A stretch of DNA of 64,000 nt. Origin: Candidatus Zixiibacteriota bacterium (GTDB taxonomy: Bacteria; Zixibacteria; MSB-5A5; UBA10806; 4484-95). A program made the position numbers and the translations under genes. Each line of letters starts with the position of its first letter. The first letter of the stretch is position 1. The notes under the pieces were generated by a model. That model was not told the DNA's origin. It saw only the letters and a list, made by a program, of their open reading frames with translations, and ran no database searches. Below are positions 1 through 64,000 of this stretch, piece by piece. Location: assembly GCA_024231855.1 (NCBI GenBank), contig JAAEQD010000159.1, forward strand, positions 1 through 64,000, read 5' to 3'.

Positions 1-12
1 AAAATTAGATAT

Positions 13-3000
13 ATGATGGAGTATATGACTCTCTGCGCCGATCCGACGCTATTCGAGTTAGACTCTAACACTCATCGACACCCCGCACCGAACGGGGTCC
101 CCATGGGCATTGTGACTTTGCCTGATTTTGTGGTCGATGTAGCCGTGAATGAGGTTGAGACTTCCATACCGGGCAACAGGGGCTCTATCGATCCATTAGA
201 CGTGGGTGGGCGAGCGGGTAGACTGGCATGGGTGCTCCAGGAATTCGGCGGACTGCGGAACGGCTGGTACAATATAAAATACATTGCCAAGGCGGGAGAC
301 GTTGGCCGAATCGTGCTCGAACGGCGATTCACCAAGAGAAACAACTATGCCGGTTTTGAAGCGATTTCATTACGGCACATTATCCCTTCCAATCAAGACT
401 ATGACTGGATTCACATCTACGGTAAAATGAAGAAACCTGTTGAATCGTCACATGACGGCCTCGATGTGAAGATTGAGGATATTGACAAATCCTCCTTTTC
501 CCTGACGGACCTTTTCATCGACTCGCGGTACATTGTCATCTCCAGCAAGCATGCTGATCACGCAATTAGCGCTATCTCTCTTGTGGGAGAAGGACTCGAC
601 AGGCTCTCCGGAATGCTCCCTACGCAAATTCACGGAAAGCTCCCTATTGGCATCTTACTCGATCTCAGCGCACTGGGGAACTGCGACCACATTCCTGGTG
701 TCATTGCTTCATTCGCAAAAGTAAAGGAGCGTGCATCCGCGTTTGTGATTGATTCCACGGCGTTGTGCGCGCAAGAACTTGACTCCGGTAAGGAACACTT
801 TGAGCACGTTCTGGTTCGTGAGAATGAGATTGTCCGATTGGGCGATTCTGAATACCCACTTTCGGCGAGCGGGCCGACAGTGCGTGAAGCGTTCACGGCG
901 GGCTACACTCTGGCGACTGCCTGTGACTTGGGCTGGAAACTCCTTCGCCGTTGGTATGATTACTTCCCGAAGATTCGTCCGATCGACGGAAGTCCCCACA
1001 AATCATATCCACAAGAGGAGAAAGGGGAGCCAGGGCAATTGGCGGACGATGGTGATTTGCTGCCGAGCCTGGACATTAACGGTGGTGATCCGATTAGCCC
1101 GGCAGACAGAGTGCGGTTTGCCGCGTTGTTGGCTGAGGCCACGGAATCGACTCCCTTATGCTATAGTGATTTGGTCAAGACAGTGACGCCGAAAGACACA
1201 CAGCTTCTTACGCCTATTGAGAAACTGGAGGTGAAGTATGCCACCAGTCAGCAAGATGCACCCAAAGACCAGATGAATGACTGCGAGAAAAAAGCGTCAA
1301 TGGAGCTAGTGTTAAAAAAGAGATTTCAGGATCCAGAGTCGGAAGATACTCTTTCTCTTCATGCGCCGCCATCGAAGCTCGATAGTTTCGTTTCATCTTG
1401 CCGACTGAGGGACGCTCGGCGTGTAGTCGAAAGCCCAAAATCAGAAATCGACAAGGCGGTCATGTTTGACCTTGATGCAACGCTTATTGATTCCAGCAAA
1501 ATGATACGGGCTTGTTGGAAGATAGGACTTCGCACTTTCTTCAACGAGGTTGGAATCCGGGCGGAGGACGATGAAATCAAGACCATTATCGACGTTTATC
1601 AGACGTTCATCTATAAGAACTACGAGCGTTTCCACTTGCTTCTAAGAGATCAACCCGACATTCCTCCCGAATTACAGCCGTGTGATTTCAGACAAGTGTG
1701 GAACCATCCATATGCGTGGGCGGCATTACTTTTGGTACTCAACCTGGACTCAACCTCTCCAGAAATCGATAGGTCTCAGCACAAGCAGTGGCGAGACGCC
1801 CTCGATAAGCACAAGCAGTGGCTAGACGTCCTTGATAAGTACAATCAGTGGCGTGAAGCCTTGGATAAGTACAAGAAAGAGCAGGAAACATCTGCCGGAG
1901 ACCAAGACTCGTCCTCCGAAAATCCGAATGATCCGTGGCTAGACGTCCTCGATAAGTACAATCAGTGGCGAGAAGCCTTGGATAAGTACAAGAAAGAGCA
2001 GGAAGTATCTGCCGGAGCCAAAGACTCGTCCTCCGAAAAGCCGAACGAGCAGTCGCGAGACGTCCTCGATAAGCACAATAAAGAGCAGGAAGCATCTGCC
2101 GCAGCCAAAGATACGTCCGCCGAAAAGCCGAACGAGAAGTGCGATTGCGATATTTGTAGCCAATTGGAACCAATGCTGCGTGAAAACTCCAAAGACACTA
2201 AAGATGGCGAGAAACGTAAGAATCGTAAAAAACCTGTGAATCTTGAAGATGTTCGTCGCCTCGCTACACGGAACCTTCGCGAGCAACTGACCCATTTCCG
2301 GTTTGCGATTCGCGAGGGACGGAACGCTTTTTGGAATGTGGATTATCCCTCTTACCCACAAGTGCGGTCTTGTGTCGAGATGCTCCGCGCAATGCCAGGA
2401 TGCGAAGTGTACGTCGTCACCGAAGGCCATGAAGAGACACAACTAATGAAGCTCAAGTGTACCGGTCTGGACGACCTGTTTCCTGCCGGTAGGGTACTAA
2501 GTACGGGTGCGGCAAGCGCAGCGAAGGAAGTCAGGAACGATCTTACAAAGCTAATCCAACAGGACAAGCACACGAGGGACTTCCTCCTCCGCGAGGTCAA
2601 TGAGGTCAATGTGGATGAGTTCAAACGCTTGACCGAGACGCTCAACGCGATCAAAGACGCCGTTGACCTTCTTCACCAGCTCCTTGAACTTCTGTATTTG
2701 AAGGCTAATAAGAGGTTCTATTCCGCCGTTATCGATTCTATCCGCCTCAAACCTGAGTCGCCTGCTCAAGTATTGCAGTCACTCCTTGAGAGAGGTAGGC
2801 ATGCTATTGAGTACTTTGAGAAGATCAAGGATAAGATCAGTGAAGGGCGCCCCATCAAATTCTTCATGATCGGGGATCGTTACGACAATGACTGTGAGCC
2901 GTTGCTCAAGATATTTCCTTCGGCTGATCAAGAAGTAGGCGTGGGCACATGTCGGCTCATGAGCGGAAAACGTTCGTGGGAGGAATATCCACCGGAGAAG

Positions 3001-3774
3001 AAACCCGCTGAGCCTGGTATAACTACCGAGGTTCGGAAGCCTACAATGTACGTGTGTGATACACTGGCGCAGGTCGCGCACATTATGCACAGCGCCGAAG
3101 CGTGGCGCCGAATAATCCCCTTGAAAGCTGTATCACCTCCAGCCCTCCTTGAGGTGAACGATGATGAAATAGTCTATGGCCCTACAAAGGAGGGCAAACT
3201 AAAGGGCTTAGCGCCGCAGTTTGCCAATCTCGCCTTGGCGATCCAGCATGAGGCTCTGAGGAAAGAACCGGCTGTTCATGAGATGCTTGGGCAGATCCAG
3301 CGGGATATCGCTGTGTGTGACGCAACGAGCATAGCGCGATTATTTCAAGATTTAAGGGAGCAGGTCGAAGCAGGGTGGCAACTGCCAAAGCAGAGCGATC
3401 CCGCGCTGGTTCCTGAGGAAGTCCTGGAGAAAGGTGCCCTGAAGATTCTCGCCGCTGTCAATTGGTGGAGATGGTTACTGAAGAGGCCGCTTCTACCGAG
3501 GGCCGATGATATCACAACGACACTGGAGTGGACACTAAGTTCTCAGCTTTTGGCTTACTACGACATCCAATCCGTCACTATTGGAGACAATAGAATGAGC
3601 CAAACTAGACCAGAGCAAGAGGACATCAAGGACAGTGAAATTCTAGAAGCTATTCCCTATTCCTTCGACGGCATTGAAATTATCAAAACGATCGGGGTTG
3701 CGCCGAGCCTTGGGATCGACCACCGAAAAAACCTAACGGATTGGATCGTTAAGTCAGATCGGCTAACTCGATAA
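13..3774 (+). CDS. PfkB-kinase-like + HAD phosphatase fusion protein with charged repeat insert
   Basis: Large composite protein of unknown role. Residues about 30-330 resemble a PfkB/ribokinase fold: DVGGRAGRLAWVLQEFGG matches the N-terminal GGxAxNxAxxL signature and is followed by AKAGDVGRIVLE. The C-terminal GAGD catalytic signature is replaced by SGPTVREAFTAGY, so kinase activity is doubtful. Residues about 480-1000 form a HAD hydrolase with motif I FDLDATLID (near 485-492), motif II VYVVTEG and motif IV GDRYDND (954-960), all intact. A long insert between motifs I and II carries charged tandem repeats. The last 200 residues are not recognised. The frame is open to the window edge, so the true start could lie upstream. 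It is followed after 48 bp by the Nudix fusion gene on the same strand, probably one operon. Base composition is GC-richer than the defence genes downstream. Domain calls are from motifs only; the function is not known. Confidence 0.75.
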   Translation: MMEYMTLCADPTLFELDSNTHRHPAPNGVPMGIVTLPDFVVDVAVNEVETSIPGNRGSIDPLDVGGRAGRLAWVLQEFGGLRNGWYNIKYIAKAGDVGRIVLERRFTKRNNYAGFEAISLRHIIPSNQDYDWIHIYGKMKKPVESSHDGLDVKIEDIDKSSFSLTDLFIDSRYIVISSKHADHAISAISLVGEGLDRLSGMLPTQIHGKLPIGILLDLSALGNCDHIPGVIASFAKVKERASAFVIDSTALCAQELDSGKEHFEHVLVRENEIVRLGDSEYPLSASGPTVREAFTAGYTLATACDLGWKLLRRWYDYFPKIRPIDGSPHKSYPQEEKGEPGQLADDGDLLPSLDINGGDPISPADRVRFAALLAEATESTPLCYSDLVKTVTPKDTQLLTPIEKLEVKYATSQQDAPKDQMNDCEKKASMELVLKKRFQDPESEDTLSLHAPPSKLDSFVSSCRLRDARRVVESPKSEIDKAVMFDLDATLIDSSKMIRACWKIGLRTFFNEVGIRAEDDEIKTIIDVYQTFIYKNYERFHLLLRDQPDIPPELQPCDFRQVWNHPYAWAALLLVLNLDSTSPEIDRSQHKQWRDALDKHKQWLDVLDKYNQWREALDKYKKEQETSAGDQDSSSENPNDPWLDVLDKYNQWREALDKYKKEQEVSAGAKDSSSEKPNEQSRDVLDKHNKEQEASAAAKDTSAEKPNEKCDCDICSQLEPMLRENSKDTKDGEKRKNRKKPVNLEDVRRLATRNLREQLTHFRFAIREGRNAFWNVDYPSYPQVRSCVEMLRAMPGCEVYVVTEGHEETQLMKLKCTGLDDLFPAGRVLSTGAASAAKEVRNDLTKLIQQDKHTRDFLLREVNEVNVDEFKRLTETLNAIKDAVDLLHQLLELLYLKANKRFYSAVIDSIRLKPESPAQVLQSLLERGRHAIEYFEKIKDKISEGRPIKFFMIGDRYDNDCEPLLKIFPSADQEVGVGTCRLMSGKRSWEEYPPEKKPAEPGITTEVRKPTMYVCDTLAQVAHIMHSAEAWRRIIPLKAVSPPALLEVNDDEIVYGPTKEGKLKGLAPQFANLALAIQHEALRKEPAVHEMLGQIQRDIAVCDATSIARLFQDLREQVEAGWQLPKQSDPALVPEEVLEKGALKILAAVNWWRWLLKRPLLPRADDITTTLEWTLSSQLLAYYDIQSVTIGDNRMSQTRPEQEDIKDSEILEAIPYSFDGIEIIKTIGVAPSLGIDHRKNLTDWIVKSDRLTR
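1772..2140 (+). repeat. 117-bp intragenic tandem repeat encoding charged coiled-coil-like segments
   Basis: Inside the HAD insert, units encoding DKYNQWREALDKYKKEQE recur with a 117-bp (39-residue) period. For example, gtggctagacgtcc occurs near 1818 and again near 1935. Shorter 11-residue subunits (DKHKQWxDxLD) lie ahead of it and a decayed copy follows. The segment is rich in K, E, D, W and Q and is probably helical. It may be a length-variable linker or oligomerisation segment. Confidence 0.8.
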
Positions 3775-3822
3775 TGTGAAGTACAAGAGTGAGTAATTGT
3801 CATAAAACAGGAAAAAAGCGAC

Positions 3823-6800
3823 ATGAAAGCAGAATCATACGTGACACAAGACGAACTTGTAGACGCTCTTGATAGTGATGGCAAACCGTTGCCCCATCCC
3901 GTTTCCCGGTCGTACGCTCATCGGCACGGGATCTGGCATCGTTCAATCTCAGTCTTCGTGCTCAATCGTTACGGTGAAGCCCTGATCGAACGCAGAAGCA
4001 AAAATAAGGACTTGTTTCCCGGCTTCTATGATATCGTCGGTGGCCACGTGCATCCTGAACAGACGCCTTTAGAGACGGCTTGTCGAGAGGTTTATGAAGA
4101 ACTGAACCTTAAAGTTTCTCGCAAACGGTTCGAACTTCTTGCGCCGGTAGATAGCGTGATCGAGCGCGTCGTACTGCCCGATCAGTCGATTGTCAATCTG
4201 GAACGAAAGACGATTTATCTGCTTCGCCTGACCTTGGATGAGGAATCCGCGGTAGCACGACTTGCGGCGGAGTTGCTACGCCTGACTCCTGAAGAACTTG
4301 AGGAACGTGGCACATCGGGTGAGGTTTCGCAACTTGAGTTGTGGCCCTGGGAGCGCCTGTTCGATGCGTCGCGCCTGAGTCAAAATCATCGCATGGCCAG
4401 TGGAACCTTGTCTGCTCTGAGCGACGATCGGGTTCGGGAACAGGTTGCCGTCTGTTGCTTGTCGCTTCGCAACGACCGCCGAGAGGAATTTGTGGAACAC
4501 TACGCATTCCTCAAAGAAGGAAATGGCGATGATGACGGCTTCGACCAGAGCCTATTCGATCGGTTTCTACCGCGTCCGACATCCCCGGCGCCAATTGAAG
4601 AAGTGAACGCTGTTTTCAAGAATGGACCGGAACAGTTGGCAGGTGCTTACGAGTTGGGACGATTTAGCCAAACCGCATCGGGTGATGACCATTGGGGTCC
4701 AAAGCTCCGAGATCCGGAGACACGGTATGTACGCAGTCTTCTTACGGCTATCGGCTGCGGTAGAAAGGCAGGCGTTCGACAGGAGTTGGACCGAATTTCC
4801 ACCCAAGTCCAGTCATTCGTAAGCGACTTGCTGAATCTCCCGTTGTCAGACGGAAACCGCTTCCGGGATAAATTGGGCAACCTGGCGCATATCGCCGCCG
4901 CGCGAAGGGCAGTGCTTGTCTGGTTAGAGCACGCCGCGCCGGATTTGGCGAAGACTGAGAGTCTCGACCGACCTACTGGGTTAGTGACAGAAGCTTGTTT
5001 ACAGGCCGGTAATGACATCCTGAGACGATTTTTAAGGTCGAATCGTTTGCCGGATTTGGGCCGCTTTCGCGAGCTCGTTTTAGTGGGCCTGCGAGCGTCT
5101 TCCGCAGATTTCAATAATCCGCCGTTTCAGAAGCATTTGAAGGCACCGCCCCCAGACAGCCCACAGATCGAACGCTTCCTCGAGCAAAAAATCCCGCAAG
5201 AGTTTGCGCCGGAGATGGGAGGTGATCAATTTCTCTCGCAATTCTATTCGAAGTTCGTAGAATCCGGCGAGTCAGTCACAATCGCGTACCTTGCCGGTAA
5301 TGCGGCCCAGGCCTCTATCAGCCTCGCAATTGCTCAGGAGATCCTAAGCATCAATGGTAATGCCAAAATACGATTCGTACCCAAGTCAGACTCTCCGGGA
5401 AACGACCTGACATTTGCGGATGCGGAGAGGATACTCGCCGCAGGCGAACACGGGATTTTCTCAGAATTGATCCGTTTCCGCAACGAAGGACGTTTCGCCG
5501 TGGAGCAAGACGGGCCGCTCTGCCATGGACTGGACCCCCGGCGGCTTTCTGCGAGCATCTCGAAGGTTCTTGTCGATGCGCAAGTCATTCTGGCCGAAGG
5601 GCAAGCATATGCTGAGATCTGTGGATGGAAGAAGCCGACATACATTTCATTTCGAGTAAACGGCCGGGTCGCCGAGGCAATCCACGGCATCTCGCGGCAG
5701 CGCGGCGTGTGCGGGTTCGTTGGTTTGACACCCGGTGTCGATCATTTCCAGAACTTCGAGAGTGCGATCTGCCGAAGCATCGTGGACGCGGGCGATAAAC
5801 GCACTTTACGTGTTGCGGCCCAAACGACGGCCGAGTATGTTCGAGCGATTCGGGGAGAAAACCTGGACCTGATCGTGAACCATCTTTTTCAAGGAAACCT
5901 TGTCGAAGCCTGTGAGCACGTCCAAGCTGAAGCCGACCGGCTTGGCAAGAGCTTTGCCCAGATCCTTATTGGGGCGGCATCGGAACCCCCGGACGCCACG
6001 AACGTCGCTCAGCTCTTTCGTAACGTGCGTTTTCCGGTGTTCGCCTGCGGTGGCGGAGGCGGATTCAGCAGCGTGACACTCCGAGCTTTGCGTATGCTAG
6101 GCTTGCCCACGGTCGCGGGCGTCCCCAGTACGGATGACGGAGGTAGTACCGGTGAGCTTCAGCGTTGGCTTGCCAGTGAACGTGGCTTCGTCTTTGGGAT
6201 GGGCGACATGGCGGCAATCATGCAGGACGCTTTGCCCAACCGCGGCAAACAGGCAGTGCTTGCATACCGCTTCGACAGCGAACCCAAATCGCTGGCATTA
6301 GCTACAATTATGAGGATCGTGGCAGAAATCGCGAGTCCTACGTACCCTGATTCTCCAATCGGGTCGGCCGACGATTTCCTGTCGTTTGTCTGTGGTCAGC
6401 TCAATCTTGCCCGCGTTGTTGATGGAAGTTTTCGTGGGGCCGACAGTCTAAGTAAGCTTCCGATTAAAGGTGCGAGCATTCGTAACTTAAACATCATTGC
6501 AGCGTACGAGCTATGCGATTTGTTGGGAGACCGAGGAACAGTTTCCGAGGAATCGCGACTCGCTGCTTTCTATATGCTTCAGGAAGCATTGGGATTGCCA
6601 CCCGATTTACTTGTTGTTCCGGTGACCTATTCTGAATCTGTACTCTACCTCGAATACGAGAATCCGATTCAAAAAGAGCTGGCCGAGGAGTTCGACGTGC
6701 CAGACAAAGCGATCGGGAATAACCAGCGACGTCTATATGGCCAACAATTCATCGACAAGCTACCACAAAGCGGGTCGAGGTCGACCGTCGGCGTGGCCAA

Positions 6801-7644
6801 GTCGCCCAGCAATCTTCACCGTCCGCGTGCCAATCCGGAGTACCTGTCACGCCTGCAAGACGCAGAACTTTTCGTGATGGGCGCCGGATCACTCATCGGT
6901 AGTCAGCTTTCGCAATTAGCGATTCCAGGCGTTGTGGATGTTCTCTTGGAGCGATCAAGCATGCGGCGGATTCTTGTGCTCAATCATGTGAAGATGGACG
7001 AAACTCTTGGCATGTCTCTTCGAGATCAAATCCGACTCATCGAAACGGTTGCCTCCGAGACCGCCTCCAGACATCTGTTTGATAGGTGGGCGGAAACCGA
7101 TGGACGGCTGCGAATTTCCGATCTGTTCACGGACATCGTCGTGCCGCGGACGATAGCTCGGGAACTCGAAGCTGAAATGAAGGCTGAAAAGGTCTCAAAA
7201 GAAGTGACTGAGAATGGTGATCCAAATTATGTATTTTTTCCCACGCCAGGGACCAATCAGACGATACGTGTGTTCTGTAATAGGTACGTGAAGTTCCTCC
7301 TCGATCATCCGAACATTGGCGAGGAATACGGCATTACAAAACGTGAGATAGAGGTGCTTTCCTATCTGGATCAGCCCTCAACTCTCTATAACCGGCGCAG
7401 CGAGGGAGGACGCTATCGCGGCGCCTTATTCGCTACAACGGGCGACATCGATTTTCTCGTGGATCGGGGAATCCAACGTCGCAGCATCCACGAAGTGGAC
7501 TCTATCGGAGAGAATTGGAAGATCGTGAAGGCCGAAGGAGCCCCACGCCTTGAGTTCTTTCCGGGGCTCGTACCGGAGGCATTGGTTGGGATATTCCGCA
7601 TCGCTTTAGAGCGAGCGAGTTCGACTTCGACACCTACTCGATGA
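3823..7644 (+). CDS. Nudix + DUF89-like + CofD/YvcK-like triple fusion protein
   Basis: Three phospho-metabolite enzyme folds in one 1273-residue chain. Residues about 20-190 are a Nudix hydrolase of the isopentenyl-diphosphate-isomerase-like type. The Nudix box begins GGHVHPEQTPLETACREVYEE at about residue 73 and is intact. Residues about 290-640 resemble DUF89/ARMT1-type damage-control phosphatases: the ND.T..DA element and AEGQAYAE (family: KGxxNxE) are present. The family's metal-binding DNxGE is changed to GNAAQ, so this domain may not be catalytic. Residues about 735-1110 match the CofD/YvcK family: GGGGGFSS, STDDGGSTGELQ, MGAGSLIGS and RRILVLNHV correspond to GGGTGLS, TDDGGSSGRLR, GPGSLYTS and the YVCN strand. 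About 160 C-terminal residues are unassigned. CofD transfers phospholactate to Fo, and YvcK binds UDP-sugars. The substrate here is unknown. It lies 48 bp behind the PfkB/HAD fusion and a palindrome follows 28 bp after the stop. Confidence 0.8.
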   Translation: MKAESYVTQDELVDALDSDGKPLPHPVSRSYAHRHGIWHRSISVFVLNRYGEALIERRSKNKDLFPGFYDIVGGHVHPEQTPLETACREVYEELNLKVSRKRFELLAPVDSVIERVVLPDQSIVNLERKTIYLLRLTLDEESAVARLAAELLRLTPEELEERGTSGEVSQLELWPWERLFDASRLSQNHRMASGTLSALSDDRVREQVAVCCLSLRNDRREEFVEHYAFLKEGNGDDDGFDQSLFDRFLPRPTSPAPIEEVNAVFKNGPEQLAGAYELGRFSQTASGDDHWGPKLRDPETRYVRSLLTAIGCGRKAGVRQELDRISTQVQSFVSDLLNLPLSDGNRFRDKLGNLAHIAAARRAVLVWLEHAAPDLAKTESLDRPTGLVTEACLQAGNDILRRFLRSNRLPDLGRFRELVLVGLRASSADFNNPPFQKHLKAPPPDSPQIERFLEQKIPQEFAPEMGGDQFLSQFYSKFVESGESVTIAYLAGNAAQASISLAIAQEILSINGNAKIRFVPKSDSPGNDLTFADAERILAAGEHGIFSELIRFRNEGRFAVEQDGPLCHGLDPRRLSASISKVLVDAQVILAEGQAYAEICGWKKPTYISFRVNGRVAEAIHGISRQRGVCGFVGLTPGVDHFQNFESAICRSIVDAGDKRTLRVAAQTTAEYVRAIRGENLDLIVNHLFQGNLVEACEHVQAEADRLGKSFAQILIGAASEPPDATNVAQLFRNVRFPVFACGGGGGFSSVTLRALRMLGLPTVAGVPSTDDGGSTGELQRWLASERGFVFGMGDMAAIMQDALPNRGKQAVLAYRFDSEPKSLALATIMRIVAEIASPTYPDSPIGSADDFLSFVCGQLNLARVVDGSFRGADSLSKLPIKGASIRNLNIIAAYELCDLLGDRGTVSEESRLAAFYMLQEALGLPPDLLVVPVTYSESVLYLEYENPIQKELAEEFDVPDKAIGNNQRRLYGQQFIDKLPQSGSRSTVGVAKSPSNLHRPRANPEYLSRLQDAELFVMGAGSLIGSQLSQLAIPGVVDVLLERSSMRRILVLNHVKMDETLGMSLRDQIRLIETVASETASRHLFDRWAETDGRLRISDLFTDIVVPRTIARELEAEMKAEKVSKEVTENGDPNYVFFPTPGTNQTIRVFCNRYVKFLLDHPNIGEEYGITKREIEVLSYLDQPSTLYNRRSEGGRYRGALFATTGDIDFLVDRGIQRRSIHEVDSIGENWKIVKAEGAPRLEFFPGLVPEALVGIFRIALERASSTSTPTR

Positions 7645-7671
7645 CCGAGGTTTAAGTCAGTCTTGTTAGTA

Positions 7672-7695
7672 TCCGAAAAACGCTCGTTTTTCGGA
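7672..7695. repeat. 24-bp palindrome, copy 1 (module border)
   Basis: Perfect 10-bp arms, TCCGAAAAAC and GTTTTTCGGA, around GCTC, lying 28 bp after the triple-fusion gene. The same 10-4-10 element recurs at 9665 and 20116. No T-tract follows on either strand, so a terminator is unlikely. A recombination or attachment site, or a protein-binding site, fits better. Confidence 0.7.
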
Positions 7696-7791
7696 TGTAA
7701 ACCTTAATAATTAACATTTCAAACGGACGGGATAATCGAACCCCCCGACCCTATTGTTCGCCATAAGTTAATACACGGTGTGACCCAATTG

Positions 7792-7951
7792 TAACGATTT
7801 ATCACGAATTTATATATTTTATAACTATTTTTCTAGTTTTGTAACCATTTTTCTACATCAGCCGACAATAATGTGGACTGCAGTTTTATAATTATTTTTC
7901 TTGACTTATAGTGAAATATAATAATAATTCTTGCGTTGTAATCATTTTTCC
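7792..7951 (+). promoter_or_regulatory. Array of TAAYNATTTTTC repeats ahead of fic
   Basis: Five related 13-mers with consensus TAAYNATTTTTCY lie in the AT-rich leader: taacgatttatca (7792), taactatttttct (7822), taaccatttttct (7842), taattatttttct (7889) and taatcatttttcc (7939). The last sits directly before the ribosome-binding site of fic. Spacing is 30, 20, 47 and 50 bp. They look like repeated binding sites for a regulator, possibly the Fic protein's own C-terminal region, which is inference. The rest of the 7645-7961 gap holds palindrome copy 1 and no gene. Confidence 0.5.
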
Positions 7952-7961
7952 AGAGGAAGCC

Positions 7962-9482
7962 ATGGTTGATAACAATCAAAATGAATCGATAGACAGACTT
8001 GCAGGATATGCGGCACTTATCGAGCGGTACGATCTTGATGTATTCCCGCACTGGCATAGGTCACGAGTGACAACAAGCGGAGTCCACCGGATAGATTCAA
8101 GCGGAGGTGTGGTCAAGGAAGTATATCCTCCTAAGTACTGGCCAGGAGATACGCTGGGTGATCATCTTGAATTTGCGCTCAAATATGACGGTACGAACCT
8201 CGCAATACTAGCTTGTCTGTTTCAGGAAGTAGCAGAAGAGGATATTCTCGATTATATCCGATCAAAGCCAACTGGCAAGTATGCCCGGCGGCTATGGTTT
8301 CTGTACGAATTCCTGACCGGTAAAACGCTCCCCATACATGACCTAAAGAGAGGTAACTACATCGACCTGCTTGAAATGAATAAATACTATACGGTTACTC
8401 CGATCCGCAGGGTCCAACGTCAGCGGATTAACAATAATTTGCTAGGTGATCAAAGATTCTGCCCGACGATACGCCGCACCGATATCCTTCGTAAATTCGA
8501 AACGGACGACCTGCCTAATCGATGCCGCCAAGTTGTTTCAGCTTATTCCCCGGAATTGCTGAAGCGAGCACTCAGCTATCTTTACACCAAGGAGACTAAA
8601 TCATCATTTGAGATCGAAAACATTAAACCCAGTTCGACACGGACTGAACGCTTCGTGGCGCTACTTCAAATGGCTGAGCGAGAAGACTTCTGCGAGAAAA
8701 AACGATTAATCGAGCTTCAGAATCGCATAGTTGATCCACGGTTTCGCGATTCCGATTATCGCTTTAACCAGAATTATGTCGGGGAGACCATCGCCTTACA
8801 GAAAGAAAAGATACACTTAGCATGTCCAAAGCCCGAAGACCTGGCCGATTTGATGGAAGGGTTGATAGCTGCCCATAAACGTATGGATGCAAGCGACGTA
8901 TCGGCCGTGATTCACGCTACTGCCATCTCCTATGGTTTTGTTTTTTTACACCCGTTTGAGGATGGTAACGGCCGAATCCACCGCTTCCTGATTCACAACA
9001 TTTTTTCCAGAAGAGGTTTTACTCCCAAAGACGTTATGTTTCCTATATCAGCATCCATGCTGAAGAACTCGATTGATTATGATGACTCTCTGGAAGCGTT
9101 CTCCCGGCGGCTTATGCCTCTTGTGGAATACTCTCTTGATGAAGAAGGTCGCATGACGGTTCATAATGATACCGCCAAATGGTACCAGTATATTGATATG
9201 ACGCCTCAAGCGGAAGCGCTTTTCGGATTCATTGTTCATACTATCGATACCGAGCTCTCAAGTGAATTGGCATTCCTTGCTAATTATAATGAAACCAAGA
9301 AGGCTATTCAAGAGATAGCCGACATACCCGATAGGAAAATCGACCTCTTCATTCGATTCTGTTTGCAAAACAATGGGAGATTATCCATACGGAAACGCAA
9401 TAGTCATTTCGATTTTCTTTCCGATGAGGAAATTAGTCGAATGGAACAGGTGGTGTCATCTGCCTACATTGAAAAACCATAG
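7962..9482 (+). CDS. Fic family AMP-transferase (class II, N-terminal inhibitory helix)
   Basis: Fic-domain protein, predicted to transfer AMP from ATP to a hydroxyl side chain of a target protein. The catalytic motif HPFEDGNGRIHR is complete (residues about 330-341), with the essential His and both Gly-Asn-Gly-Arg ends. SSFEIEN at residues 214-220 matches the [ST]xxxE[GN] inhibitory motif upstream of the Fic core, so the enzyme is probably self-inhibited. No separate antitoxin gene is present. The N-terminal 180 residues are not assigned. The C-terminal 80 residues look like a small helical, perhaps winged-helix, domain. I chose the ATG at 7962 because AGAGGAAG lies just before it; the track start at 7911 is 17 codons earlier and lacks such a site. 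The gene stands alone between palindromes 1 and 2. Confidence 0.88.
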   Translation: MVDNNQNESIDRLAGYAALIERYDLDVFPHWHRSRVTTSGVHRIDSSGGVVKEVYPPKYWPGDTLGDHLEFALKYDGTNLAILACLFQEVAEEDILDYIRSKPTGKYARRLWFLYEFLTGKTLPIHDLKRGNYIDLLEMNKYYTVTPIRRVQRQRINNNLLGDQRFCPTIRRTDILRKFETDDLPNRCRQVVSAYSPELLKRALSYLYTKETKSSFEIENIKPSSTRTERFVALLQMAEREDFCEKKRLIELQNRIVDPRFRDSDYRFNQNYVGETIALQKEKIHLACPKPEDLADLMEGLIAAHKRMDASDVSAVIHATAISYGFVFLHPFEDGNGRIHRFLIHNIFSRRGFTPKDVMFPISASMLKNSIDYDDSLEAFSRRLMPLVEYSLDEEGRMTVHNDTAKWYQYIDMTPQAEALFGFIVHTIDTELSSELAFLANYNETKKAIQEIADIPDRKIDLFIRFCLQNNGRLSIRKRNSHFDFLSDEEISRMEQVVSSAYIEKP

Positions 9483-9515
9483 TCACCCATTTGAAACAGT
9501 GATTTCTAATGTTAG

Positions 9516-9563
9516 GCTGATATTAATGGCAATTGTCTGGTCATTGGCAGTGATGTGACAAGG
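9516..9563 (+). pseudogene. Fossil fragment of a dockerin-module gene
   Basis: Read in the frame starting at 9516, the DNA encodes ADINGNCLVIGSDVTR. This is nearly identical to the second calcium loop of the dockerin-like module in the secreted proteins downstream (ADANGDCLVIGSDVTK). A stop codon (9513-9515) lies directly upstream in this frame, and no start or neighbouring dockerin sequence is left. The fragment runs straight into a terminator hairpin, as though the rest of the 3' end had been deleted. It shows that a host secreted-protein gene once stood here. Confidence 0.75.
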
Positions 9564-9587
9564 GCGATCTTGGTAGGTCGCCTTTTT
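9563..9587 (+). terminator. Rho-independent terminator after fic / dockerin fossil
   Basis: GGCGATC and GGTCGCC form a 7-bp stem (one G-T pair) around TTGGTA, followed by TTTTT. It probably belonged to the lost dockerin gene and now lies 80 bp behind fic. The rest of the 9483-9886 gap is AT-rich, holds palindrome copy 2 and shows no gene. Confidence 0.75.
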
Positions 9588-9664
9588 AATCGGCATGCTC
9601 TCGTCAAAGTCATCGTCACAATACACTAACTCATTAAAAGACATTTAGATATGTAATTATATAG

Positions 9665-9688
9665 TCCGTAAAACGAATGTTTTTCGGA
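9665..9688. repeat. 24-bp palindrome, copy 2 (module border)
   Basis: Arms TCCGTAAAAC and GTTTTTCGGA around GAAT, with one mismatch to a perfect palindrome. Same 10-4-10 layout as copies 1 and 3. It lies between the fic block and the anti-phage cassette. Confidence 0.7.
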
Positions 9689-9886
9689 AATCTCTTTTGC
9701 ATATGCTTGATTATATAAATATTTAAAGCTGTAAGCAAAATTGAAATAACCAGTCTGTGTACATAGAGGTTATCAATTATATTTGCCTTTTGAGCGGAAA
9801 TTCGTTATTAATATATAATTAGGAGCTATCTATAATGTAATTTGATTGATTTGTCAAACTTGACGTAGAATAAACCAGAATATACA

Positions 9887-12800
9887 ATGATGAAATCTGA
9901 AGATCTCAAGAAAAATATTATTGTAACCGGTCCTATTTTTTCAGAACCAGTCCAGATTATAATGGCAACTTCGTTAGGTGATTCAATCAAACTTGTAGGA
10001 AAAGGGATTCACACCGGTCAAGTTCACGAACCTATCTTAACGAATGACCAAATTGCATTACTTAAAGCTTCCCCTGAACGGGAGCCTTTTGATGGTAATC
10101 CTATACGATTCAAACTTGGTATAGAAGCTTTAAGATTATCCCTTGCTTTCGAATATGATCCTTACTTTTCCCTCTCAATTGCCAGAGTAGATCCGCTTCC
10201 GCACCAGCTAGAAGCTGTTTATGACTATTTTATAAAACTTCCTCGTATCAGATTTCTTCTTGCTGATGATCCTGGTGCTGGGAAAACGATAATGGCTGGA
10301 CTTCTTTTGAAAGAGCTGAAAATCCGCGGATTAGCAAAACGCACTTTAATCGTTTCTCCCGCAAATCTGTGCTTTCAATGGCAACGCGAAATGAAAGATA
10401 AATTTCATGAAACATTTGATGTAATGCGAGGAGAAGTATTACGGGCCGCCTACGGAACAAATCCTTGGCAAGATCGCAATCAGGTGATTACTTCCGTATC
10501 CTGGGTATCGCGCGTTGAAGATGCCAACGAGAGTCTATTACGAAGCCATTGGGATCTTATTATTGTAGATGAAGCGCATAAAATGAGCGCCTATAGCTCT
10601 GAAAAAAAGACACTTGCCTATCGCCTGGGCGAACACCTTTCGACTATGACGGACCACTATTTGATGATGACTGCTACGCCACATAAAGGAGATCCTAAAA
10701 ATTTCTGCTTATTCCTAGAATTATTGGACAAAGATGTTTATGGTGATGTGAGAAGCCTTGAGGACGCCATGGCGCGTAATAGTGCGCCATTTTATCTCAG
10801 GCGTGTTAAAGAGGCGTTGGTTACCTTCCCCTCTCCGGATACAGGTGAAGTTAAGAAACTTTTCACAAAACGTGAGGTTAAGACAGGGGATTTTAAAATT
10901 TCGGATCAAGAATATGACTTTTATGACACATTAACTCGATATGTTGAAGACCAATCAATAAAAGCTTCTTCGGACGATTCTGCGCGTGGACGTGCTCTGG
11001 GTTTCACTATGGCCATGTTACAGCGACGGTTTGCCTCCAGCACCTATGCTGCAAGACGAAGTCTTGAACGTATGAGGGATAAACGCCAGAGAATTCTCGA
11101 TGACCCCGAAGGTTATAGGCAAGAGCAGATTGAGCGTCGCATGCCTGATGATTTTGACGAATTGACCGATGCCGATCAACAGAAAATTGTTGATCAACTC
11201 GAACAAGTTGTTATATCTATTAATCCCCCTCATCTTCGAGATGAAATTATTCAATTAGACAAACTGGTTACTTTGGCAAAAGCCCTGGAGAAAGCAGAAG
11301 TTGAAGCCAAGCTTACAAAATTAAAAGACGTAATCACCACCGAGGGCATATTTAAAGATCCTAAAATGAAACTGCTTGTATTCACCGAGCACAAGGACAC
11401 ACTTGATTATTTGGTAAAAAAACTCGAAGAATGGGATCTTACGGTTACCCAAATACACGGCGGAATGAAGATCGGTGATCGAAACCAACCGGGAACGCGG
11501 CTTTACGCAGAAAGAGCTTTTAGAGATGAAGCCCAGGTTTTAGTAGCCACTGAAGCGGCTGGTGAAGGCATAAACCTTCAATTCTGCTGGTTTATGATTA
11601 ATTATGATATTCCATGGAATCCTGTCAGGCTTGAGCAGCGTATGGGACGTATTCATCGTTATGGTCAGGAGCACGACTGTTTAATTTACAATTTTGTAGC
11701 TTTAAATACTCGAGAAGGTCGTGTTTTAAATAAGCTATTATTTAGATTGAGTGAGATTAGAGATGAACTAGGAACCGATCAGGTTTTCGATGTAGTTGGT
11801 GAGATATTTCCTGCTAATATTTTAGAGCGTATGTTCAGAGAGATGTATGCTAAACGCAGAGACGAAAAATCAATAAATGATAGAATTGTTAAGGATGTTG
11901 ATGCTAATCGTTTTAGATCGATAACGGAATCCACATTGGAGGGGCTGGCTAAGAAACAACTAAATCTCTCGGCGATAATTGGCAAATCAGTTGAAGCCAA
12001 AGAGAGGCGATTAGTTCCCGAAGTTATTGAAGAATTTTTCACTACTGCTTCTGTTGTTTCGGGTATTAAACCAAAAGAGACTCGAAAAGACTCACATATC
12101 TATCGAATTGGCCGCATTCCTCGCAACTTATGGTCTATTGGTGAAAGATTAGAACCTCGTTTTGGAAAATTAGGTCGGGAGTACAAGCAAATCGTATTTA
12201 ATAAATCGATTCTTGCTAAAGATCCAACCTGTGAGTGGGTAACACCTGGGCACCCGTTATTTGAGACTGTCCGTGAGGATGTTGCTGAACGTGTAAGAGC
12301 CGATTTACAGCGAGGAACTGTTTTTTATGATGTTAACCAATCTCAATCTTATCGACTTGATGTATTCTCTGCATCCATAAAAGATGGCCGTGGTCATCCC
12401 CTTAATCGGAGGCTTTTTGTGGTTCAAATTAATGAAGATGGATCATTAGATATCAAACAGCCGACAATTTTCATCGATTTAAATGCCACCAATATGAAAA
12501 CAGAACCGCCTGCTATTGATGGTTTGCCGGGCCGAGAATTGGCGGAAAGATTCCTTGTTGAACAAGCGTTAAATCCGTTCTTGGTTGAAGTATCAAAGGA
12601 GCGTGCCCGAGAGACTGATATGATTGCCCGCCATATTGAAATCAGTCTGAATGAATTGATTAAACGGCAAAACTTAAAGATGGCAGAGCTTTTAGAATTG
12701 CAGCAAAAAGGTGACACATCACAGCCGCTAGCTGCGAATATTAAGCAGGTTGAAGACCGCATAGATGAGCTTAATGGCAGACTTGAAAGACGTCGCAATG

Positions 12801-13297
12801 AGCTAAAAATGGAAAGCCAGTGCCTGATTGGAGATATTCAATTTATCGGTAGAGCCTGGGTATTACCGCATCCTGAACGTTCCGCCCCCGATGTATCTCC
12901 GATGGTTAAGAATGATGAAATTGAAAAGATAGCGGTTGATGCTGTAATAGCCTATGAAAAGAAACAGGGGCGTATTTGTGAGAGCGTTGAAGATCAAAAC
13001 CGGGGCTTTGATCTAATATCACGCAAGCCGCACCCGGAAGATCCAAAGACGGCTATTGAAGTTAGGTTTATCGAAGTTAAGGGGCGTTCTGAGATAGGAG
13101 AAATTGCGCTAACGCCAAATGAATACAAAACTGCTGAAAGACTAAGACGTGATTTTTGGCTATATGTAGTATTTAATTGTTCTAATAATCCAGCGGTTAA
13201 TGTTGTGAATGATCCTGTCCGGCTAGGGTGGAAACCTCTGGTAAAAGTTGAACACTATCATGTTAATTCAAGCAAAATTATCAAGGCCGCAGAATGA
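9887..13297 (+). CDS. SNF2-type helicase with DUF3883 C-terminus (DrmD-like defence helicase)
   Basis: Superfamily 2 ATPase of 1136 residues, predicted to move along or remodel DNA in a phage-defence complex. Seen motifs: Walker A DDPGAGKTI (near 127), DEAH box VDEAHKMS (near 227), motif III MTATPHKGD, and the helicase C-terminal motifs ATEAAGEGINLQF and RMGRIHRYGQ (near 584). A charged coiled-coil region follows near 900-970. The last 100 residues contain EVRFIEVKGRS and ALTPNEYKTAERL, typical of DUF3883. This is a nuclease-related fold often found at the end of defence helicases, including DrmD of class 1 DISARM. Its stop overlaps the next start (ATGA), so the two genes are translationally coupled. 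No clear Shine-Dalgarno sequence precedes the tandem ATGs. It heads a five-gene cassette. Confidence 0.88.
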   Translation: MMKSEDLKKNIIVTGPIFSEPVQIIMATSLGDSIKLVGKGIHTGQVHEPILTNDQIALLKASPEREPFDGNPIRFKLGIEALRLSLAFEYDPYFSLSIARVDPLPHQLEAVYDYFIKLPRIRFLLADDPGAGKTIMAGLLLKELKIRGLAKRTLIVSPANLCFQWQREMKDKFHETFDVMRGEVLRAAYGTNPWQDRNQVITSVSWVSRVEDANESLLRSHWDLIIVDEAHKMSAYSSEKKTLAYRLGEHLSTMTDHYLMMTATPHKGDPKNFCLFLELLDKDVYGDVRSLEDAMARNSAPFYLRRVKEALVTFPSPDTGEVKKLFTKREVKTGDFKISDQEYDFYDTLTRYVEDQSIKASSDDSARGRALGFTMAMLQRRFASSTYAARRSLERMRDKRQRILDDPEGYRQEQIERRMPDDFDELTDADQQKIVDQLEQVVISINPPHLRDEIIQLDKLVTLAKALEKAEVEAKLTKLKDVITTEGIFKDPKMKLLVFTEHKDTLDYLVKKLEEWDLTVTQIHGGMKIGDRNQPGTRLYAERAFRDEAQVLVATEAAGEGINLQFCWFMINYDIPWNPVRLEQRMGRIHRYGQEHDCLIYNFVALNTREGRVLNKLLFRLSEIRDELGTDQVFDVVGEIFPANILERMFREMYAKRRDEKSINDRIVKDVDANRFRSITESTLEGLAKKQLNLSAIIGKSVEAKERRLVPEVIEEFFTTASVVSGIKPKETRKDSHIYRIGRIPRNLWSIGERLEPRFGKLGREYKQIVFNKSILAKDPTCEWVTPGHPLFETVREDVAERVRADLQRGTVFYDVNQSQSYRLDVFSASIKDGRGHPLNRRLFVVQINEDGSLDIKQPTIFIDLNATNMKTEPPAIDGLPGRELAERFLVEQALNPFLVEVSKERARETDMIARHIEISLNELIKRQNLKMAELLELQQKGDTSQPLAANIKQVEDRIDELNGRLERRRNELKMESQCLIGDIQFIGRAWVLPHPERSAPDVSPMVKNDEIEKIAVDAVIAYEKKQGRICESVEDQNRGFDLISRKPHPEDPKTAIEVRFIEVKGRSEIGEIALTPNEYKTAERLRRDFWLYVVFNCSNNPAVNVVNDPVRLGWKPLVKVEHYHVNSSKIIKAAE

Positions 13298-13626
13298 GCA
13301 AATGGTCTGATTGGAAGCGCTTTCCCGATCCCAGGAAGGGCGATTATATTTGTGTTCCATATGGACCTGGAGTATATGAACTACGGCATATTGGCAATGG
13401 CCAAAGAATACTTTTTGGAGAAGGAAGTTGTGTTGCATATAGAATGTCTTCTTTGTTGTCGAAACCATTAGGCTGTGGCACTAGAAATAATTATAAAAAG
13501 AGAGAATACGTTCTAAAAAATATCAATGACGTCGAATTTCGCACCTGTGCGTGCAAGAATAGAAATTCAGCAAAAGAGTTGCAACGTGAAATTAAAACAA
13601 AATGGAAATATGTTTTTAGGACTTAG
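13294..13626 (+). CDS. Small GIY-YIG-like protein
   Basis: A 110-residue protein starting inside the helicase stop codon (ATGA overlap). GPGVYELRHI (24-33) and RILFGEG (38-44) stand where GIY and YIG occur in GIY-YIG nucleases. Arg50 follows in AYRM, and a Glu follows near the C-terminus in KELQREIK. The catalytic pattern is therefore recognisable, although GIY reads GVY and YIG reads LFG. Cys pairs (CGT, CAC) are also present. In this operon it may supply a DNA-cutting or structure-binding activity to the helicase/methylase complex. The family call is tentative, since it rests on a few residues in a short protein; an inactive DNA-binding relative is the alternative. Confidence 0.55.
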   Translation: MSKWSDWKRFPDPRKGDYICVPYGPGVYELRHIGNGQRILFGEGSCVAYRMSSLLSKPLGCGTRNNYKKREYVLKNINDVEFRTCACKNRNSAKELQREIKTKWKYVFRT

Positions 13627-13632
13627 TTTAAT

Positions 13633-16600
13633 ATGAAAACCCATAGATATTGCAAACGCCTAATAGAAGTTGATTTACCCATTAAACGTATTTCGGAACA
13701 TGCTCGACGAGAGAAATCCATAAGGCATGGGCATATATCCACGCTTCATCTTTGGTGGGCAAGGCGACCTCTTGCCGCTTGTCGTGCTGTTATTTGTGCT
13801 TCTTTATGGCCTGACCCTGCCGATGATTTATGTCCTATAGTATTTAGGAAAGCCGCAAAGAATGAGATGATGGTTTGGGGAAGAGATAGTTTAAAGTTAA
13901 TGAGCGACGAAAGTTATAAATTCTTTAGATCCAAATTAGACAATCCATGTTGTTTCGATGATCCTATCAACCTAAGAAAAGCTTTGTTGCATTTTATAGC
14001 AGATTATTCAAATTGGGATCATACAAACAACTCTAAATTCAATTCAACATCCAACCGTTTGACGAAAGCAGCTTATCAAACTGAAGGCACTATTAAGTAT
14101 TCCCGTCCACTAGTAGTAGATCCGTTTGCGGGTGGTGGGGCGATCCCTCTTGAAAGCTTGCGTGTTGGAGCTGATGCTTATGCATCTGACTTAAACCCTG
14201 TAGCCGTTTTGATAAATAAGGTTTTACTCGAGTACATACCACAATATGGGACCAAACTTTCAACGGCCGTAAAAGAATGGGGATTATGGATTAACAAACA
14301 AGCATCAAAAAGATTATCAGTATATTACCCCCCGACAGGTAAAGATTTAACACCACTTGCATATATATGGGCTAGAACAATAATATCAGAATCACCAAGC
14401 GAAAAAAATATTCCAATTGAAATACCGCTCATTTCATCGATGTGGTTATCAAAAAAACCTCATCGAAAACGTGCGCTACGTTGGGTCCTGAATAAAGGCG
14501 GAAGAGTTGCAACGAAAATACTTTATAAAAAATATGCAAATGGCATTAATATGCAAATTCAACAACCTCTTCTTGAAGTATTTGAGCCCAAAAATATATC
14601 GGATGTGCCAAATGGCAACGTCGCACGCGGATCTGCTACATGTCCGGTTACAGGATATACAGTTCCAGTTAAGAATGTGAGAATTCAATTGGAAAAAAGA
14701 AAGGGTGGGGCATCAGACGCTAGAATGATTTGCACGGTAAGTGTTTCCAAAATCAGAAAAGGTAGAACATATTGTATTCCAACCAATGACGATCTGGAAA
14801 CGTCAGAAATGGCTAATGTTCATTTCAATAACATTGGAGTGAAAAGTGAAGAGAATTCCAATTTTCCAAATGAACCTACACCACCTAGAAATAGTCATAG
14901 AGCAGTAAGCAGCTTTCCAATTTATGGAATGAATAAGTTCATTGATCTTTTTACGCCTCGCCAGGCTCTAGTTCTTAAAACGTTTACCGAATTAATTAAG
15001 GAAGCCGGAAATAATATTGAAGCTCAATCTAATAAAGAATTTGCTTTTGCGACACAGAGTTGTCTCGCGCTCTTGATTGGAAAGATAGCCGACTATTGTT
15101 CTAGTCTGACCCCTTGGGCGTCTCCAGCTACACAAGAAACGGTTAGAAATACTTTCGGCCGTCAGGCATTAGCAATGGTGTGGGATTTCGCCGAAGCAAA
15201 TATTTTTGCAAAAAGTTCTGGGGGATGGTGCCATGCACTTGAATATATTTCACGTGCAATAGAGCACACAGCGAAAGGTATTAATTCTCAAGGTACGGCA
15301 AATATAGAAGATGCGTGTCAATTAAGTTTACCAGATAACATTGCAGCTGCCTTAATAACAGATCCTCCTTATTACGATTCGATTCCGTATGCGGAATTAT
15401 CGGATTATTTTTATGTTTGGCTGAAACGTGCAATACCGGACTGTCATGCGTCTTTGTTCAAGGATGTACTCACCCCCAAGAAAGAGCAAATTATTGTCTG
15501 GCACCCAAATGCAGTTGATGAAAAAGACAGGTTTCAAGACTTAATGAAAAGAGCATTGTCAAATGGCCGCAGGATTTTGAATAATAATGGTATAGGCATT
15601 GTTGTTTTTGCCCATAAATCTACATCAGGTTGGGAAAGTCAATTAAGGGCCTTGATTGAATCAGATTGGATTATTACCGCATCATGGCCAATAGATACTG
15701 AGAGATCTGGCCGTATCAATGCAAAAAACACGGCTTCGCTGGCATCATCTGTCCATTTAATTTGCCGACCCCGCGAGAATACTCGCGGCACCAAACTTGC
15801 AGCTGACATAGGTGATTGGCGTGATCTACTAACAGAACTTCCTGAGAGAATTCATGAATGGATGCCTCGCCTTGCGGGGGAAGGGGTAGTAGGCGCTGAT
15901 GCTATCTTTGCTTGCCTAGGTCCGGCATTGGAAATCTATTCCCGTTATTCTTCGGTGGAGAGAGCCAGCGGGGAAGAAGTGAGCTTGAGCGAATATCTTG
16001 AAGAAGTCTGGGCGACTGTTTCGCGTGAAGCCTTGAACATGATATTTGAAGGTGCTGATTCCTCCGGTTTTGAAGAGGATGCCCGACTAACTGCCATGTG
16101 GCTTTGGACAATCTCAACAGGAGTAAACGGACAAACCAATGAAGAGGATAAACCTATAAGTAGTTTAGGATATACACTAGAATTTGATGCTGCACGAAAA
16201 ATCGCTCAGGGTTTAGGCGTACACCTAGAAAGATTGATGAATCTCGTCGAAATCCAAGGAGATAAAGCAAGGTTAATACCTGTATCTGAAAGATCAAAAT
16301 ACCTATTCGGAAAAGAAGGAACGGAATCGTCGCAACGAAAACGCAAAAAGAAAGACCCTCAGATAGGTTTGGGATTCCTGGCGGAACTAGAGGAATCTGA
16401 AGAGCAGGCCAAGATTAAAGGATCATTCTCGGTCAACCTGGGTAAGACGGTGCTTGACCAACTTCATCAATGTATGCTTTTATTTGCTGCTGGTAGAAGT
16501 GAGGCATTGAAGCGGCTGATTGTCGAAGAGGGCGTCGGTAGAGATCAAAGATTTTGGAAATTAGCACAATCATTATCAGCACTTTACCCAAAAAATGTAG

Positions 16601-16656
16601 ATGAAAAGCGTTGGGTGGATGGCGTATTAGCAAAAAAGAAGAGTTTTGGATTTTAG
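13633..16656 (+). CDS. DUF1156 DNA methyltransferase (amino-MTase)
   Basis: Predicted SAM-dependent N6-adenine or N4-cytosine DNA methyltransferase that marks host DNA. The N-terminus RLIEVDLPIKRISEHARREK and the following HLWWARRPLAACRAV are the DUF1156 signature. SAM motif I is DPFAGGGAIP (163-172) and the catalytic motif IV is DPPYYDS (577-583). Motif I precedes IV, and the 410 residues between probably hold target recognition. A lysine-rich stretch near 900 (RKRKKKD) separates a C-terminal tail. It lies 6 bp behind the GIY-YIG-like gene and 37 bp before the DUF499 ATPase. DUF1156 and DUF499 proteins are known to pair in defence islands. The length of 1007 residues is normal for the family. 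Confidence 0.9.
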   Translation: MKTHRYCKRLIEVDLPIKRISEHARREKSIRHGHISTLHLWWARRPLAACRAVICASLWPDPADDLCPIVFRKAAKNEMMVWGRDSLKLMSDESYKFFRSKLDNPCCFDDPINLRKALLHFIADYSNWDHTNNSKFNSTSNRLTKAAYQTEGTIKYSRPLVVDPFAGGGAIPLESLRVGADAYASDLNPVAVLINKVLLEYIPQYGTKLSTAVKEWGLWINKQASKRLSVYYPPTGKDLTPLAYIWARTIISESPSEKNIPIEIPLISSMWLSKKPHRKRALRWVLNKGGRVATKILYKKYANGINMQIQQPLLEVFEPKNISDVPNGNVARGSATCPVTGYTVPVKNVRIQLEKRKGGASDARMICTVSVSKIRKGRTYCIPTNDDLETSEMANVHFNNIGVKSEENSNFPNEPTPPRNSHRAVSSFPIYGMNKFIDLFTPRQALVLKTFTELIKEAGNNIEAQSNKEFAFATQSCLALLIGKIADYCSSLTPWASPATQETVRNTFGRQALAMVWDFAEANIFAKSSGGWCHALEYISRAIEHTAKGINSQGTANIEDACQLSLPDNIAAALITDPPYYDSIPYAELSDYFYVWLKRAIPDCHASLFKDVLTPKKEQIIVWHPNAVDEKDRFQDLMKRALSNGRRILNNNGIGIVVFAHKSTSGWESQLRALIESDWIITASWPIDTERSGRINAKNTASLASSVHLICRPRENTRGTKLAADIGDWRDLLTELPERIHEWMPRLAGEGVVGADAIFACLGPALEIYSRYSSVERASGEEVSLSEYLEEVWATVSREALNMIFEGADSSGFEEDARLTAMWLWTISTGVNGQTNEEDKPISSLGYTLEFDAARKIAQGLGVHLERLMNLVEIQGDKARLIPVSERSKYLFGKEGTESSQRKRKKKDPQIGLGFLAELEESEEQAKIKGSFSVNLGKTVLDQLHQCMLLFAAGRSEALKRLIVEEGVGRDQRFWKLAQSLSALYPKNVDEKRWVDGVLAKKKSFGF

Positions 16657-16693
16657 CGTTTATTTATGATAGTATGATTTGGGGAGAAAACAT

Positions 16694-19630
16694 ATGGTAC
16701 TGAAACCCTGGTATAAGGTCGTTACTCCAAGAGAAGACCTCCGTGAAGGAAAACCATTAGATGCATCTGAGTTTGCCGTTCACCTAGACCAGGTTCGCAA
16801 TGGTCGGGCAAACAAGGACTATCAAGATCCTGAGCGGTTTTTTGAAAGAACATATCTAACCCAAAATTTAAAGAGCTTATCTGCTGAAGTTATTAGAAGA
16901 TTATCAGGTGAAAAAACCGAGACTTCTGCCGTATTCAACATGGCCACTCAGTTCGGCGGGGGTAAGACTCATGCCTTAACCCTTCTATATCATTTAGCGC
17001 AAAATGGTAAAAAAGCTTCTGCCTGGCGAGGAGTAAAATCGGTACAGCAGCGGGCCAAGATTAAGGAAATACCTAAAGCCAATACAGCAACATTTGTAGG
17101 TACAGAATTTGATTCAATAACCGGCCGCGGCGGAGATGATGGTACACCGCTTAGAAAAACACCGTGGGGCGAGATAGCATTTCAGCTTGGTGGCAAAGAA
17201 GCATTTAAAGTCATTGAGCAACATGATAAAGAAATGACAGCGCCTTCCGGTGAGGTTATTCGAAAATTTTTACCAAAGAACAAACCCAGTTTAATTCTAA
17301 TCGATGAGCTTATGAATTACATAAGCCGGACGAGAAAAATGGGTATGGCAGCACAGACGTATAATTTCCTCCAAAACCTGTCAGAAGAATCCCGCGCCCA
17401 GGATAATGTAGTATTAGTTGTATCTGTACCCGCTTCCGAGATGGAGATGAATTCGGAACAGCAATCTGAGTATGACAGAATTAAGAAACTTTTGGATAGG
17501 TTAGGCAAAGCAGTTATAATGTCCGCCGAACAAGAAACTTCTGAAATCATTCGCCGACGTTTATTTGAATGGGGTGGTTTACCGGATGATGCTAGAAAAA
17601 TAATAAGTGAATACAATAACTGGTTTATTGAGTACCGGCAATCTTTGCCAAACTGGTTCCCCATCGATAATGCCAAAGATTATATAATGGCAACCTACCC
17701 GTTTCATCCGACAGCTATTTCTGTATTTGAGCGTAAGTGGGCTGCGTTACCGCGGTTTCAGCGTACTAGAGGTGTACTCCGATTGTTGGCGCTATGGGTT
17801 TCCAGGGCTTGGGAAGAAGGTTATAAAGGAAATCACAAAGATACTCTTATTGGCTTAGGAACTGCACCCCTTGATGACCCGCTATTTCGAGCCGCTGCTT
17901 TTGAACAACTTGGAGAAAGTCGACTGGAGGGAGCTGTAACAACTGATATTTGCGGCAAGAAAGATTCAAATGCAATCCGACTCGATAAAGAAGCAATTGA
18001 TGCGATTAAGAAATCCAGATTACATAGGAAGGTAGCGACAACTATATTTTTTGAGTCAAATGGAGGTCAATCTCAAGGATATACTACACTGCCAGAAATA
18101 CGCTTGTCAGTAGCAGAACCGGATTTAGATATTGCAAATGTAGAGACTGTTCTGGATGCTTTGGTTCCACCTGACGGTGCTTGTTATTTTATGGATTCGG
18201 CCAAAAACAGGTATTGGTTCAGCGTTAAGCCTAATCTTAACAAATTATTATCAGATCGTAGAGCTAGTGTTCAAGCACCTCAAATAGAAGAATTAATTAA
18301 GACCGAAATTCAGACTGTTTTTGTTACAAAAAAGGATATAAATAGGATTTTCATTCCCGAAAAAAGCAATCAAATTGCTGATCGCCCAGCTTTGACGTTA
18401 GTAATATTAGCGCCTGAAATATCGATGAAGGATTCAGTAGCCACCACGAAATTAGTGGAAACGTTTACTAGAGAGCATGGCACTTCGTCTAGAACATTTA
18501 AGAACTCACTAATTTGGTGTATACCTGAAAATCCGGATATATTATATGATGCCGCTAGGAAAATGCTCGCGTGGGAAGCAATTGAAGACGAGAAAGATGA
18601 TCTGAAATTAGACGACAGCCAGAAACGGCAACTTACCGAGAATCTTAAGAAAGCTAAACGCGATATCAAGGAAGCCGTTTGGAGAACTTACAATAATCTG
18701 ATGATATTAAGTAAGGGTAATTCAATTCGGCATTTACCCCTTGGCCTCGTCCACTCAAGTGCTGCCGAATCTTTAGTGGAATTCATAATCGATTCATTAA
18801 AGAAAGAAGATGAGGTTACTGACTATATCCAACCTCGTAAATTAATAACAAACTGGCCGCCTGCATTTAAAGAATGGGGTACAAAACAAGTTAGGGATGC
18901 GGTCTATGCTTCTCCGCAGTTTTCTAGATTGCTAGATCCTGATTCAATTAGGGAAACAATTGCGAGAGGTGTAAGCGGTGGTATGATGGCATATGTGGCT
19001 AAATCATCAGATGGGCGATATGAGCCATTTGTTTTTGATGAAGCTATATCTGCTTCAGAAATCGAAATCTCTGATGATGTTTTTATAATTTCTGCGGAAG
19101 AAGCGAAAAAACATATTGAACCACCTAAACTATCATCAGTTATAATTTCGCCGCAGAATGTAAATATTCAACCTGGACATAAACAAACGTTTACATTAAA
19201 AGGCATAGACCAAAACGGAATTGATATAACAATGAAGAAAGTAAACTGGTCAGCATCTGGTGGTGAGATTGATGAAAATGGTTTGTTTTCATGTAGCGAA
19301 GAAGGAAGTTATATAGTAAAGGCAATAGTGGAAGGCGTTGAGGGAAATACAAATGCAATAGTTACCAGACCGGGTGCAGCAACACCATTGCCTAAGCCAA
19401 CGGAACTACCTAAAGTAATCAAGTCAGTAAGTTGGAAAGGAGAAGTTCCTTCGCAAAAATGGATGAATTTTTATACCAAAGTATTGTCAAAACACGCAGG
19501 GAAAAACAAATTATCTATCGAAATCGCAGTAAACATATTATCAGAAAGAGGATTTCCTGGGCAGGAAATAAATGAAATCAAGACAGCATTAAGAGAATTG
19601 GGACTTTTAGAAGATATTAATATGGAATAA
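16694..19630 (+). CDS. DUF499 AAA-type ATPase with C-terminal bacterial Ig-like domain
   Basis: P-loop ATPase of the DUF499 family, the usual partner of DUF1156 methylases in anti-phage loci. The N-terminus LKPWYKVVTPREDLREG is family-typical. Walker A is QFGGGKTH (near 86) and Walker B is SLILIDELMNYI (near 199). Residues about 810-893 form a Big_2-like immunoglobulin domain (VIISPQNVNIQPGHKQTF, then VNWSASGGEIDENGLFSC), which is odd for a cytoplasmic ATPase. A short helical tail follows. I chose the ATG at 16694 because GGGGAG stands 7 bp ahead; the track start is a TTG five codons earlier that precedes the Shine-Dalgarno sequence. The protein probably couples ATP hydrolysis to DNA sensing or restriction; the exact role is not established. 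Confidence 0.9.
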   Translation: MVLKPWYKVVTPREDLREGKPLDASEFAVHLDQVRNGRANKDYQDPERFFERTYLTQNLKSLSAEVIRRLSGEKTETSAVFNMATQFGGGKTHALTLLYHLAQNGKKASAWRGVKSVQQRAKIKEIPKANTATFVGTEFDSITGRGGDDGTPLRKTPWGEIAFQLGGKEAFKVIEQHDKEMTAPSGEVIRKFLPKNKPSLILIDELMNYISRTRKMGMAAQTYNFLQNLSEESRAQDNVVLVVSVPASEMEMNSEQQSEYDRIKKLLDRLGKAVIMSAEQETSEIIRRRLFEWGGLPDDARKIISEYNNWFIEYRQSLPNWFPIDNAKDYIMATYPFHPTAISVFERKWAALPRFQRTRGVLRLLALWVSRAWEEGYKGNHKDTLIGLGTAPLDDPLFRAAAFEQLGESRLEGAVTTDICGKKDSNAIRLDKEAIDAIKKSRLHRKVATTIFFESNGGQSQGYTTLPEIRLSVAEPDLDIANVETVLDALVPPDGACYFMDSAKNRYWFSVKPNLNKLLSDRRASVQAPQIEELIKTEIQTVFVTKKDINRIFIPEKSNQIADRPALTLVILAPEISMKDSVATTKLVETFTREHGTSSRTFKNSLIWCIPENPDILYDAARKMLAWEAIEDEKDDLKLDDSQKRQLTENLKKAKRDIKEAVWRTYNNLMILSKGNSIRHLPLGLVHSSAAESLVEFIIDSLKKEDEVTDYIQPRKLITNWPPAFKEWGTKQVRDAVYASPQFSRLLDPDSIRETIARGVSGGMMAYVAKSSDGRYEPFVFDEAISASEIEISDDVFIISAEEAKKHIEPPKLSSVIISPQNVNIQPGHKQTFTLKGIDQNGIDITMKKVNWSASGGEIDENGLFSCSEEGSYIVKAIVEGVEGNTNAIVTRPGAATPLPKPTELPKVIKSVSWKGEVPSQKWMNFYTKVLSKHAGKNKLSIEIAVNILSERGFPGQEINEIKTALRELGLLEDINME

Positions 19631-19661
19631 CTTAAAGTGCAATTGATCTTCTTGATTTTTT

Positions 19662-20006
19662 ATGACTAAAAAACAACACATAAAAGCTGGGATTATAACA
19701 GGAATAGTAGTTAATTATGGCCTTAAATGGTTAGTGAGGAATGACCTTTCAGTAGGTTTAATATATTCAATAATTCTTGGAATCATTGGTGAAATACTTC
19801 CAGATATACTTGAACCACCTACTTCTAGATGGCATAGAAAGCTTTGGCATAGCAAAAAAATGATTATGTATATGGCTTTATTAGTTCTTGTTCTGTTAAT
19901 TATTCCGCTGCTAAAAGATTCGATGAAAGCGGGAATAGTTATAGTATTGATTTCATATCTGATTCACTTAATCTTGGATAGCCGAACTCCTGCTGGATTA
20001 CCTTAA
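19662..20006 (+). CDS. YdjM/DUF457-like small membrane protein
   Basis: A 114-residue protein with about three hydrophobic segments. Conserved His/Asp positions match the YdjM/DUF457 family of predicted metal-dependent inner-membrane hydrolases: EILPDILEPPTSRWHRKLWHS in the middle and HLILDSRTPAGLP at the end. It follows the DUF499 gene by 31 bp on the same strand and is the last gene before palindrome copy 3, so it belongs to the cassette by position. A membrane-located effector or accessory role in defence is possible but unproven. It is shorter than typical YdjM proteins. Confidence 0.6.
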   Translation: MTKKQHIKAGIITGIVVNYGLKWLVRNDLSVGLIYSIILGIIGEILPDILEPPTSRWHRKLWHSKKMIMYMALLVLVLLIIPLLKDSMKAGIVIVLISYLIHLILDSRTPAGLP

Positions 20007-20115
20007 ACCCTAATAGCTTAATCTGTAAACATTTCGCTGTCCTTTTCATGGTATTGATAATTTGAATTCATATGAATATTGCAATTGTAATTATTTGATT
20101 TAGCTGTGGGTGTTA

Positions 20116-20139
20116 TCCGAAAACCGGTCGTTTCTCGCA
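20116..20139. repeat. 24-bp palindrome, copy 3 (module border)
   Basis: Arms TCCGAAAACC and GTTTCTCGCA around GGTC. The layout is the same as copies 1 and 2, with one and two changes in the arms. It lies between the last cassette gene and the liv operon and is the most decayed copy. Confidence 0.6.
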
Positions 20140-20157
20140 TGACGCAATCAAACTCAT

Positions 20158-20880
20158 TTAACCCCCCAAAAATGCATTCTTCACTTCTTCGTTTTCTTTA
20201 AGCTTATCACATGTATCTTCTTGAATAATTTCACCAATGCTGAATACATATGCCCTTTGTGCCACCTTCAGAGCCATATAGGCATTCTGTTCAACTAACA
20301 ATATAGCGGTACCGGATTCACTTATTTGCGTAAACTTCTCGAAAATTAATTCAACAAAATTTGGGGAGAGACCCAATGAAGGTTCATCCGCCAAAATAAA
20401 CTTGGGTTTGTTCACCAAAGCTCTAGTAATTGCTAGCATTTGCTGTTCGCCGCTAGAAAGAGTGCCAGCTTTCTGCTTCAATCTGTTTTTCAGTTGCGGA
20501 AACAGGTCAAGTATTCGCTCTATATCTCGCTTAATTTCAGCTTTATTAATCCTGATATAAGCCCCCATTTTAATATTCTCAAGAACGGTCATTGATTGGA
20601 AGACGCGCCTTCCTTCCGGTAATAAAGAGATACCATCTTGAACGAGTTGATCGGTTCGTTTATTGAGTATTGAATTTCCATCCAACAATACCTGGCCGCT
20701 TTCAATACGACCATTCGAATCATCCAGCAAACCACAAACCGCTTTCAGTGACGTTGACTTACCCGCACCATTTGGACCAATCATAGCAACTATTTCGCCG
20801 GTTCTAATGTTAAATGAAACATCATTCAAAGCTTTGACCTGTCCGTAGCAGACTTTCAGATTTCTGGCTTCAAGCAACAC
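20158..20880 (-). CDS. livF: Branched-chain amino acid ABC transporter ATPase LivF
   Basis: ATP-binding subunit of a LIV-type uptake transporter. Walker [13 protein letters not shown] signature LSSGEQQML and Walker [14 protein letters not shown] are all present. The length (about 240 residues) and the end (KNAFLGG) are normal for LivF. I placed the start at the GTG at 20880 because AGGAGG lies 7 bp ahead; the TTG used in the track at 20886 touches that site. The gene overlaps the livG stop by 11 bp. It is the last gene of a seven-gene operon. Confidence 0.93.
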
Positions 20881-21643
20881 CGGCAATCCTCCTGCCCAGA
20901 TAGGCGGTTATTACATCCTCGTTAGTCTGGATTTCCGCGGGCTTTCCGTCTGCGATCTTCTTTCCATAGTTTAGGACCACTATCCTCTCAGCCAAATCCA
21001 TCACAACTCTCATATTATGTTCAATGAAAAGAATTGTTTTGCCGACGTCTTTAAGCTTATTAATAATCCGTTTCATATCTGTTATCATACCTGGAAACAG
21101 GCCGGCCATAGGTTCATCCAATAAAATAAGATCCGGTTCGAGAGCGAGAGTGCGGGCGATCTCCAGAAGCCGGCGCTGACCGTGCGACATGTTTTCGGCG
21201 GGTTCATCTTTTTTATTCAGCAGGCCAACGAGCTTTAATAAATTAATCGCTTTTTCAATGTTATCGGCCTCTTCGCATTTCATTTTTCTTGACTGTAATA
21301 TTGCCGCGACCAGGCTATCTCCTTTATTATAGCGAAGCGCCAGCATCACATTATTCAGAACAGTCAACTGAGGGAATAATCTGATATTCTGAAAAGTTCG
21401 GGCTATTCCCAGGCGGGCAATTTTGTATGATGGCAAGGATGATATCGGCTTATCATGGTAGTAAATGATCCCGGAATCGGCCCGTAAAAAACCTGTGATA
21501 ATATTAAACGCGGTTGTCTTACCGGCGCCGTTAGGTCCAATTAAGGCGGTGATCTCGCCGCGATTGACCTCGAAATGGAGATCATCAAGCGCCTTAACTC
21601 CATCGAATTCTTTTCTAATCTTTTTTAGGCTTAAAATACTCAT
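20870..21643 (-). CDS. livG: Branched-chain amino acid ABC transporter ATPase LivG
   Basis: Second ATPase of the LIV transporter. Walker [10 protein letters not shown], signature [10 protein letters not shown], Walker [14 protein letters not shown] and switch [13 protein letters not shown] are present. The 257-residue length and the C-terminus VITAYLGRR are typical of LivG. It is placed between livM (6 bp gap) and livF (overlap). It pairs with LivF beneath the LivH/LivM channel. Confidence 0.93.
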
Positions 21644-21649
21644 CGATAC

Positions 21650-22519
21650 TTACCTGAACCTGAATTTCCCGAGTATTCCCTGGGGACGTTTAACCATCAA
21701 CAGTATCAGAAGCAGGCCGTATATCATCTGCCGAAGCGGTGCGGCTATCGAACTTGGCAGGCCGAGGAATCTGAGCAGCTCCGGGAGAATCACCAATGCC
21801 GCCGCGCCGATAAACGATCCCCACAAGCTGGCCAGGCCGCCGAATACCACCATCAAGAGAATGGTTATCGATTCCATCACCGTAAAACTCGAGGGATCGA
21901 TAAAAGTGATATAATGCGCGTAGAGACTACCGGCGATTCCGGCAAAAAACGCGCTCACGATAAACGCGGTTATTTTATGACGGTTTATGTTTTTGCCCAT
22001 AGCCCGGGTAGCGACTTCATCTTCCCGTATCCCTGTCAGTATCCGCCCGAACGGCGAGCTGACGATGTTCCTAATCACGATATAGGTCAGGGCAACAAAT
22101 AGTGCCACCAGAAGCAGGTACGACCAGGTTTCATCTATGCTCCAATAAAATATCTTGAATCCAGGTATTCCCGGAAGTCCCAACGGTCCGCGGGTGAGAT
22201 CGACCCAGTTTTTGGATATCGAGTATACTATGATGCCCAGCCCGAAAGTGGCCAGGGCGAAATAATCGCCCTTGAGACGCAGCGAGGGTATACTGATAAT
22301 CACACCCATCACAGCGGCAAAGCTAGCGGCTATCGGCAATCCCAGCCAGGGGGTGATACCGTAATTCAGCGCCAGCAGGGAGGAGGTATACGCGCCGACA
22401 CATGAGAACGCCGCGTGCCCCAACGCCGGCAGACCGGTGTAGCCGACTACCAGGTTCAGGCTGAGTGTCAGGATAATATAGATACCCGTTATCACCAGTA
22501 TGTGAATCAGATATTCCAT
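21650..22519 (-). CDS. livM: Branched-chain amino acid ABC transporter permease LivM
   Basis: Inner-membrane permease with about eight hydrophobic helices. The family segments GYTGLPALGHAAFSCVGAY, LRLKGDYFALATFGLG and GGLASLWGSFIGAA are seen. It forms the channel with LivH. It starts 3 bp after the livH stop and precedes livG. Its codons are GC-rich, like livH and unlike the operon's first three genes. Confidence 0.93.
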   Translation of the reverse strand: MEYLIHILVITGIYIILTLSLNLVVGYTGLPALGHAAFSCVGAYTSSLLALNYGITPWLGLPIAASFAAVMGVIISIPSLRLKGDYFALATFGLGIIVYSISKNWVDLTRGPLGLPGIPGFKIFYWSIDETWSYLLLVALFVALTYIVIRNIVSSPFGRILTGIREDEVATRAMGKNINRHKITAFIVSAFFAGIAGSLYAHYITFIDPSSFTVMESITILLMVVFGGLASLWGSFIGAAALVILPELLRFLGLPSSIAAPLRQMIYGLLLILLMVKRPQGILGKFRFR

Positions 22520-22522
22520 CGC

Positions 22523-23401
22523 CTATAAACGCTCCTTGTCCGTTTTGATACCCATTATGCCACCTGGCCGGATTAGTAAGAATATAATCAGGATAGCGAA
22601 AGCAATCGAGTCTTTCCAGCCTGCCTGGATTTTCCATATACCGAAGTTTTCGGCGATCCCCAGGAAGAAGCCGCCGAACATCGCCCCGGGAATCGAGCCA
22701 ATCCCGCCGATTATCGAGGCGATTATGCCTTTGAGGACGGCGTTCATGCCCATAGTCGGTTCGAGGTTGGTCTCGTAGGCAATCAGCACACCGGCCGCCC
22801 CGGCCAGCATCGACCCGATAGCGAACGCGGCGGTGATAATTTTCTCCGGGTAGATACCGACCACGCTGGCCGCCATAGGGTCATCCGCCACCGCCCGCAT
22901 AGCTTTGCCGAGCCTGGTATATTTGATATATAACCACAGCCCTAATGACAGAGCCAGGCTGACCACCAGGATCAGTATTTGAATATCGGTGATAATTGCC
23001 CCGAATACGCTATGCCCAACCTTCACCGGCCCGGTTCTGATAGACAGTATCTGCGCCCCATAGATAAGCTGGATAAGATTCTGAATGAAAATAAACACCC
23101 CGAACGAAGCGATAAGGAACACCAGGTTGGAAGCTTTGTGCTTGCGAAGCGGATAATAAACCAGCCGATCGATAGCGACGCCCACAACTCCCGCCAGAAG
23201 CACACCAACGACAAACCCAACGATAGGAGGCAGCCCCATGCCGATTACCACCGAGTAAGCGACATAAGCCCCCGATGTATAAACCACCCCATGCGCAAAA
23301 TGAAAAAACCGCACCGTACGGTAGATAACAGAAAAGCCAATGGCGATAAGGGCGTATATGGAGCCGGCGATTAGGGAGTTAGCTAATAATTGTGCAAACA
23401 T
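22523..23401 (-). CDS. livH: Branched-chain amino acid ABC transporter permease LivH
   Basis: Permease with the LivH features ANSLIAGSIYALIAIGFSVIY at the N-terminus, the mid segment RAVADDPMAASVVGI and GGIGSIPGAMFGGFFLG near the end. Length is 292 residues, as usual. It begins 4 bp after the methyltransferase gene without a clear Shine-Dalgarno sequence, so its translation may depend on that gene. Composition changes sharply at this junction: livH is GC-rich and the upstream genes AT-rich. Confidence 0.93.
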   Translation of the reverse strand: MFAQLLANSLIAGSIYALIAIGFSVIYRTVRFFHFAHGVVYTSGAYVAYSVVIGMGLPPIVGFVVGVLLAGVVGVAIDRLVYYPLRKHKASNLVFLIASFGVFIFIQNLIQLIYGAQILSIRTGPVKVGHSVFGAIITDIQILILVVSLALSLGLWLYIKYTRLGKAMRAVADDPMAASVVGIYPEKIITAAFAIGSMLAGAAGVLIAYETNLEPTMGMNAVLKGIIASIIGGIGSIPGAMFGGFFLGIAENFGIWKIQAGWKDSIAFAILIIFLLIRPGGIMGIKTDKERL

Positions 23402-23405
23402 TATA

Positions 23406-24173
23406 TTATGTTTCGCAAACCAGAATTATATCATGGTATGGACTGGGGCAGATATCTATTGCATAAACTCGATTGAAAACAGCTTCGCAATAAGCTATGA
23501 GTTCGGATTTATCATAAAGATGGCTAATTAATCTAACAGAAAATTCGTACTCTTGGCTATTAGAGTTAGAAGCAACTAAACAATTCCATGTCTTTTCCTT
23601 TGATTTCCAATTATAATGAAGGGTCCATTGCATATTATAGATTAATCCGTCTATTCTCTTTGGGGGGAAGGGTATGGGATCAACATCTTTGCTTTTTTTA
23701 TACAGTTTACATATACCTATCAATACATGTCCTCCCTTTTTTGTAACTTTCTTAAAGCCTTGGAGGTACTTAATAATCGAGTGGTGGTTTGATGATAACA
23801 TTCTAACATTCTCGTCCCAGGAATCAAAGTATGTTATACTGCTTCCCAAACATATTACAGCATCGAATTGGTTTTCTAATTTATTTACATCAAGATTTTC
23901 CCAAGAAATGTGATAGATAGGGAAACTTATTTTTTCATTATTCATTTTACTCTTTAGTATATTTAGACTTTCAAAATCGTTATCTGAAGCCGTTACTTTA
24001 AATCCATGTTTAGCTAATTCAAGGCTTGGAAAACCTGTCCCACAAGCACAGTCTAGGATACTTTTAGCCCCAATGTCGGCAAGAAAATTAACATATGCTT
24101 CCAATTCAATGTCATTGTGGTATAACTCAGAAACAATATTCCATTTTGCAGCTAGCGATAAATTTCTTTTCAT
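23406..24173 (-). CDS. Class I SAM-dependent methyltransferase
   Basis: A 255-residue methyltransferase of unknown substrate. SAM motif I is ILDCACGTGFPSLELA, followed by VTASDNDFESL (acidic ribose contact) and VICLGSSITYF (motif IV region). These resemble small-molecule methyltransferases of the glycine/sarcosine type more than nucleic-acid enzymes. It lies inside the liv operon between an unknown membrane protein and livH, with gaps of 15 and 4 bp. Such a gene is not part of ordinary liv operons. The DNA is distinctly AT-rich. It may modify the transported compound or may simply be a later insertion; the sequence does not decide. Confidence 0.75.
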   Translation of the reverse strand: MKRNLSLAAKWNIVSELYHNDIELEAYVNFLADIGAKSILDCACGTGFPSLELAKHGFKVTASDNDFESLNILKSKMNNEKISFPIYHISWENLDVNKLENQFDAVICLGSSITYFDSWDENVRMLSSNHHSIIKYLQGFKKVTKKGGHVLIGICKLYKKSKDVDPIPFPPKRIDGLIYNMQWTLHYNWKSKEKTWNCLVASNSNSQEYEFSVRLISHLYDKSELIAYCEAVFNRVYAIDICPSPYHDIILVCET

Positions 24174-24188
24174 TTTGCATTCTTGGTT

Positions 24189-25427
24189 TTACAATGGAAC
24201 ATCATAGTGTTTATCTTTATGAAAACCATTCCCACTTACATGTATGCATGATGATCCATCCTCGTTAGCTTTCAAAGTAAGAGATATACGATGATCATCT
24301 TTTATAATTAGATTATAGATTTTAAAATAGGTATTTAATTCTTTAGGATTGGAGTTAGTAATAAGACTAACTCGTTCAGTTTCTCTTACCTGACCGACAA
24401 GCCACGCATCTTCAGGTTGATCACCAAATATTACAAATTCTTGAAACTCTCCGCCCTTATTACCTAAAACATCTTTAAACCTATCTGTTGGGAATATTAA
24501 CTGTTCTTTTATGTTCCATTCTTTTTGTAATTCAAGAACGTGTTTCCATTGAGGACTATCATCAAAGAACTTCTTGCCAGCAAGTATTAATAAATCGATT
24601 CCATCTTCGACTATGAAAATTCTATGTCGCTCTTTTATTTTAGAAGTCTTGTTATCAAGTAGCTTTCCTAATTCTCTAAAATATTCCTTCCATTCACTTA
24701 CCGGTTCATATTTATTTTGTTTTAAATCTTTAGTAAATACATCTTCGGGAGGATATAAAAAAGTATTCCATACTCCACGGAATCTATCCGGATGCATTGT
24801 TGCTGAATAGCATAATAGCTTTGCGAATATATGAGCTGGTAGAATTAGTCCAGAGTCTTCCAATTGTTTTCCGACTTCTATTATACGCATGGTATTGTTA
24901 TTTTGCAGAGAATTAATATGAGTATTTTTTGCAGATAGCGTATCCTTAATAAGCCAAAGCATAAACTTAATGCTAACGGGATGAAGATTTTTCATTTTTG
25001 TACTAATTTCTTTTAATTCAGATCTTAAGAAATAAAACAAGATGGACCTTCTCCATCGCATTATAATCCAACTACTGAACAATACCGATAAAACTACAAG
25101 CGCTATTTGCAAAAATGTAATTCCTGCAAATATTTGGCCTTTTATAAATGACTGTACTTTCACTAAAACATTTTCAAATTCAGGATTGATAATTAAATAT
25201 ATTAATAACGAAGGAATAGCAATTACTATGAAACCGCTTATACAATTTAAAATTATTCTAGAATTGTAATGCCTTAATATAATATTGGACAATCTGGAGT
25301 AAGTAGCTAAAGAGTCGGTTTCATATTGATCATTAGAAATTTTTATTCCCGATTTTATTATTAAATATGAAAATACTTTACGGAACATATCAAAACCCGC
25401 TCTTACCGTATTGATTGTATACGCCAT
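24189..25427 (-). CDS. Hypothetical protein with two N-terminal membrane helices
   Basis: Not recognised. Two hydrophobic segments (IVIAIPSLLIYLII and FLQIALVVLSVLFSSWIIM, residues about 70-130) are followed by basic RWRRS. About 280 mostly polar residues then lie presumably in the cytoplasm, with RHRIFIVEDGIDLLILAGKKFF and VSLITNSNPKELNTYFKIYNLI as strand-like stretches. The start overlaps the binding-protein gene by 25 bp; the ATG at 25388 is an alternative. Very AT-rich (one sampled 60-bp line has 11 G/C). It shares the operon with transport genes, so a signalling or scaffold role linked to uptake is possible, but this is only context. Confidence 0.7.
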   Translation of the reverse strand: MAYTINTVRAGFDMFRKVFSYLIIKSGIKISNDQYETDSLATYSRLSNIILRHYNSRIILNCISGFIVIAIPSLLIYLIINPEFENVLVKVQSFIKGQIFAGITFLQIALVVLSVLFSSWIIMRWRRSILFYFLRSELKEISTKMKNLHPVSIKFMLWLIKDTLSAKNTHINSLQNNNTMRIIEVGKQLEDSGLILPAHIFAKLLCYSATMHPDRFRGVWNTFLYPPEDVFTKDLKQNKYEPVSEWKEYFRELGKLLDNKTSKIKERHRIFIVEDGIDLLILAGKKFFDDSPQWKHVLELQKEWNIKEQLIFPTDRFKDVLGNKGGEFQEFVIFGDQPEDAWLVGQVRETERVSLITNSNPKELNTYFKIYNLIIKDDHRISLTLKANEDGSSCIHVSGNGFHKDKHYDVPL

Positions 25428-26554
25428 TTGGATTGACCATTCTCAATCTCTCTTATCCCAAATGGTTTGTTGACTTCTCCATTCTCATCAAATTCAATTG
25501 GCCCAGAAACTCCTCGGTACATAGTCATAATTTCTAATTGCCTTTTTATTTCTTGACCAGAAACAGTATCAACTTTTTCAAGCGCAAGAGCTATTATCAT
25601 AGCACCATCATAACCTTCAGCAGCTAGAAATTGTATTTGTTTATCGTATTTTTTCATATATGCTTCTTTGAAATCTTTATATAAATCCGAAGATGTATCT
25701 ATCTCAGCAGGTAAAGGGTAAATTAGACCGTTTGCAGCTTGACCGGCTTGTTCAAGAAATTTGCTGTCCTCTAATGCAACTGCGCCAACAACAGGAATTG
25801 AACAGCCAAGTTCTTTTAATTGTATTATTAACGGTGCCCCTTGATTAGGATAAGCTACAATGTATATTACTTCTGGATTTGTATTGAGAACTTTGGATAT
25901 GGATGTTCTAAAATCGGCTATGCCTTCATCAAAGCTTTCTGAAATTGTAATATGGCCGCCAAGTAATTGAAATTTATTCGTGAAAACTTTATTTAATCCT
26001 TTGCCATAGCTGTTGTTAACGAAAAGAATTGCTGCCGATTTTGCTTTAAGACTATCTATAGTATATTTTGCAATGAATGATCCCTCAAGAGCATCTGAAT
26101 TCCAAATCCTATAAATATATTCACCAGCATCTGCAATGTCTGGCGAGGATGCTCCTGTGACTAATTGGATAGTATTGTTTGACTCTGCAATGGGGGCCAT
26201 AGCAAGTGTTACTGAACTATTGCTATTATCGATAATAGCTGGTACTTTGTCTATATTAATAAGCTTTTTAATAGCAGTAACACCTATTGAAGGGATTCCT
26301 TGCGTATCTTCATAGATAACTTCAATTTTTGTACCATTAATTCCACCATTATTATTTATAATATCAATAGCAAGGTCTATTCCTTCTTTTGTCGGTTGTC
26401 CCCATAATGCCGAATTGCCAGTTAATGGAAGCGTCGCCCCTATCTTTATCACATCCGGCTCACTCTTGCCGCAGCTAAAAAGGATTGAAACTACTGCCGC
26501 CATCAATATAACAATGCTTAATATCCTGATGCTCATGCCAAGCTTTGATCTCAT
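25403..26554 (-). CDS. livK: Branched-chain amino acid ABC transporter substrate-binding lipoprotein
   Basis: Periplasmic-binding-protein type I lipoprotein that captures the substrate for LivHMGF. The signal peptide ends in a lipobox, SILFSC (Cys near residue 28). Family features are IKIGATLPLTGNSALWGQ, GINGTKIEVIYEDTQG and AIIDNSNSSVTLAMAPIAE, and the late segment EGYDGAMIIALALEK. The start is supported by AAGGAG 7 bp ahead. It is the first gene of the operon. Composition is AT-rich like the next two genes. The ligand may be an amino acid, amide or urea-like compound; the subgroup cannot be fixed by eye. Confidence 0.88.
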   Translation of the reverse strand: MRSKLGMSIRILSIVILMAAVVSILFSCGKSEPDVIKIGATLPLTGNSALWGQPTKEGIDLAIDIINNNGGINGTKIEVIYEDTQGIPSIGVTAIKKLINIDKVPAIIDNSNSSVTLAMAPIAESNNTIQLVTGASSPDIADAGEYIYRIWNSDALEGSFIAKYTIDSLKAKSAAILFVNNSYGKGLNKVFTNKFQLLGGHITISESFDEGIADFRTSISKVLNTNPEVIYIVAYPNQGAPLIIQLKELGCSIPVVGAVALEDSKFLEQAGQAANGLIYPLPAEIDTSSDLYKDFKEAYMKKYDKQIQFLAAEGYDGAMIIALALEKVDTVSGQEIKRQLEIMTMYRGVSGPIEFDENGEVNKPFGIREIENGQSKWRIQSIR

Positions 26555-26795
26555 CTCATCACTCCTTGTTTACGCAGTATCATTACTGCTTAAAACTTAA
26601 TACTGCATTTTGGGAACTACTTGCTTAATAAGCTAAAGCGCTTATGAAGGGTCAGTAAAAAATGAATCCTGATGTAAATCATTTGACCCCTCAATAGGAA
26701 ATTTACAAAAACACCGAAATAAAGGCAAGTAAAATATTAGGAAAATAGCCCTACAATGTAATATATATTATTTAATGTCAATTAGCCGACAACTC

Positions 26796-29700
26796 TCAAT
26801 CGTCATTGGCACCTATGGGTATCACCTTTGCCGTTACCGGTATCGACGCGCAATTCGGCCAGCCGACGGGCGCTTCTGCTGGCAAATCATCTGGTGTTGG
26901 CCAGGCCGGTTCGTAATCGATACAGTAAACAATATCGGTTAGACCTCTGAAATAGGTAACCAGCTTGGTTACATCGCTACCGATTACCAGGCAGTCGCCG
27001 TTGGCGTCCGCTGAGCACCAGAAATCACCAAGTAAACAAGCCGGGCTTGCCTCCAGGCCTCGGAAATAGTTCACCAGGTAAGTTACATCGCCGCCAATAA
27101 CCGATGGTGGCCAGGCGCCGTTGTACATATTGGCGTCGCCGGGAAGGTATTCATAATCCGATTGTGATGGTACGAAAAATACCTGGCTGAAAAATACCGT
27201 AAGCGGATAACCTCGAATGCCGAGCGTATCGCTTGCCGATGAGAGCCCATATGTCGAATTTATACCGGCGGCCAAACATGATACCGTGTCGCCGATTATA
27301 TTGGTGTCATCAACGGTGTTTACTACGAATTCCAATAATAATGTCGGCGTTTCGAAATGAAGCCAGGGATTTGGCGAAATCGCCTGGCCGTTAAACGATT
27401 GGCTTGACCAACCATAAGGATTAGGTGGTGATCCCTCGGGACCTAAGAATTCCGCGGTATCCCATTCACTGAGCGGATAATATAACTGCCCCTCGGTAAC
27501 TCCCAATAAACCGGTAATATATTGATCATCGGTTCCCAGGCATAGATGCAGATTACCCAGATGCGCGTTTTCGGGAGTTTGAATAAAAGCACCGATGTTC
27601 AACCTGCTGTCCGGAGAAGCGACTAACGCGGTACCGTCTGGAAGGCCGAACCAAAACGTTACCCAGGTATAGCTGTCACTGACCACTAGTGATGTATCAT
27701 TGCTGTTATTCATATCACCCGAAAGAAGAGAATATGCAACCAGGTCGTAAGTGGCGTCCACATCCGGCATGAATGTTTCGCCAAATTCTACCGTATCGAC
27801 ACCGCCGGCCGGCATATCGATTATTGTTATAGTGTCTTCAATTTCAACTAAAGGCGATCCCGATTTATAAACTTCGAAAACAACATCGAATGTTTGACTG
27901 TAAGATCCGTAGTTTCTCACTTCGGCCATCAGGGGATAGGATGATCCGGTTACCATCGAATCCGGCGGGTTGATTACACCCGATATGCCAACATCGGTAA
28001 TCGGCGTGGTCGCCACGATGAAAGCGCAGGGGATGTCAACATCGGGACTGTCGGGATCGTTAGTTTCGAGGTTAATATTGCCCGAGTAATTCCCTTCATC
28101 CAGCATAGAGGCATCAAACGTGATTGTAGCATCTGAGCTTGTATAGGGATCTATTACCCCGGATAGGGGAGACGCGGTCAGCCAATCGGTGAATATCCCG
28201 ATAGCCAGGTTGTCATGCATATAGGACGCGTTATATACGACCTGTAAGCCATCGGTCGCGTCGCTGTTTTCTATTCCGATAGTACATTCATCCAACCGTC
28301 CCGGCCCCATCTCCAGGTACTGAAACTTTATCTTGGCCGGGGCTCTCAATATTATCTGGAAGGTGAAAATCCCCTCCTGCCGCCAATCCGGAACATGATC
28401 CCAGGTTATTATAGCTGAATCCGTGTTATTGGTGTAAAAATATCCGGTACCGCCGTTTTCAAGATTCATATCATCGAAAAAGACGGCCAGCAAATCATTG
28501 GGCGCCTCGGGATCGGGTATCATTGGGTTGCCAAACTCAACCGAGGTGCTATTTGTAAACGATGCCCAGCCGTTTGTGCAGACATTTATCGCGTTGACAT
28601 TATTTCCATAAAACAGGAAATCGAATCCAAGCGGAAGCGGGCCCGAGTTGCCGTCGTCAATATCCAACCCAAAATCGATCGGCGTGCCAATTGATGATAT
28701 ATCAATCCAATTAAACGCGGGTCCTCCCGGTTCATCCGAATCTATCCAGGAATGACCGTAATTATCAGGGCCTCCCTGACCGGTGATGACCGGCGGATAA
28801 TATGGTTCATTAACTTTTGCCGCTTTACCGATGTCGGTTATCCGGTAGCCGATAGGCTCAAGATTTTTACTTTCGGATATATTAATCCGCGAAAGAACAT
28901 CATCAATCTCGGTCCAGAGCGTGTAGTAAAGCGGGCCGCCGCCATTGTTAGTGATAGTTAGATCACGCGATTCAATGTTGCCGGGCTGGGTTGCCACATT
29001 AAATAACGTAGGATTATAAGCCAAGTCCGCCGGTGGCCAGGGCGTGAGTTCGAAATTCAGCGAAACGGTATCATCAATTTCGACAAAGATAGATTGCTCT
29101 TGTGAGAAATATCCAAAAAGAGATGCTCGCAATGTATAAGTCGTATCAGCGGGAGCCCCAAGTAAATAATAGCCCTGGCTATTTGCCTGAACAGATATCA
29201 TCGAACCAACCACTTCAACCGTTGCCGCCAGAGGATCTGAAGTCGTGGCATCGGTAACATATCCATCAACATAGCCGAAATCAGTCATAGCCATAATAAC
29301 GGCCTCATAGGCGTCAATCATACCCCAACCATAAGAATTGTCCTCGCCGGCGGGGCCGAGATCATAAGCGGTGTCATATATGATCTGCTTTATCATCTCC
29401 ACGCTGATATTGGGATTTGCCTGGCGCATAAGAGCGACCACGCCGTTGACATGTGGCGAGGCCATCGAGGTTCCGCTCATTGATGTGTAGCCGCCGCCTG
29501 GATACGCCGATCGAATGTTTACGCCGGGAGCGGCAATATCCGGCTTGATTGCGGCGGTTTGATCCGGTGTGCAGTAAGTAGGTCCGGTCGAGGAGAAAGA
29601 AGCAAGCGGCCAGCCGGCCGTATAAGCATCGACAGCAGCTACGGCACAGGTACGATAATCATCAGTCGCCCTATCGCCGGGGCGGCGCAAGCCGGATGAT

Positions 29701-30764
29701 CCTTCATTGCCCGCCGAAAACAGAATTACGGTTCCGGCAGCTTCGCAGGCATCAAGATAACTCCAGAAAAGCGTGTCGCAGGGCGGATACCCATGACTCG
29801 TCGTTACGCCCCAAGAGTTCGAACAAACGGCGGGAACATCCCAATTTGTAAACGGATTACCATCGGGATCAACCATCCATTGAAACGATAGAATGGCATC
29901 GGCCACGGTACCCGGAATGCCGCCACCTCTATCGATTGGCGCGGATGCTATCCAAAGCGCGCCCGGCGCTACGCCGACCGTATCACCCGTGGTGGGTGAA
30001 GCGCCGCATACGCTGCCCATAGTATGTGTTCCATGGCCGCCGTCATCATATGGAAAATCATTCTGGCCCAAATACGGATCGTACCAGGCCCATTCAGGAT
30101 GACCGGCATATCTTGGATCGGCGACACCGGCCCACCGGTCGGCAAGCGCGGGATGGTCTCCCTCCACGCCGGTATCCATGTTTGCCACCAGCACGCCGCT
30201 GCCATCTATACCCAGCGCCCATACCTCGGGCGCCCGAATTGCCGTTAAGCCTATTTCAACTGATGTTATAGTACCCGGTTCGCTTTCTTTTATCTCTACC
30301 GGTTCAATTAATTCCGTTTCATAATTGAAATATACCCTGGCTACATCATTACGTTCAGCTAACTCCTCGATCACGGATTTTGGAGCGTCAATTCGGATTG
30401 CGTTACTTATCCAGAAAGCCTCATATTCGATAATTTTGCCATCTCTTTTTAAATCCGATAGTGACGCGATAATAATACCCTGGGTGGTTGATGCGATATT
30501 TTGCAGCGATGTAACTACAACTTCATGACGTTTTCGAAGAGTGACATTCTGACTGGTCATGTCGCGGGAGATAGCATCCAGATCGACTTGATCAGACATA
30601 AATACGATAACGGAAACGATTTGATCGGCTGATTTCGATTCCAGAATTTCGCGTAGTCCGATATCGATATCGCCCGCCCGAGCGGTAATTGTCCCGCCGG
30701 CGAGCAGGAAAACCAATACAAATAAATAGCCCAATTCTGATTTGATAAAACTTCCGAGTTTCAT
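26796..30764 (-). CDS. Secreted S8 subtilisin-like protease with dockerin-like C-terminus
   Basis: Exported serine protease of 1322 residues. Signal peptide (about 1-30), inhibitor-like prodomain (SVIVFMSDQVD onward), then the S8 domain: Asp in VANMDTGVEGDHP (near 195), His in GHGTHTMGS (near 247), oxyanion Asn in SAGNEGS, Ser in SGTSMASPHV (near 430). A carboxypeptidase-regulatory-like domain (VDGYVTDATTSDPLAATVEV) follows. Next come a BACON/ASH-like strand domain and a lectin-like module (GPDNYGHSWIDSDEPGGPAF ...) that also occurs in the C25 protein at 50251. Then comes a CARDB-like segment, and last the shared dockerin-like module ending in GWPNC plus 16 residues. It probably degrades external protein while bound to the cell surface. 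Confidence 0.9.
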   Translation of the reverse strand: MKLGSFIKSELGYLFVLVFLLAGGTITARAGDIDIGLREILESKSADQIVSVIVFMSDQVDLDAISRDMTSQNVTLRKRHEVVVTSLQNIASTTQGIIIASLSDLKRDGKIIEYEAFWISNAIRIDAPKSVIEELAERNDVARVYFNYETELIEPVEIKESEPGTITSVEIGLTAIRAPEVWALGIDGSGVLVANMDTGVEGDHPALADRWAGVADPRYAGHPEWAWYDPYLGQNDFPYDDGGHGTHTMGSVCGASPTTGDTVGVAPGALWIASAPIDRGGGIPGTVADAILSFQWMVDPDGNPFTNWDVPAVCSNSWGVTTSHGYPPCDTLFWSYLDACEAAGTVILFSAGNEGSSGLRRPGDRATDDYRTCAVAAVDAYTAGWPLASFSSTGPTYCTPDQTAAIKPDIAAPGVNIRSAYPGGGYTSMSGTSMASPHVNGVVALMRQANPNISVEMIKQIIYDTAYDLGPAGEDNSYGWGMIDAYEAVIMAMTDFGYVDGYVTDATTSDPLAATVEVVGSMISVQANSQGYYLLGAPADTTYTLRASLFGYFSQEQSIFVEIDDTVSLNFELTPWPPADLAYNPTLFNVATQPGNIESRDLTITNNGGGPLYYTLWTEIDDVLSRINISESKNLEPIGYRITDIGKAAKVNEPYYPPVITGQGGPDNYGHSWIDSDEPGGPAFNWIDISSIGTPIDFGLDIDDGNSGPLPLGFDFLFYGNNVNAINVCTNGWASFTNSTSVEFGNPMIPDPEAPNDLLAVFFDDMNLENGGTGYFYTNNTDSAIITWDHVPDWRQEGIFTFQIILRAPAKIKFQYLEMGPGRLDECTIGIENSDATDGLQVVYNASYMHDNLAIGIFTDWLTASPLSGVIDPYTSSDATITFDASMLDEGNYSGNINLETNDPDSPDVDIPCAFIVATTPITDVGISGVINPPDSMVTGSSYPLMAEVRNYGSYSQTFDVVFEVYKSGSPLVEIEDTITIIDMPAGGVDTVEFGETFMPDVDATYDLVAYSLLSGDMNNSNDTSLVVSDSYTWVTFWFGLPDGTALVASPDSRLNIGAFIQTPENAHLGNLHLCLGTDDQYITGLLGVTEGQLYYPLSEWDTAEFLGPEGSPPNPYGWSSQSFNGQAISPNPWLHFETPTLLLEFVVNTVDDTNIIGDTVSCLAAGINSTYGLSSASDTLGIRGYPLTVFFSQVFFVPSQSDYEYLPGDANMYNGAWPPSVIGGDVTYLVNYFRGLEASPACLLGDFWCSADANGDCLVIGSDVTKLVTYFRGLTDIVYCIDYEPAWPTPDDLPAEAPVGWPNCASIPVTAKVIPIGANDD

Positions 30765-31047
30765 ATCACACCTCGCTTTAAGTTTATGATTTCAACATTT
30801 GATTTCCACGATATCTTCTCCGGGATAAAGACAGAATACCACAATCAAAGAAGCTTATATAGAATATATGCTAAATTATCATAAAATGCCAGAATTCTTT
30901 TATTGATTGTTAACTATTATTATGTGAGATGATTTCCGAGCCGCACGTAGCCAAAGCCAATTTAAAAGAATTGGTTATATACCAGGAGATAGCTTTAATA
31001 ATTTCAAGTTATAAACTGTTCTTCTAAAATTTGACGTTTTCTCAACC

Positions 31048-31884
31048 TTATTTATCCTGGCTGGCCGTTATCAATGAATCCGCCAGTGGCGCCAATTCGA
31101 GCCAATAATAGTGCAAGACCGGCAAGGATTGATTTTTCAGTAAGTTGCCAATACTGTATGTAGTAGCAGGCGGAGCGGGGAAGTCGTGCCAGGGCGGCAA
31201 ATCCTGTCGTGTAGGAGATTCATAATCCACGCTAACAGGCGGCCTGGAAACATAATCTGTGGTTTCCTTAATAATAGCTGTCGTATCCGGCGGATCGACA
31301 TCTGAAATCAACGCCTCGTTTTCGCCTTCAAGATACTCTTCTTCCATCTCTTCAAGCTCTTCATAGGTGTAATTGTTTATCAATGATGTGCTATCAAAAG
31401 TCGGTTCGGTATGATAGCCGAGTGCTTTTCTGGTTTCCACCGACGATTCGTTGGCAAAACCTTCATACCATAGTTCATCGTAAAGAAAGCGGTAGGCGGT
31501 CGCGATCTCGTTCTCATCAAGGTGTTTATCCAGTTTTTTCATCAGGTCTGAGATTTTCCCGGAATAATCCTTAAATAACTTAGCATGCGCGTCGCGATAG
31601 TTCTGTAATACGCCAACTTTTTCTTTCACATGTCCTGAGCGCATTTTCGATTCAAATTCACTTTTAGCGTCTAAAATCATGGTGAATTTCCGGCCGGTTT
31701 CTGATAGCGACGATCTAATTTCCACAGCTGCTTTGTTATCGATTGAAAATGATTTTAGGAAACCTTCGAGACGCTCAACTCTAGCTTGACGCGCATCACT
31801 TTCATTAGCAAAAACGATAGCGCTTAATGACATCAAACAGGCTAGTAAAAACGCGATTATCTGAATTATTTTTACGTGATACAT
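31048..31884 (-). CDS. Hypothetical exported protein
   Basis: A 278-residue protein with an N-terminal signal peptide (hydrophobic to about residue 26, ending IVFANES). Residues 30-140 are helical and charged. An acidic stretch, YEELEEMEEEYLEGENEA, and a proline-rich segment (PPVSVDYESPTRQDLPPWHDF) precede the end. No family is recognised. It has AAGGAG 6 bp ahead of the ATG and lies 19 bp after the beta-helix gene, as the last of three genes on this strand. It may be a periplasmic accessory of the two upstream gene products. Confidence 0.7.
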   Translation of the reverse strand: MYHVKIIQIIAFLLACLMSLSAIVFANESDARQARVERLEGFLKSFSIDNKAAVEIRSSLSETGRKFTMILDAKSEFESKMRSGHVKEKVGVLQNYRDAHAKLFKDYSGKISDLMKKLDKHLDENEIATAYRFLYDELWYEGFANESSVETRKALGYHTEPTFDSTSLINNYTYEELEEMEEEYLEGENEALISDVDPPDTTAIIKETTDYVSRPPVSVDYESPTRQDLPPWHDFPAPPATTYSIGNLLKNQSLPVLHYYWLELAPLADSLITASQDK

Positions 31885-31903
31885 TATCTGCTCCTTACAT
31901 TAG

Positions 31904-34900
31904 CTATTTCCAATCTATCTCTACCGTTCCGATAAGCCAGTCATCCTCATCCGGTATGAATGTGTTGATAACGACATCATTGCCCGATCTGGCTATCGAC
32001 CAGTAGACGGTATCATCATCTTCCTCGTGCGCGTAACCATTCAAGCCCTTGATGGTGCATGGACCGGGACGTCCTTTTATTCTGAAAGCCCAGGCCGGAT
32101 GACCGGTACACTGGACATGGGAGCCGCAAAATGACTGGTTGCCTTTATTGCGAATGAAGAAATGCCAGACCTCTTTGCCCGCGGAATTATTGGGAGGCGC
32201 TTGCTCCTGTATCGCCATCCCAAAAACAGGATGGATCTCCGTCCGCCCGCCATGAGCGCCGTCATGTGTCCAGATTCCCAGTACAATTGCTTGTTTACCA
32301 TCTACTTTCTGCTGGTAGTAATATTTACCCAAAACGCCGACCGCCTCGAATCCGGGTGAATCAGGTCCGGCCAAACCATCGAAATCCTGCCAGTAAGGAT
32401 GGCTGTTCCAATCTTCGAATGATTCCTCTCTGTCGATTTCAAGGGTTAAAATCGGCGCATAACCTGTCGAATCTAGATAGTGCTTTATGTAACCGTATTT
32501 ATCGTCAGGCCAGTCGTTGAAATCGCAATAACTTTCCTCAGGGCATTCCAGCCTATCATGCCGGTCAAGCGAACTGTCCGGATTGAAATATCTCTGAGTG
32601 AGAATCGTAACCCCGGTGCCCGGCGGTGTCATCAAACCGAAATTACTATCCATGTCGAAAAATTGATTTACATAACTTTCAAAATAAAGTTCACCCGTGA
32701 ACAAAACCGGCATCTGATAATTGATAAATGGCCCGCAGAAAGCACCGGTCGTGAAAAATATTCTATGAGCGAATCCGGGTACATCTCGCACCGCGGAACT
32801 GTTGAATAATTTAGATACTCCCCAAACATGACGAGTATATTTTTTAGGTACCATGTTTCCCCAGCCGCCGTGAAAATGAGGGTTTAAGGGTAAATAATTA
32901 TCCGGGTCCAAACGCCAGTAGTCCATATCGAACGGCCACTGACCGACATGAGAGGGATTCGCGGGCGGGATGAGAAACTCCGATGTATTTTGCCCGAGGC
33001 TATCCGAAATTAGAAATGTAAATTGTGATCCCCGCATCCTGACTTTCGTGCCGAACCAGCCGACCCTGACGCTATCGGGAATAATATTAGTCGCTTCAAG
33101 AAATCGGCCTTCGTTGAGATAGTCGGAATATATTTCTACTTTATGCCGGGTATAAACAGTATCCATCTGGCCAATGATATAGTATTCGTCCCCGCCCAGG
33201 GGAATATTCTCCCAAATTCTAAGCCAGGGATGATCGCCATGAGCCCCGTTTATCAAGCTGATACCCTTGCCGTCATTATGATATATCAGGTTTGAAACAA
33301 TGGAGTTATTTGCGCAGTCCGGGCCCTCGACATGAACGCCGTCGCCGTTGTTATACGCGATCGTGTTGCCCCATTCGACCGCGCCGCCTATTTGATTTTC
33401 CTGAGCGGAATAATATAGAGCTATACCCTGACCGTTGGGAAGCTGGAGGTTATTTCTGCTTGTCCCGATTAAGTTGTTGCGGATGAAATTATATTTCGCG
33501 TTCGTATCCAATCTGATCCCGGCCCCGTTGTTACCGGAAATTACGTTGCCGTAGCTGTCATTATCGCCGCCGATCATGTTGGACTCGCTTGCCGAAGTCA
33601 ACAATACTCCGCGATGAATATTGGGCACTGTCATCGTTCCACCATCGTTTGTTCCGATATAATTACCTTCTATTCTATTTATAACCGATTTCCGAGCCGG
33701 CGATCTTTTGAGCACAATGCCATCACGATTACCGCTTATCACATTTCTGAGATTATCTCGACCGCCACCGACACGGTTGCCATGAGAACCCACGATAACA
33801 ATGCCGTCCGTTCCATTTCCGACCGCGGTGTTTCCATCTACTCCTACTCCTATGTAAGAGCCAACGATCGTGTTCTGATCTCCATTTGAAATTCTTACGC
33901 CTATTTCATTGTTGCCGCTTATAATATTGCATCCCTGGTCGCATTGTCCCTCGGTTCGGGAGCCTGCCCCGCCTACCGCGTTGGTTCTGGCTCCGTTTTC
34001 TATTGATATTCCGATTTTATTGGGTAGCTTAGTCAGGCCATCGGTTTTAACTCCGATATAATTCCCTTCTATCGATGTATTCCTGACATTACCGTAAAGC
34101 AAAATTCCGTTATTCGTATTGCCCGATATTAAATTACCGGCATCGGGCAGGCCTATTTTATTGTTAGACGCGCTTACTCTCAGAGCTACGCCCGCTGAAT
34201 TACCAAGCCCAGCCATCTGGTTACTATTGGTTCCGATATAGCAGCATAGAACCTGATTGCCCCTGCCTTCTATTCGAATCCCCGGCCCGTTGGAATTGTA
34301 TATCGCTAATCCCTTGATAATACTCCTATCACCTGTTACAAATATCCCGTTATTTAAACCGGTTCCATCGAGTCCGATTGCCGGCCGGTTGCAGGCGCCA
34401 ATGCCGGGTAAATCAGATCCCCCATTTGGTGCATTCCCTAAACTTCCGTCAATAGTGGTTTCATCATCGGTTAAACCAGGCAGCTCACGATTGAAGTTAA
34501 ATTCCCAGACTCCTGATTGAGCGTCGTAGCCCTGATCAGAGGTTGGAATGTTAAAGGCGATAGTATCCGGCCGGCTCCTATAGTTAGCCCAGAGAATTGC
34601 CTCCCGTAGAGATAAAGGCCTTGTCGGGTGATTCCTGTGGTCATATATCGAATCCAGCGTTGTCGTAACGACAATTGAGGGGTATATTACCAACTCCTCA
34701 ACTTCGATTAGCAAAAGGCCATATGTAAATGTCCATATCTCGCTTTTACCGTTATTCTCGCCGATAGGATAACCATCCTCGTCGACTGCCTGTATCTGCC
34801 AGGCGTACTGCTTGTCAACCTCGAATTCCTGGGCGCCAACCGAATAAAGCAGCGAAGTGGCTGAATATATCTCCTCCTCAAAGTGGGCGATTGAATTTAT

Positions 34901-35524
34901 CGCGTCCAGGGGAGTTTGATCCTGGCGGATTTCGCAGATTCTAACCATGTAAGACACTTGCGCTTCAGGCGGCAGGGGAATGGGCGCGGTCCACTGAAAT
35001 AAAGGAGTGTTTTCGATAACTATAGATAAATCTACGGGCGAAATTAGCCCGGGGGCGGCGGGTAAAGTCGCGACAAAATTATAGCACGCGCGTCCCAGAA
35101 CTTCATCATTTTCGATAAATCTGACCTCGACACAAACCTCGTAATCGCCCGCGGGAAATCGGCCGCTTCTCTGAATGAACCGATCGAATTCCGGATCATA
35201 CCGGGTATCGTAAACGTCTTCGATATCATTTGGATAGAAAGTCGTTCCACCGGGCGGTACGATCAGAGGATTGCTGCGACCCCGGAACATCATGCCTCTT
35301 TCGCTCTCATCCACCGCGCCATATAGATAGATTTCAAGCGGGTCGATTTCATTGTTTATTATGTCCAAGTACCACAAATCTTCCAGGTATAGGTTATAGC
35401 CCGTCGGCGCATGAAGAATAATATTCCAATCAGGTGTCTGGGCGGAAACATTTAAATTCGGCAAAATAGAAATTGCCATAAGCCCGAGCATTACAATTCC
35501 CCGTTTTATGTCTGTTTTGAACAT
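31904..35524 (-). CDS. Secreted CSLREA-like / parallel beta-helix protein
   Basis: Exported 1206-residue protein with signal peptide (ends NVSAQ), then a fibronectin-III-like domain (LISPVDLSIVIENTPLFQW ... KQYAWQIQAVDEDG). Next is a CSLREA-like segment (PLSLREAILWANYRSRPDTI, with the usual Cys replaced). About 13 short repeats of the NxISGNxxGIxL type follow (residues about 390-760), as expected for a right-handed parallel beta-helix. The C-terminal 400 residues are unassigned, with aromatic-rich strands. It has no dockerin module, unlike most neighbours. AGGAGG lies 5 bp before the ATG. It is the middle gene of a three-gene set; a surface or carbohydrate-binding role is likely but unproven. 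Confidence 0.8.
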   Translation of the reverse strand: MFKTDIKRGIVMLGLMAISILPNLNVSAQTPDWNIILHAPTGYNLYLEDLWYLDIINNEIDPLEIYLYGAVDESERGMMFRGRSNPLIVPPGGTTFYPNDIEDVYDTRYDPEFDRFIQRSGRFPAGDYEVCVEVRFIENDEVLGRACYNFVATLPAAPGLISPVDLSIVIENTPLFQWTAPIPLPPEAQVSYMVRICEIRQDQTPLDAINSIAHFEEEIYSATSLLYSVGAQEFEVDKQYAWQIQAVDEDGYPIGENNGKSEIWTFTYGLLLIEVEELVIYPSIVVTTTLDSIYDHRNHPTRPLSLREAILWANYRSRPDTIAFNIPTSDQGYDAQSGVWEFNFNRELPGLTDDETTIDGSLGNAPNGGSDLPGIGACNRPAIGLDGTGLNNGIFVTGDRSIIKGLAIYNSNGPGIRIEGRGNQVLCCYIGTNSNQMAGLGNSAGVALRVSASNNKIGLPDAGNLISGNTNNGILLYGNVRNTSIEGNYIGVKTDGLTKLPNKIGISIENGARTNAVGGAGSRTEGQCDQGCNIISGNNEIGVRISNGDQNTIVGSYIGVGVDGNTAVGNGTDGIVIVGSHGNRVGGGRDNLRNVISGNRDGIVLKRSPARKSVINRIEGNYIGTNDGGTMTVPNIHRGVLLTSASESNMIGGDNDSYGNVISGNNGAGIRLDTNAKYNFIRNNLIGTSRNNLQLPNGQGIALYYSAQENQIGGAVEWGNTIAYNNGDGVHVEGPDCANNSIVSNLIYHNDGKGISLINGAHGDHPWLRIWENIPLGGDEYYIIGQMDTVYTRHKVEIYSDYLNEGRFLEATNIIPDSVRVGWFGTKVRMRGSQFTFLISDSLGQNTSEFLIPPANPSHVGQWPFDMDYWRLDPDNYLPLNPHFHGGWGNMVPKKYTRHVWGVSKLFNSSAVRDVPGFAHRIFFTTGAFCGPFINYQMPVLFTGELYFESYVNQFFDMDSNFGLMTPPGTGVTILTQRYFNPDSSLDRHDRLECPEESYCDFNDWPDDKYGYIKHYLDSTGYAPILTLEIDREESFEDWNSHPYWQDFDGLAGPDSPGFEAVGVLGKYYYQQKVDGKQAIVLGIWTHDGAHGGRTEIHPVFGMAIQEQAPPNNSAGKEVWHFFIRNKGNQSFCGSHVQCTGHPAWAFRIKGRPGPCTIKGLNGYAHEEDDDTVYWSIARSGNDVVINTFIPDEDDWLIGTVEIDWK

Positions 35525-35562
35525 GTTACCCTCCTATGTATACAACTAAACAAAATATTTAC

Positions 35563-37254
35563 TTATTTCCCGAATGTTTGGCTGATCGAAAAATATATTA
35601 CAAATTCATCGTAATCTTCTTCGGGGCTGGTTTTCTCATTGTAATATTTTCGTTCGATTTTTATACCGGCGTTAGTATTTTTGAATCTATAGTTGCTTCG
35701 TAAGCTAAAAGAAAGTCTATTAGAATTTGCGATAGCTGTCGCTCGTTCTCTGCCGGTATTATATGAAATCAAAAATTTTGTGGTTAGTATACTTTTAAAA
35801 ACCCGATGGATTGCGCCAATGGAATAAGCCGAACGATCACTTCTATTGCCGCCTTTGTGATGGAAGTTCTGGACTCTGTTCCAGCCTGTTATTAGATTGA
35901 CGGAATTGTTCACCCTCGTATTCGTTGCCAGATTGAACGCGTGGTTATCGTAATTTAAGCCCGGGGACATCGCCGCTTTCTCATCACGATACCATCCCAG
36001 GCTGTAATTCGATGTTATGGTATGATCCAAATCCAGCAGCTTCACTCTTTGGGTTATACCGATTATAAACGACCGGTTTGCGTTATCAACTTTGTAATCA
36101 TATTCGATGTCATCATTGTTTTGCGTATAAATACGAAAACCCAGATTCAATGTCATGGACCTGCTAAATACGATATTGGCATTGGCCATGCCGGAATTAG
36201 TATTTAACGTTGATCTTTTTTGATTGTTCAGGTTATCTCTGGATTTGAAGTACTTAACGCTTAGAAAAAATTTGTTATTTATCAATCTCTGATCAAATGA
36301 ACAGGCAAATTTGCGGATGTCATTTCGATTGTAAGCCAATCCTAGAGATACGAAAGCCGGGTCAATGCTCGAATACGAAAATCCTGCCTTGGTATTGCCC
36401 AAATCAAGATTGGGATTAATGTAATAGGCCAGGCCGTACTGGCTGCTTACGCGCGGAGTATAAAATGTTTTAAGAAGCCCGGGAACTTTATCGGAAATAT
36501 CTATTTCCGCGCTTTCTAAATTTCTGCTATAAGCGCTTCCGGATATTTCAGCTTTGATGGTAAATTTGCCGCTAAACGCTTTTAGTACACCGTCGATGCC
36601 GGCTAGAGCATTCTCAACCGGTTTAAGTGTTCCGGATGAATCGATTGAACTTTCATCATCATTGAATTTGACGTAATTGAAATTGATCCGGGATGAATTT
36701 TTCTTACCATAACCGACTTTGAATCCGTGCATCGTTTGCCGAAAACTCGGAACATTGTTGTCGGTACCATCGATAGCTTTTTTAGTCTGGCCCAAAACCA
36801 TGGCCAATCGAAAACGCCCCCTATAGAGATCTATGCTGCCGCCTCTGATCGGTATGCTTTTTAATGTATAACGGGAATAATCGGGGTAAGTATCGCCGAG
36901 ATACAGATCAATCCAGCTCTTTGATACATGCAGGCTCAGCCTGTTGAAATATTGCCTGATGCTCTGATTAAGCGAAGAGAGTTTGAATTTTAGATCAATG
37001 GGAGGTATTCCAGGCACATTCAAACTTCCGGACAGATACAGGGACCTGATCCAGCGTGGACGGTTTTGGCCTGCTCCCTTTATATCATCATATTTTAATT
37101 CAGCCTGGCACTCACCGGACCAGGAAAATATCCGCCCGGAGCCTAATGGCAGTTTCTGCGCCTTAATTTCCGCGGAAAGGCTAAGATATATAAGAAATAT
37201 AAGCGAGAGCTGCGAAAGTTTTGACAATATTTTTGTAATTTTTCTTGCTTTCAA
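35563..37254 (-). CDS. Putative outer-membrane beta-barrel protein
   Basis: A 563-residue protein with signal peptide (to about residue 32, SAEIKAQ). Alternating hydrophobic/polar strands run through most of its length (for example RINFNYVKFND, TLNLGFRIYTQNN, LSFSLRSNYRF). It ends in a strand with a late aromatic (YFSISQTFGK), in keeping with barrel insertion by BAM. The start is TTG; no ATG occurs near the signal peptide. It is the first of three genes (barrel, beta-helix, small exported protein) with 38 and 19 bp gaps. That order suggests the barrel may export or hold the beta-helix protein, which is inference. Confidence 0.7.
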   Translation of the reverse strand: MKARKITKILSKLSQLSLIFLIYLSLSAEIKAQKLPLGSGRIFSWSGECQAELKYDDIKGAGQNRPRWIRSLYLSGSLNVPGIPPIDLKFKLSSLNQSIRQYFNRLSLHVSKSWIDLYLGDTYPDYSRYTLKSIPIRGGSIDLYRGRFRLAMVLGQTKKAIDGTDNNVPSFRQTMHGFKVGYGKKNSSRINFNYVKFNDDESSIDSSGTLKPVENALAGIDGVLKAFSGKFTIKAEISGSAYSRNLESAEIDISDKVPGLLKTFYTPRVSSQYGLAYYINPNLDLGNTKAGFSYSSIDPAFVSLGLAYNRNDIRKFACSFDQRLINNKFFLSVKYFKSRDNLNNQKRSTLNTNSGMANANIVFSRSMTLNLGFRIYTQNNDDIEYDYKVDNANRSFIIGITQRVKLLDLDHTITSNYSLGWYRDEKAAMSPGLNYDNHAFNLATNTRVNNSVNLITGWNRVQNFHHKGGNRSDRSAYSIGAIHRVFKSILTTKFLISYNTGRERATAIANSNRLSFSLRSNYRFKNTNAGIKIERKYYNEKTSPEEDYDEFVIYFSISQTFGK

Positions 37255-37486
37255 GATAATCAGTATTCAATTTTTTAATTCGATTTTTGCTGGGCTAGAT
37301 TATAAAAACAAATCTACCGCAGTCAGATTGGCAATGTAATACTATTTTTATACCATATAATTTTTATTAATACTACTATTATTTTTCTGATGACAGGTTA
37401 GAATATTTTAGATCATTCTATATTCAAATCATATGTTTATCAGATTAATAATTCAGCCATAATTATCGAAGTATTTATGGCGCATT

Positions 37487-37510
37487 AAAAAAGGCGGTCA
37501 GCCGGCCGCC
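37487..37510 (-). terminator. Terminator of the HYR subtilase gene
   Basis: On the minus strand GGCGGCC ... GACCGCC forms a GC stem (one mismatch) followed by TTTTTT. It lies 36 bp after the stop of the 1559-residue gene. The rest of the 37255-37545 gap is AT-rich and shows nothing else. Confidence 0.7.
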
Positions 37511-37545
37511 CAATTCTATCTTTTGAGTGTAGGGTAAATCGAGAT

Positions 37546-40500
37546 TTATTCTTCACAATTCGGCCAGCCAGATGGCGCTTCAGCCGGTAAATCATCTGGT
37601 GTTGGCCAGGCTGGCGCGTAATCCGGGCAATATTGAATACTCGTCATACTCCTAAAGTAAGTTACCAATTTAGTCACATCGCTACCAATGACACTGCAGT
37701 CGCCATTGGCATCCGCTGAACACCAAAAACTGTCAAGCAGACAGGGCGGGCTTGTTTCCATACCGCGGAAATAGTTCACCAGATAGGTCACATCACCCCC
37801 GATTACCATTGGTGGCCAGGCGCCATTGGCCATGTTAGCGTCGCCGGGGAGGTAATCTGAGCCGATATTATAAGCAATGACGATATTAAAATAGCACGTA
37901 TCCGCTAAACCGGCGTCATCCGTCGCGATAACCTCAACCATCGTGGTGTCAAGCGCGAACCATGAGCCTGAAGCCGGATCTGATTCTATAGTTACTCCCG
38001 GGCAATTTTCAATAGCATCCGGCGAAAATTCTACATAAGCTCCTGTTAGACTGGAGTCAATCTCAACCGTCATATCCGCCGGACAGATAGCTACCGGTGG
38101 TTCAGTATCATTCACCGATACACTAAAATCGCAGGTATCGGCGTTGCCGGCGGCATCCGTGGCGATAACCTCAACTTGAGATAATCCTATGGGAAAGAAA
38201 CTGCCGGAGGGGGGATTTGCCGCGACATTTACATCAGGGCAATTATCGGATGGATTCAAAGCGAACGTTACCGTCGCCCCGCATTGGCCCGGATCATTGG
38301 AAGCTACTATATCGGCCGGACAACCCGGTACGGGCAATTCGATATCATTTACCGTTACATTGAAATAACAGGTATCGGTATTCCCATAATCATCGGTGGC
38401 TATAACCTCAACCGGATTTACTCCAACGGCGAAGAGACTGCCCGATGGAGGATTGGATGAAATCGTAACACTCGAGCAGTTATCGGTAGCGTCGGCCGTG
38501 AATGCCACCACCGCGCCACACTCGCCCGGATCGTTGTTAACCGTTATATCGGAAGGGCACGTCACATCGGGAGGTACGATATCTATAACGTTAACATTGA
38601 AAAAGCAAGTATCGGCATTGCCGGCGATATCGCTGGTTATCACCTCGACAGGTGTTGTCCCCATATCAAAGAAGCTTCCAGATGGCGGAGTCGCGTTAAT
38701 ATAAACTACTGAACAGTTGTCGGATGGATCGAAAGTGAAAGATACGATTGCCCCGCATTGATCTGGATCATTAGCTACTTCAATGTTGGCTGGACAGCCA
38801 GGATCCGGGATTTCAATATCGTTTACTGTTACATTAAAATATGAAGTGTCGGTATTGCCAGAGGAATCATTCGCATAAATAGTTACCTGTGTCGAACCGA
38901 CCGGGAAATGACTCCCGGATGGAGGATCTGCGACTATACCGGCTAACGCGCAATTATCTGTTGCGCTTATCGAGTAATTTACAACTGCCTCGCATTGGCC
39001 CGGAGCATTATCCACAGTGATATCGGCGGGATAATCGGTAACCGGTGGTTCATTGTCGATAACCGTTACATTGAAATAACAGGTATCGACATTAGAGAAC
39101 GCGTCTCGTATGGCAACCTCAACCGGAGTCGTACCTAAATCAAAATAACTTCCGGACGGCGGATTAATGTACATCATGACCGAAGAGCAGTTATCATTAA
39201 ATCCGGGTTCGAAAGAAACAATTGCCCCGCATTGGCCAGGATCATTACTTACTATTGTATCTTCCTGACAAATAGCAATCGGTGGTTCGTTATCATAAAC
39301 CGAAACAAAGAAATAACAGCTATCGGTATTGCCGGAAACATCAGTAGCGATAACATTTATCATTGTTGATCCGGGTCCAAAGAAAGATCCCGATGGTACA
39401 CTGACGTCGATAGAAACATCAGAGCAGTTGTCGGTTGCATCCAGTTCAAACGTGACGACCGCGCCGCACAATCCCGGATCGTTATCCACCGCTATATCAT
39501 CGGGACATACAATAATCGGGGCTTCACCCTCATTAACAGTTACGTTGAAATAGCAAGTGTCGGCATTGCCCGAGTTATCTATGGCTATAACTTCAACCGG
39601 TGTTGTCCCAATGCCGAGGAAACTTCCGGATGGTGGATTGGTCGTTACAGAGTTCACGCCGCAGTTGTCGGTGGCGCCGGGGCTGAATGTAACTGTCGCG
39701 CCGCATTCACCCGGGTCGTTTTCTACCATTATATCTGAAGGACATGTGGCTACCGGGGCTTCACCCTCATTAACAGTTACGTTGAAATAGCAAGTGTCGG
39801 CATTGCCCGAGTTATCTATGGCTATAACCTCAACCGGCGTAGTCCCAATGCCAAAGAAACTTCCGGATGGCGGATTGGCCGTTACAGAGTTCACGCCGCA
39901 GTTGTCGGTGGCGCCGGGGCTGAATGTAACTGTCGCGCCGCATTCACCCGGATCATTATCAACCGTTATATCCAGGGGACATGTGGCTATCTGTGTTTCT
40001 GCCTCGTTGACAGTTGCGTTGTAATAGCATGTGTTGGCAGTCCCCGTGTTGTTGATGGCTATAACCTCAACCGGCGTAGTCCCAATGCCGAAGAAACTCC
40101 CGGATGGCGGATTGGCCGTTACTGAACTCACGCCGCAGTTGTCGGTAGCGCCGGGGCTGAATGTTACTATCGCGCCGCATTCACCCGGATCATTATCTAC
40201 CATTATATCCAGGGGACATGTGGCCACCGGGGGAGTATTATCGTTTACAGTAACCGTAGCCTGGCAAGTATCTGCCAATCCTGAATCATCGGTTACGATC
40301 AAGCTGACAATTGTTTGGCCGGCAGAGTAGGGACTTGCTGGAATCTGTAGCAGCGTTATAGAGTCACCATCTGGATCATAAGAGCCGTTGTCTACCGAGA
40401 TATCAGCCTGGCAACTCGCGTTCGCGTCAGTAGTGATATCAATACAAAGGGCGACTGGAGGATTATTTCCAGTCGATGAACTTAAATTGACGGAACTTAC

Positions 40501-42225
40501 CACTGAATAATACTGCGGCGATGCTAAAGTTCCTTTATGGGAAATTGTAAACTTATATTGTCCGCTTGAAGGGGTTCCGACATATATCTGTTCAACATTG
40601 TCGCGAATATTATCGCCGGTAGACGCCGGATTATCGGGAACTAGCGGATTCAGCGTATAAGGCATGGTTACAATACTTGATCCGATATGTTCCAGTCTTA
40701 TGTCGAGATCATTAACCAGCATTATTGTTGTAGGATTAAGTGATGGCGATGGCGGCGTACCGGCCGGATCTGTCCAGGCAGCCGTGATTTTGATAGGAGT
40801 TATGCCATCACATGTAAAATAGAATTCATCGATTTCCATATTGGCCAGCGAATCCTCCAGTACCATACCAGGTGATATCGAATCGTTCTGAATTAATTGC
40901 GCCGATTTCAACGAATTTAATAAACCCCAGCCAAATTTATAATCCGGCCCGGGATTCGATCCGGATTCATCGGCAGTCTGTATTACTAAAGCTTTCATTG
41001 TTGAAGAACGCGGAGTAATCCCCACGTGGCTTTCCTCATAATAGCGAATTAGTAAATTTAACGAGCCGGAAAAATTCGGCGCGCTCATTGAAGTACCGCT
41101 TAAATAATCATAGGCGCTGTTATTATTATCCATGGTGGAATAGAGATTGATTCCGTTTGCTACTATATCCGGTTTTATCCTGCCATCGTCTGATGGTCCC
41201 CATCCGGAGAATGAGCTCATCACAACATCGCCCGGTACGGAATAGCCGCCAGTAATATCATTAACGGCGCCCACGGTGATTATATTTTTCGCGTTTGAAT
41301 TATAAGAAATACAATCATAGCCGTCGGTTCCGCCATCGGGATCGCGTGTGGCGGTACTCCATACCCAACCGCCATCCCAGACATAATGTCCTCCGCCTGA
41401 CCCCGGACCGGCATCATTACGGTCATTACCGGCAGAATTGACTATAGTGTAGTAGGGAGCGTTGTACGCGATTTCATCCCAGGCCTGGGCATCGGCGCTA
41501 TAAAAGCCAAAACCATAATCTTCCGTGGCGCTGATCGAGATATCGCCATACCAATACCAGCTACTGCCCGACCAATACCAGCCGGTGATGTAACTGTATG
41601 AATGGTTTGAGACATTCAAACCGGCGGCGGCTGCTGAAGCCATCTCCGAATTATCATTGTTCCAGTCATAAGCCGCCAAGTTAGCTTCATACGACATTCC
41701 TTTAGCTTGCGCTTGTACTCCTGTAGCCATCATAGTCCCGGCCACATGAGTCGCATGATAATGGGTACCTCCCGGGCTGTCTATCTGAGTTACTCGACTG
41801 CCAAACTCCTGATGCGTAGCCCTTACACCTCCGCCATCCCAAACTGCGAGCAGCCCGGTGCTTGTACCCTGACCCGATAACGAATATCCGCCACTGCCTC
41901 CGGGCCAGATATCATCGCTGCTGACTGTTCCAGCGGCATCGAGGTTGTCGATCTGGTAATAGACAGGTAAACTCCGGTTATCGATATACATTAACTGAAT
42001 GTCGGAGTTTCTATTCAATTGGATCTGAGCCGAATCGGCGCTATTTAGAAGATCATAATACAGTTGAGGACGTTTTGCTTCTAGTTGCTCGCCAAGTGAC
42101 AAGCTAAGTCGTTCAAGATTATCTTTTTGCGTTTTAGACTGGGCATCCGCGATGCCGAAACATAAAAGTATAATAATGGCGGTTGAAACTACAGTTTTCC
42201 TTATTGCGGCAAATAAGCTCATCAT
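37546..42225 (-). CDS. Secreted S8 subtilase with ten HYR repeats and dockerin-like C-terminus
   Basis: Exported 1559-residue protease. Signal peptide, then an S8 catalytic domain with Asp in AVWDGGGV (near 125), His in HYHATHVAGT (near 155), Asn in SAGNDRND and Ser in SGTSMSAPNFSG (near 377). After a P-domain-like jelly roll (residues about 455-590) come one PKD-like module (NGSYDPDGDSITLL) and ten HYR modules of about 79 residues (pattern CPxDIxVDNDPGECGAxVTF ... DTCYFNVTV). The dockerin-like module ending in GWPNCEE is last. HYR domains are cell-adhesion type Ig folds. A paralogue with two HYR modules lies at 56566. GGGGAG precedes the ATG by 6 bp. Probably surface-bound and proteolytic. 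Confidence 0.92.
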   Translation of the reverse strand: MMSLFAAIRKTVVSTAIIILLCFGIADAQSKTQKDNLERLSLSLGEQLEAKRPQLYYDLLNSADSAQIQLNRNSDIQLMYIDNRSLPVYYQIDNLDAAGTVSSDDIWPGGSGGYSLSGQGTSTGLLAVWDGGGVRATHQEFGSRVTQIDSPGGTHYHATHVAGTMMATGVQAQAKGMSYEANLAAYDWNNDNSEMASAAAAGLNVSNHSYSYITGWYWSGSSWYWYGDISISATEDYGFGFYSADAQAWDEIAYNAPYYTIVNSAGNDRNDAGPGSGGGHYVWDGGWVWSTATRDPDGGTDGYDCISYNSNAKNIITVGAVNDITGGYSVPGDVVMSSFSGWGPSDDGRIKPDIVANGINLYSTMDNNNSAYDYLSGTSMSAPNFSGSLNLLIRYYEESHVGITPRSSTMKALVIQTADESGSNPGPDYKFGWGLLNSLKSAQLIQNDSISPGMVLEDSLANMEIDEFYFTCDGITPIKITAAWTDPAGTPPSPSLNPTTIMLVNDLDIRLEHIGSSIVTMPYTLNPLVPDNPASTGDNIRDNVEQIYVGTPSSGQYKFTISHKGTLASPQYYSVVSSVNLSSSTGNNPPVALCIDITTDANASCQADISVDNGSYDPDGDSITLLQIPASPYSAGQTIVSLIVTDDSGLADTCQATVTVNDNTPPVATCPLDIMVDNDPGECGAIVTFSPGATDNCGVSSVTANPPSGSFFGIGTTPVEVIAINNTGTANTCYYNATVNEAETQIATCPLDITVDNDPGECGATVTFSPGATDNCGVNSVTANPPSGSFFGIGTTPVEVIAIDNSGNADTCYFNVTVNEGEAPVATCPSDIMVENDPGECGATVTFSPGATDNCGVNSVTTNPPSGSFLGIGTTPVEVIAIDNSGNADTCYFNVTVNEGEAPIIVCPDDIAVDNDPGLCGAVVTFELDATDNCSDVSIDVSVPSGSFFGPGSTMINVIATDVSGNTDSCYFFVSVYDNEPPIAICQEDTIVSNDPGQCGAIVSFEPGFNDNCSSVMMYINPPSGSYFDLGTTPVEVAIRDAFSNVDTCYFNVTVIDNEPPVTDYPADITVDNAPGQCEAVVNYSISATDNCALAGIVADPPSGSHFPVGSTQVTIYANDSSGNTDTSYFNVTVNDIEIPDPGCPANIEVANDPDQCGAIVSFTFDPSDNCSVVYINATPPSGSFFDMGTTPVEVITSDIAGNADTCFFNVNVIDIVPPDVTCPSDITVNNDPGECGAVVAFTADATDNCSSVTISSNPPSGSLFAVGVNPVEVIATDDYGNTDTCYFNVTVNDIELPVPGCPADIVASNDPGQCGATVTFALNPSDNCPDVNVAANPPSGSFFPIGLSQVEVIATDAAGNADTCDFSVSVNDTEPPVAICPADMTVEIDSSLTGAYVEFSPDAIENCPGVTIESDPASGSWFALDTTMVEVIATDDAGLADTCYFNIVIAYNIGSDYLPGDANMANGAWPPMVIGGDVTYLVNYFRGMETSPPCLLDSFWCSADANGDCSVIGSDVTKLVTYFRSMTSIQYCPDYAPAWPTPDDLPAEAPSGWPNCEE
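39521..40230 (-). repeat. 237-bp tandem DNA repeats (HYR modules 2-4)
   Basis: Three consecutive HYR units are almost identical at DNA level with a 237-bp period. For example, gcttcaccctcattaacagt begins at 39521 and again at 39758, and the following ~60 bp are shared. The remaining HYR units have diverged. This points to recent unequal crossing-over or gene conversion. Confidence 0.85.
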
Positions 42226-43228
42226 GTTAAACTCCCCATTACCTACCTGTTTTTGAAATACTCATTAAAAATTAATATTCGAAAATGATAGAATATAACT
42301 GGCAGGTTGCAGAACATAAGGGAATTGAAATCATTCCCGGCTCCATAAAAGGATTGCCCGGCGCAATTTAGTTTAATTCTGAGAATACTTAAGTCCAACA
42401 ACATGTTACGAAGAATTAATTAAGTTTCAAGATACAGCGTAGTATCTAAATCAGGCTATGCGCAAATAAATTATAACAGCCAGATATTTTACTTTTACTC
42501 CAATCGCAATATAACGCTAAACCAATATTTGTCAATCTACATTTTGACTATATATTTTTAGATTTCAGCTATTTAGAACGACCGATATCATCCCGATAGT
42601 CTTTGTAAGTTGTTAGCCTGATTGAGATTTCACCGTATATTACATACAAGCGCTTACTCTAAATAGACTTGTCTCGGGCGTGGATTATGAGAATCGGATG
42701 GCTTCAGAGCAAGATTAACTCCATTAAACCGCCCTAATTGGTTATTTTATCGAAAATTTGAGAATAATTTAATTCTGAAGGTATTTCCTTTAATTTGACG
42801 CCACATATAGTATTTGGTATACTTTCTGGCAGCATAGCAGTAATATCTCGATAGACACACTTAGATAGACACCATTAGGCGATATTCGTAATGAGGCTAA
42901 TATATAATTCATATTATGATTTGGGGAAAATCCCGGGCTATTGAAAATCGATTTAGTAAATATTTACGGAGAGTTCCTGGTTAGGACGCGCGGATCAGGA
43001 GGTGAAACTATCAACTGTAACATCTGCATCAGTATTATTCCTGGTTACTTTGGTACAGAAAGAATATCAAAAACGAATCGCATAGTCAGCATGTATACCG
43101 ATGAAACAGTAGGAGGTTGAATGATCTAGGTTTTAGTACTTTATTATATCTTCTGTCATGCTCCTGTGCTCTAGCTATATTATATTTCAGAAGATGGCTG
43201 TAAATTCATAAATAGAAGGGGTATTGTA
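42226..43228. other. 1-kb divergent intergenic region
   Basis: It separates the minus-strand HYR subtilase from the plus-strand metzincin operon. It is AT-rich, with no long frame, tRNA or strong terminator. Two oddities are seen: a strong AGGAGG at 43111 followed by ATG ATC TAG (43121-43129), and a short frame after AGGAG at about 43003 encoding a signal-peptide-like stretch (KLSTVTSASVLFLVTLVQK) that soon stops. Both could be remnants of a lost secreted-protein gene. Confidence 0.4.
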
Positions 43229-45070
43229 ATGGCTCGATTTTATCTTATATTATTTTTGCTAGCGTCCTTTCTCTTGTCAATGTTTTCTCCGGTGATCGCG
43301 CAGGATTGTCCATCCTGGGTTTTAGGATCAGAAAAAGGTAATAAGCTGTACCTGTATTTTCCTACAGCCGTGGATAATACTTTCCCTGAATATCATTCAT
43401 CTCTTCAAACATCACCTTTGAATCCATTCGATGTATCCGATCTTGATGCTACTATAGGCACGACAGCCCAATTGCGCGATATAATATTTGATATCGTAAC
43501 TGATGATTACTGCGAGTTCAATGTCGAAGTTATAATGACAACCGCCTCTCCCACAACGTCCGGATCACGCTGGCAAATCGTGGGAGTAGGCTCAGATGAT
43601 GAGGTTATTGGGACGAGTATTTTCTTTGGGGTTGCTCAAGCTGTTGATATTAATGATGCCGACGGCCAGGATTACGCTCGAGTTTATGCCGGTTCCTTTG
43701 GTACCGCCTATGGTGGTACAGGGGGAGAGCTAAACGGCGCTAATTCGACACTTGAACGTTGGGCAAGAATGATTGGCCACACCGCGACTCACGAAGCGGG
43801 ACATAATTACGGTCTAGGTCATGGAGATTCGGCGCCGATAACGGGAGAGGACCAACAAAGCAATCATATTATGGCTACCTATAGCACCGGCTTGACCGGC
43901 GAAGAGCGCGCAACAATTGATAGACACTTCAGTAACACAAGCTATGAGATCCTTGGACATAACATCGGGCTTAATGTCTATACGGTTCATAATTGGGATT
44001 TTGTCAATCCGAATAGCAGCGACGCCCATTCGTTAGTGTTGACGATTCTTAGTCCAGCATCTTCATTATCAATTAGTTGGTACTATACGGGATCCAGATG
44101 CCCCTGGACAAATCCATCAATCAGCAGCACAGGCTCAACACAAAGCTTTCAAGGTACTACCTATAACGTTTTCGAGATGGTTTATAGCGCGCCTCAAGCC
44201 TGGGAGAATGGAGCTAATGGAGTGGTGCCACCGGCAGCCGAACTTCATATCGGATCGGCTTTTAATGAGACAGACCTCGTAATCGTAAGCGAGGCGACAT
44301 TGCGTGATGCCAGCAACAATGACTTGGCATTGCATCCGCGTTTTCCCGGTTATGATGCTGGAGCGGCCGATATGGAGACCGGTGATTTCGCCATGAGCTT
44401 TTTCAATATGCAAAGCGATATGGAACCGTTGATCATCAGAGATATTGAAGTTTCATTCCTGCCACGTATGGCCAGTATTGAATCAATGATCGATGGTGAT
44501 ACGCTTGTTGATACACGTGGTAATCCGGTTGAAATGAGACGGCCTGGAAAAAGTTTCAAACCTCAACGATCGCTTGAAGTTCGAGACAAGGCGAGTTTTA
44601 AACTTGCGAGATTAGTCGACCCACGCCATGTTGATATAACTTATGATTCTACCGACTGTGAGGAAGGAATACGGGAAATTGGTGGCGTTAATGATATGGT
44701 GGGAGGCGAGTTGATGTATTGCCCGCATGGCACGGCCTTGAGTTTATTTCCCACCACGTTCGTTTATGTCGTAGCTTCGGTCATTGATCCCAACGCCAAA
44801 CACTGGGATGTAACCGCCGGAGATTTTGCTACCGGACCTCTGGAAATGAAGTTGTTTTACCAGTTCGCCGGATTTGTTCCTGATTTCAACGACAACGGAA
44901 TTGATGATATCCTGGATATTCGACACGGAACATCAATTGATGAAAACGGCAACGGTATCCCGGATGAAGCAGAAGACAGGGGAACTGAATTCCCGTGGTG
45001 GTGGTTGTTGATAATTCTGCTCATTATCTTGATTCTTATCTGGCTATTGCTTAGATTAATCAATAAATAA
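43229..45070 (+). CDS. Membrane-anchored metzincin-type zinc metalloprotease
   Basis: A 613-residue exported protein. Signal peptide to about residue 25 (SPVIAQ). Zinc site HEAGHNYGLGH at residues 188-198 matches HExxHxxGxxH of metzincins, followed by GD; a downstream Met occurs in NHIMATYS. The middle is strand-rich and unassigned. Near the end, FNDNGIDDILDIRHG and DENGNGIPDEAED look like paired calcium-binding loops. A Trp-rich hydrophobic helix (WWWLLIILLIILILIWLLL) and LINK then finish the protein, so it is probably held in a membrane by its C-terminus. It lacks the dockerin module. It lies 25 bp before the next gene, likely co-transcribed. Confidence 0.85.
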   Translation: MARFYLILFLLASFLLSMFSPVIAQDCPSWVLGSEKGNKLYLYFPTAVDNTFPEYHSSLQTSPLNPFDVSDLDATIGTTAQLRDIIFDIVTDDYCEFNVEVIMTTASPTTSGSRWQIVGVGSDDEVIGTSIFFGVAQAVDINDADGQDYARVYAGSFGTAYGGTGGELNGANSTLERWARMIGHTATHEAGHNYGLGHGDSAPITGEDQQSNHIMATYSTGLTGEERATIDRHFSNTSYEILGHNIGLNVYTVHNWDFVNPNSSDAHSLVLTILSPASSLSISWYYTGSRCPWTNPSISSTGSTQSFQGTTYNVFEMVYSAPQAWENGANGVVPPAAELHIGSAFNETDLVIVSEATLRDASNNDLALHPRFPGYDAGAADMETGDFAMSFFNMQSDMEPLIIRDIEVSFLPRMASIESMIDGDTLVDTRGNPVEMRRPGKSFKPQRSLEVRDKASFKLARLVDPRHVDITYDSTDCEEGIREIGGVNDMVGGELMYCPHGTALSLFPTTFVYVVASVIDPNAKHWDVTAGDFATGPLEMKLFYQFAGFVPDFNDNGIDDILDIRHGTSIDENGNGIPDEAEDRGTEFPWWWLLIILLIILILIWLLLRLINK

Positions 45071-45095
45071 TAAGGAGACAATTATTGTTACCAGA

Positions 45096-45851
45096 TTGAT
45101 GTTTGCCCTCATCATACCACAATTCATGGTCATGCTGCCAGCCCTGGTGTTACTGGCGGGGCTATTGAGCTTTGCTATTGATACGCGCGCGGATAACGTT
45201 TTCGCGGATTCAAATCATTCGGACCGGACAAATGTGTCCGGTCCGGAGGACAAGGCCGCTGGAAGAACTATCGATTATGAACAGGCTCCGCTGTACCGGC
45301 TGATCGGTTTTGCTGACCTGATTGCCGCAGGCGAAGTAATCAGCGTATCAGAATCGACCTTTACGTTTCATATCGATGAGGCGCTCATCGGGGAACCAAA
45401 TGAATCGATTATCCAGGTCTCGAAAGCCATTTTTATGGAATTTGATGAACCTCGGGCGATACCATACGATAGTGGCCAGGTTTTTTTGGTATTTTTGATG
45501 AAAGACGCGACAGCAGATCATGAACTTATATGGCAATCGATGAGTGTAGCGGGAGGAAGCGAATTCCCCCTTGAGGGGGAATTCGTGTATTTTACAGGTC
45601 GGTTTGTTCAGGGATTAGAACACAAAGATTACCTCGTACATGGTGTTACCCGTAATATTCAGAGATACGACGCGTCATTGTTCAAGCAGGCAATTCGCGG
45701 CTATCGAGATTGTTTCAACTGGCCGGGTGAATCCATTTATGCGCGGCGAAGTCCGGAGCTTCTATGTAATGATTCGCTATTGACCAACTATCGCCGTCAA
45801 AGCGGCATGCATGAATACCTGGCTCGGGAAACTGTAAAAAGAATCCCATAA
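45096..45851 (+). CDS. Hypothetical exported protein
   Basis: A roughly 251-residue protein with a long N-terminal signal segment (LPALVLLAGLLSFAIDTRA). The mature part has ADLIAAGEVISVSESTFTFHI and YDSGQVFLVFLMK, a strand pattern seen in uncharacterised exported proteins; no function is recognised. The start is uncertain: the track uses TTG (45096) and an ATG follows at 45099, yet the only good Shine-Dalgarno (AGGAG, 45073) is about 20 bp away and better placed for an ATT codon at 45084 (IVTRLMFAL...). It is co-directional with the metzincin gene 25 bp upstream. Two perfect 11-bp-arm hairpins lie inside the frame. Confidence 0.65.
   Translation: MMFALIIPQFMVMLPALVLLAGLLSFAIDTRADNVFADSNHSDRTNVSGPEDKAAGRTIDYEQAPLYRLIGFADLIAAGEVISVSESTFTFHIDEALIGEPNESIIQVSKAIFMEFDEPRAIPYDSGQVFLVFLMKDATADHELIWQSMSVAGGSEFPLEGEFVYFTGRFVQGLEHKDYLVHGVTRNIQRYDASLFKQAIRGYRDCFNWPGESIYARRSPELLCNDSLLTNYRRQSGMHEYLARETVKRIP
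45220..45245. repeat. Perfect inverted repeat inside CDS (copy A)
   Basis: CGGACCGGACA and TGTCCGGTCCG flank AATG. It lies just behind the signal-peptide codons of the 251-residue protein, in frame, encoding a low-complexity polar stretch. Confidence 0.75.
45561..45584. repeat. Perfect inverted repeat inside CDS (copy B)
   Basis: GAATTCCCCCT and AGGGGGAATTC arms with TG at the centre, in the same gene 316 bp after copy A. The arms differ in sequence from copy A, so these are not two copies of one element. Confidence 0.75.
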
Positions 45852-45925
45852 TATTTTTATAAAATATACAAATAAGAAATACGCCCAATAATCTAAAATT
45901 GTGGCAGGATTTAGATGAATAATAA

Positions 45926-45955
45926 AAGCCGGGCGGCTCGATGGGCGTCCGGCTT
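45926..45955. terminator. Bidirectional terminator between convergent genes
   Basis: AAGCCGGGCG and CGTCCGGCTT form a 10-bp stem with one G-T pair around a 10-base loop, in AT-rich flanks. It lies between the stops at 45851 (+) and 45982 (-) and can serve both. Confidence 0.75.
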
Positions 45956-45981
45956 ACTTATATGATTAATACAATCGAATC

Positions 45982-48900
45982 TTAATCAGTTACGGATGGG
46001 ATCACTCTCGCCGTTAATGGCGCAACATCGCAATTCGGCCAACCATCAGGGGCTTCAACGGGCAAATCATCCGGGGTTGGCCAAAGCGGCTCGTAATCAT
46101 CGCAATAACTCAGTGTTGTCATACCTCGGAAATAACTCACCAGTTTGGTCACATCGCTGCCTATTACATTGCAGTCGCCGTTGGCATCAGCGGAAGCCCA
46201 GAAACCGGTTATCAAACATGGCACACTGGCTTCGACACCCCGGAAGAAGTTCACCAGGTAGGTGACATCGCCGCCGATAACCGTGGGCGGCCAGTTGCCG
46301 TTGTACATATTGACATCGCCGGTAAGATATGGATATCCGGCAAGCTCCGACAATGTTTGATCCTGAATCGTTCCCGATGGGCCATCGTTGATATGGAAAG
46401 CGGTGAGTACCACCGTCTGATAATCGACATGAGAAAACGTTACCGTGTAGTCGCCATCGTAGATCTCTCCAATCGAGTAAGCGCCGGCTATATCGCTGTA
46501 ATCCTCACCGATTAAAGCCAAATCATCCTCAACCGCTACATGAACACCTTCGACAGGGACCGAACCGTCATCGATAACACCCGAAAGCGAACCGGGCGAA
46601 CGGAAAACGACATCCTGATTCTCCATATCCGTATCATCAAATATCGTGAACTGGGCCGAGGTGAATGTTGTCCAGGCATCCTTCTCGAACGTCGCCACGT
46701 AATCGCCGGGCATAAGAGTCAATGTGAATTCGCCGGCGGCGTTGGTAAATATATTATCCACGGGATCGACATCCAATAAGATGGGGCCAGAATCATCATT
46801 AATTCGGGTTGTGGCAACCTGTGAAATCGCGGTAACGTGAACGTCTTCGACCGGTGTGCCGTAGTAATCATCGACCACACCGCCGTAGGTGCCGAGCCGG
46901 TGAAGTGTCATATCGACAATGGTGCTTTCTCCGCTTGATACTTCAACATCAGATTCGATTACATCATAGTAACCAACCTGACTGAAATCCAGATCATATA
47001 TTCCGGGCGTCACACCTCCAAAACTGTAGTTACCGCCCGAATCGGTATTATCCGATCCGATTATATCGACGCCGTCGATTAACTCAACCAACACATCCTG
47101 AATTGGAGCCGTATCGTTATCGGTGGCCATACCCGCGATTGTCCCAGTGGCAACCGAATCACAGACGATATTCGTTATAGATAGCGCGTCGATACCGGCC
47201 TCGACAACCGAACCGCTGTTCAAATCGGAAGCTTCGAATCGCACCTTTACCAGGCTGGTGGGCGCGATAAAATCATCCACTAAAAAAGAATGTTCGGTCC
47301 AGCCCGGTGAGGTTGTTGGCCCGAATGTTTCGACAGGCGTCCAACTCGAACCGTTATTATTTGATACCCAGACTACGAACGAATCATTGTTGGGATCGTC
47401 GCCGGAATTATTCGTGTACCACAGGGCGTAATTGAACAGCGCGTTACCTTCACTGAGATCGAATGTTGGCGAAATGAGATAGGTCGTGCCGCCGTCGACA
47501 TCAGAGTTGCCGTAAACGTTATCGGTTAGATAGCACTGGCCCGAACCGTCGTGATCGGCCGGCGGGTCGCCGCGTTCGCCCAAACCCGATGGAACACCGC
47601 GATCCCAATGACCGTCGGTGGCATCACCGGACACGCTCCAACCCTGATCCGTTTCGAAATCATCCTCGTATAACGAAGTGAATTCGGAAGCGCTAAAAGC
47701 CGAAAATGATATCCCCGGCGCGTCTCGCGGATCGGTTACGAGAGCGCTATCGGTGGTTTCCACGCTAATATAAAACGCAATATCTTTGCCACACTCAAGG
47801 GCCGGGAAAACAGCATCGTAAACATTTGGACTAACGACTTCCATGGGCAGACTGAAATAAGTATCACCGGTGCTATAGTACAACACTCCTGTGCCTGTCT
47901 GAGGATCAGATGATTCCGCGCTGACCTCAACCCTGAAAGACGTTCCGCCTGATGGGTCGATCAATTCTGGTAGGCCGTCAGGATAGTTGAATTGCAGAAG
48001 CGGGGGAGACCATAATCCCGCGACAGTAGCCAAAGTTGCCGCGGCTCCTTTAACGACTTCAGTCGCGTAATCGAGATCAATATTCGTTATGACATCGCCG
48101 GTCGTATGATACCAGGGATACCAATCGGGAGCGTCCCACATTTGAGCGTCGATAGCGAATGGGGCCGGAAAGCCGTAATAAGAGAAGTAATAGTGGTCGC
48201 TGCCATAAGTAGGCCCTGCCGTATTGACGCGTATCGAATAGGCAGTCGAGTACTGATCGGTTAATTGAGCCAGAAGATCAGCCAGGGCGACCTCTTCGGG
48301 GAAATTTTGATCGCTATAAATATTGATATCCCAGCCATAGCCGCCCTCGTAAGCTATCATATCGAAATTAAAGACGCCGCCGATATTCTTATTATTGAGA
48401 AAACAATACTCAGCGTAGGCTTCAGAACCATAAAGACCTTGCTCTTCGCCGGAGACAAGAACAAATTCTATCGTGCAATTGAAATCGTACTGGCTTAAAA
48501 TGCGTGCCGCTTCCAGAACCCCGGCCGATCCCGAGCCGTTATCTTCGGCGCCGGGGGCGGAGAAATCGGGATTCTCCGAGGTTGCGTCTATATGCGCGAT
48601 GATAATGTAGATCGAATCGGGATAGGCAAGGCCGACTTTTCTGCCGATAGGATTATACCAGGTATTACCGGAGTAGTCGTAAGAGAATAGCTCGGTTTCC
48701 AATCCCAGGTCTGAGAATGTATTTATTGCCCAAAGTTCTGCCGCCCGACATGAATCGGAATATGAATAACGAGTTACGAAATCCTGCAGCCTCTGTAAAT
48801 AAGCGGTATACTCGGTTTGGCTAACCTGGCTAACGATATCACCGATTTCCACATCCGTAAGTAAACTATACGAAGGAATTGCTGGCTGTTGTCTCGGTTT

Positions 48901-49326
48901 TGGCTTGGGCGTAAACGAAATATGAGTTAATCCATTCATAAGATTTGAAGAATGATAATCAAGCCCCGGTTTTAATTTGGCTATCGCATCGCCATCCTTA
49001 TAATATAATATATCTATGTCCGTTAAAAGCCTTTCGATATCTTGATGATCGATTTGAAAAAGGTAATACTCACTATCTTCATCTCGCTCATCTATGTTTA
49101 TTATGGAATAGCCTTCATCCGACATATTCTTCGTTCCAGCAGGTGTCGTGCCAACAAGAAGGCCGCTTTTCATAACCGCGTAAATATCGACTTTTTCTAC
49201 CGAATCCAACTCATTCAATCCCGGAGATTCAATATCGATGACTATCAGATCCTCAGCTTGGGTAAAAGAGAAAAATATAAAAAACGTGCAAATCGAAGCC
49301 ATAATCTTTATTGAACTGGTGTACAT
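45982..49326 (-). CDS. Secreted M28 zinc aminopeptidase with dockerin-like C-terminus
   Basis: Exported 1114-residue peptidase. Signal peptide, about 170-residue propeptide region, then an M28 catalytic domain (about 210-430) with zinc and catalytic residues in AHIDATSE (His, Asp), APGAEDNGSG (Asp), VSGEEQGLYG (Glu-Glu), FNFDMIAYE (Asp) and GSDHYYF (His). After it come a MAM/jelly-roll-like domain (DDFETDQGWSVSGD ... EAGIDALSI), three carboxypeptidase-regulatory-like Ig domains (GTIAGMATDND, YGGVVDDYYGTPVEDVHV, SLSGVIDDGSVPVEGVHV) and the dockerin-like module ending GWPNC plus 12 residues. AAGGAG lies 6 bp before the ATG. It likely removes N-terminal residues from peptides released by the neighbouring endoproteases. 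Confidence 0.92.
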   Translation of the reverse strand: MYTSSIKIMASICTFFIFFSFTQAEDLIVIDIESPGLNELDSVEKVDIYAVMKSGLLVGTTPAGTKNMSDEGYSIINIDERDEDSEYYLFQIDHQDIERLLTDIDILYYKDGDAIAKLKPGLDYHSSNLMNGLTHISFTPKPKPRQQPAIPSYSLLTDVEIGDIVSQVSQTEYTAYLQRLQDFVTRYSYSDSCRAAELWAINTFSDLGLETELFSYDYSGNTWYNPIGRKVGLAYPDSIYIIIAHIDATSENPDFSAPGAEDNGSGSAGVLEAARILSQYDFNCTIEFVLVSGEEQGLYGSEAYAEYCFLNNKNIGGVFNFDMIAYEGGYGWDINIYSDQNFPEEVALADLLAQLTDQYSTAYSIRVNTAGPTYGSDHYYFSYYGFPAPFAIDAQMWDAPDWYPWYHTTGDVITNIDLDYATEVVKGAAATLATVAGLWSPPLLQFNYPDGLPELIDPSGGTSFRVEVSAESSDPQTGTGVLYYSTGDTYFSLPMEVVSPNVYDAVFPALECGKDIAFYISVETTDSALVTDPRDAPGISFSAFSASEFTSLYEDDFETDQGWSVSGDATDGHWDRGVPSGLGERGDPPADHDGSGQCYLTDNVYGNSDVDGGTTYLISPTFDLSEGNALFNYALWYTNNSGDDPNNDSFVVWVSNNNGSSWTPVETFGPTTSPGWTEHSFLVDDFIAPTSLVKVRFEASDLNSGSVVEAGIDALSITNIVCDSVATGTIAGMATDNDTAPIQDVLVELIDGVDIIGSDNTDSGGNYSFGGVTPGIYDLDFSQVGYYDVIESDVEVSSGESTIVDMTLHRLGTYGGVVDDYYGTPVEDVHVTAISQVATTRINDDSGPILLDVDPVDNIFTNAAGEFTLTLMPGDYVATFEKDAWTTFTSAQFTIFDDTDMENQDVVFRSPGSLSGVIDDGSVPVEGVHVAVEDDLALIGEDYSDIAGAYSIGEIYDGDYTVTFSHVDYQTVVLTAFHINDGPSGTIQDQTLSELAGYPYLTGDVNMYNGNWPPTVIGGDVTYLVNFFRGVEASVPCLITGFWASADANGDCNVIGSDVTKLVSYFRGMTTLSYCDDYEPLWPTPDDLPVEAPDGWPNCDVAPLTARVIPSVTD

Positions 49327-50250
49327 TTTCTACTCCTTATCCGTGAAAAATGACAAATGACTTGAAAAACTCTATTTTCTTAGGAAACCGATCTGGTTTC
49401 ATGTTCAATTTTACAGTCCATAAAGAGAGGGCATAAATCCGAATTCTTGAATTTATTAGCTCTTTAGGAAATATAGGACGAATTTTTAGCCAGTCAAGGG
49501 GTATATTTCCCCGGAATTATCCCTAATCCACCCAATGTGGCTTATTATCGCGTTTTGACAATTCAAACATCAAGTGTGATTGTAGCCGTTATCTAACAAT
49601 ATCTTATGGGATCAACTCGTTTTCTAATAAGACCTTTGTACTCTATGATCTTTAATAAAATCGAATATTATAATTGACGAATCTGACTAAAATGTTATAT
49701 TTAATACGTGCCTTCATTGTGGAAGGGTTGTACTGACCAGTTTTGTGTATTGAGGAAAATGAAGAATTGATAGTAAGACATCCATGTTTATTAAGTAACA
49801 GGAAAATGGAAATTCTTCAATAAGTGTGTTTTTATAACTGTAATATCAAATAACAATCGGCTGATGTCAGGTTGACTTGATCGACTTAAACACCGCGCCG
49901 GGCGATGATGGAAGAAAATAGATAATTGAGTGAACGTATAAACAGAGAACAACAAGGGTCGCACTGCAAAGGAGGTTTACGGGTATATATATTGTCGCTA
50001 TATAAAGTAACACTTCGATTAGTAGTACTTATTTAGTCTTTGCCGCGCTGGAATTGATATGGCGTGGCCCCGTTATATGAAACAAACTTCATAGCCGCTC
50101 TGTCGACAAGAGTCCGTAATTAATCGGCAGGTATCGGCTTCTATAGATTCACTTTTAAATACAGGGTAAAAATAGTTAAGCCTTTTGGTGGTAGCAATGA
50201 AGCTGAACCTGAGGTGAAAGAGAATTTATCAACTTAAACGAGGAGTGTTC
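49327..50250. other. 0.9-kb divergent intergenic region
   Basis: It lies between the divergent M28 and C25 genes and should hold both promoters and long leaders. It is AT-rich. An AGGAGG near 49970 is not followed by a usable frame. I saw no tRNA, terminator, riboswitch consensus or gene fragment that I can support. Confidence 0.35.
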
Positions 50251-53200
50251 ATGCGTAAGGTTTTAGTACTCGCACTGCTTATCCTGATTACGGGAGCCTT
50301 ACAGGCAAGCGAGGAAAATCAATTCATCTACAAGTCGGATTATATCCACTTGAAAAACTCCACGGTTACCCACTCTAACGATGTTTCGACAGCTTTGAAT
50401 TTTCAACTGGGTGGAATCGAATTAACCGAACCGGATATAGCCCGTAGCGGCTATGTCAAACCCGAACCAATGGCGGAAAATCCCGAGATGTTCGGCCGCA
50501 CACATGAAGAGGGTATGCCGGATCTGCCGTTATATTCAGACGCTATCATAATTCCTGATCAGGCCGGCGTCAGGGTAAATATCATTTCGGTTGAATACGA
50601 AACAATTCAAAATGTAGATATTGTACCTACTCAGCCCTTTAAAATCGAAGGTAACGAAGATCCGCTTCCGTTTGCCAAAAACAACGAAGCTTATTCGCGG
50701 GATGAATTCTATCCCGGCGATATCGTATCTGTCGGCGAGCCGATGATTATGAGGGATTTTCGTTTCATTCAGACTGTCGTTTATCCCACGCAGTACAATC
50801 CCGTTACGAAAGAGCTTCGGGTTTATACTCATGTTGATTATGAACTAATCTACGAGGGTATCGACACCAGAAATGTTAAAGTAAGAAACAATAACCAGAT
50901 TTCCGAAGCTTTCGTGCCCATGTACAGAAGCGTTTTCAATAATGCCGAAGACGTTTTGACTGATTTTGACGTAATCAAGGGTGGTTTTCTGATTATAACT
51001 GAAGACAGTTACGGTTTTCCGACTCTTTTAGAGACTCTTGCTACCTGGAAACATCAAAAAGGTTATTATACGCATATTGCTCCCTCGACTGAGATAACAC
51101 CCTCGGGAGCGCCATCATATGCTCAGGTAAAAAGCTATATTCAGGATGCCTACGATACCTGGGAAACTCCGCCGGATTATGTGCTTATCGTCGGGGATGA
51201 GAACATGGATATCCCCAATTATCCATACTCCGGTTACACCTCAGATCATCAATATACTACCGTTGATGGTTCTGATTATATTTCCGATGTATTAATCGCC
51301 CGAATGGCGGCCGATGACGCAAATGAACTTCTGACGGCGATGGAAAAAGTTTTAAGATATGAACAGGATCCGGATATGACGGATCCCGATTATTATACTC
51401 GCGGTTTAGGCGTAGCCGGTAACTGCTGTGGTACGCCAACTCCAACAACACCTCGTATAACCAATCTCTGGGTTCGCCACCAGGCGTTGTTAAACGGTTA
51501 TAGCCATGTCGATACGGTATTTAGCTGGGGTGATGTACCTCCAAATGATTATCTTATTGATGATGCTATCCAGGACGGGGTATCATATGTTTCTTATCGC
51601 GGCTGGGCCGGATCAAGCGGCTGGTACTATCCTTCCTGGGGAACAGGCGATATTAGCGCGCTCAACAATGGTTTCAAGATGGGGATTATGGCCTCGGTTG
51701 TTTGCGGTACAGGTAATTTTGGCGCCGATGATTGCCTTGGCGAAGCCTGGACTCTTTATGGTTCTACCACCGTTCCCGATGGCGGTCCCAGTTTTTATGG
51801 CTGCACCGATGGGAGCACTCATACGGCTTGGAACAATCCCAACATGATCGGCTTTTTCTGGGCGTTATTTGAACAGGATATGTACCATTTCTCACAATTA
51901 GTATTCATGGGCAAGCAAAGGGTTTTTGAGTGTTTTCCCAGGTACACAAGTTCCGGCAACTATGTAAATAAGTATTTCAATACTTATAATGCCCTCGGCG
52001 ATCCATCGCTTGAAGTCAGAACAGATACGCCGCAAACTATGGCGGCCAGTTATCCGTCCAGTATTCCCGTCGGCACCAACAATCTGACTGTCAGCGTTAC
52101 CAGCGGAGGTTTCCCTCTTGAAGGAGCCTATGTGAACCTGGTTAAAGGTCATGACGCGAGCGAAGAAATATTCGTGGGCGATTGGACTGACGCGGGCGGA
52201 AGCGTCACTTTGAATTTCACCAATACCGTGGCAGACACTATTTATGTAACTGTCACAGCCCGGGATTATATTCCGCATAGAGGACATTGCTTATCCACTT
52301 CGGCGACCGTAACCGTCGGTATCGAAAGCCATCAGCTTGATGACGACGATTTTGCCGGCTCCAACGGTAATTCCGATGGCCGGGCGAATCCCAATGAAAT
52401 TTTGGGCTTGGATATTAATCTGAGGAATTTCGGTGACATGGCGCCTGCTACCGGGATTACTGTAACCTTATCATCTTCCGATTCGAGAATCAATTTCGCG
52501 AATCCGTTGATTGCCTATCCTGATCTACAACCGGGCGGTTCAGCCTTACCCGATGAGCAGTTTATAGTCGAGTTGACGGATAATATACCCCACGGCGAGC
52601 ATATTTTAATCGACGCTTTAATCGAGTCGAATGAGGGCAGTTGGAATGCCATGATCGACCTTGAGGTTAAATCAATTAAACCGATATCTTTCGTGTCCAG
52701 TTATCCTGGACAAGCCGACGATCGCCTCGATCCGGGCGATCTGGTAACGGATTTCGTTGTAAGCTTCTCGAATGCCGGACAACTCAACGGTCAGCAAATC
52801 ACCGGTGTTTTAAGCTGTGAGGATGACTATATAACTATTCTCAATGGCACTTCATTGTTTGGCGATATCGATATAGGGCAAAGCGGCGACAACAGCTTTA
52901 ATCCATTTATGGTATCGGTGAGTGAAGATGCTAATAACGGCCGAAACGTAAACTTCACCGTGAGCTTCACATCTAATATGTTCGATATGAGAAGCGTCTC
53001 ATTTGAGAAGACTTTTTCGATCGTCCTTGGCACGAGAGAAGTGTTCGATCCGGTTGGACCAGATAATTACGGTTATTACATGTACGATGATACTGATCTG
53101 GGTTATGACGCGGCGCCTACATATGGCTGGATTGAGATCAATCCAAACCTCGGTGGATCGGGTACCAGAGTTACCATGCCAGATGATGACGATTCATCGA

Positions 53201-56200
53201 CGCCTATTACCTTACCGTTTGATTTCGTTTATTACGGCGAAGCGCATCGTGAAATAATCGTGTCGACGAATGGTTTTGCCGCTCTGGATACGATCCCGTA
53301 CGATGTTGGCGGTAACTACTGGCATACTTGGGATAACTGGCCGATTCCTGATCCCGGTAATGCCAGAGGCCAAATTTCACCGTTCTGGGATGACATAAAA
53401 TCCACCGGCAGCACCAATGGAATTTACACCAAGAACGATGTCGGCGGTGGCAAGTTTATAATCGAGTGGAGTGGATTTACCCATTCGGTTACCGGATCGC
53501 CGCAAACGTTCCAGATGATTATCTGCAATCCCGCGTACTTTCCGACCCCGACCGGTGATTGCGAAATAATCTTCCAGTACAATGTAATTAACAATGACGA
53601 TGATGACACAAATCCCAATGGCCCGGCGACTTATTCATCGGTGGGTTTCGAGAACTGGGATCAGAATGATGGTCTGCAGTATGAGTACGATAATACTTAT
53701 CATGGTAACGCCGCGGTACTGCAAAGCGGCCGCGCGATAAAGATCACGACCGCGACCGGTACGGCCCCTCCGCCGGATATGGCATACAGCCCCAGCGTGT
53801 TCAACCTTGCCTGCGATCCAGGCGCTGAAGACGAAGATGATTTAACTATCGAGAATAACGGAGAAGGATTATTGTCCTATAGCATTTCGGCTGAAGTGAT
53901 AGACGGCGGAGTGTTGAGATCTGTCCCCGTAAAAGTCTCTTCCAGATCGCAAATCGATTTGACGCCTGAGAGTAATATCAAAACCGAAGACTTCTCCGGC
54001 CCATACAATCCGCCGGTAATTCTGGATTCAGGCGGCCCGGATGCTTTTGGCTACACCTGGAGAGATTCAAATGAACCGGGTGGGCCCGTTTACAGTTGGA
54101 AAGATATTTCCTCGATTGGCACGGAGATAACGGGCATGGGCGATGAGTCCAGCCAGGGTCCATTTCCGATTGGTTTTAGTTTCAATTTCTACGGCACTGA
54201 TTTCACTACATTCAGGGCGACTTCAAACGGTTTTGTTTCGTTTACCAGCACTAATTATCCTTATGATAATGGACCGATTCCAACCGCTGCCGAGCCTAAC
54301 AATATGTTGGCGGTTTATTGGGATGACTTGAATTTCAATTCTGGCGGGAATGCCTACTACTACAATAACGGTTCCGATAGCTGTATAATTTCCTATGAAG
54401 GTGTTCCGCATTATAGTGCTGAAGGTTCATTCACTTTCCAGATAATTCTGCTCGCTTCAGGTAAAATCGTCTACCAATACCAGGAGGCGACCGGAGAGGA
54501 TGTAAACCAGGAAACTATCGGTATCGAAAACGGCGATGGCACGGATGGCTTGATGGTTTGCTATGACCAGGCTTATGTGGTGTCCGGCCTGGCAATCGAA
54601 TTCGCCGCTTTCCCAATATGGCTATCGACAGACCCGGCTTCCAATATCGTTGATCCCTACAGCACCGAGATAGTTACGGTTACGGCCGATGCCGCTGATT
54701 TGGATGAGGGACTTTACGAAGGAATTCTTCATATGAGTTCAAATGATCTGGATTATCCATCCGTGGAAATCCCGGTTCATTTTACTGTCTCCAGTTCCAC
54801 TCTTCAAAGCCCGAGTTTGATTTCGCCGCCTAATGGAGATGAATCTATTGATCTTACACCGACTCTCACTTGGTCGGATGTGTCAGAAGCGACGGTGTAT
54901 CATCTTCAGGTTGATGATAACAGCAATTTCAGTTCACCGGTTTACGAGAATGCTTCCCTTACGGGTCAATCTTATACATTCCCGTCGAATTTAGCTACGG
55001 GCCAATATTATTGGCATGTTAGATGCAGCGATGGAGAACAGTGGTCCGTTTATTCCTCCACCTGGAATTTCACTCTCGCCACGCTTCAGTCTCCAACATT
55101 GGTTTCGCCGCCAAATGATGATATTTCCGATGATCTAACGCCAACCCTCACTTGGGCGGAAGTGACGGAAGCAACGATATATCAACTTCAGGTTGACGAT
55201 AACAGCGACTTCAGCTCGCCTGTTTACGATAATGCTTCCCTTGCGGGTGAATCTTATACATTCCCATCCGCGTTAGGCACTGGTCAATACTATTGGCATG
55301 TGAGATGCAGCGATGGAGAGCAATGGTCAAACTATTCATCTTCCTGGAATTTCATCCTTTCAATACTTGAAGAACCTGTTACGGAATATCCCGGCGATGG
55401 TGAATCCATATTTGATTCCGAACCTACATTTGTCTGGCATCAAGCAACTGGCGCGATACGTTACCATATTCAAATTGATGACGCGTCATCCTTCACGTCA
55501 CCGATCTACAATAACTCGAACGTCACCGACACTACCTACCTGGTTTCATCGCCTTTATCCTCAGGGACTTTCTATTGGCATATTCGAGCGTTTGATGGCA
55601 TAGTCTGGTCCGATTATACAGCCACCTGGGATTTCTCTGCCTCCGTTCCCGAGGTGCCGCAACTGACATCGCCGCCTAACGGTAATGAGAGCTCTACTGA
55701 TCCGCCGACATTCGCCTGGCAGACCGCCGACGGGGCGACCTCTTATACTATCCAGGTTGACAATAATAGCGATTTCAGTTCGCCGATAATCGATATTGGC
55801 GGATTATCGACAAATTCATTTACCCCGGCCGCGCCTCTGGGCGAAGATACATATTACTGGCATATTTCGGCGGAAGGTGATTTTGGCAACTCCAGTTTCT
55901 CCGCCAGTTTTTCCTTTACGATCAACTATGGTTCTACCTCTCTAGAATATTTGCCCGGCGATGTAAATATGGCTAATGGCGCCTGGCCGCCAATGGTTAT
56001 AGGTGGTGATGTAACGTTCCTGGTAAACTATTTCCGAGGTATGCCGTCGAGCGAACCATGTCCTCTCAGCGGGTTCTGGTGCTCGTCAGATGCTAACGGT
56101 GACTGTTTGGTAATCGGTAGTGATGTTACCAAGCTCGTAAACTATTTCCGTGGTACAACTGGCTTAAGTTGGTGCGGAGATTATGAACCTCAGTGGCATG

Positions 56201-56298
56201 AACCCGGTGAATTACCGCCCGATGCTCCCGCAGGTTGGCCAAATTGCGAAACCGTAACGACTGGAAAAGATATTACCGGTGGAATGCTTGACAAATAA
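50251..56298 (+). CDS. Secreted C25 gingipain-like protein with dockerin-like C-terminus; catalytic His replaced
   Basis: Exported protein of about 2015 residues. Start at the ATG at 50251, since AGGAG (50241) is 5 bp ahead; the track's GTG overlaps it. Signal peptide, propeptide-like region, then a C25 domain: DYVLIVGDENMDIPNYPY, VLIARMAAD, and CGTGNFGADDCLGEAW with Cys485. The usual GHG catalytic His is Trp452 in SYRGWAGSSGW, 33 residues before Cys485, so activity is doubtful. Next come Ig-like domains and two lectin-like modules (GPDNYGYYMYDD and GPDAFGYTWRDS) like those of the S8 protein at 26796. Four fibronectin-type repeats (SPPNGDESIDLTPTLTWSD ... YYWHVRCSDG) and the dockerin-like module follow. 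Paired C25 domains with C-terminal sorting modules are known in Bacteroidota. Confidence 0.88.
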   Translation: MRKVLVLALLILITGALQASEENQFIYKSDYIHLKNSTVTHSNDVSTALNFQLGGIELTEPDIARSGYVKPEPMAENPEMFGRTHEEGMPDLPLYSDAIIIPDQAGVRVNIISVEYETIQNVDIVPTQPFKIEGNEDPLPFAKNNEAYSRDEFYPGDIVSVGEPMIMRDFRFIQTVVYPTQYNPVTKELRVYTHVDYELIYEGIDTRNVKVRNNNQISEAFVPMYRSVFNNAEDVLTDFDVIKGGFLIITEDSYGFPTLLETLATWKHQKGYYTHIAPSTEITPSGAPSYAQVKSYIQDAYDTWETPPDYVLIVGDENMDIPNYPYSGYTSDHQYTTVDGSDYISDVLIARMAADDANELLTAMEKVLRYEQDPDMTDPDYYTRGLGVAGNCCGTPTPTTPRITNLWVRHQALLNGYSHVDTVFSWGDVPPNDYLIDDAIQDGVSYVSYRGWAGSSGWYYPSWGTGDISALNNGFKMGIMASVVCGTGNFGADDCLGEAWTLYGSTTVPDGGPSFYGCTDGSTHTAWNNPNMIGFFWALFEQDMYHFSQLVFMGKQRVFECFPRYTSSGNYVNKYFNTYNALGDPSLEVRTDTPQTMAASYPSSIPVGTNNLTVSVTSGGFPLEGAYVNLVKGHDASEEIFVGDWTDAGGSVTLNFTNTVADTIYVTVTARDYIPHRGHCLSTSATVTVGIESHQLDDDDFAGSNGNSDGRANPNEILGLDINLRNFGDMAPATGITVTLSSSDSRINFANPLIAYPDLQPGGSALPDEQFIVELTDNIPHGEHILIDALIESNEGSWNAMIDLEVKSIKPISFVSSYPGQADDRLDPGDLVTDFVVSFSNAGQLNGQQITGVLSCEDDYITILNGTSLFGDIDIGQSGDNSFNPFMVSVSEDANNGRNVNFTVSFTSNMFDMRSVSFEKTFSIVLGTREVFDPVGPDNYGYYMYDDTDLGYDAAPTYGWIEINPNLGGSGTRVTMPDDDDSSTPITLPFDFVYYGEAHREIIVSTNGFAALDTIPYDVGGNYWHTWDNWPIPDPGNARGQISPFWDDIKSTGSTNGIYTKNDVGGGKFIIEWSGFTHSVTGSPQTFQMIICNPAYFPTPTGDCEIIFQYNVINNDDDDTNPNGPATYSSVGFENWDQNDGLQYEYDNTYHGNAAVLQSGRAIKITTATGTAPPPDMAYSPSVFNLACDPGAEDEDDLTIENNGEGLLSYSISAEVIDGGVLRSVPVKVSSRSQIDLTPESNIKTEDFSGPYNPPVILDSGGPDAFGYTWRDSNEPGGPVYSWKDISSIGTEITGMGDESSQGPFPIGFSFNFYGTDFTTFRATSNGFVSFTSTNYPYDNGPIPTAAEPNNMLAVYWDDLNFNSGGNAYYYNNGSDSCIISYEGVPHYSAEGSFTFQIILLASGKIVYQYQEATGEDVNQETIGIENGDGTDGLMVCYDQAYVVSGLAIEFAAFPIWLSTDPASNIVDPYSTEIVTVTADAADLDEGLYEGILHMSSNDLDYPSVEIPVHFTVSSSTLQSPSLISPPNGDESIDLTPTLTWSDVSEATVYHLQVDDNSNFSSPVYENASLTGQSYTFPSNLATGQYYWHVRCSDGEQWSVYSSTWNFTLATLQSPTLVSPPNDDISDDLTPTLTWAEVTEATIYQLQVDDNSDFSSPVYDNASLAGESYTFPSALGTGQYYWHVRCSDGEQWSNYSSSWNFILSILEEPVTEYPGDGESIFDSEPTFVWHQATGAIRYHIQIDDASSFTSPIYNNSNVTDTTYLVSSPLSSGTFYWHIRAFDGIVWSDYTATWDFSASVPEVPQLTSPPNGNESSTDPPTFAWQTADGATSYTIQVDNNSDFSSPIIDIGGLSTNSFTPAAPLGEDTYYWHISAEGDFGNSSFSASFSFTINYGSTSLEYLPGDVNMANGAWPPMVIGGDVTFLVNYFRGMPSSEPCPLSGFWCSSDANGDCLVIGSDVTKLVNYFRGTTGLSWCGDYEPQWHEPGELPPDAPAGWPNCETVTTGKDITGGMLDK

Positions 56299-56324
56299 GT
56301 CAAACCATTCACCAAACTAAAATA

Positions 56325-56352
56325 GAAGGCGGTCAAATGACCGCCTTCTTTA
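56325..56352 (+). terminator. Terminator of the C25 gene
   Basis: GAAGGCGGT and ACCGCCTTC form a perfect stem (extendable by TCA/TGA) followed by a T-rich run (TTTATT), 26 bp after the stop. Confidence 0.85.
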
Positions 56353-56467
56353 TTAAGGGATAGTTCGGAATACTATTACCGCGGGCTTTAGCAGCTTGTA
56401 TATTCAATGTAAATGCAAAGAATAAAACAATTGAATAAAAATATTTCTATAAATTAGATATGGTAAA

Positions 56468-56500
56468 GGCGGTCTTGTGAGACAGACTCACTAGACCGCC
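56468..56500. terminator. Hairpin between convergent genes
   Basis: GGCGGTCT.GTGAG and CTCAC.AGACCGCC pair with a single T-T mismatch around ACAGA, a long stem between the stops of the C25 gene and the minus-strand subtilase. It shares GGCGGTC with the terminators at 37493 and 56325. Confidence 0.7.
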
Positions 56501-56565
56501 ATAACTCTTTTTATTATGCGGTTGCATAATATATTGAGCCCTTATTATGCCCAATATTACTACTA

Positions 56566-59346
56566 TCATTCACAATTCGGCCATCCCGGCGGAGCTTCTT
56601 CGGGTAGATCATCAGGTACCAGCCAGGCGGGTAGGTAATCGGCGCAATGGCTTAGCGTCGTCATACCTCTGAAATAAGTGACCAGTTTGGTAACATCGCT
56701 GCCAATGACAACGCAATCGCCGTTGGCATCGGCTGAGCACCAAAAGCCATCGAGCGGACACACAGGGGAAGAGGAAAGACCGCGGAACCATGAGACAAGA
56801 TATGTCACATCACCGCCAATAACCATCGGCGGCCAGGCGCCATTATACATATTTACGTCGCCCGGAAGATATTCTAAAGCATCTGATCCAACAGTCACTA
56901 TAAAACTGCAGGTATCGCTGTTGCCTGAGCTATCCTGACCAACGCAGTTCACCGATGTTTGACCAATCGGGAAAAACGATCCTGATGGGGGATCGCATTC
57001 GACAATTGAATTGGGGCAATTATCAGAAACCGAGGCTTCAAATTCACATATCGCGCCGCCTTGGCCCGGTTCGCTCAATAAAGTTGTGTCATCGGGGCAA
57101 ATAACATCGGGATTCTCGTTGTCATTCACGGTGATATCGAAATGACAGCTATAAGTGTTTTCCGATCCATCGATAGCTTCTATATCGACTTGAGTGATTC
57201 CTATCGCGAACATCGAACCGGGCGGCGGGTCCGCCGTAACAATCAAATCGGGGCAGTTATCGTCTCCTATATAGCTATAAGTGACGATCGCGCCGCATTC
57301 TCCCGGATCGTTATCTACGATAATATTATTAGGGCATGGCACAAACGGCGACGTTGTATCCGATACCGTAACGATTGCCTGACATGTATCGGCCAACTCG
57401 CCATCATCGGTAACTATCAGTGAAACCGAAGTTTGACCTAATGGGTAAGGCCCATCGGGTTCCTGCTCTATTGTGATTGGATCATCATCGGGATCATACG
57501 AGCCATTATCGATATCGGCAAATGCCTGACACTCGTAATCCGCGTATATGGTTATATTCTGGCATAGCGCGATCGGCGGACCGTTAATCGGCCCATCAAA
57601 CATCTCATGAGAGCAGATAATCGAGAAGTATTGGGTTTCGGCCAGAGTTCCTTCATGTGAAACCACTATCCGGTAATTTCCCACTGAGGCCGGATCGACG
57701 TAAATCTGCTCGGCATTATCCCGAAAGTTATCGCCGGTCGCAGCCGGGTTGGCGGGATTGGCCGGATCGAGGATATAGGGTTGATGGACTATTAAGTCAT
57801 TCAAATCTTCCAACCTTAAATCCAGGTCGTTCACCAGCATGAGATCGGGCGGGTTAAGCGATGGTGTCGGCGGGATCCCCGGCGGATCTGTCCAGGCCAG
57901 AGTCAGTATTATAGGCTCGGTACCATCGCTGAAAATATAATAATCATCATTTGAGCCGTTTACCAGAGAATCTTCGATAATCCGGCCGGGCCGCAATGAA
58001 TCATCCTGAATCAATTGCGTCGCTTTTAGAGTATTGGCAAGCCCCCAGCCGAATTCGTAATCGGGGCCTGTTGCCGAGCCGGCTTCATCGGCGGTTTGAA
58101 TAAGAATCCCTTTCATTGTAGACGATAGTGGTGTCGAATTATTATGGGTGGCCTCATAGTGCCGCACGAGCAAATTTAATGATCCCGCCAAATTGGGGGT
58201 GCTCATCGAGGTACCGCTTAAACTCTGGTAAGCGTCATTACTATCATCCATACAGGAGTACAGGCCTATCCCATTGGCGACCAGATCGGGTTTTATTCTG
58301 CCGTCATCGGTAGGTCCCCAGCCGCTGAACGAACTTATAACGACATCACCCGGTCCGGTATAACCGCCGGGGATATCTTCGACCGCTCCAACAGTGATAA
58401 TATTCTTGGCGGTGCCATTCCACGACACGCAATCATAACCATCAAGCCCGCCATCGGGGTCGCGCTCATCATAGCTCCAGACCCATCCCGAATCATATAC
58501 ATAATGACCTTCGCCGGATTCAGGTCCATAATCGTTACGGTCATTTCCCGCGGATTTACAAATCGTGTAATAGGGCGCGTTTGCCGCGATATCATCCCAG
58601 GCTTGAGCGGCGTAATTATAGTACCCGAAACCGTAGTCTTCTGTCGTGCTTATGGCAATGTCGCCATACCAATACCAATCACCATTCCAACGCCAGCCAG
58701 TAATATAACCATAGGAGTGGCTGGAAACGTTCATGCCCGAGGCCGCTGCCGAAGCCATTTCGGAATCGTCGCTATTCCAGTCATAGGCTGCCAGGTTCCC
58801 CTGATAAGACATACCTTTCGCCGAGTCTATAAGGCCGCTTGATATCAAGGTTCCCGCTACATGCGTGGAATGATAATGAGTTCCTCCCGGGCTGTCCATC
58901 TGGATCGCTCTCCCGGCAAACTCTTGATGGGTTGCCAAGACGGCTCCGGCATCCCATACACAGAGCTCTCCCAGATCGGTATCCGAGCCATCCAGAGAAA
59001 ATCCGCCGCTGCCCCCGGGCCATACATCATCGGTGCTGATCGTCGAAGCCGCGTTTATATTCTCAATGGCGTAGTAGAAGGGTTTGCCATTATAACCGAT
59101 AAACATAAGCTGGATATCGCTGTTTCGGTTTAATCGTAGTTGAGGCGAATCAGTGCTACTCAAGAGATCATAATAAAGTTGGGGACGTTGAGCCTGCAAT
59201 CGATCTTCAAATAGACTGCTCATTTGCCCTAATGCCGTATTATCAGTTTGGGGCTGGGCATTAGCCAAACATGCGTAACTTAAAATCGCTAAGGAAATTG
59301 TCAGAAGAAGAATCATTCTTTTTGTTGATTGCTTACGCTGAATCAT
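56566..59346 (-). CDS. Secreted S8 subtilase with two HYR repeats and dockerin-like C-terminus
   Basis: A 926-residue paralogue of the subtilase at 37546, sharing the same layout from end to end: signal peptide, LYYDLLSSTDSPQLRLNRNS leader, and an S8 domain with Asp in CVWDAGAV, His in HYHSTHVAGT, Asn in SAGNDRND and Ser in SGTSMSTPNLAG. The P-domain-like jelly roll (EDSLVNGSNDDYYIFSDGTEP) and PKD-like module follow, but only two HYR units instead of ten, and then the dockerin-like module ending GWPNCE. GAGG precedes the ATG by 5 bp. The pair must derive from a gene duplication followed by HYR expansion in the other copy (or loss here). Confidence 0.92.
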   Translation of the reverse strand: MIQRKQSTKRMILLLTISLAILSYACLANAQPQTDNTALGQMSSLFEDRLQAQRPQLYYDLLSSTDSPQLRLNRNSDIQLMFIGYNGKPFYYAIENINAASTISTDDVWPGGSGGFSLDGSDTDLGELCVWDAGAVLATHQEFAGRAIQMDSPGGTHYHSTHVAGTLISSGLIDSAKGMSYQGNLAAYDWNSDDSEMASAAASGMNVSSHSYGYITGWRWNGDWYWYGDIAISTTEDYGFGYYNYAAQAWDDIAANAPYYTICKSAGNDRNDYGPESGEGHYVYDSGWVWSYDERDPDGGLDGYDCVSWNGTAKNIITVGAVEDIPGGYTGPGDVVISSFSGWGPTDDGRIKPDLVANGIGLYSCMDDSNDAYQSLSGTSMSTPNLAGSLNLLVRHYEATHNNSTPLSSTMKGILIQTADEAGSATGPDYEFGWGLANTLKATQLIQDDSLRPGRIIEDSLVNGSNDDYYIFSDGTEPIILTLAWTDPPGIPPTPSLNPPDLMLVNDLDLRLEDLNDLIVHQPYILDPANPANPAATGDNFRDNAEQIYVDPASVGNYRIVVSHEGTLAETQYFSIICSHEMFDGPINGPPIALCQNITIYADYECQAFADIDNGSYDPDDDPITIEQEPDGPYPLGQTSVSLIVTDDGELADTCQAIVTVSDTTSPFVPCPNNIIVDNDPGECGAIVTYSYIGDDNCPDLIVTADPPPGSMFAIGITQVDIEAIDGSENTYSCHFDITVNDNENPDVICPDDTTLLSEPGQGGAICEFEASVSDNCPNSIVECDPPSGSFFPIGQTSVNCVGQDSSGNSDTCSFIVTVGSDALEYLPGDVNMYNGAWPPMVIGGDVTYLVSWFRGLSSSPVCPLDGFWCSADANGDCVVIGSDVTKLVTYFRGMTTLSHCADYLPAWLVPDDLPEEAPPGWPNCE

Positions 59347-59704
59347 CTAAACCTCGTGTTCTTTCATTAGAGATAAGTCTTAATTACTTCTCTTTGTTGT
59401 ATTATCTTTTCTCATCCAAACAACTTAATCAGTAGAACTTTTTCCAAGCACTTTCATAATATAATGTTGTATCGATTACCGTCAAGGATTAATGTTTAGC
59501 TGATAGCTTGTTAAGGCCATGTTCCTTCTCATTCGAACAAGCAAAAATCCATTCAATCAATTCGATTGATGTAGTTAATCCTTGCGAATTATAGAAAATT
59601 CAGTATATTTATCCTTGATATCTTTTGCATTGCTACGGAGAGAACCGTAATAAAACATATTAAGCTCAATTTACAACTTAATACGTATCGAACCGGAGGT
59701 AATC
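59347..59704. other. Divergent intergenic region
   Basis: 358 bp between the divergent subtilase and beta-helix genes. AT-rich; GGAGG at its right edge serves the beta-helix gene. No RNA gene, repeat or gene fragment seen. Confidence 0.4.
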
Positions 59705-62700
59705 ATGATTTTCAAGACTAATACTCTGATAGCGATTATCTTTATCATTTGCGGTTCCATTTCAATGGCGAGCATAATTAACGTGCCTGCGGATTACTCA
59801 ACGATCCAGGCGGGCATAAATGTGAGCACGGATAACGACACAGTCCTGGTTCAGCCTGGCATGTATGTTGAAAACATTATATTTAATGGACACAATGCCA
59901 TATTAGCCTCACTATTTCTAACTACACGAGACTCATCATATATTAGTTCTACAATAATTGATGGTGATTCTTCGGGTTCGGTAATCAGATGCCGAAATGG
60001 TGAGGATCCAAGATGTACAATAATCGGATTTACTATTCAAAATGGATTCGCGGAGAAAGGTGGAGGAATCTATTGTTCATACACAAATCCCACGATTATG
60101 AATAACATAATTAGAAATAATACTGCCACTGGCACTAATTCAGACGGCGGCGGTATATGCTCTTATCGGAGCTCAGGCCAGCTAATTCAAGGCAATATCA
60201 TTACGGGGAATAGTGTAATTTACAGTTCAGAAGGTTTGGGCAATGGTGGCGGAATCTATTGCAAGGACGCGGTGATTAGAGACAATATTATTACTAATAA
60301 CCAATGCACAGGATTTGGTGGCGGTTTTTATTGCCAAAACTCCATAATACTAAATAATGTAATTAGTGAGAATTCCGCCTATCGTGGCGGTGGAATGCAT
60401 TGTTCGGGAAATTCCGAAAACATATCATATAATACTATATCGGATAACATAGCCACAGATTTTGGTGGGGGGATTCTTTTATATAATCAATCAAGTGTAT
60501 CGATAGATAATAACATTATCAATAATAATTCCGCCAATGAGGGAGCCGGCATTTTTTGCTCTCAGTCCTACCCGGTTATTACTAATAACACGATTGCGGA
60601 TAATATCGGACAAACCGGTAACGCGATCTATGTTTATTTTTATTCAACGCCGGAAATAACGAATACGATCGTTTGGAGTTACGGCGATCAATTATCTGAA
60701 TTGTATATTGATAATACTTCATCGGCGATAGTAAGATATTGTGATATTCAAGGCGGCTGGACTGGCATCGGTAATATTGATACTGATCCAATGTTTAGAG
60801 ATCCCGAGAACACTGATTATCATTTAATGTCCCTTGATTGTGGCGATCCCGCTAATTCTTTATGCATTGACGCGGGCTATCCCGATATAGCCGACGACTC
60901 AATGGACTGCGATTGGGGCCAGGGAACCGAAATTAGTGATATGGGAGCGTATGGCGGCGGCCGGGTAATCCCAAATGTGCCCCGGACTATTACTATACCT
61001 ACGGATTATCCCACGATTCAGGATGGTATAAACGCAAGCCGAGATCTGGATACAGTATTGGTGTTGCCAGGGATTTATTATGAGAACATTAATTTCTTTG
61101 GACGCGGTATTGTATTAAGCTCTTTATTCTTGACCACCGATGATACATCATATGTTTCCTCAACCATCATCGACGGTGATCTCTCCGGATCGGTTATTAC
61201 TTTAGATAGCGAAGAGGACAGCAATACTGTCATTTGTGGGTTCACAATACAGCATGGATATTTTATTCACGGTGGTGGGATTCTGAGCGCTAATCATGCT
61301 CAGCCCAGGATTTGCCACAATCATATTAAAGATAACACCGCCTACCATGAATATGGGGGAGCAGGCGGAGGTATCTATTGTCGGTTTCATTATTCAACCA
61401 TTGCCTTTAATACCATAACCAATAATAAAGCCACCGTAGGTGGTGGAATCTATACCACAAGCGCTGAGCCTTTAATCCTCAATAACACAATCAGCAATAA
61501 CGAGGGTACAGAATCGGGAGGGGGAATTGAAGTATGGCATTATGAGCCGGAAATCGTTAATACGATCGTATGGGGCAATAGCGCTCCTGAAGGCTCCTCG
61601 ATTTATACTAACAGCACACCACAGGTCCGCTTCAGCGACATCGAGGGCGGATGGAGCGGTGAGGGCAATATCGATTGCGATCCGTTGTTTTGCGGAGCCG
61701 GTATCGGTAATTATTTTCTTGAGGGAATTTCGTGTTGCGTAGGCGCGGGCGAAGAAGGTGTTGATATCGGTTCAATTGGGGTGGGTTGTGAATTTCTCGG
61801 CTCGATAAAGGGAATCGTAATAGATCAGTACGATGATTTCGCGCAGGCGGTCAGCGTTTTCGCCGAAGGAACATCTATAATCGACAGTACAGATACCGGC
61901 GGCGAATATAGGCTTGAAGGTCTCGCTGCCGGTTACTATGATATTTCGTTCACTCATCCCGATTATCGAGATACATTAGTAATGAATTTTGAAGCAATTT
62001 CCGGAGATACCGTGACATTGAATGTCGTGATAGTCGAATTACCCGGAGTAATTTCAGGATTTGTGACGAATTGCTCAACCGCCCCTGTTGAAAGCGTCTA
62101 TGTTGAGATTAATGATGTTTCCACATTGATAGTTGAAAATGCTAAGACCATCTTCGAAGATGGCAGCAAACTTGCCAGCGAGAATAAAGCCGAAAACAAT
62201 TCCTTTTTACTACTGATAGATTCGATTTACACCGATGAATTCGGATATTATGAATTCACGATACCTGCCGGGACCTATGATATCTTATTATCGCATGAGG
62301 AATATAACCAAACAATTTTAACCGATGTTGAAGCAACGCCGGCCGACACCATATATTTACTTCCACAATTGACATCATATGGTTATCAATACCTTCCCGG
62401 AGACGCGAATATGTTTCTGGGGAGCTGGGTCCCTCAAGTTGGTACCGAGGACGTCACCTACCTCGTGGGATATTTTCGAGGCTTGCAATCCAATTGTATC
62501 ATAGGAGAGTTATACCGCTCGGCAGATGTGAACGGTGATTGCCATGTTATTGGCAGCGACCTCACTCGCATGGTTAATTATTTCCGCGGTTTGGTTTCTA
62601 TGTCGTACTGTCCGGATTATCCCCCTGCCTGGCTGACTTCCGATGATTGCCTGGATGAATGCCCGGAAGATCCGCCACCTGGTTGGCCTGGATGCGATAC

Positions 62701-62746
62701 TTTAACAACTGGAAGTGGTACTCAAAGTATAATAGTTGAATATTGA
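59705..62746 (+). CDS. Secreted parallel beta-helix protein with dockerin-like C-terminus
   Basis: Exported 1013-residue protein. Signal peptide (to about residue 22), then two homologous beta-helix halves. Each opens with a VPADYSTIQAGIN / IPTDYPTIQDGIN strand, then DTVLVxPGxYxENI and SSTIIDGDxSGSVI, and runs into NNxIxxNxAxxGGGIYC-type turns. Each half closes with an ITNTIVW / IVNTIVW strand and xGNIDxDPxF. Two carboxypeptidase-regulatory-like domains (GSIKGIVIDQYDDF, GVISGFVTNCSTAPVESVYV) follow. The dockerin-like module is the most divergent in the window (VGTEDVTYLVGYF; SADVNGDCHVIGSDLTR) and ends GWPGC plus 16 residues. It may be a polysaccharide-binding or lyase-type protein; no catalytic residues are identified. 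Confidence 0.85.
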   Translation: MIFKTNTLIAIIFIICGSISMASIINVPADYSTIQAGINVSTDNDTVLVQPGMYVENIIFNGHNAILASLFLTTRDSSYISSTIIDGDSSGSVIRCRNGEDPRCTIIGFTIQNGFAEKGGGIYCSYTNPTIMNNIIRNNTATGTNSDGGGICSYRSSGQLIQGNIITGNSVIYSSEGLGNGGGIYCKDAVIRDNIITNNQCTGFGGGFYCQNSIILNNVISENSAYRGGGMHCSGNSENISYNTISDNIATDFGGGILLYNQSSVSIDNNIINNNSANEGAGIFCSQSYPVITNNTIADNIGQTGNAIYVYFYSTPEITNTIVWSYGDQLSELYIDNTSSAIVRYCDIQGGWTGIGNIDTDPMFRDPENTDYHLMSLDCGDPANSLCIDAGYPDIADDSMDCDWGQGTEISDMGAYGGGRVIPNVPRTITIPTDYPTIQDGINASRDLDTVLVLPGIYYENINFFGRGIVLSSLFLTTDDTSYVSSTIIDGDLSGSVITLDSEEDSNTVICGFTIQHGYFIHGGGILSANHAQPRICHNHIKDNTAYHEYGGAGGGIYCRFHYSTIAFNTITNNKATVGGGIYTTSAEPLILNNTISNNEGTESGGGIEVWHYEPEIVNTIVWGNSAPEGSSIYTNSTPQVRFSDIEGGWSGEGNIDCDPLFCGAGIGNYFLEGISCCVGAGEEGVDIGSIGVGCEFLGSIKGIVIDQYDDFAQAVSVFAEGTSIIDSTDTGGEYRLEGLAAGYYDISFTHPDYRDTLVMNFEAISGDTVTLNVVIVELPGVISGFVTNCSTAPVESVYVEINDVSTLIVENAKTIFEDGSKLASENKAENNSFLLLIDSIYTDEFGYYEFTIPAGTYDILLSHEEYNQTILTDVEATPADTIYLLPQLTSYGYQYLPGDANMFLGSWVPQVGTEDVTYLVGYFRGLQSNCIIGELYRSADVNGDCHVIGSDLTRMVNYFRGLVSMSYCPDYPPAWLTSDDCLDECPEDPPPGWPGCDTLTTGSGTQSIIVEY

Positions 62747-62953
62747 AATTAGATTAACGGGTATTTTATTTTCTTTTGTCTTTATTTACAATTTGCATTA
62801 ATGGTTCATTGATTATCGTCCAAATATCGTGTTACGCGATTTTCTTAGTTGGGTAATGCTAATGAGAAAAACCATTTGATTTAATTGCCGTTTTTTAGTA
62901 TTTATTAGAGCGAGCAGATGGTGCTCAGGAAATCGCATTTGACTGGAGGTATA

Positions 62954-64000
62954 ATGAAAACTGATAAATCATGTGATATTCTGCCCAATTATGTTGGTGG
63001 CAAATGGATCGAACCGGCCGGCGGTAATGAGCTGGATGTTATCAATCCCGCGACCGGCGAAAAACTTGGTATCGTAAGGCTGTCTTCCAAGGCGGAAATG
63101 GATCAGGCGATATCCGTCGCCAAGGACGCGTTTCGTTCCTGGCGCGATACTCCACCTGTCGATCGAGCCAGGTATTTTTTCAAGCTAAAAGAGTTACTCG
63201 AAGAGGATTTCGAAAACCTATCCCGAATCCTCACTATGGAAAACGGCAAGACGCTGGCCGAAGCCCGCGGTTCCGTGCGCCGGGGCATCGAAAATGTCGA
63301 GGCCGCCTGCGGTATGCCATCGCTGATGCAGGGTTATACGCTTGAAGATGTCGCGGTGGGAATAGATTGCCAGGCCGTGCGTCAACCGATGGGCGTGTTC
63401 GGATGTATTACGCCGTTTAATTTTCCGGCTATGGTACCTTTATGGTTTTTCCCCACGGCGGTTGCCTGCGGAAATACATTTGTGGTAAAACCCTCCGAGC
63501 AAACTCCGCTTTCACAGAGGCGAATGTTTGAGTTGGTCGATAAAGCCGGTTTCCCGCCCGGCGTGATAAACCTGGTAAACGGCGATGGTGAAGCGGCCGG
63601 CGCCATGATCAGCAATCCTGATATAAAGGGTGTTTCGTTTGTCGGCTCATCCGCGGTGGCGGAGTCGGTCTATAAAGAAGCGTCAAAGTATGGTAAGCGC
63701 GTTCAGGCATTGGGCGGAGCAAAGAATTTCGTTGTGGTAATGCCGGATTGCGAACTGGATAGCACCGTTTCCAATCTGATCGATTCGATCTATGGCTGCG
63801 CCGGCGAAAGATGTCTCGCGGCCAGTGTTGTTTTGGCGGTCGGTGATATTTACGACCGATTTAAGGCAAAGCTTCATGAAGCGGCTAAAAAGATAAAGAT
63901 CGGCAACGGCCTGGATGAATCGGTGAATATGGGGCCGGTTATATCAGAAGCACATAAGGCGAGAGTGGTTTCATATATCGAGAAGGGAGTAGCGGAAGGC
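62954..64000 (+). CDS. mmsA: Methylmalonate-semialdehyde dehydrogenase (CoA-acylating), 5' part
   Basis: Cut by the window end after 349 codons, so missing from the ORF track. Aldehyde dehydrogenase family, closest to MmsA: ITPFNFPAMVPLWFFPTAVACGN, the VKPSEQTPL NAD-site region, SFVGSSAVAE, and the catalytic Cys in YGCAGERCLAASV. The ALGGAKNF stretch carries Asn in place of the usual catalytic Glu, as is normal for the CoA-acylating group. It converts methylmalonate or malonate semialdehyde to propionyl- or acetyl-CoA in valine and inositol breakdown. GGAGG lies 6 bp before the ATG. It is a housekeeping gene unlike its secreted-protein neighbours. The 62747-62953 gap shows only AT-rich DNA. 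Confidence 0.9.
   Translation, partial: MKTDKSCDILPNYVGGKWIEPAGGNELDVINPATGEKLGIVRLSSKAEMDQAISVAKDAFRSWRDTPPVDRARYFFKLKELLEEDFENLSRILTMENGKTLAEARGSVRRGIENVEAACGMPSLMQGYTLEDVAVGIDCQAVRQPMGVFGCITPFNFPAMVPLWFFPTAVACGNTFVVKPSEQTPLSQRRMFELVDKAGFPPGVINLVNGDGEAAGAMISNPDIKGVSFVGSSAVAESVYKEASKYGKRVQALGGAKNFVVVMPDCELDSTVSNLIDSIYGCAGERCLAASVVLAVGDIYDRFKAKLHEAAKKIKIGNGLDESVNMGPVISEAHKARVVSYIEKGVAEG

Follow-up and report, generated by a model that had tools for sequence, protein, structure and literature searches.

Sets of genes for a helicase, a methylase and an ATPase of the hmaABC type were already remarked on in 2013, and were described as Hma (helicase-methylase-ATPase) with the PADLOC tool (Payne et al. 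2021, PMC8565338). The system was renamed the Type-1 DUF499-centred BREX-Related (BR) system in 2026, a type that is also defined by an N-terminal TUDOR domain of the helicase and a C-terminal RRM/ferredoxin-like domain of the ATPase; accessory effectors or backup nucleases embedded in BREX and BR systems have already been reported (PMC12839542). Here we compare with these systems a gene cassette found in a window of 64,000 nucleotides from a Candidatus Zixiibacteriota bacterium (contig JAAEQD010000159.1).

The cassette comprises five ORFs, all of them on the plus strand and at the coordinates given in the initial annotation. PADLOC matches identified three of the products as HmaA (9887..13297, 1136 aa; E 9.1e-195), HmaB (13633..16656, 1007 aa; E 6.6e-123) and HmaC (16679..19630, 983 aa; E 6.8e-130), and the three genes lie in one co-directional locus, as in the PADLOC definition of Hma. 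Alignments with homologues suggest that hmaC starts at ATG 16694 rather than at TTG 16679. A gene for a 110-aa protein (13294..13626) is inserted between hmaA and hmaB, and a YdjM-like gene (19662..20006) follows hmaC. The first four genes are separated by a 4-bp overlap, a 6-bp gap and a gap of about 37 bp, and their GC3 values range from 0.315 to 0.333. A scan for promoters and terminators revealed nothing above the level of shuffled sequence.

Pfam matches bore out the SNF2/DUF3883, DUF1156, DUF499 and YdjM domain calls that had been made from the letters of the sequence, and the gene names and predicted anti-phage function proposed with them are well supported. HmaA carries SNF2 and Helicase_C domains, with Walker A DDPGAGKT at 127, DEAH at 228 and QRMGRIHR at 584, followed by PF13020 (NOV_C/DUF3883) at residues 1012-1105 (E 5.6e-20). 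The D1042-E1063-x-K1065 residues of PD-(D/E)XK in this C-terminal domain are invariant in a five-row alignment, so that the domain, one of the hallmarks of Type-1 BR, is predicted to be an active nuclease and HmaA the primary effector. HmaB, a DUF1156 amino-methyltransferase (PF06634 at residues 15-78, E 6.8e-23), has its DPFAGGG and DPPYYD motifs at 163 and 577. The Walker motifs of HmaC, a DUF499 AAA+ ATPase (PF04465, E 1.4e-29), are likewise intact (GGGKT at 93, LILIDE at 205). HmaC lacks an N-terminal HEPN domain and has a C-terminal bacterial Ig-like domain of BIG2 type, the predicted structure of which (pLDDT 85) gave Foldseek matches to LigA/LigB and Big_2 domains. A conserved W...QKWMNFY...ALRELGL block at the C-terminus appears as two helices in a 250-aa model, which leaves the strands unplaced.

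The locus was assigned to Type-1 BR on the DUF499, DUF1156 and SNF2 plus PD-(D/E)XK criteria together with the absence of Type-2 and Type-3 markers. Among eight genes scanned at the locus, none matched DUF3780 or HKD (Type-2) or PglZ (Type-3), and the one PglZ match in the genome lies on a different contig. Since orthologues of hmaA, hmaB and hmaC are arranged in this order across many phyla, we dismissed a chance origin of the trio. We conclude with good confidence that the cassette is a complete Hma (Type-1 DUF499-centred BR) system of a widespread clade whose HmaC lacks HEPN, with a gene of the GIY-YIG superfamily in its first cargo slot.

To describe these slots, we surveyed about 85 related Hma loci, with counts per slot on 71-79 of them. 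The order hmaA-hmaB-hmaC and the strand are kept across the surveyed relatives, and two junctions vary in content. Slot 1, between hmaA and hmaB, is filled in 58 of 75 loci and slot 2, between hmaB and hmaC, in 62 of 79 (77-78%); both are empty in only 2 of 71. The cargo varies widely (207 ORFs fall into 127 clusters) and includes toxin and abortive-infection families: OLD-like ATPases, Schlafen, VapBC, HepT/MNT, DarTG, HD, Fic and TIR proteins were found beside unannotated genes. The best PDB match of one unannotated slot-2 family of about 200 aa reached only E 0.68. In two archaeal loci that are close relatives of each other (L074 and L078), slot 1 differs by an entire gene of 560 aa, and this slot is empty in L025, the locus with the nearest HmaB relative of the window (support 99). 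The slots thus hold apparently interchangeable accessory genes, one instance of which is the small GIY-YIG gene of the window.

The initial annotation had called the 110-aa protein GIY-YIG-like and a possible nuclease; the first part of this call stands, and the second is doubtful. The window copy itself has no Pfam match. A relative with 39% identity (L115) matches PF01541 GIY-YIG at 26.6 bits against a curated cut-off of 22.6, and the family profile aligns with UvrC (1yd6) along most of the domain. The GIY motif (GVY28) and the conserved Arg50 are present, while the tyrosine of YIG is replaced by Phe41 in the window copy and L115 reads YCG. Gln97 aligns with the catalytic, metal-binding Glu of UvrC 1yd6, a position at which the relatives have Glu or Asp. 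On these alignments, the protein genuinely belongs to the superfamily, though as a divergent member, and Gln97 together with Phe41 makes nuclease activity of the window copy improbable. A single-sequence fold was unusable (pLDDT 44).

The YdjM-like gene, which encodes a short membrane protein of 114 aa, had been counted as part of one tight unit with the other four. Packing and GC3 support the unit for the first four genes only: the GC3 of this gene deviates (0.243), and no homologue was found at any other Hma locus examined. The protein scores 35 bits against PF04307 (cut-off 29) and covers 113 of 176 profile positions, being shorter than the family. We therefore rejected it as a component of Hma and, on present evidence, regard it as a bystander rather than a member of the cassette.

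The initial annotation had also viewed the five genes as a DISARM-related but separate system with the GIY-YIG protein as its nuclease. The window helicase, like DrmD, is of the SNF2 family and carries DUF3883; it can be seen as a distant DrmD relative (416 bits with PADLOC), and the small gene is indeed a tightly packed GIY-YIG gene. However, the HmaA model scores far higher (648 bits), and neither family cut-off for DrmD was reached (364 against 610 bits in NCBIfam, 211 against 950 in the other). As had been stated, DrmA, DrmB and DrmC are missing, none being found among eight neighboring genes, and MZB/DUF1998 is matched just once in the genome, on a different contig; this locus is hence unlike DISARM, membership in which we rejected. 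Moreover, the core genes are those of published Hma, so that three of the five genes match one already described system, HmaA has a nuclease domain of its own, the catalytic Glu of GIY-YIG is replaced, and both the small gene and the YdjM-like gene are missing from all other Hma loci examined. A separate five-gene system of this kind is thus very improbable, and a known system is kept from being announced again as new. A paper on ARMADA/YprA helicases was also considered and set aside, as it contains no DUF1156, DUF499 or DrmD.

Two other explanations concern the small gene itself. It could be an active nuclease and a true fourth subunit of the window locus, since it is tightly packed, with a 4-bp overlap at the hmaA stop and hmaB close behind, and resembles the hma genes in composition, and since a relative lies at the same helicase-methylase position, between ResIII and N6_N4_Mtase genes, of another, type III-like restriction locus; the relatives also retain Glu or Asp in the catalytic column. 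Against this speak Gln97 and Phe41 and the absence of the gene from the sister locus L025 and from the approximately 85 other loci, and we consider such a role unlikely. Alternatively, the gene could be a neutral passenger or a decaying mobile gene, similar to a homing-endonuclease remnant, with no role in defense. Catalytic residues are substituted, relatives in G363 are frame-broken, and the distribution is patchy and unlinked: homologues (39-50% identity) were found in three other genomes, and the relatives in G010, G363 (twice), G007 and G033 do not adjoin hma genes. Because they lie away from hma genes, the link of GIY-YIG to Hma rests on this locus and the type III-like parallel. No relatives were found in plasmids, phages and viral contigs, nor in 20 other Hma-bearing genomes and samples of two further phyla, although the latter are weak negatives. 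But the window ORF is intact and fitted exactly between both neighbors with matching codon composition, its position recurs in a restriction locus of another kind, and slot 1 often holds defense genes in relatives. A passenger is therefore a possibility that we take seriously without favoring it.

The mechanism that we consider most likely is based on family knowledge. HmaB would mark self DNA by amino-base methylation of a specific motif. HmaC, with AAA+, DNA-binding and Ig-like sensor domains, may scan or assemble on unmarked DNA, whereupon HmaA would be recruited, translocate and cut through its C-terminal PD-(D/E)XK domain. The small gene would be exchangeable cargo like that found at the hmaA-hmaB junction elsewhere in this clade, and cargo genes may serve as a second line once the core is inhibited, by analogy with PrrC in EcoprrI. 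Lacking the catalytic Glu, the window GIY-YIG copy would be more likely to bind DNA or core proteins than to cut DNA. We tentatively suggest that the HEPN-less Hma clade could be a two-slot platform with hmaA|hmaB and hmaB|hmaC as conserved docking sites, in which whole abortive-infection or toxin modules are exchanged, replace the HEPN built into the other branch and guard the core against inhibitors, with the window adding a new cargo type, an altered GIY-YIG protein that is perhaps a DNA-bound sensor rather than a nuclease. This raises the question of why HEPN-less Hma keeps two exchangeable slots in a fixed framework, and whether each cargo is a guard. Guarding can be tested directly, as there are near relatives among the loci of which one bears and another lacks a particular cargo; concrete candidates are the GIY-YIG family and the unannotated slot-2 protein of about 200 aa.

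Compared with known systems, the locus resembles Hma as described (PMC8565338) in that all three core proteins match Hma models at E <= 1e-117, but it differs in the GIY-YIG gene between hmaA and hmaB and in an HmaC that lacks HEPN and has an Ig-like domain. With Type-1 BR (PMC12839542) it shares the DUF499 ATPase, the DUF1156 MTase and the SNF2 helicase with C-terminal PD-(D/E)XK. In its main text, that catalogue of embedded effectors is silent on GIY-YIG, DarT, TIR and Fic, and the proposed GIY-YIG role is thus without direct precedent; the FnIII-like domains that it describes are reported for Type-2 ATPases, whereas the Ig-like domain of the window lies in a Type-1-like locus. EcoprrI with its embedded prrC (PMC12707154) likewise has an accessory gene inside a restriction locus, but the accessory protein there, PrrC, is an anticodon nuclease whose guard function has been demonstrated, whereas a guard role of the window GIY-YIG protein is only putative. 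The Thermus-type Hma loci (L024, L120-L126) possess the same trio at about 30% identity and form a branch of their own in the HmaB tree (100% support); they mostly have Swt1-HEPN fused to DUF499, and in several the ATPase carries a HEPN annotation. Their slot 2 is mostly empty in eight plasmid loci, being filled in 2 of 8 against 62 of 79 (Fisher p 0.004, for a small sample and with phylogeny ignored). Plasmid loci of Planktothrix, Picosynechococcus and Geminocystis (L018-L023) have full-length orthologues in the same gene order, with identities to the window of about 62-65% (A), 49-56% (B) and 52-59% (C), but their slots contain VapC/PIN, OLD-type ATPase, nucleotidyltransferase, Uma2 and HsdR-N genes and no GIY-YIG. 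What is new is the GIY-YIG cargo, together with the sharply defined pattern of two slots.

All five ORFs of the initial annotation were found in the window as described, and hmmscan domains matched its labels for SNF2/Helicase_C/NOV_C (DUF3883) in hmaA (9887-13297), DUF1156 in hmaB (13633-16656), DUF499 in hmaC (16679-19630) and YdjM in the last gene (19662-20006). For hmaC, ATG 16694 is the probable start, because the homologous 'M-x-x-KPWYK' is where its relatives begin. A DISARM-related but separate architecture had been proposed, which was not borne out: PADLOC identified the three large proteins as HmaA (E 9.1e-195), HmaB (E 6.6e-123) and HmaC (E 6.8e-130) of the known helicase-methylase-ATPase system, Hma. 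DrmD was rejected for the helicase, as PADLOC DrmD models fell clearly below HmaA and the NCBIfam DrmD cut-offs were not reached. Catalytic motifs were intact in HmaA (DDPGAGKT, DEAH, D1042...E1063-x-K1065), HmaB (DPFAGGG, DPPYYD) and HmaC (GGGKT, LILIDE), and DPPY in HmaB points to an amino-methyltransferase rather than an m5C enzyme.

The gene group was recognised as early as 2013, as an R-M operon that included HEPN-DUF499 and an SNF2 helicase fused to DUF3883, the latter called a novel REase domain (PMC3710099). Hma was proposed in 2021, with an m5C enzyme named as the methylase (PMC8565338), and in 2026 the gene group became Type-1 among three DUF499-centred BREX-Related systems, covering 2446 taxa (PMC12839542); GIY-YIG, DarT, TIR and Fic are absent from the main text of the latter paper. 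The Type-2 markers DUF3780 and HKD were not found among eight genes scanned at the locus, and the sole match in the genome to PglZ, the Type-3 marker, is on another contig. We conclude that the cassette is a known system at a real locus, with one unusual cargo gene and one bystander.

The bystander is the YdjM-like gene, previously counted as a cassette member; its GC3 (0.243) is unlike that of hmaA-C (0.316-0.333). Upstream of hmaA, a Fic-domain protein (7911-9482, +) matched the PADLOC candidate PDC-S24 (E 2.8e-182), but its link to the cassette is unproven because of a 404-bp gap and a differing GC3 (0.458; 0.56 in the genes before it). Fic genes occur as cargo at the hmaA/hmaB junction of Thermus pVV8 and of the related locus L034. 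Farther upstream, a 1253-aa protein (13-3774, +), whose HAD-type hydrolase domain is split by 'WLDVLDKYNQWREALDKYKKEQE' repeats, immediately precedes a co-directional 1273-aa fusion (3823-7644, +) with an unusual combination of NUDIX, ARMT1-like phosphatase and CofD/YvcK-like domains.

The unusual cargo gene, a 110-aa ORF (13294-13626, +), shares 4 bp with the end of hmaA, stop codon included, and leaves a gap of 6 bp to hmaB; its GC3 is 0.315, the same as in hmaA-C. On its own the protein had no hmmscan match. Homologues with 39-50% identity were present in the sampled genomes G010, G1083 and, as two copies, G363, while G007 and G033 had weaker ones; a relative at locus L115 exceeds the Pfam GIY-YIG cut-off, and positions 21-104 of the family profile align with the UvrC GIY-YIG domain 1yd6 (E 0.0024). 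Of the earlier reading as a GIY-YIG-like possible nuclease, the fold is thus a good assignment, while activity of the window copy is doubtful, because Gln97 occupies the column of the UvrC glutamate, the metal ligand of GIY-YIG enzymes, and Phe41 replaces the second tyrosine. In the 1yd6 alignment this column holds Glu in G010 and L115 and Asp in G1083. No relative in the genomes sampled adjoins hma genes, and the family is rare there, given about 1,500 genomes. The G1083 relative (locus L116:7208-13234, -) is flanked by a ResIII-family helicase gene, which it overlaps by 4 bp, and by an N6_N4_Mtase gene, the same helicase/methylase position as in the window, in an unrelated, type III-like restriction system.

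Full-length hma orthologues (about 49-65% identity) are carried by cyanobacterial plasmids. A genome-collection scan gave 232 loci, and the best 80 of these span many phyla of bacteria as well as archaea of methanogenic or ANME type. In the HmaB tree the window belongs to a group of 78 rows (support 100%) that lies well apart from Thermus-type loci, several of which have Swt1-HEPN fused to DUF499; the window's closest neighbour among the loci listed is L025 from Acidobacteriota (support 99). Finer groupings are unreliable, because this was a quick tree with one very long canonical row and loci picked by query similarity. On the Picosynechococcus PCC 7117 plasmid (L019), hmaB is annotated as two split ORFs, and an AlkB-family dioxygenase gene (15500-16141) directly follows hmaC.

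More interesting than the cassette itself are the GIY-YIG parallel and a two-slot pattern. Where all three hma genes are present, their order and strand are constant among the loci listed, a few cut or rearranged contigs excepted. Counting a junction as filled at >=150 bp between hma genes, slot 1 (hmaA/hmaB) was filled in 58 of 75 listed loci and slot 2 (hmaB/hmaC) in 62 of 79, and both were empty in just 2 of 71; these are counts of loci, not independent events, since a few of the loci are near-duplicates or repeat entries of the same plasmid. The 207 cargo ORFs of these loci, some of the smallest spurious, formed 127 clusters, 101 of them singletons. Their Pfam domains included OLD/AbiEii-type ATPases, Schlafen AlbA_2, HD, DarT with Macro, Fic, MqsA, PIN with UPF0175, HepT with nucleotidyltransferases, TIR, GmrSD, Uma2 and YhcG-type nuclease domains, and PADLOC matches included AriA, AbiLi, and Gabija-like and Septu-like ATPases. 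Exchange is recent in places: L074 and L078, close relatives from Methanotrichaceae, have slot 2 and a 54-aa slot-1 piece in common, but a 560-aa slot-1 gene is present in L074 alone. A conserved protein of ~200 aa (motif ...DVMAF...AVMELEN...YSLWKVLC...) occurs in slot 2 only, with 21 members in alignment A10 (L025:6971-7600, L032:12632-13264, L071:13006-13632 and about 18 more). It matched none of the tallied Pfam/PADLOC families and had no significant PDB match; we regard it as a candidate for an accessory component, so far unannotated, in this Hma clade, and it may be PD-(D/E)XK-like.

From the protein families, HmaB would mark self DNA, HmaC would sense or assemble, and HmaA would translocate and cut; this is the reading of PMC12839542, and nothing in our analysis contradicts it. 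We infer that HEPN-less loci require external cargo for want of a built-in HEPN, the sole support being a small, uncontrolled comparison of slot 2 (filled in 62 of 79 listed loci against 2 of eight Thermus-type plasmid loci). The HmaC C-terminus, modelled from a 32-row alignment (pLDDT 85), has a helical winged-helix-like start followed by a bacterial Ig-like (BIG2-type) domain (about 19140-19400), whose best structural matches were LigA/LigB, Big_2, phi29 capsid and T5/lambda tail Ig domains; an RRM was not confirmed in this model. The Ig-like domain could be a sensor or mimic. Its presence in a Type-1-like locus is worth recording as a difference, since the published description assigns FnIII-like domains to Type-2 ATPases (PMC12839542). 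The slots have their best precedent in EcoprrI, a restriction locus with an accessory gene inside it, prrC, which is turned on upon inhibition of the restriction enzyme (PMC12707154).
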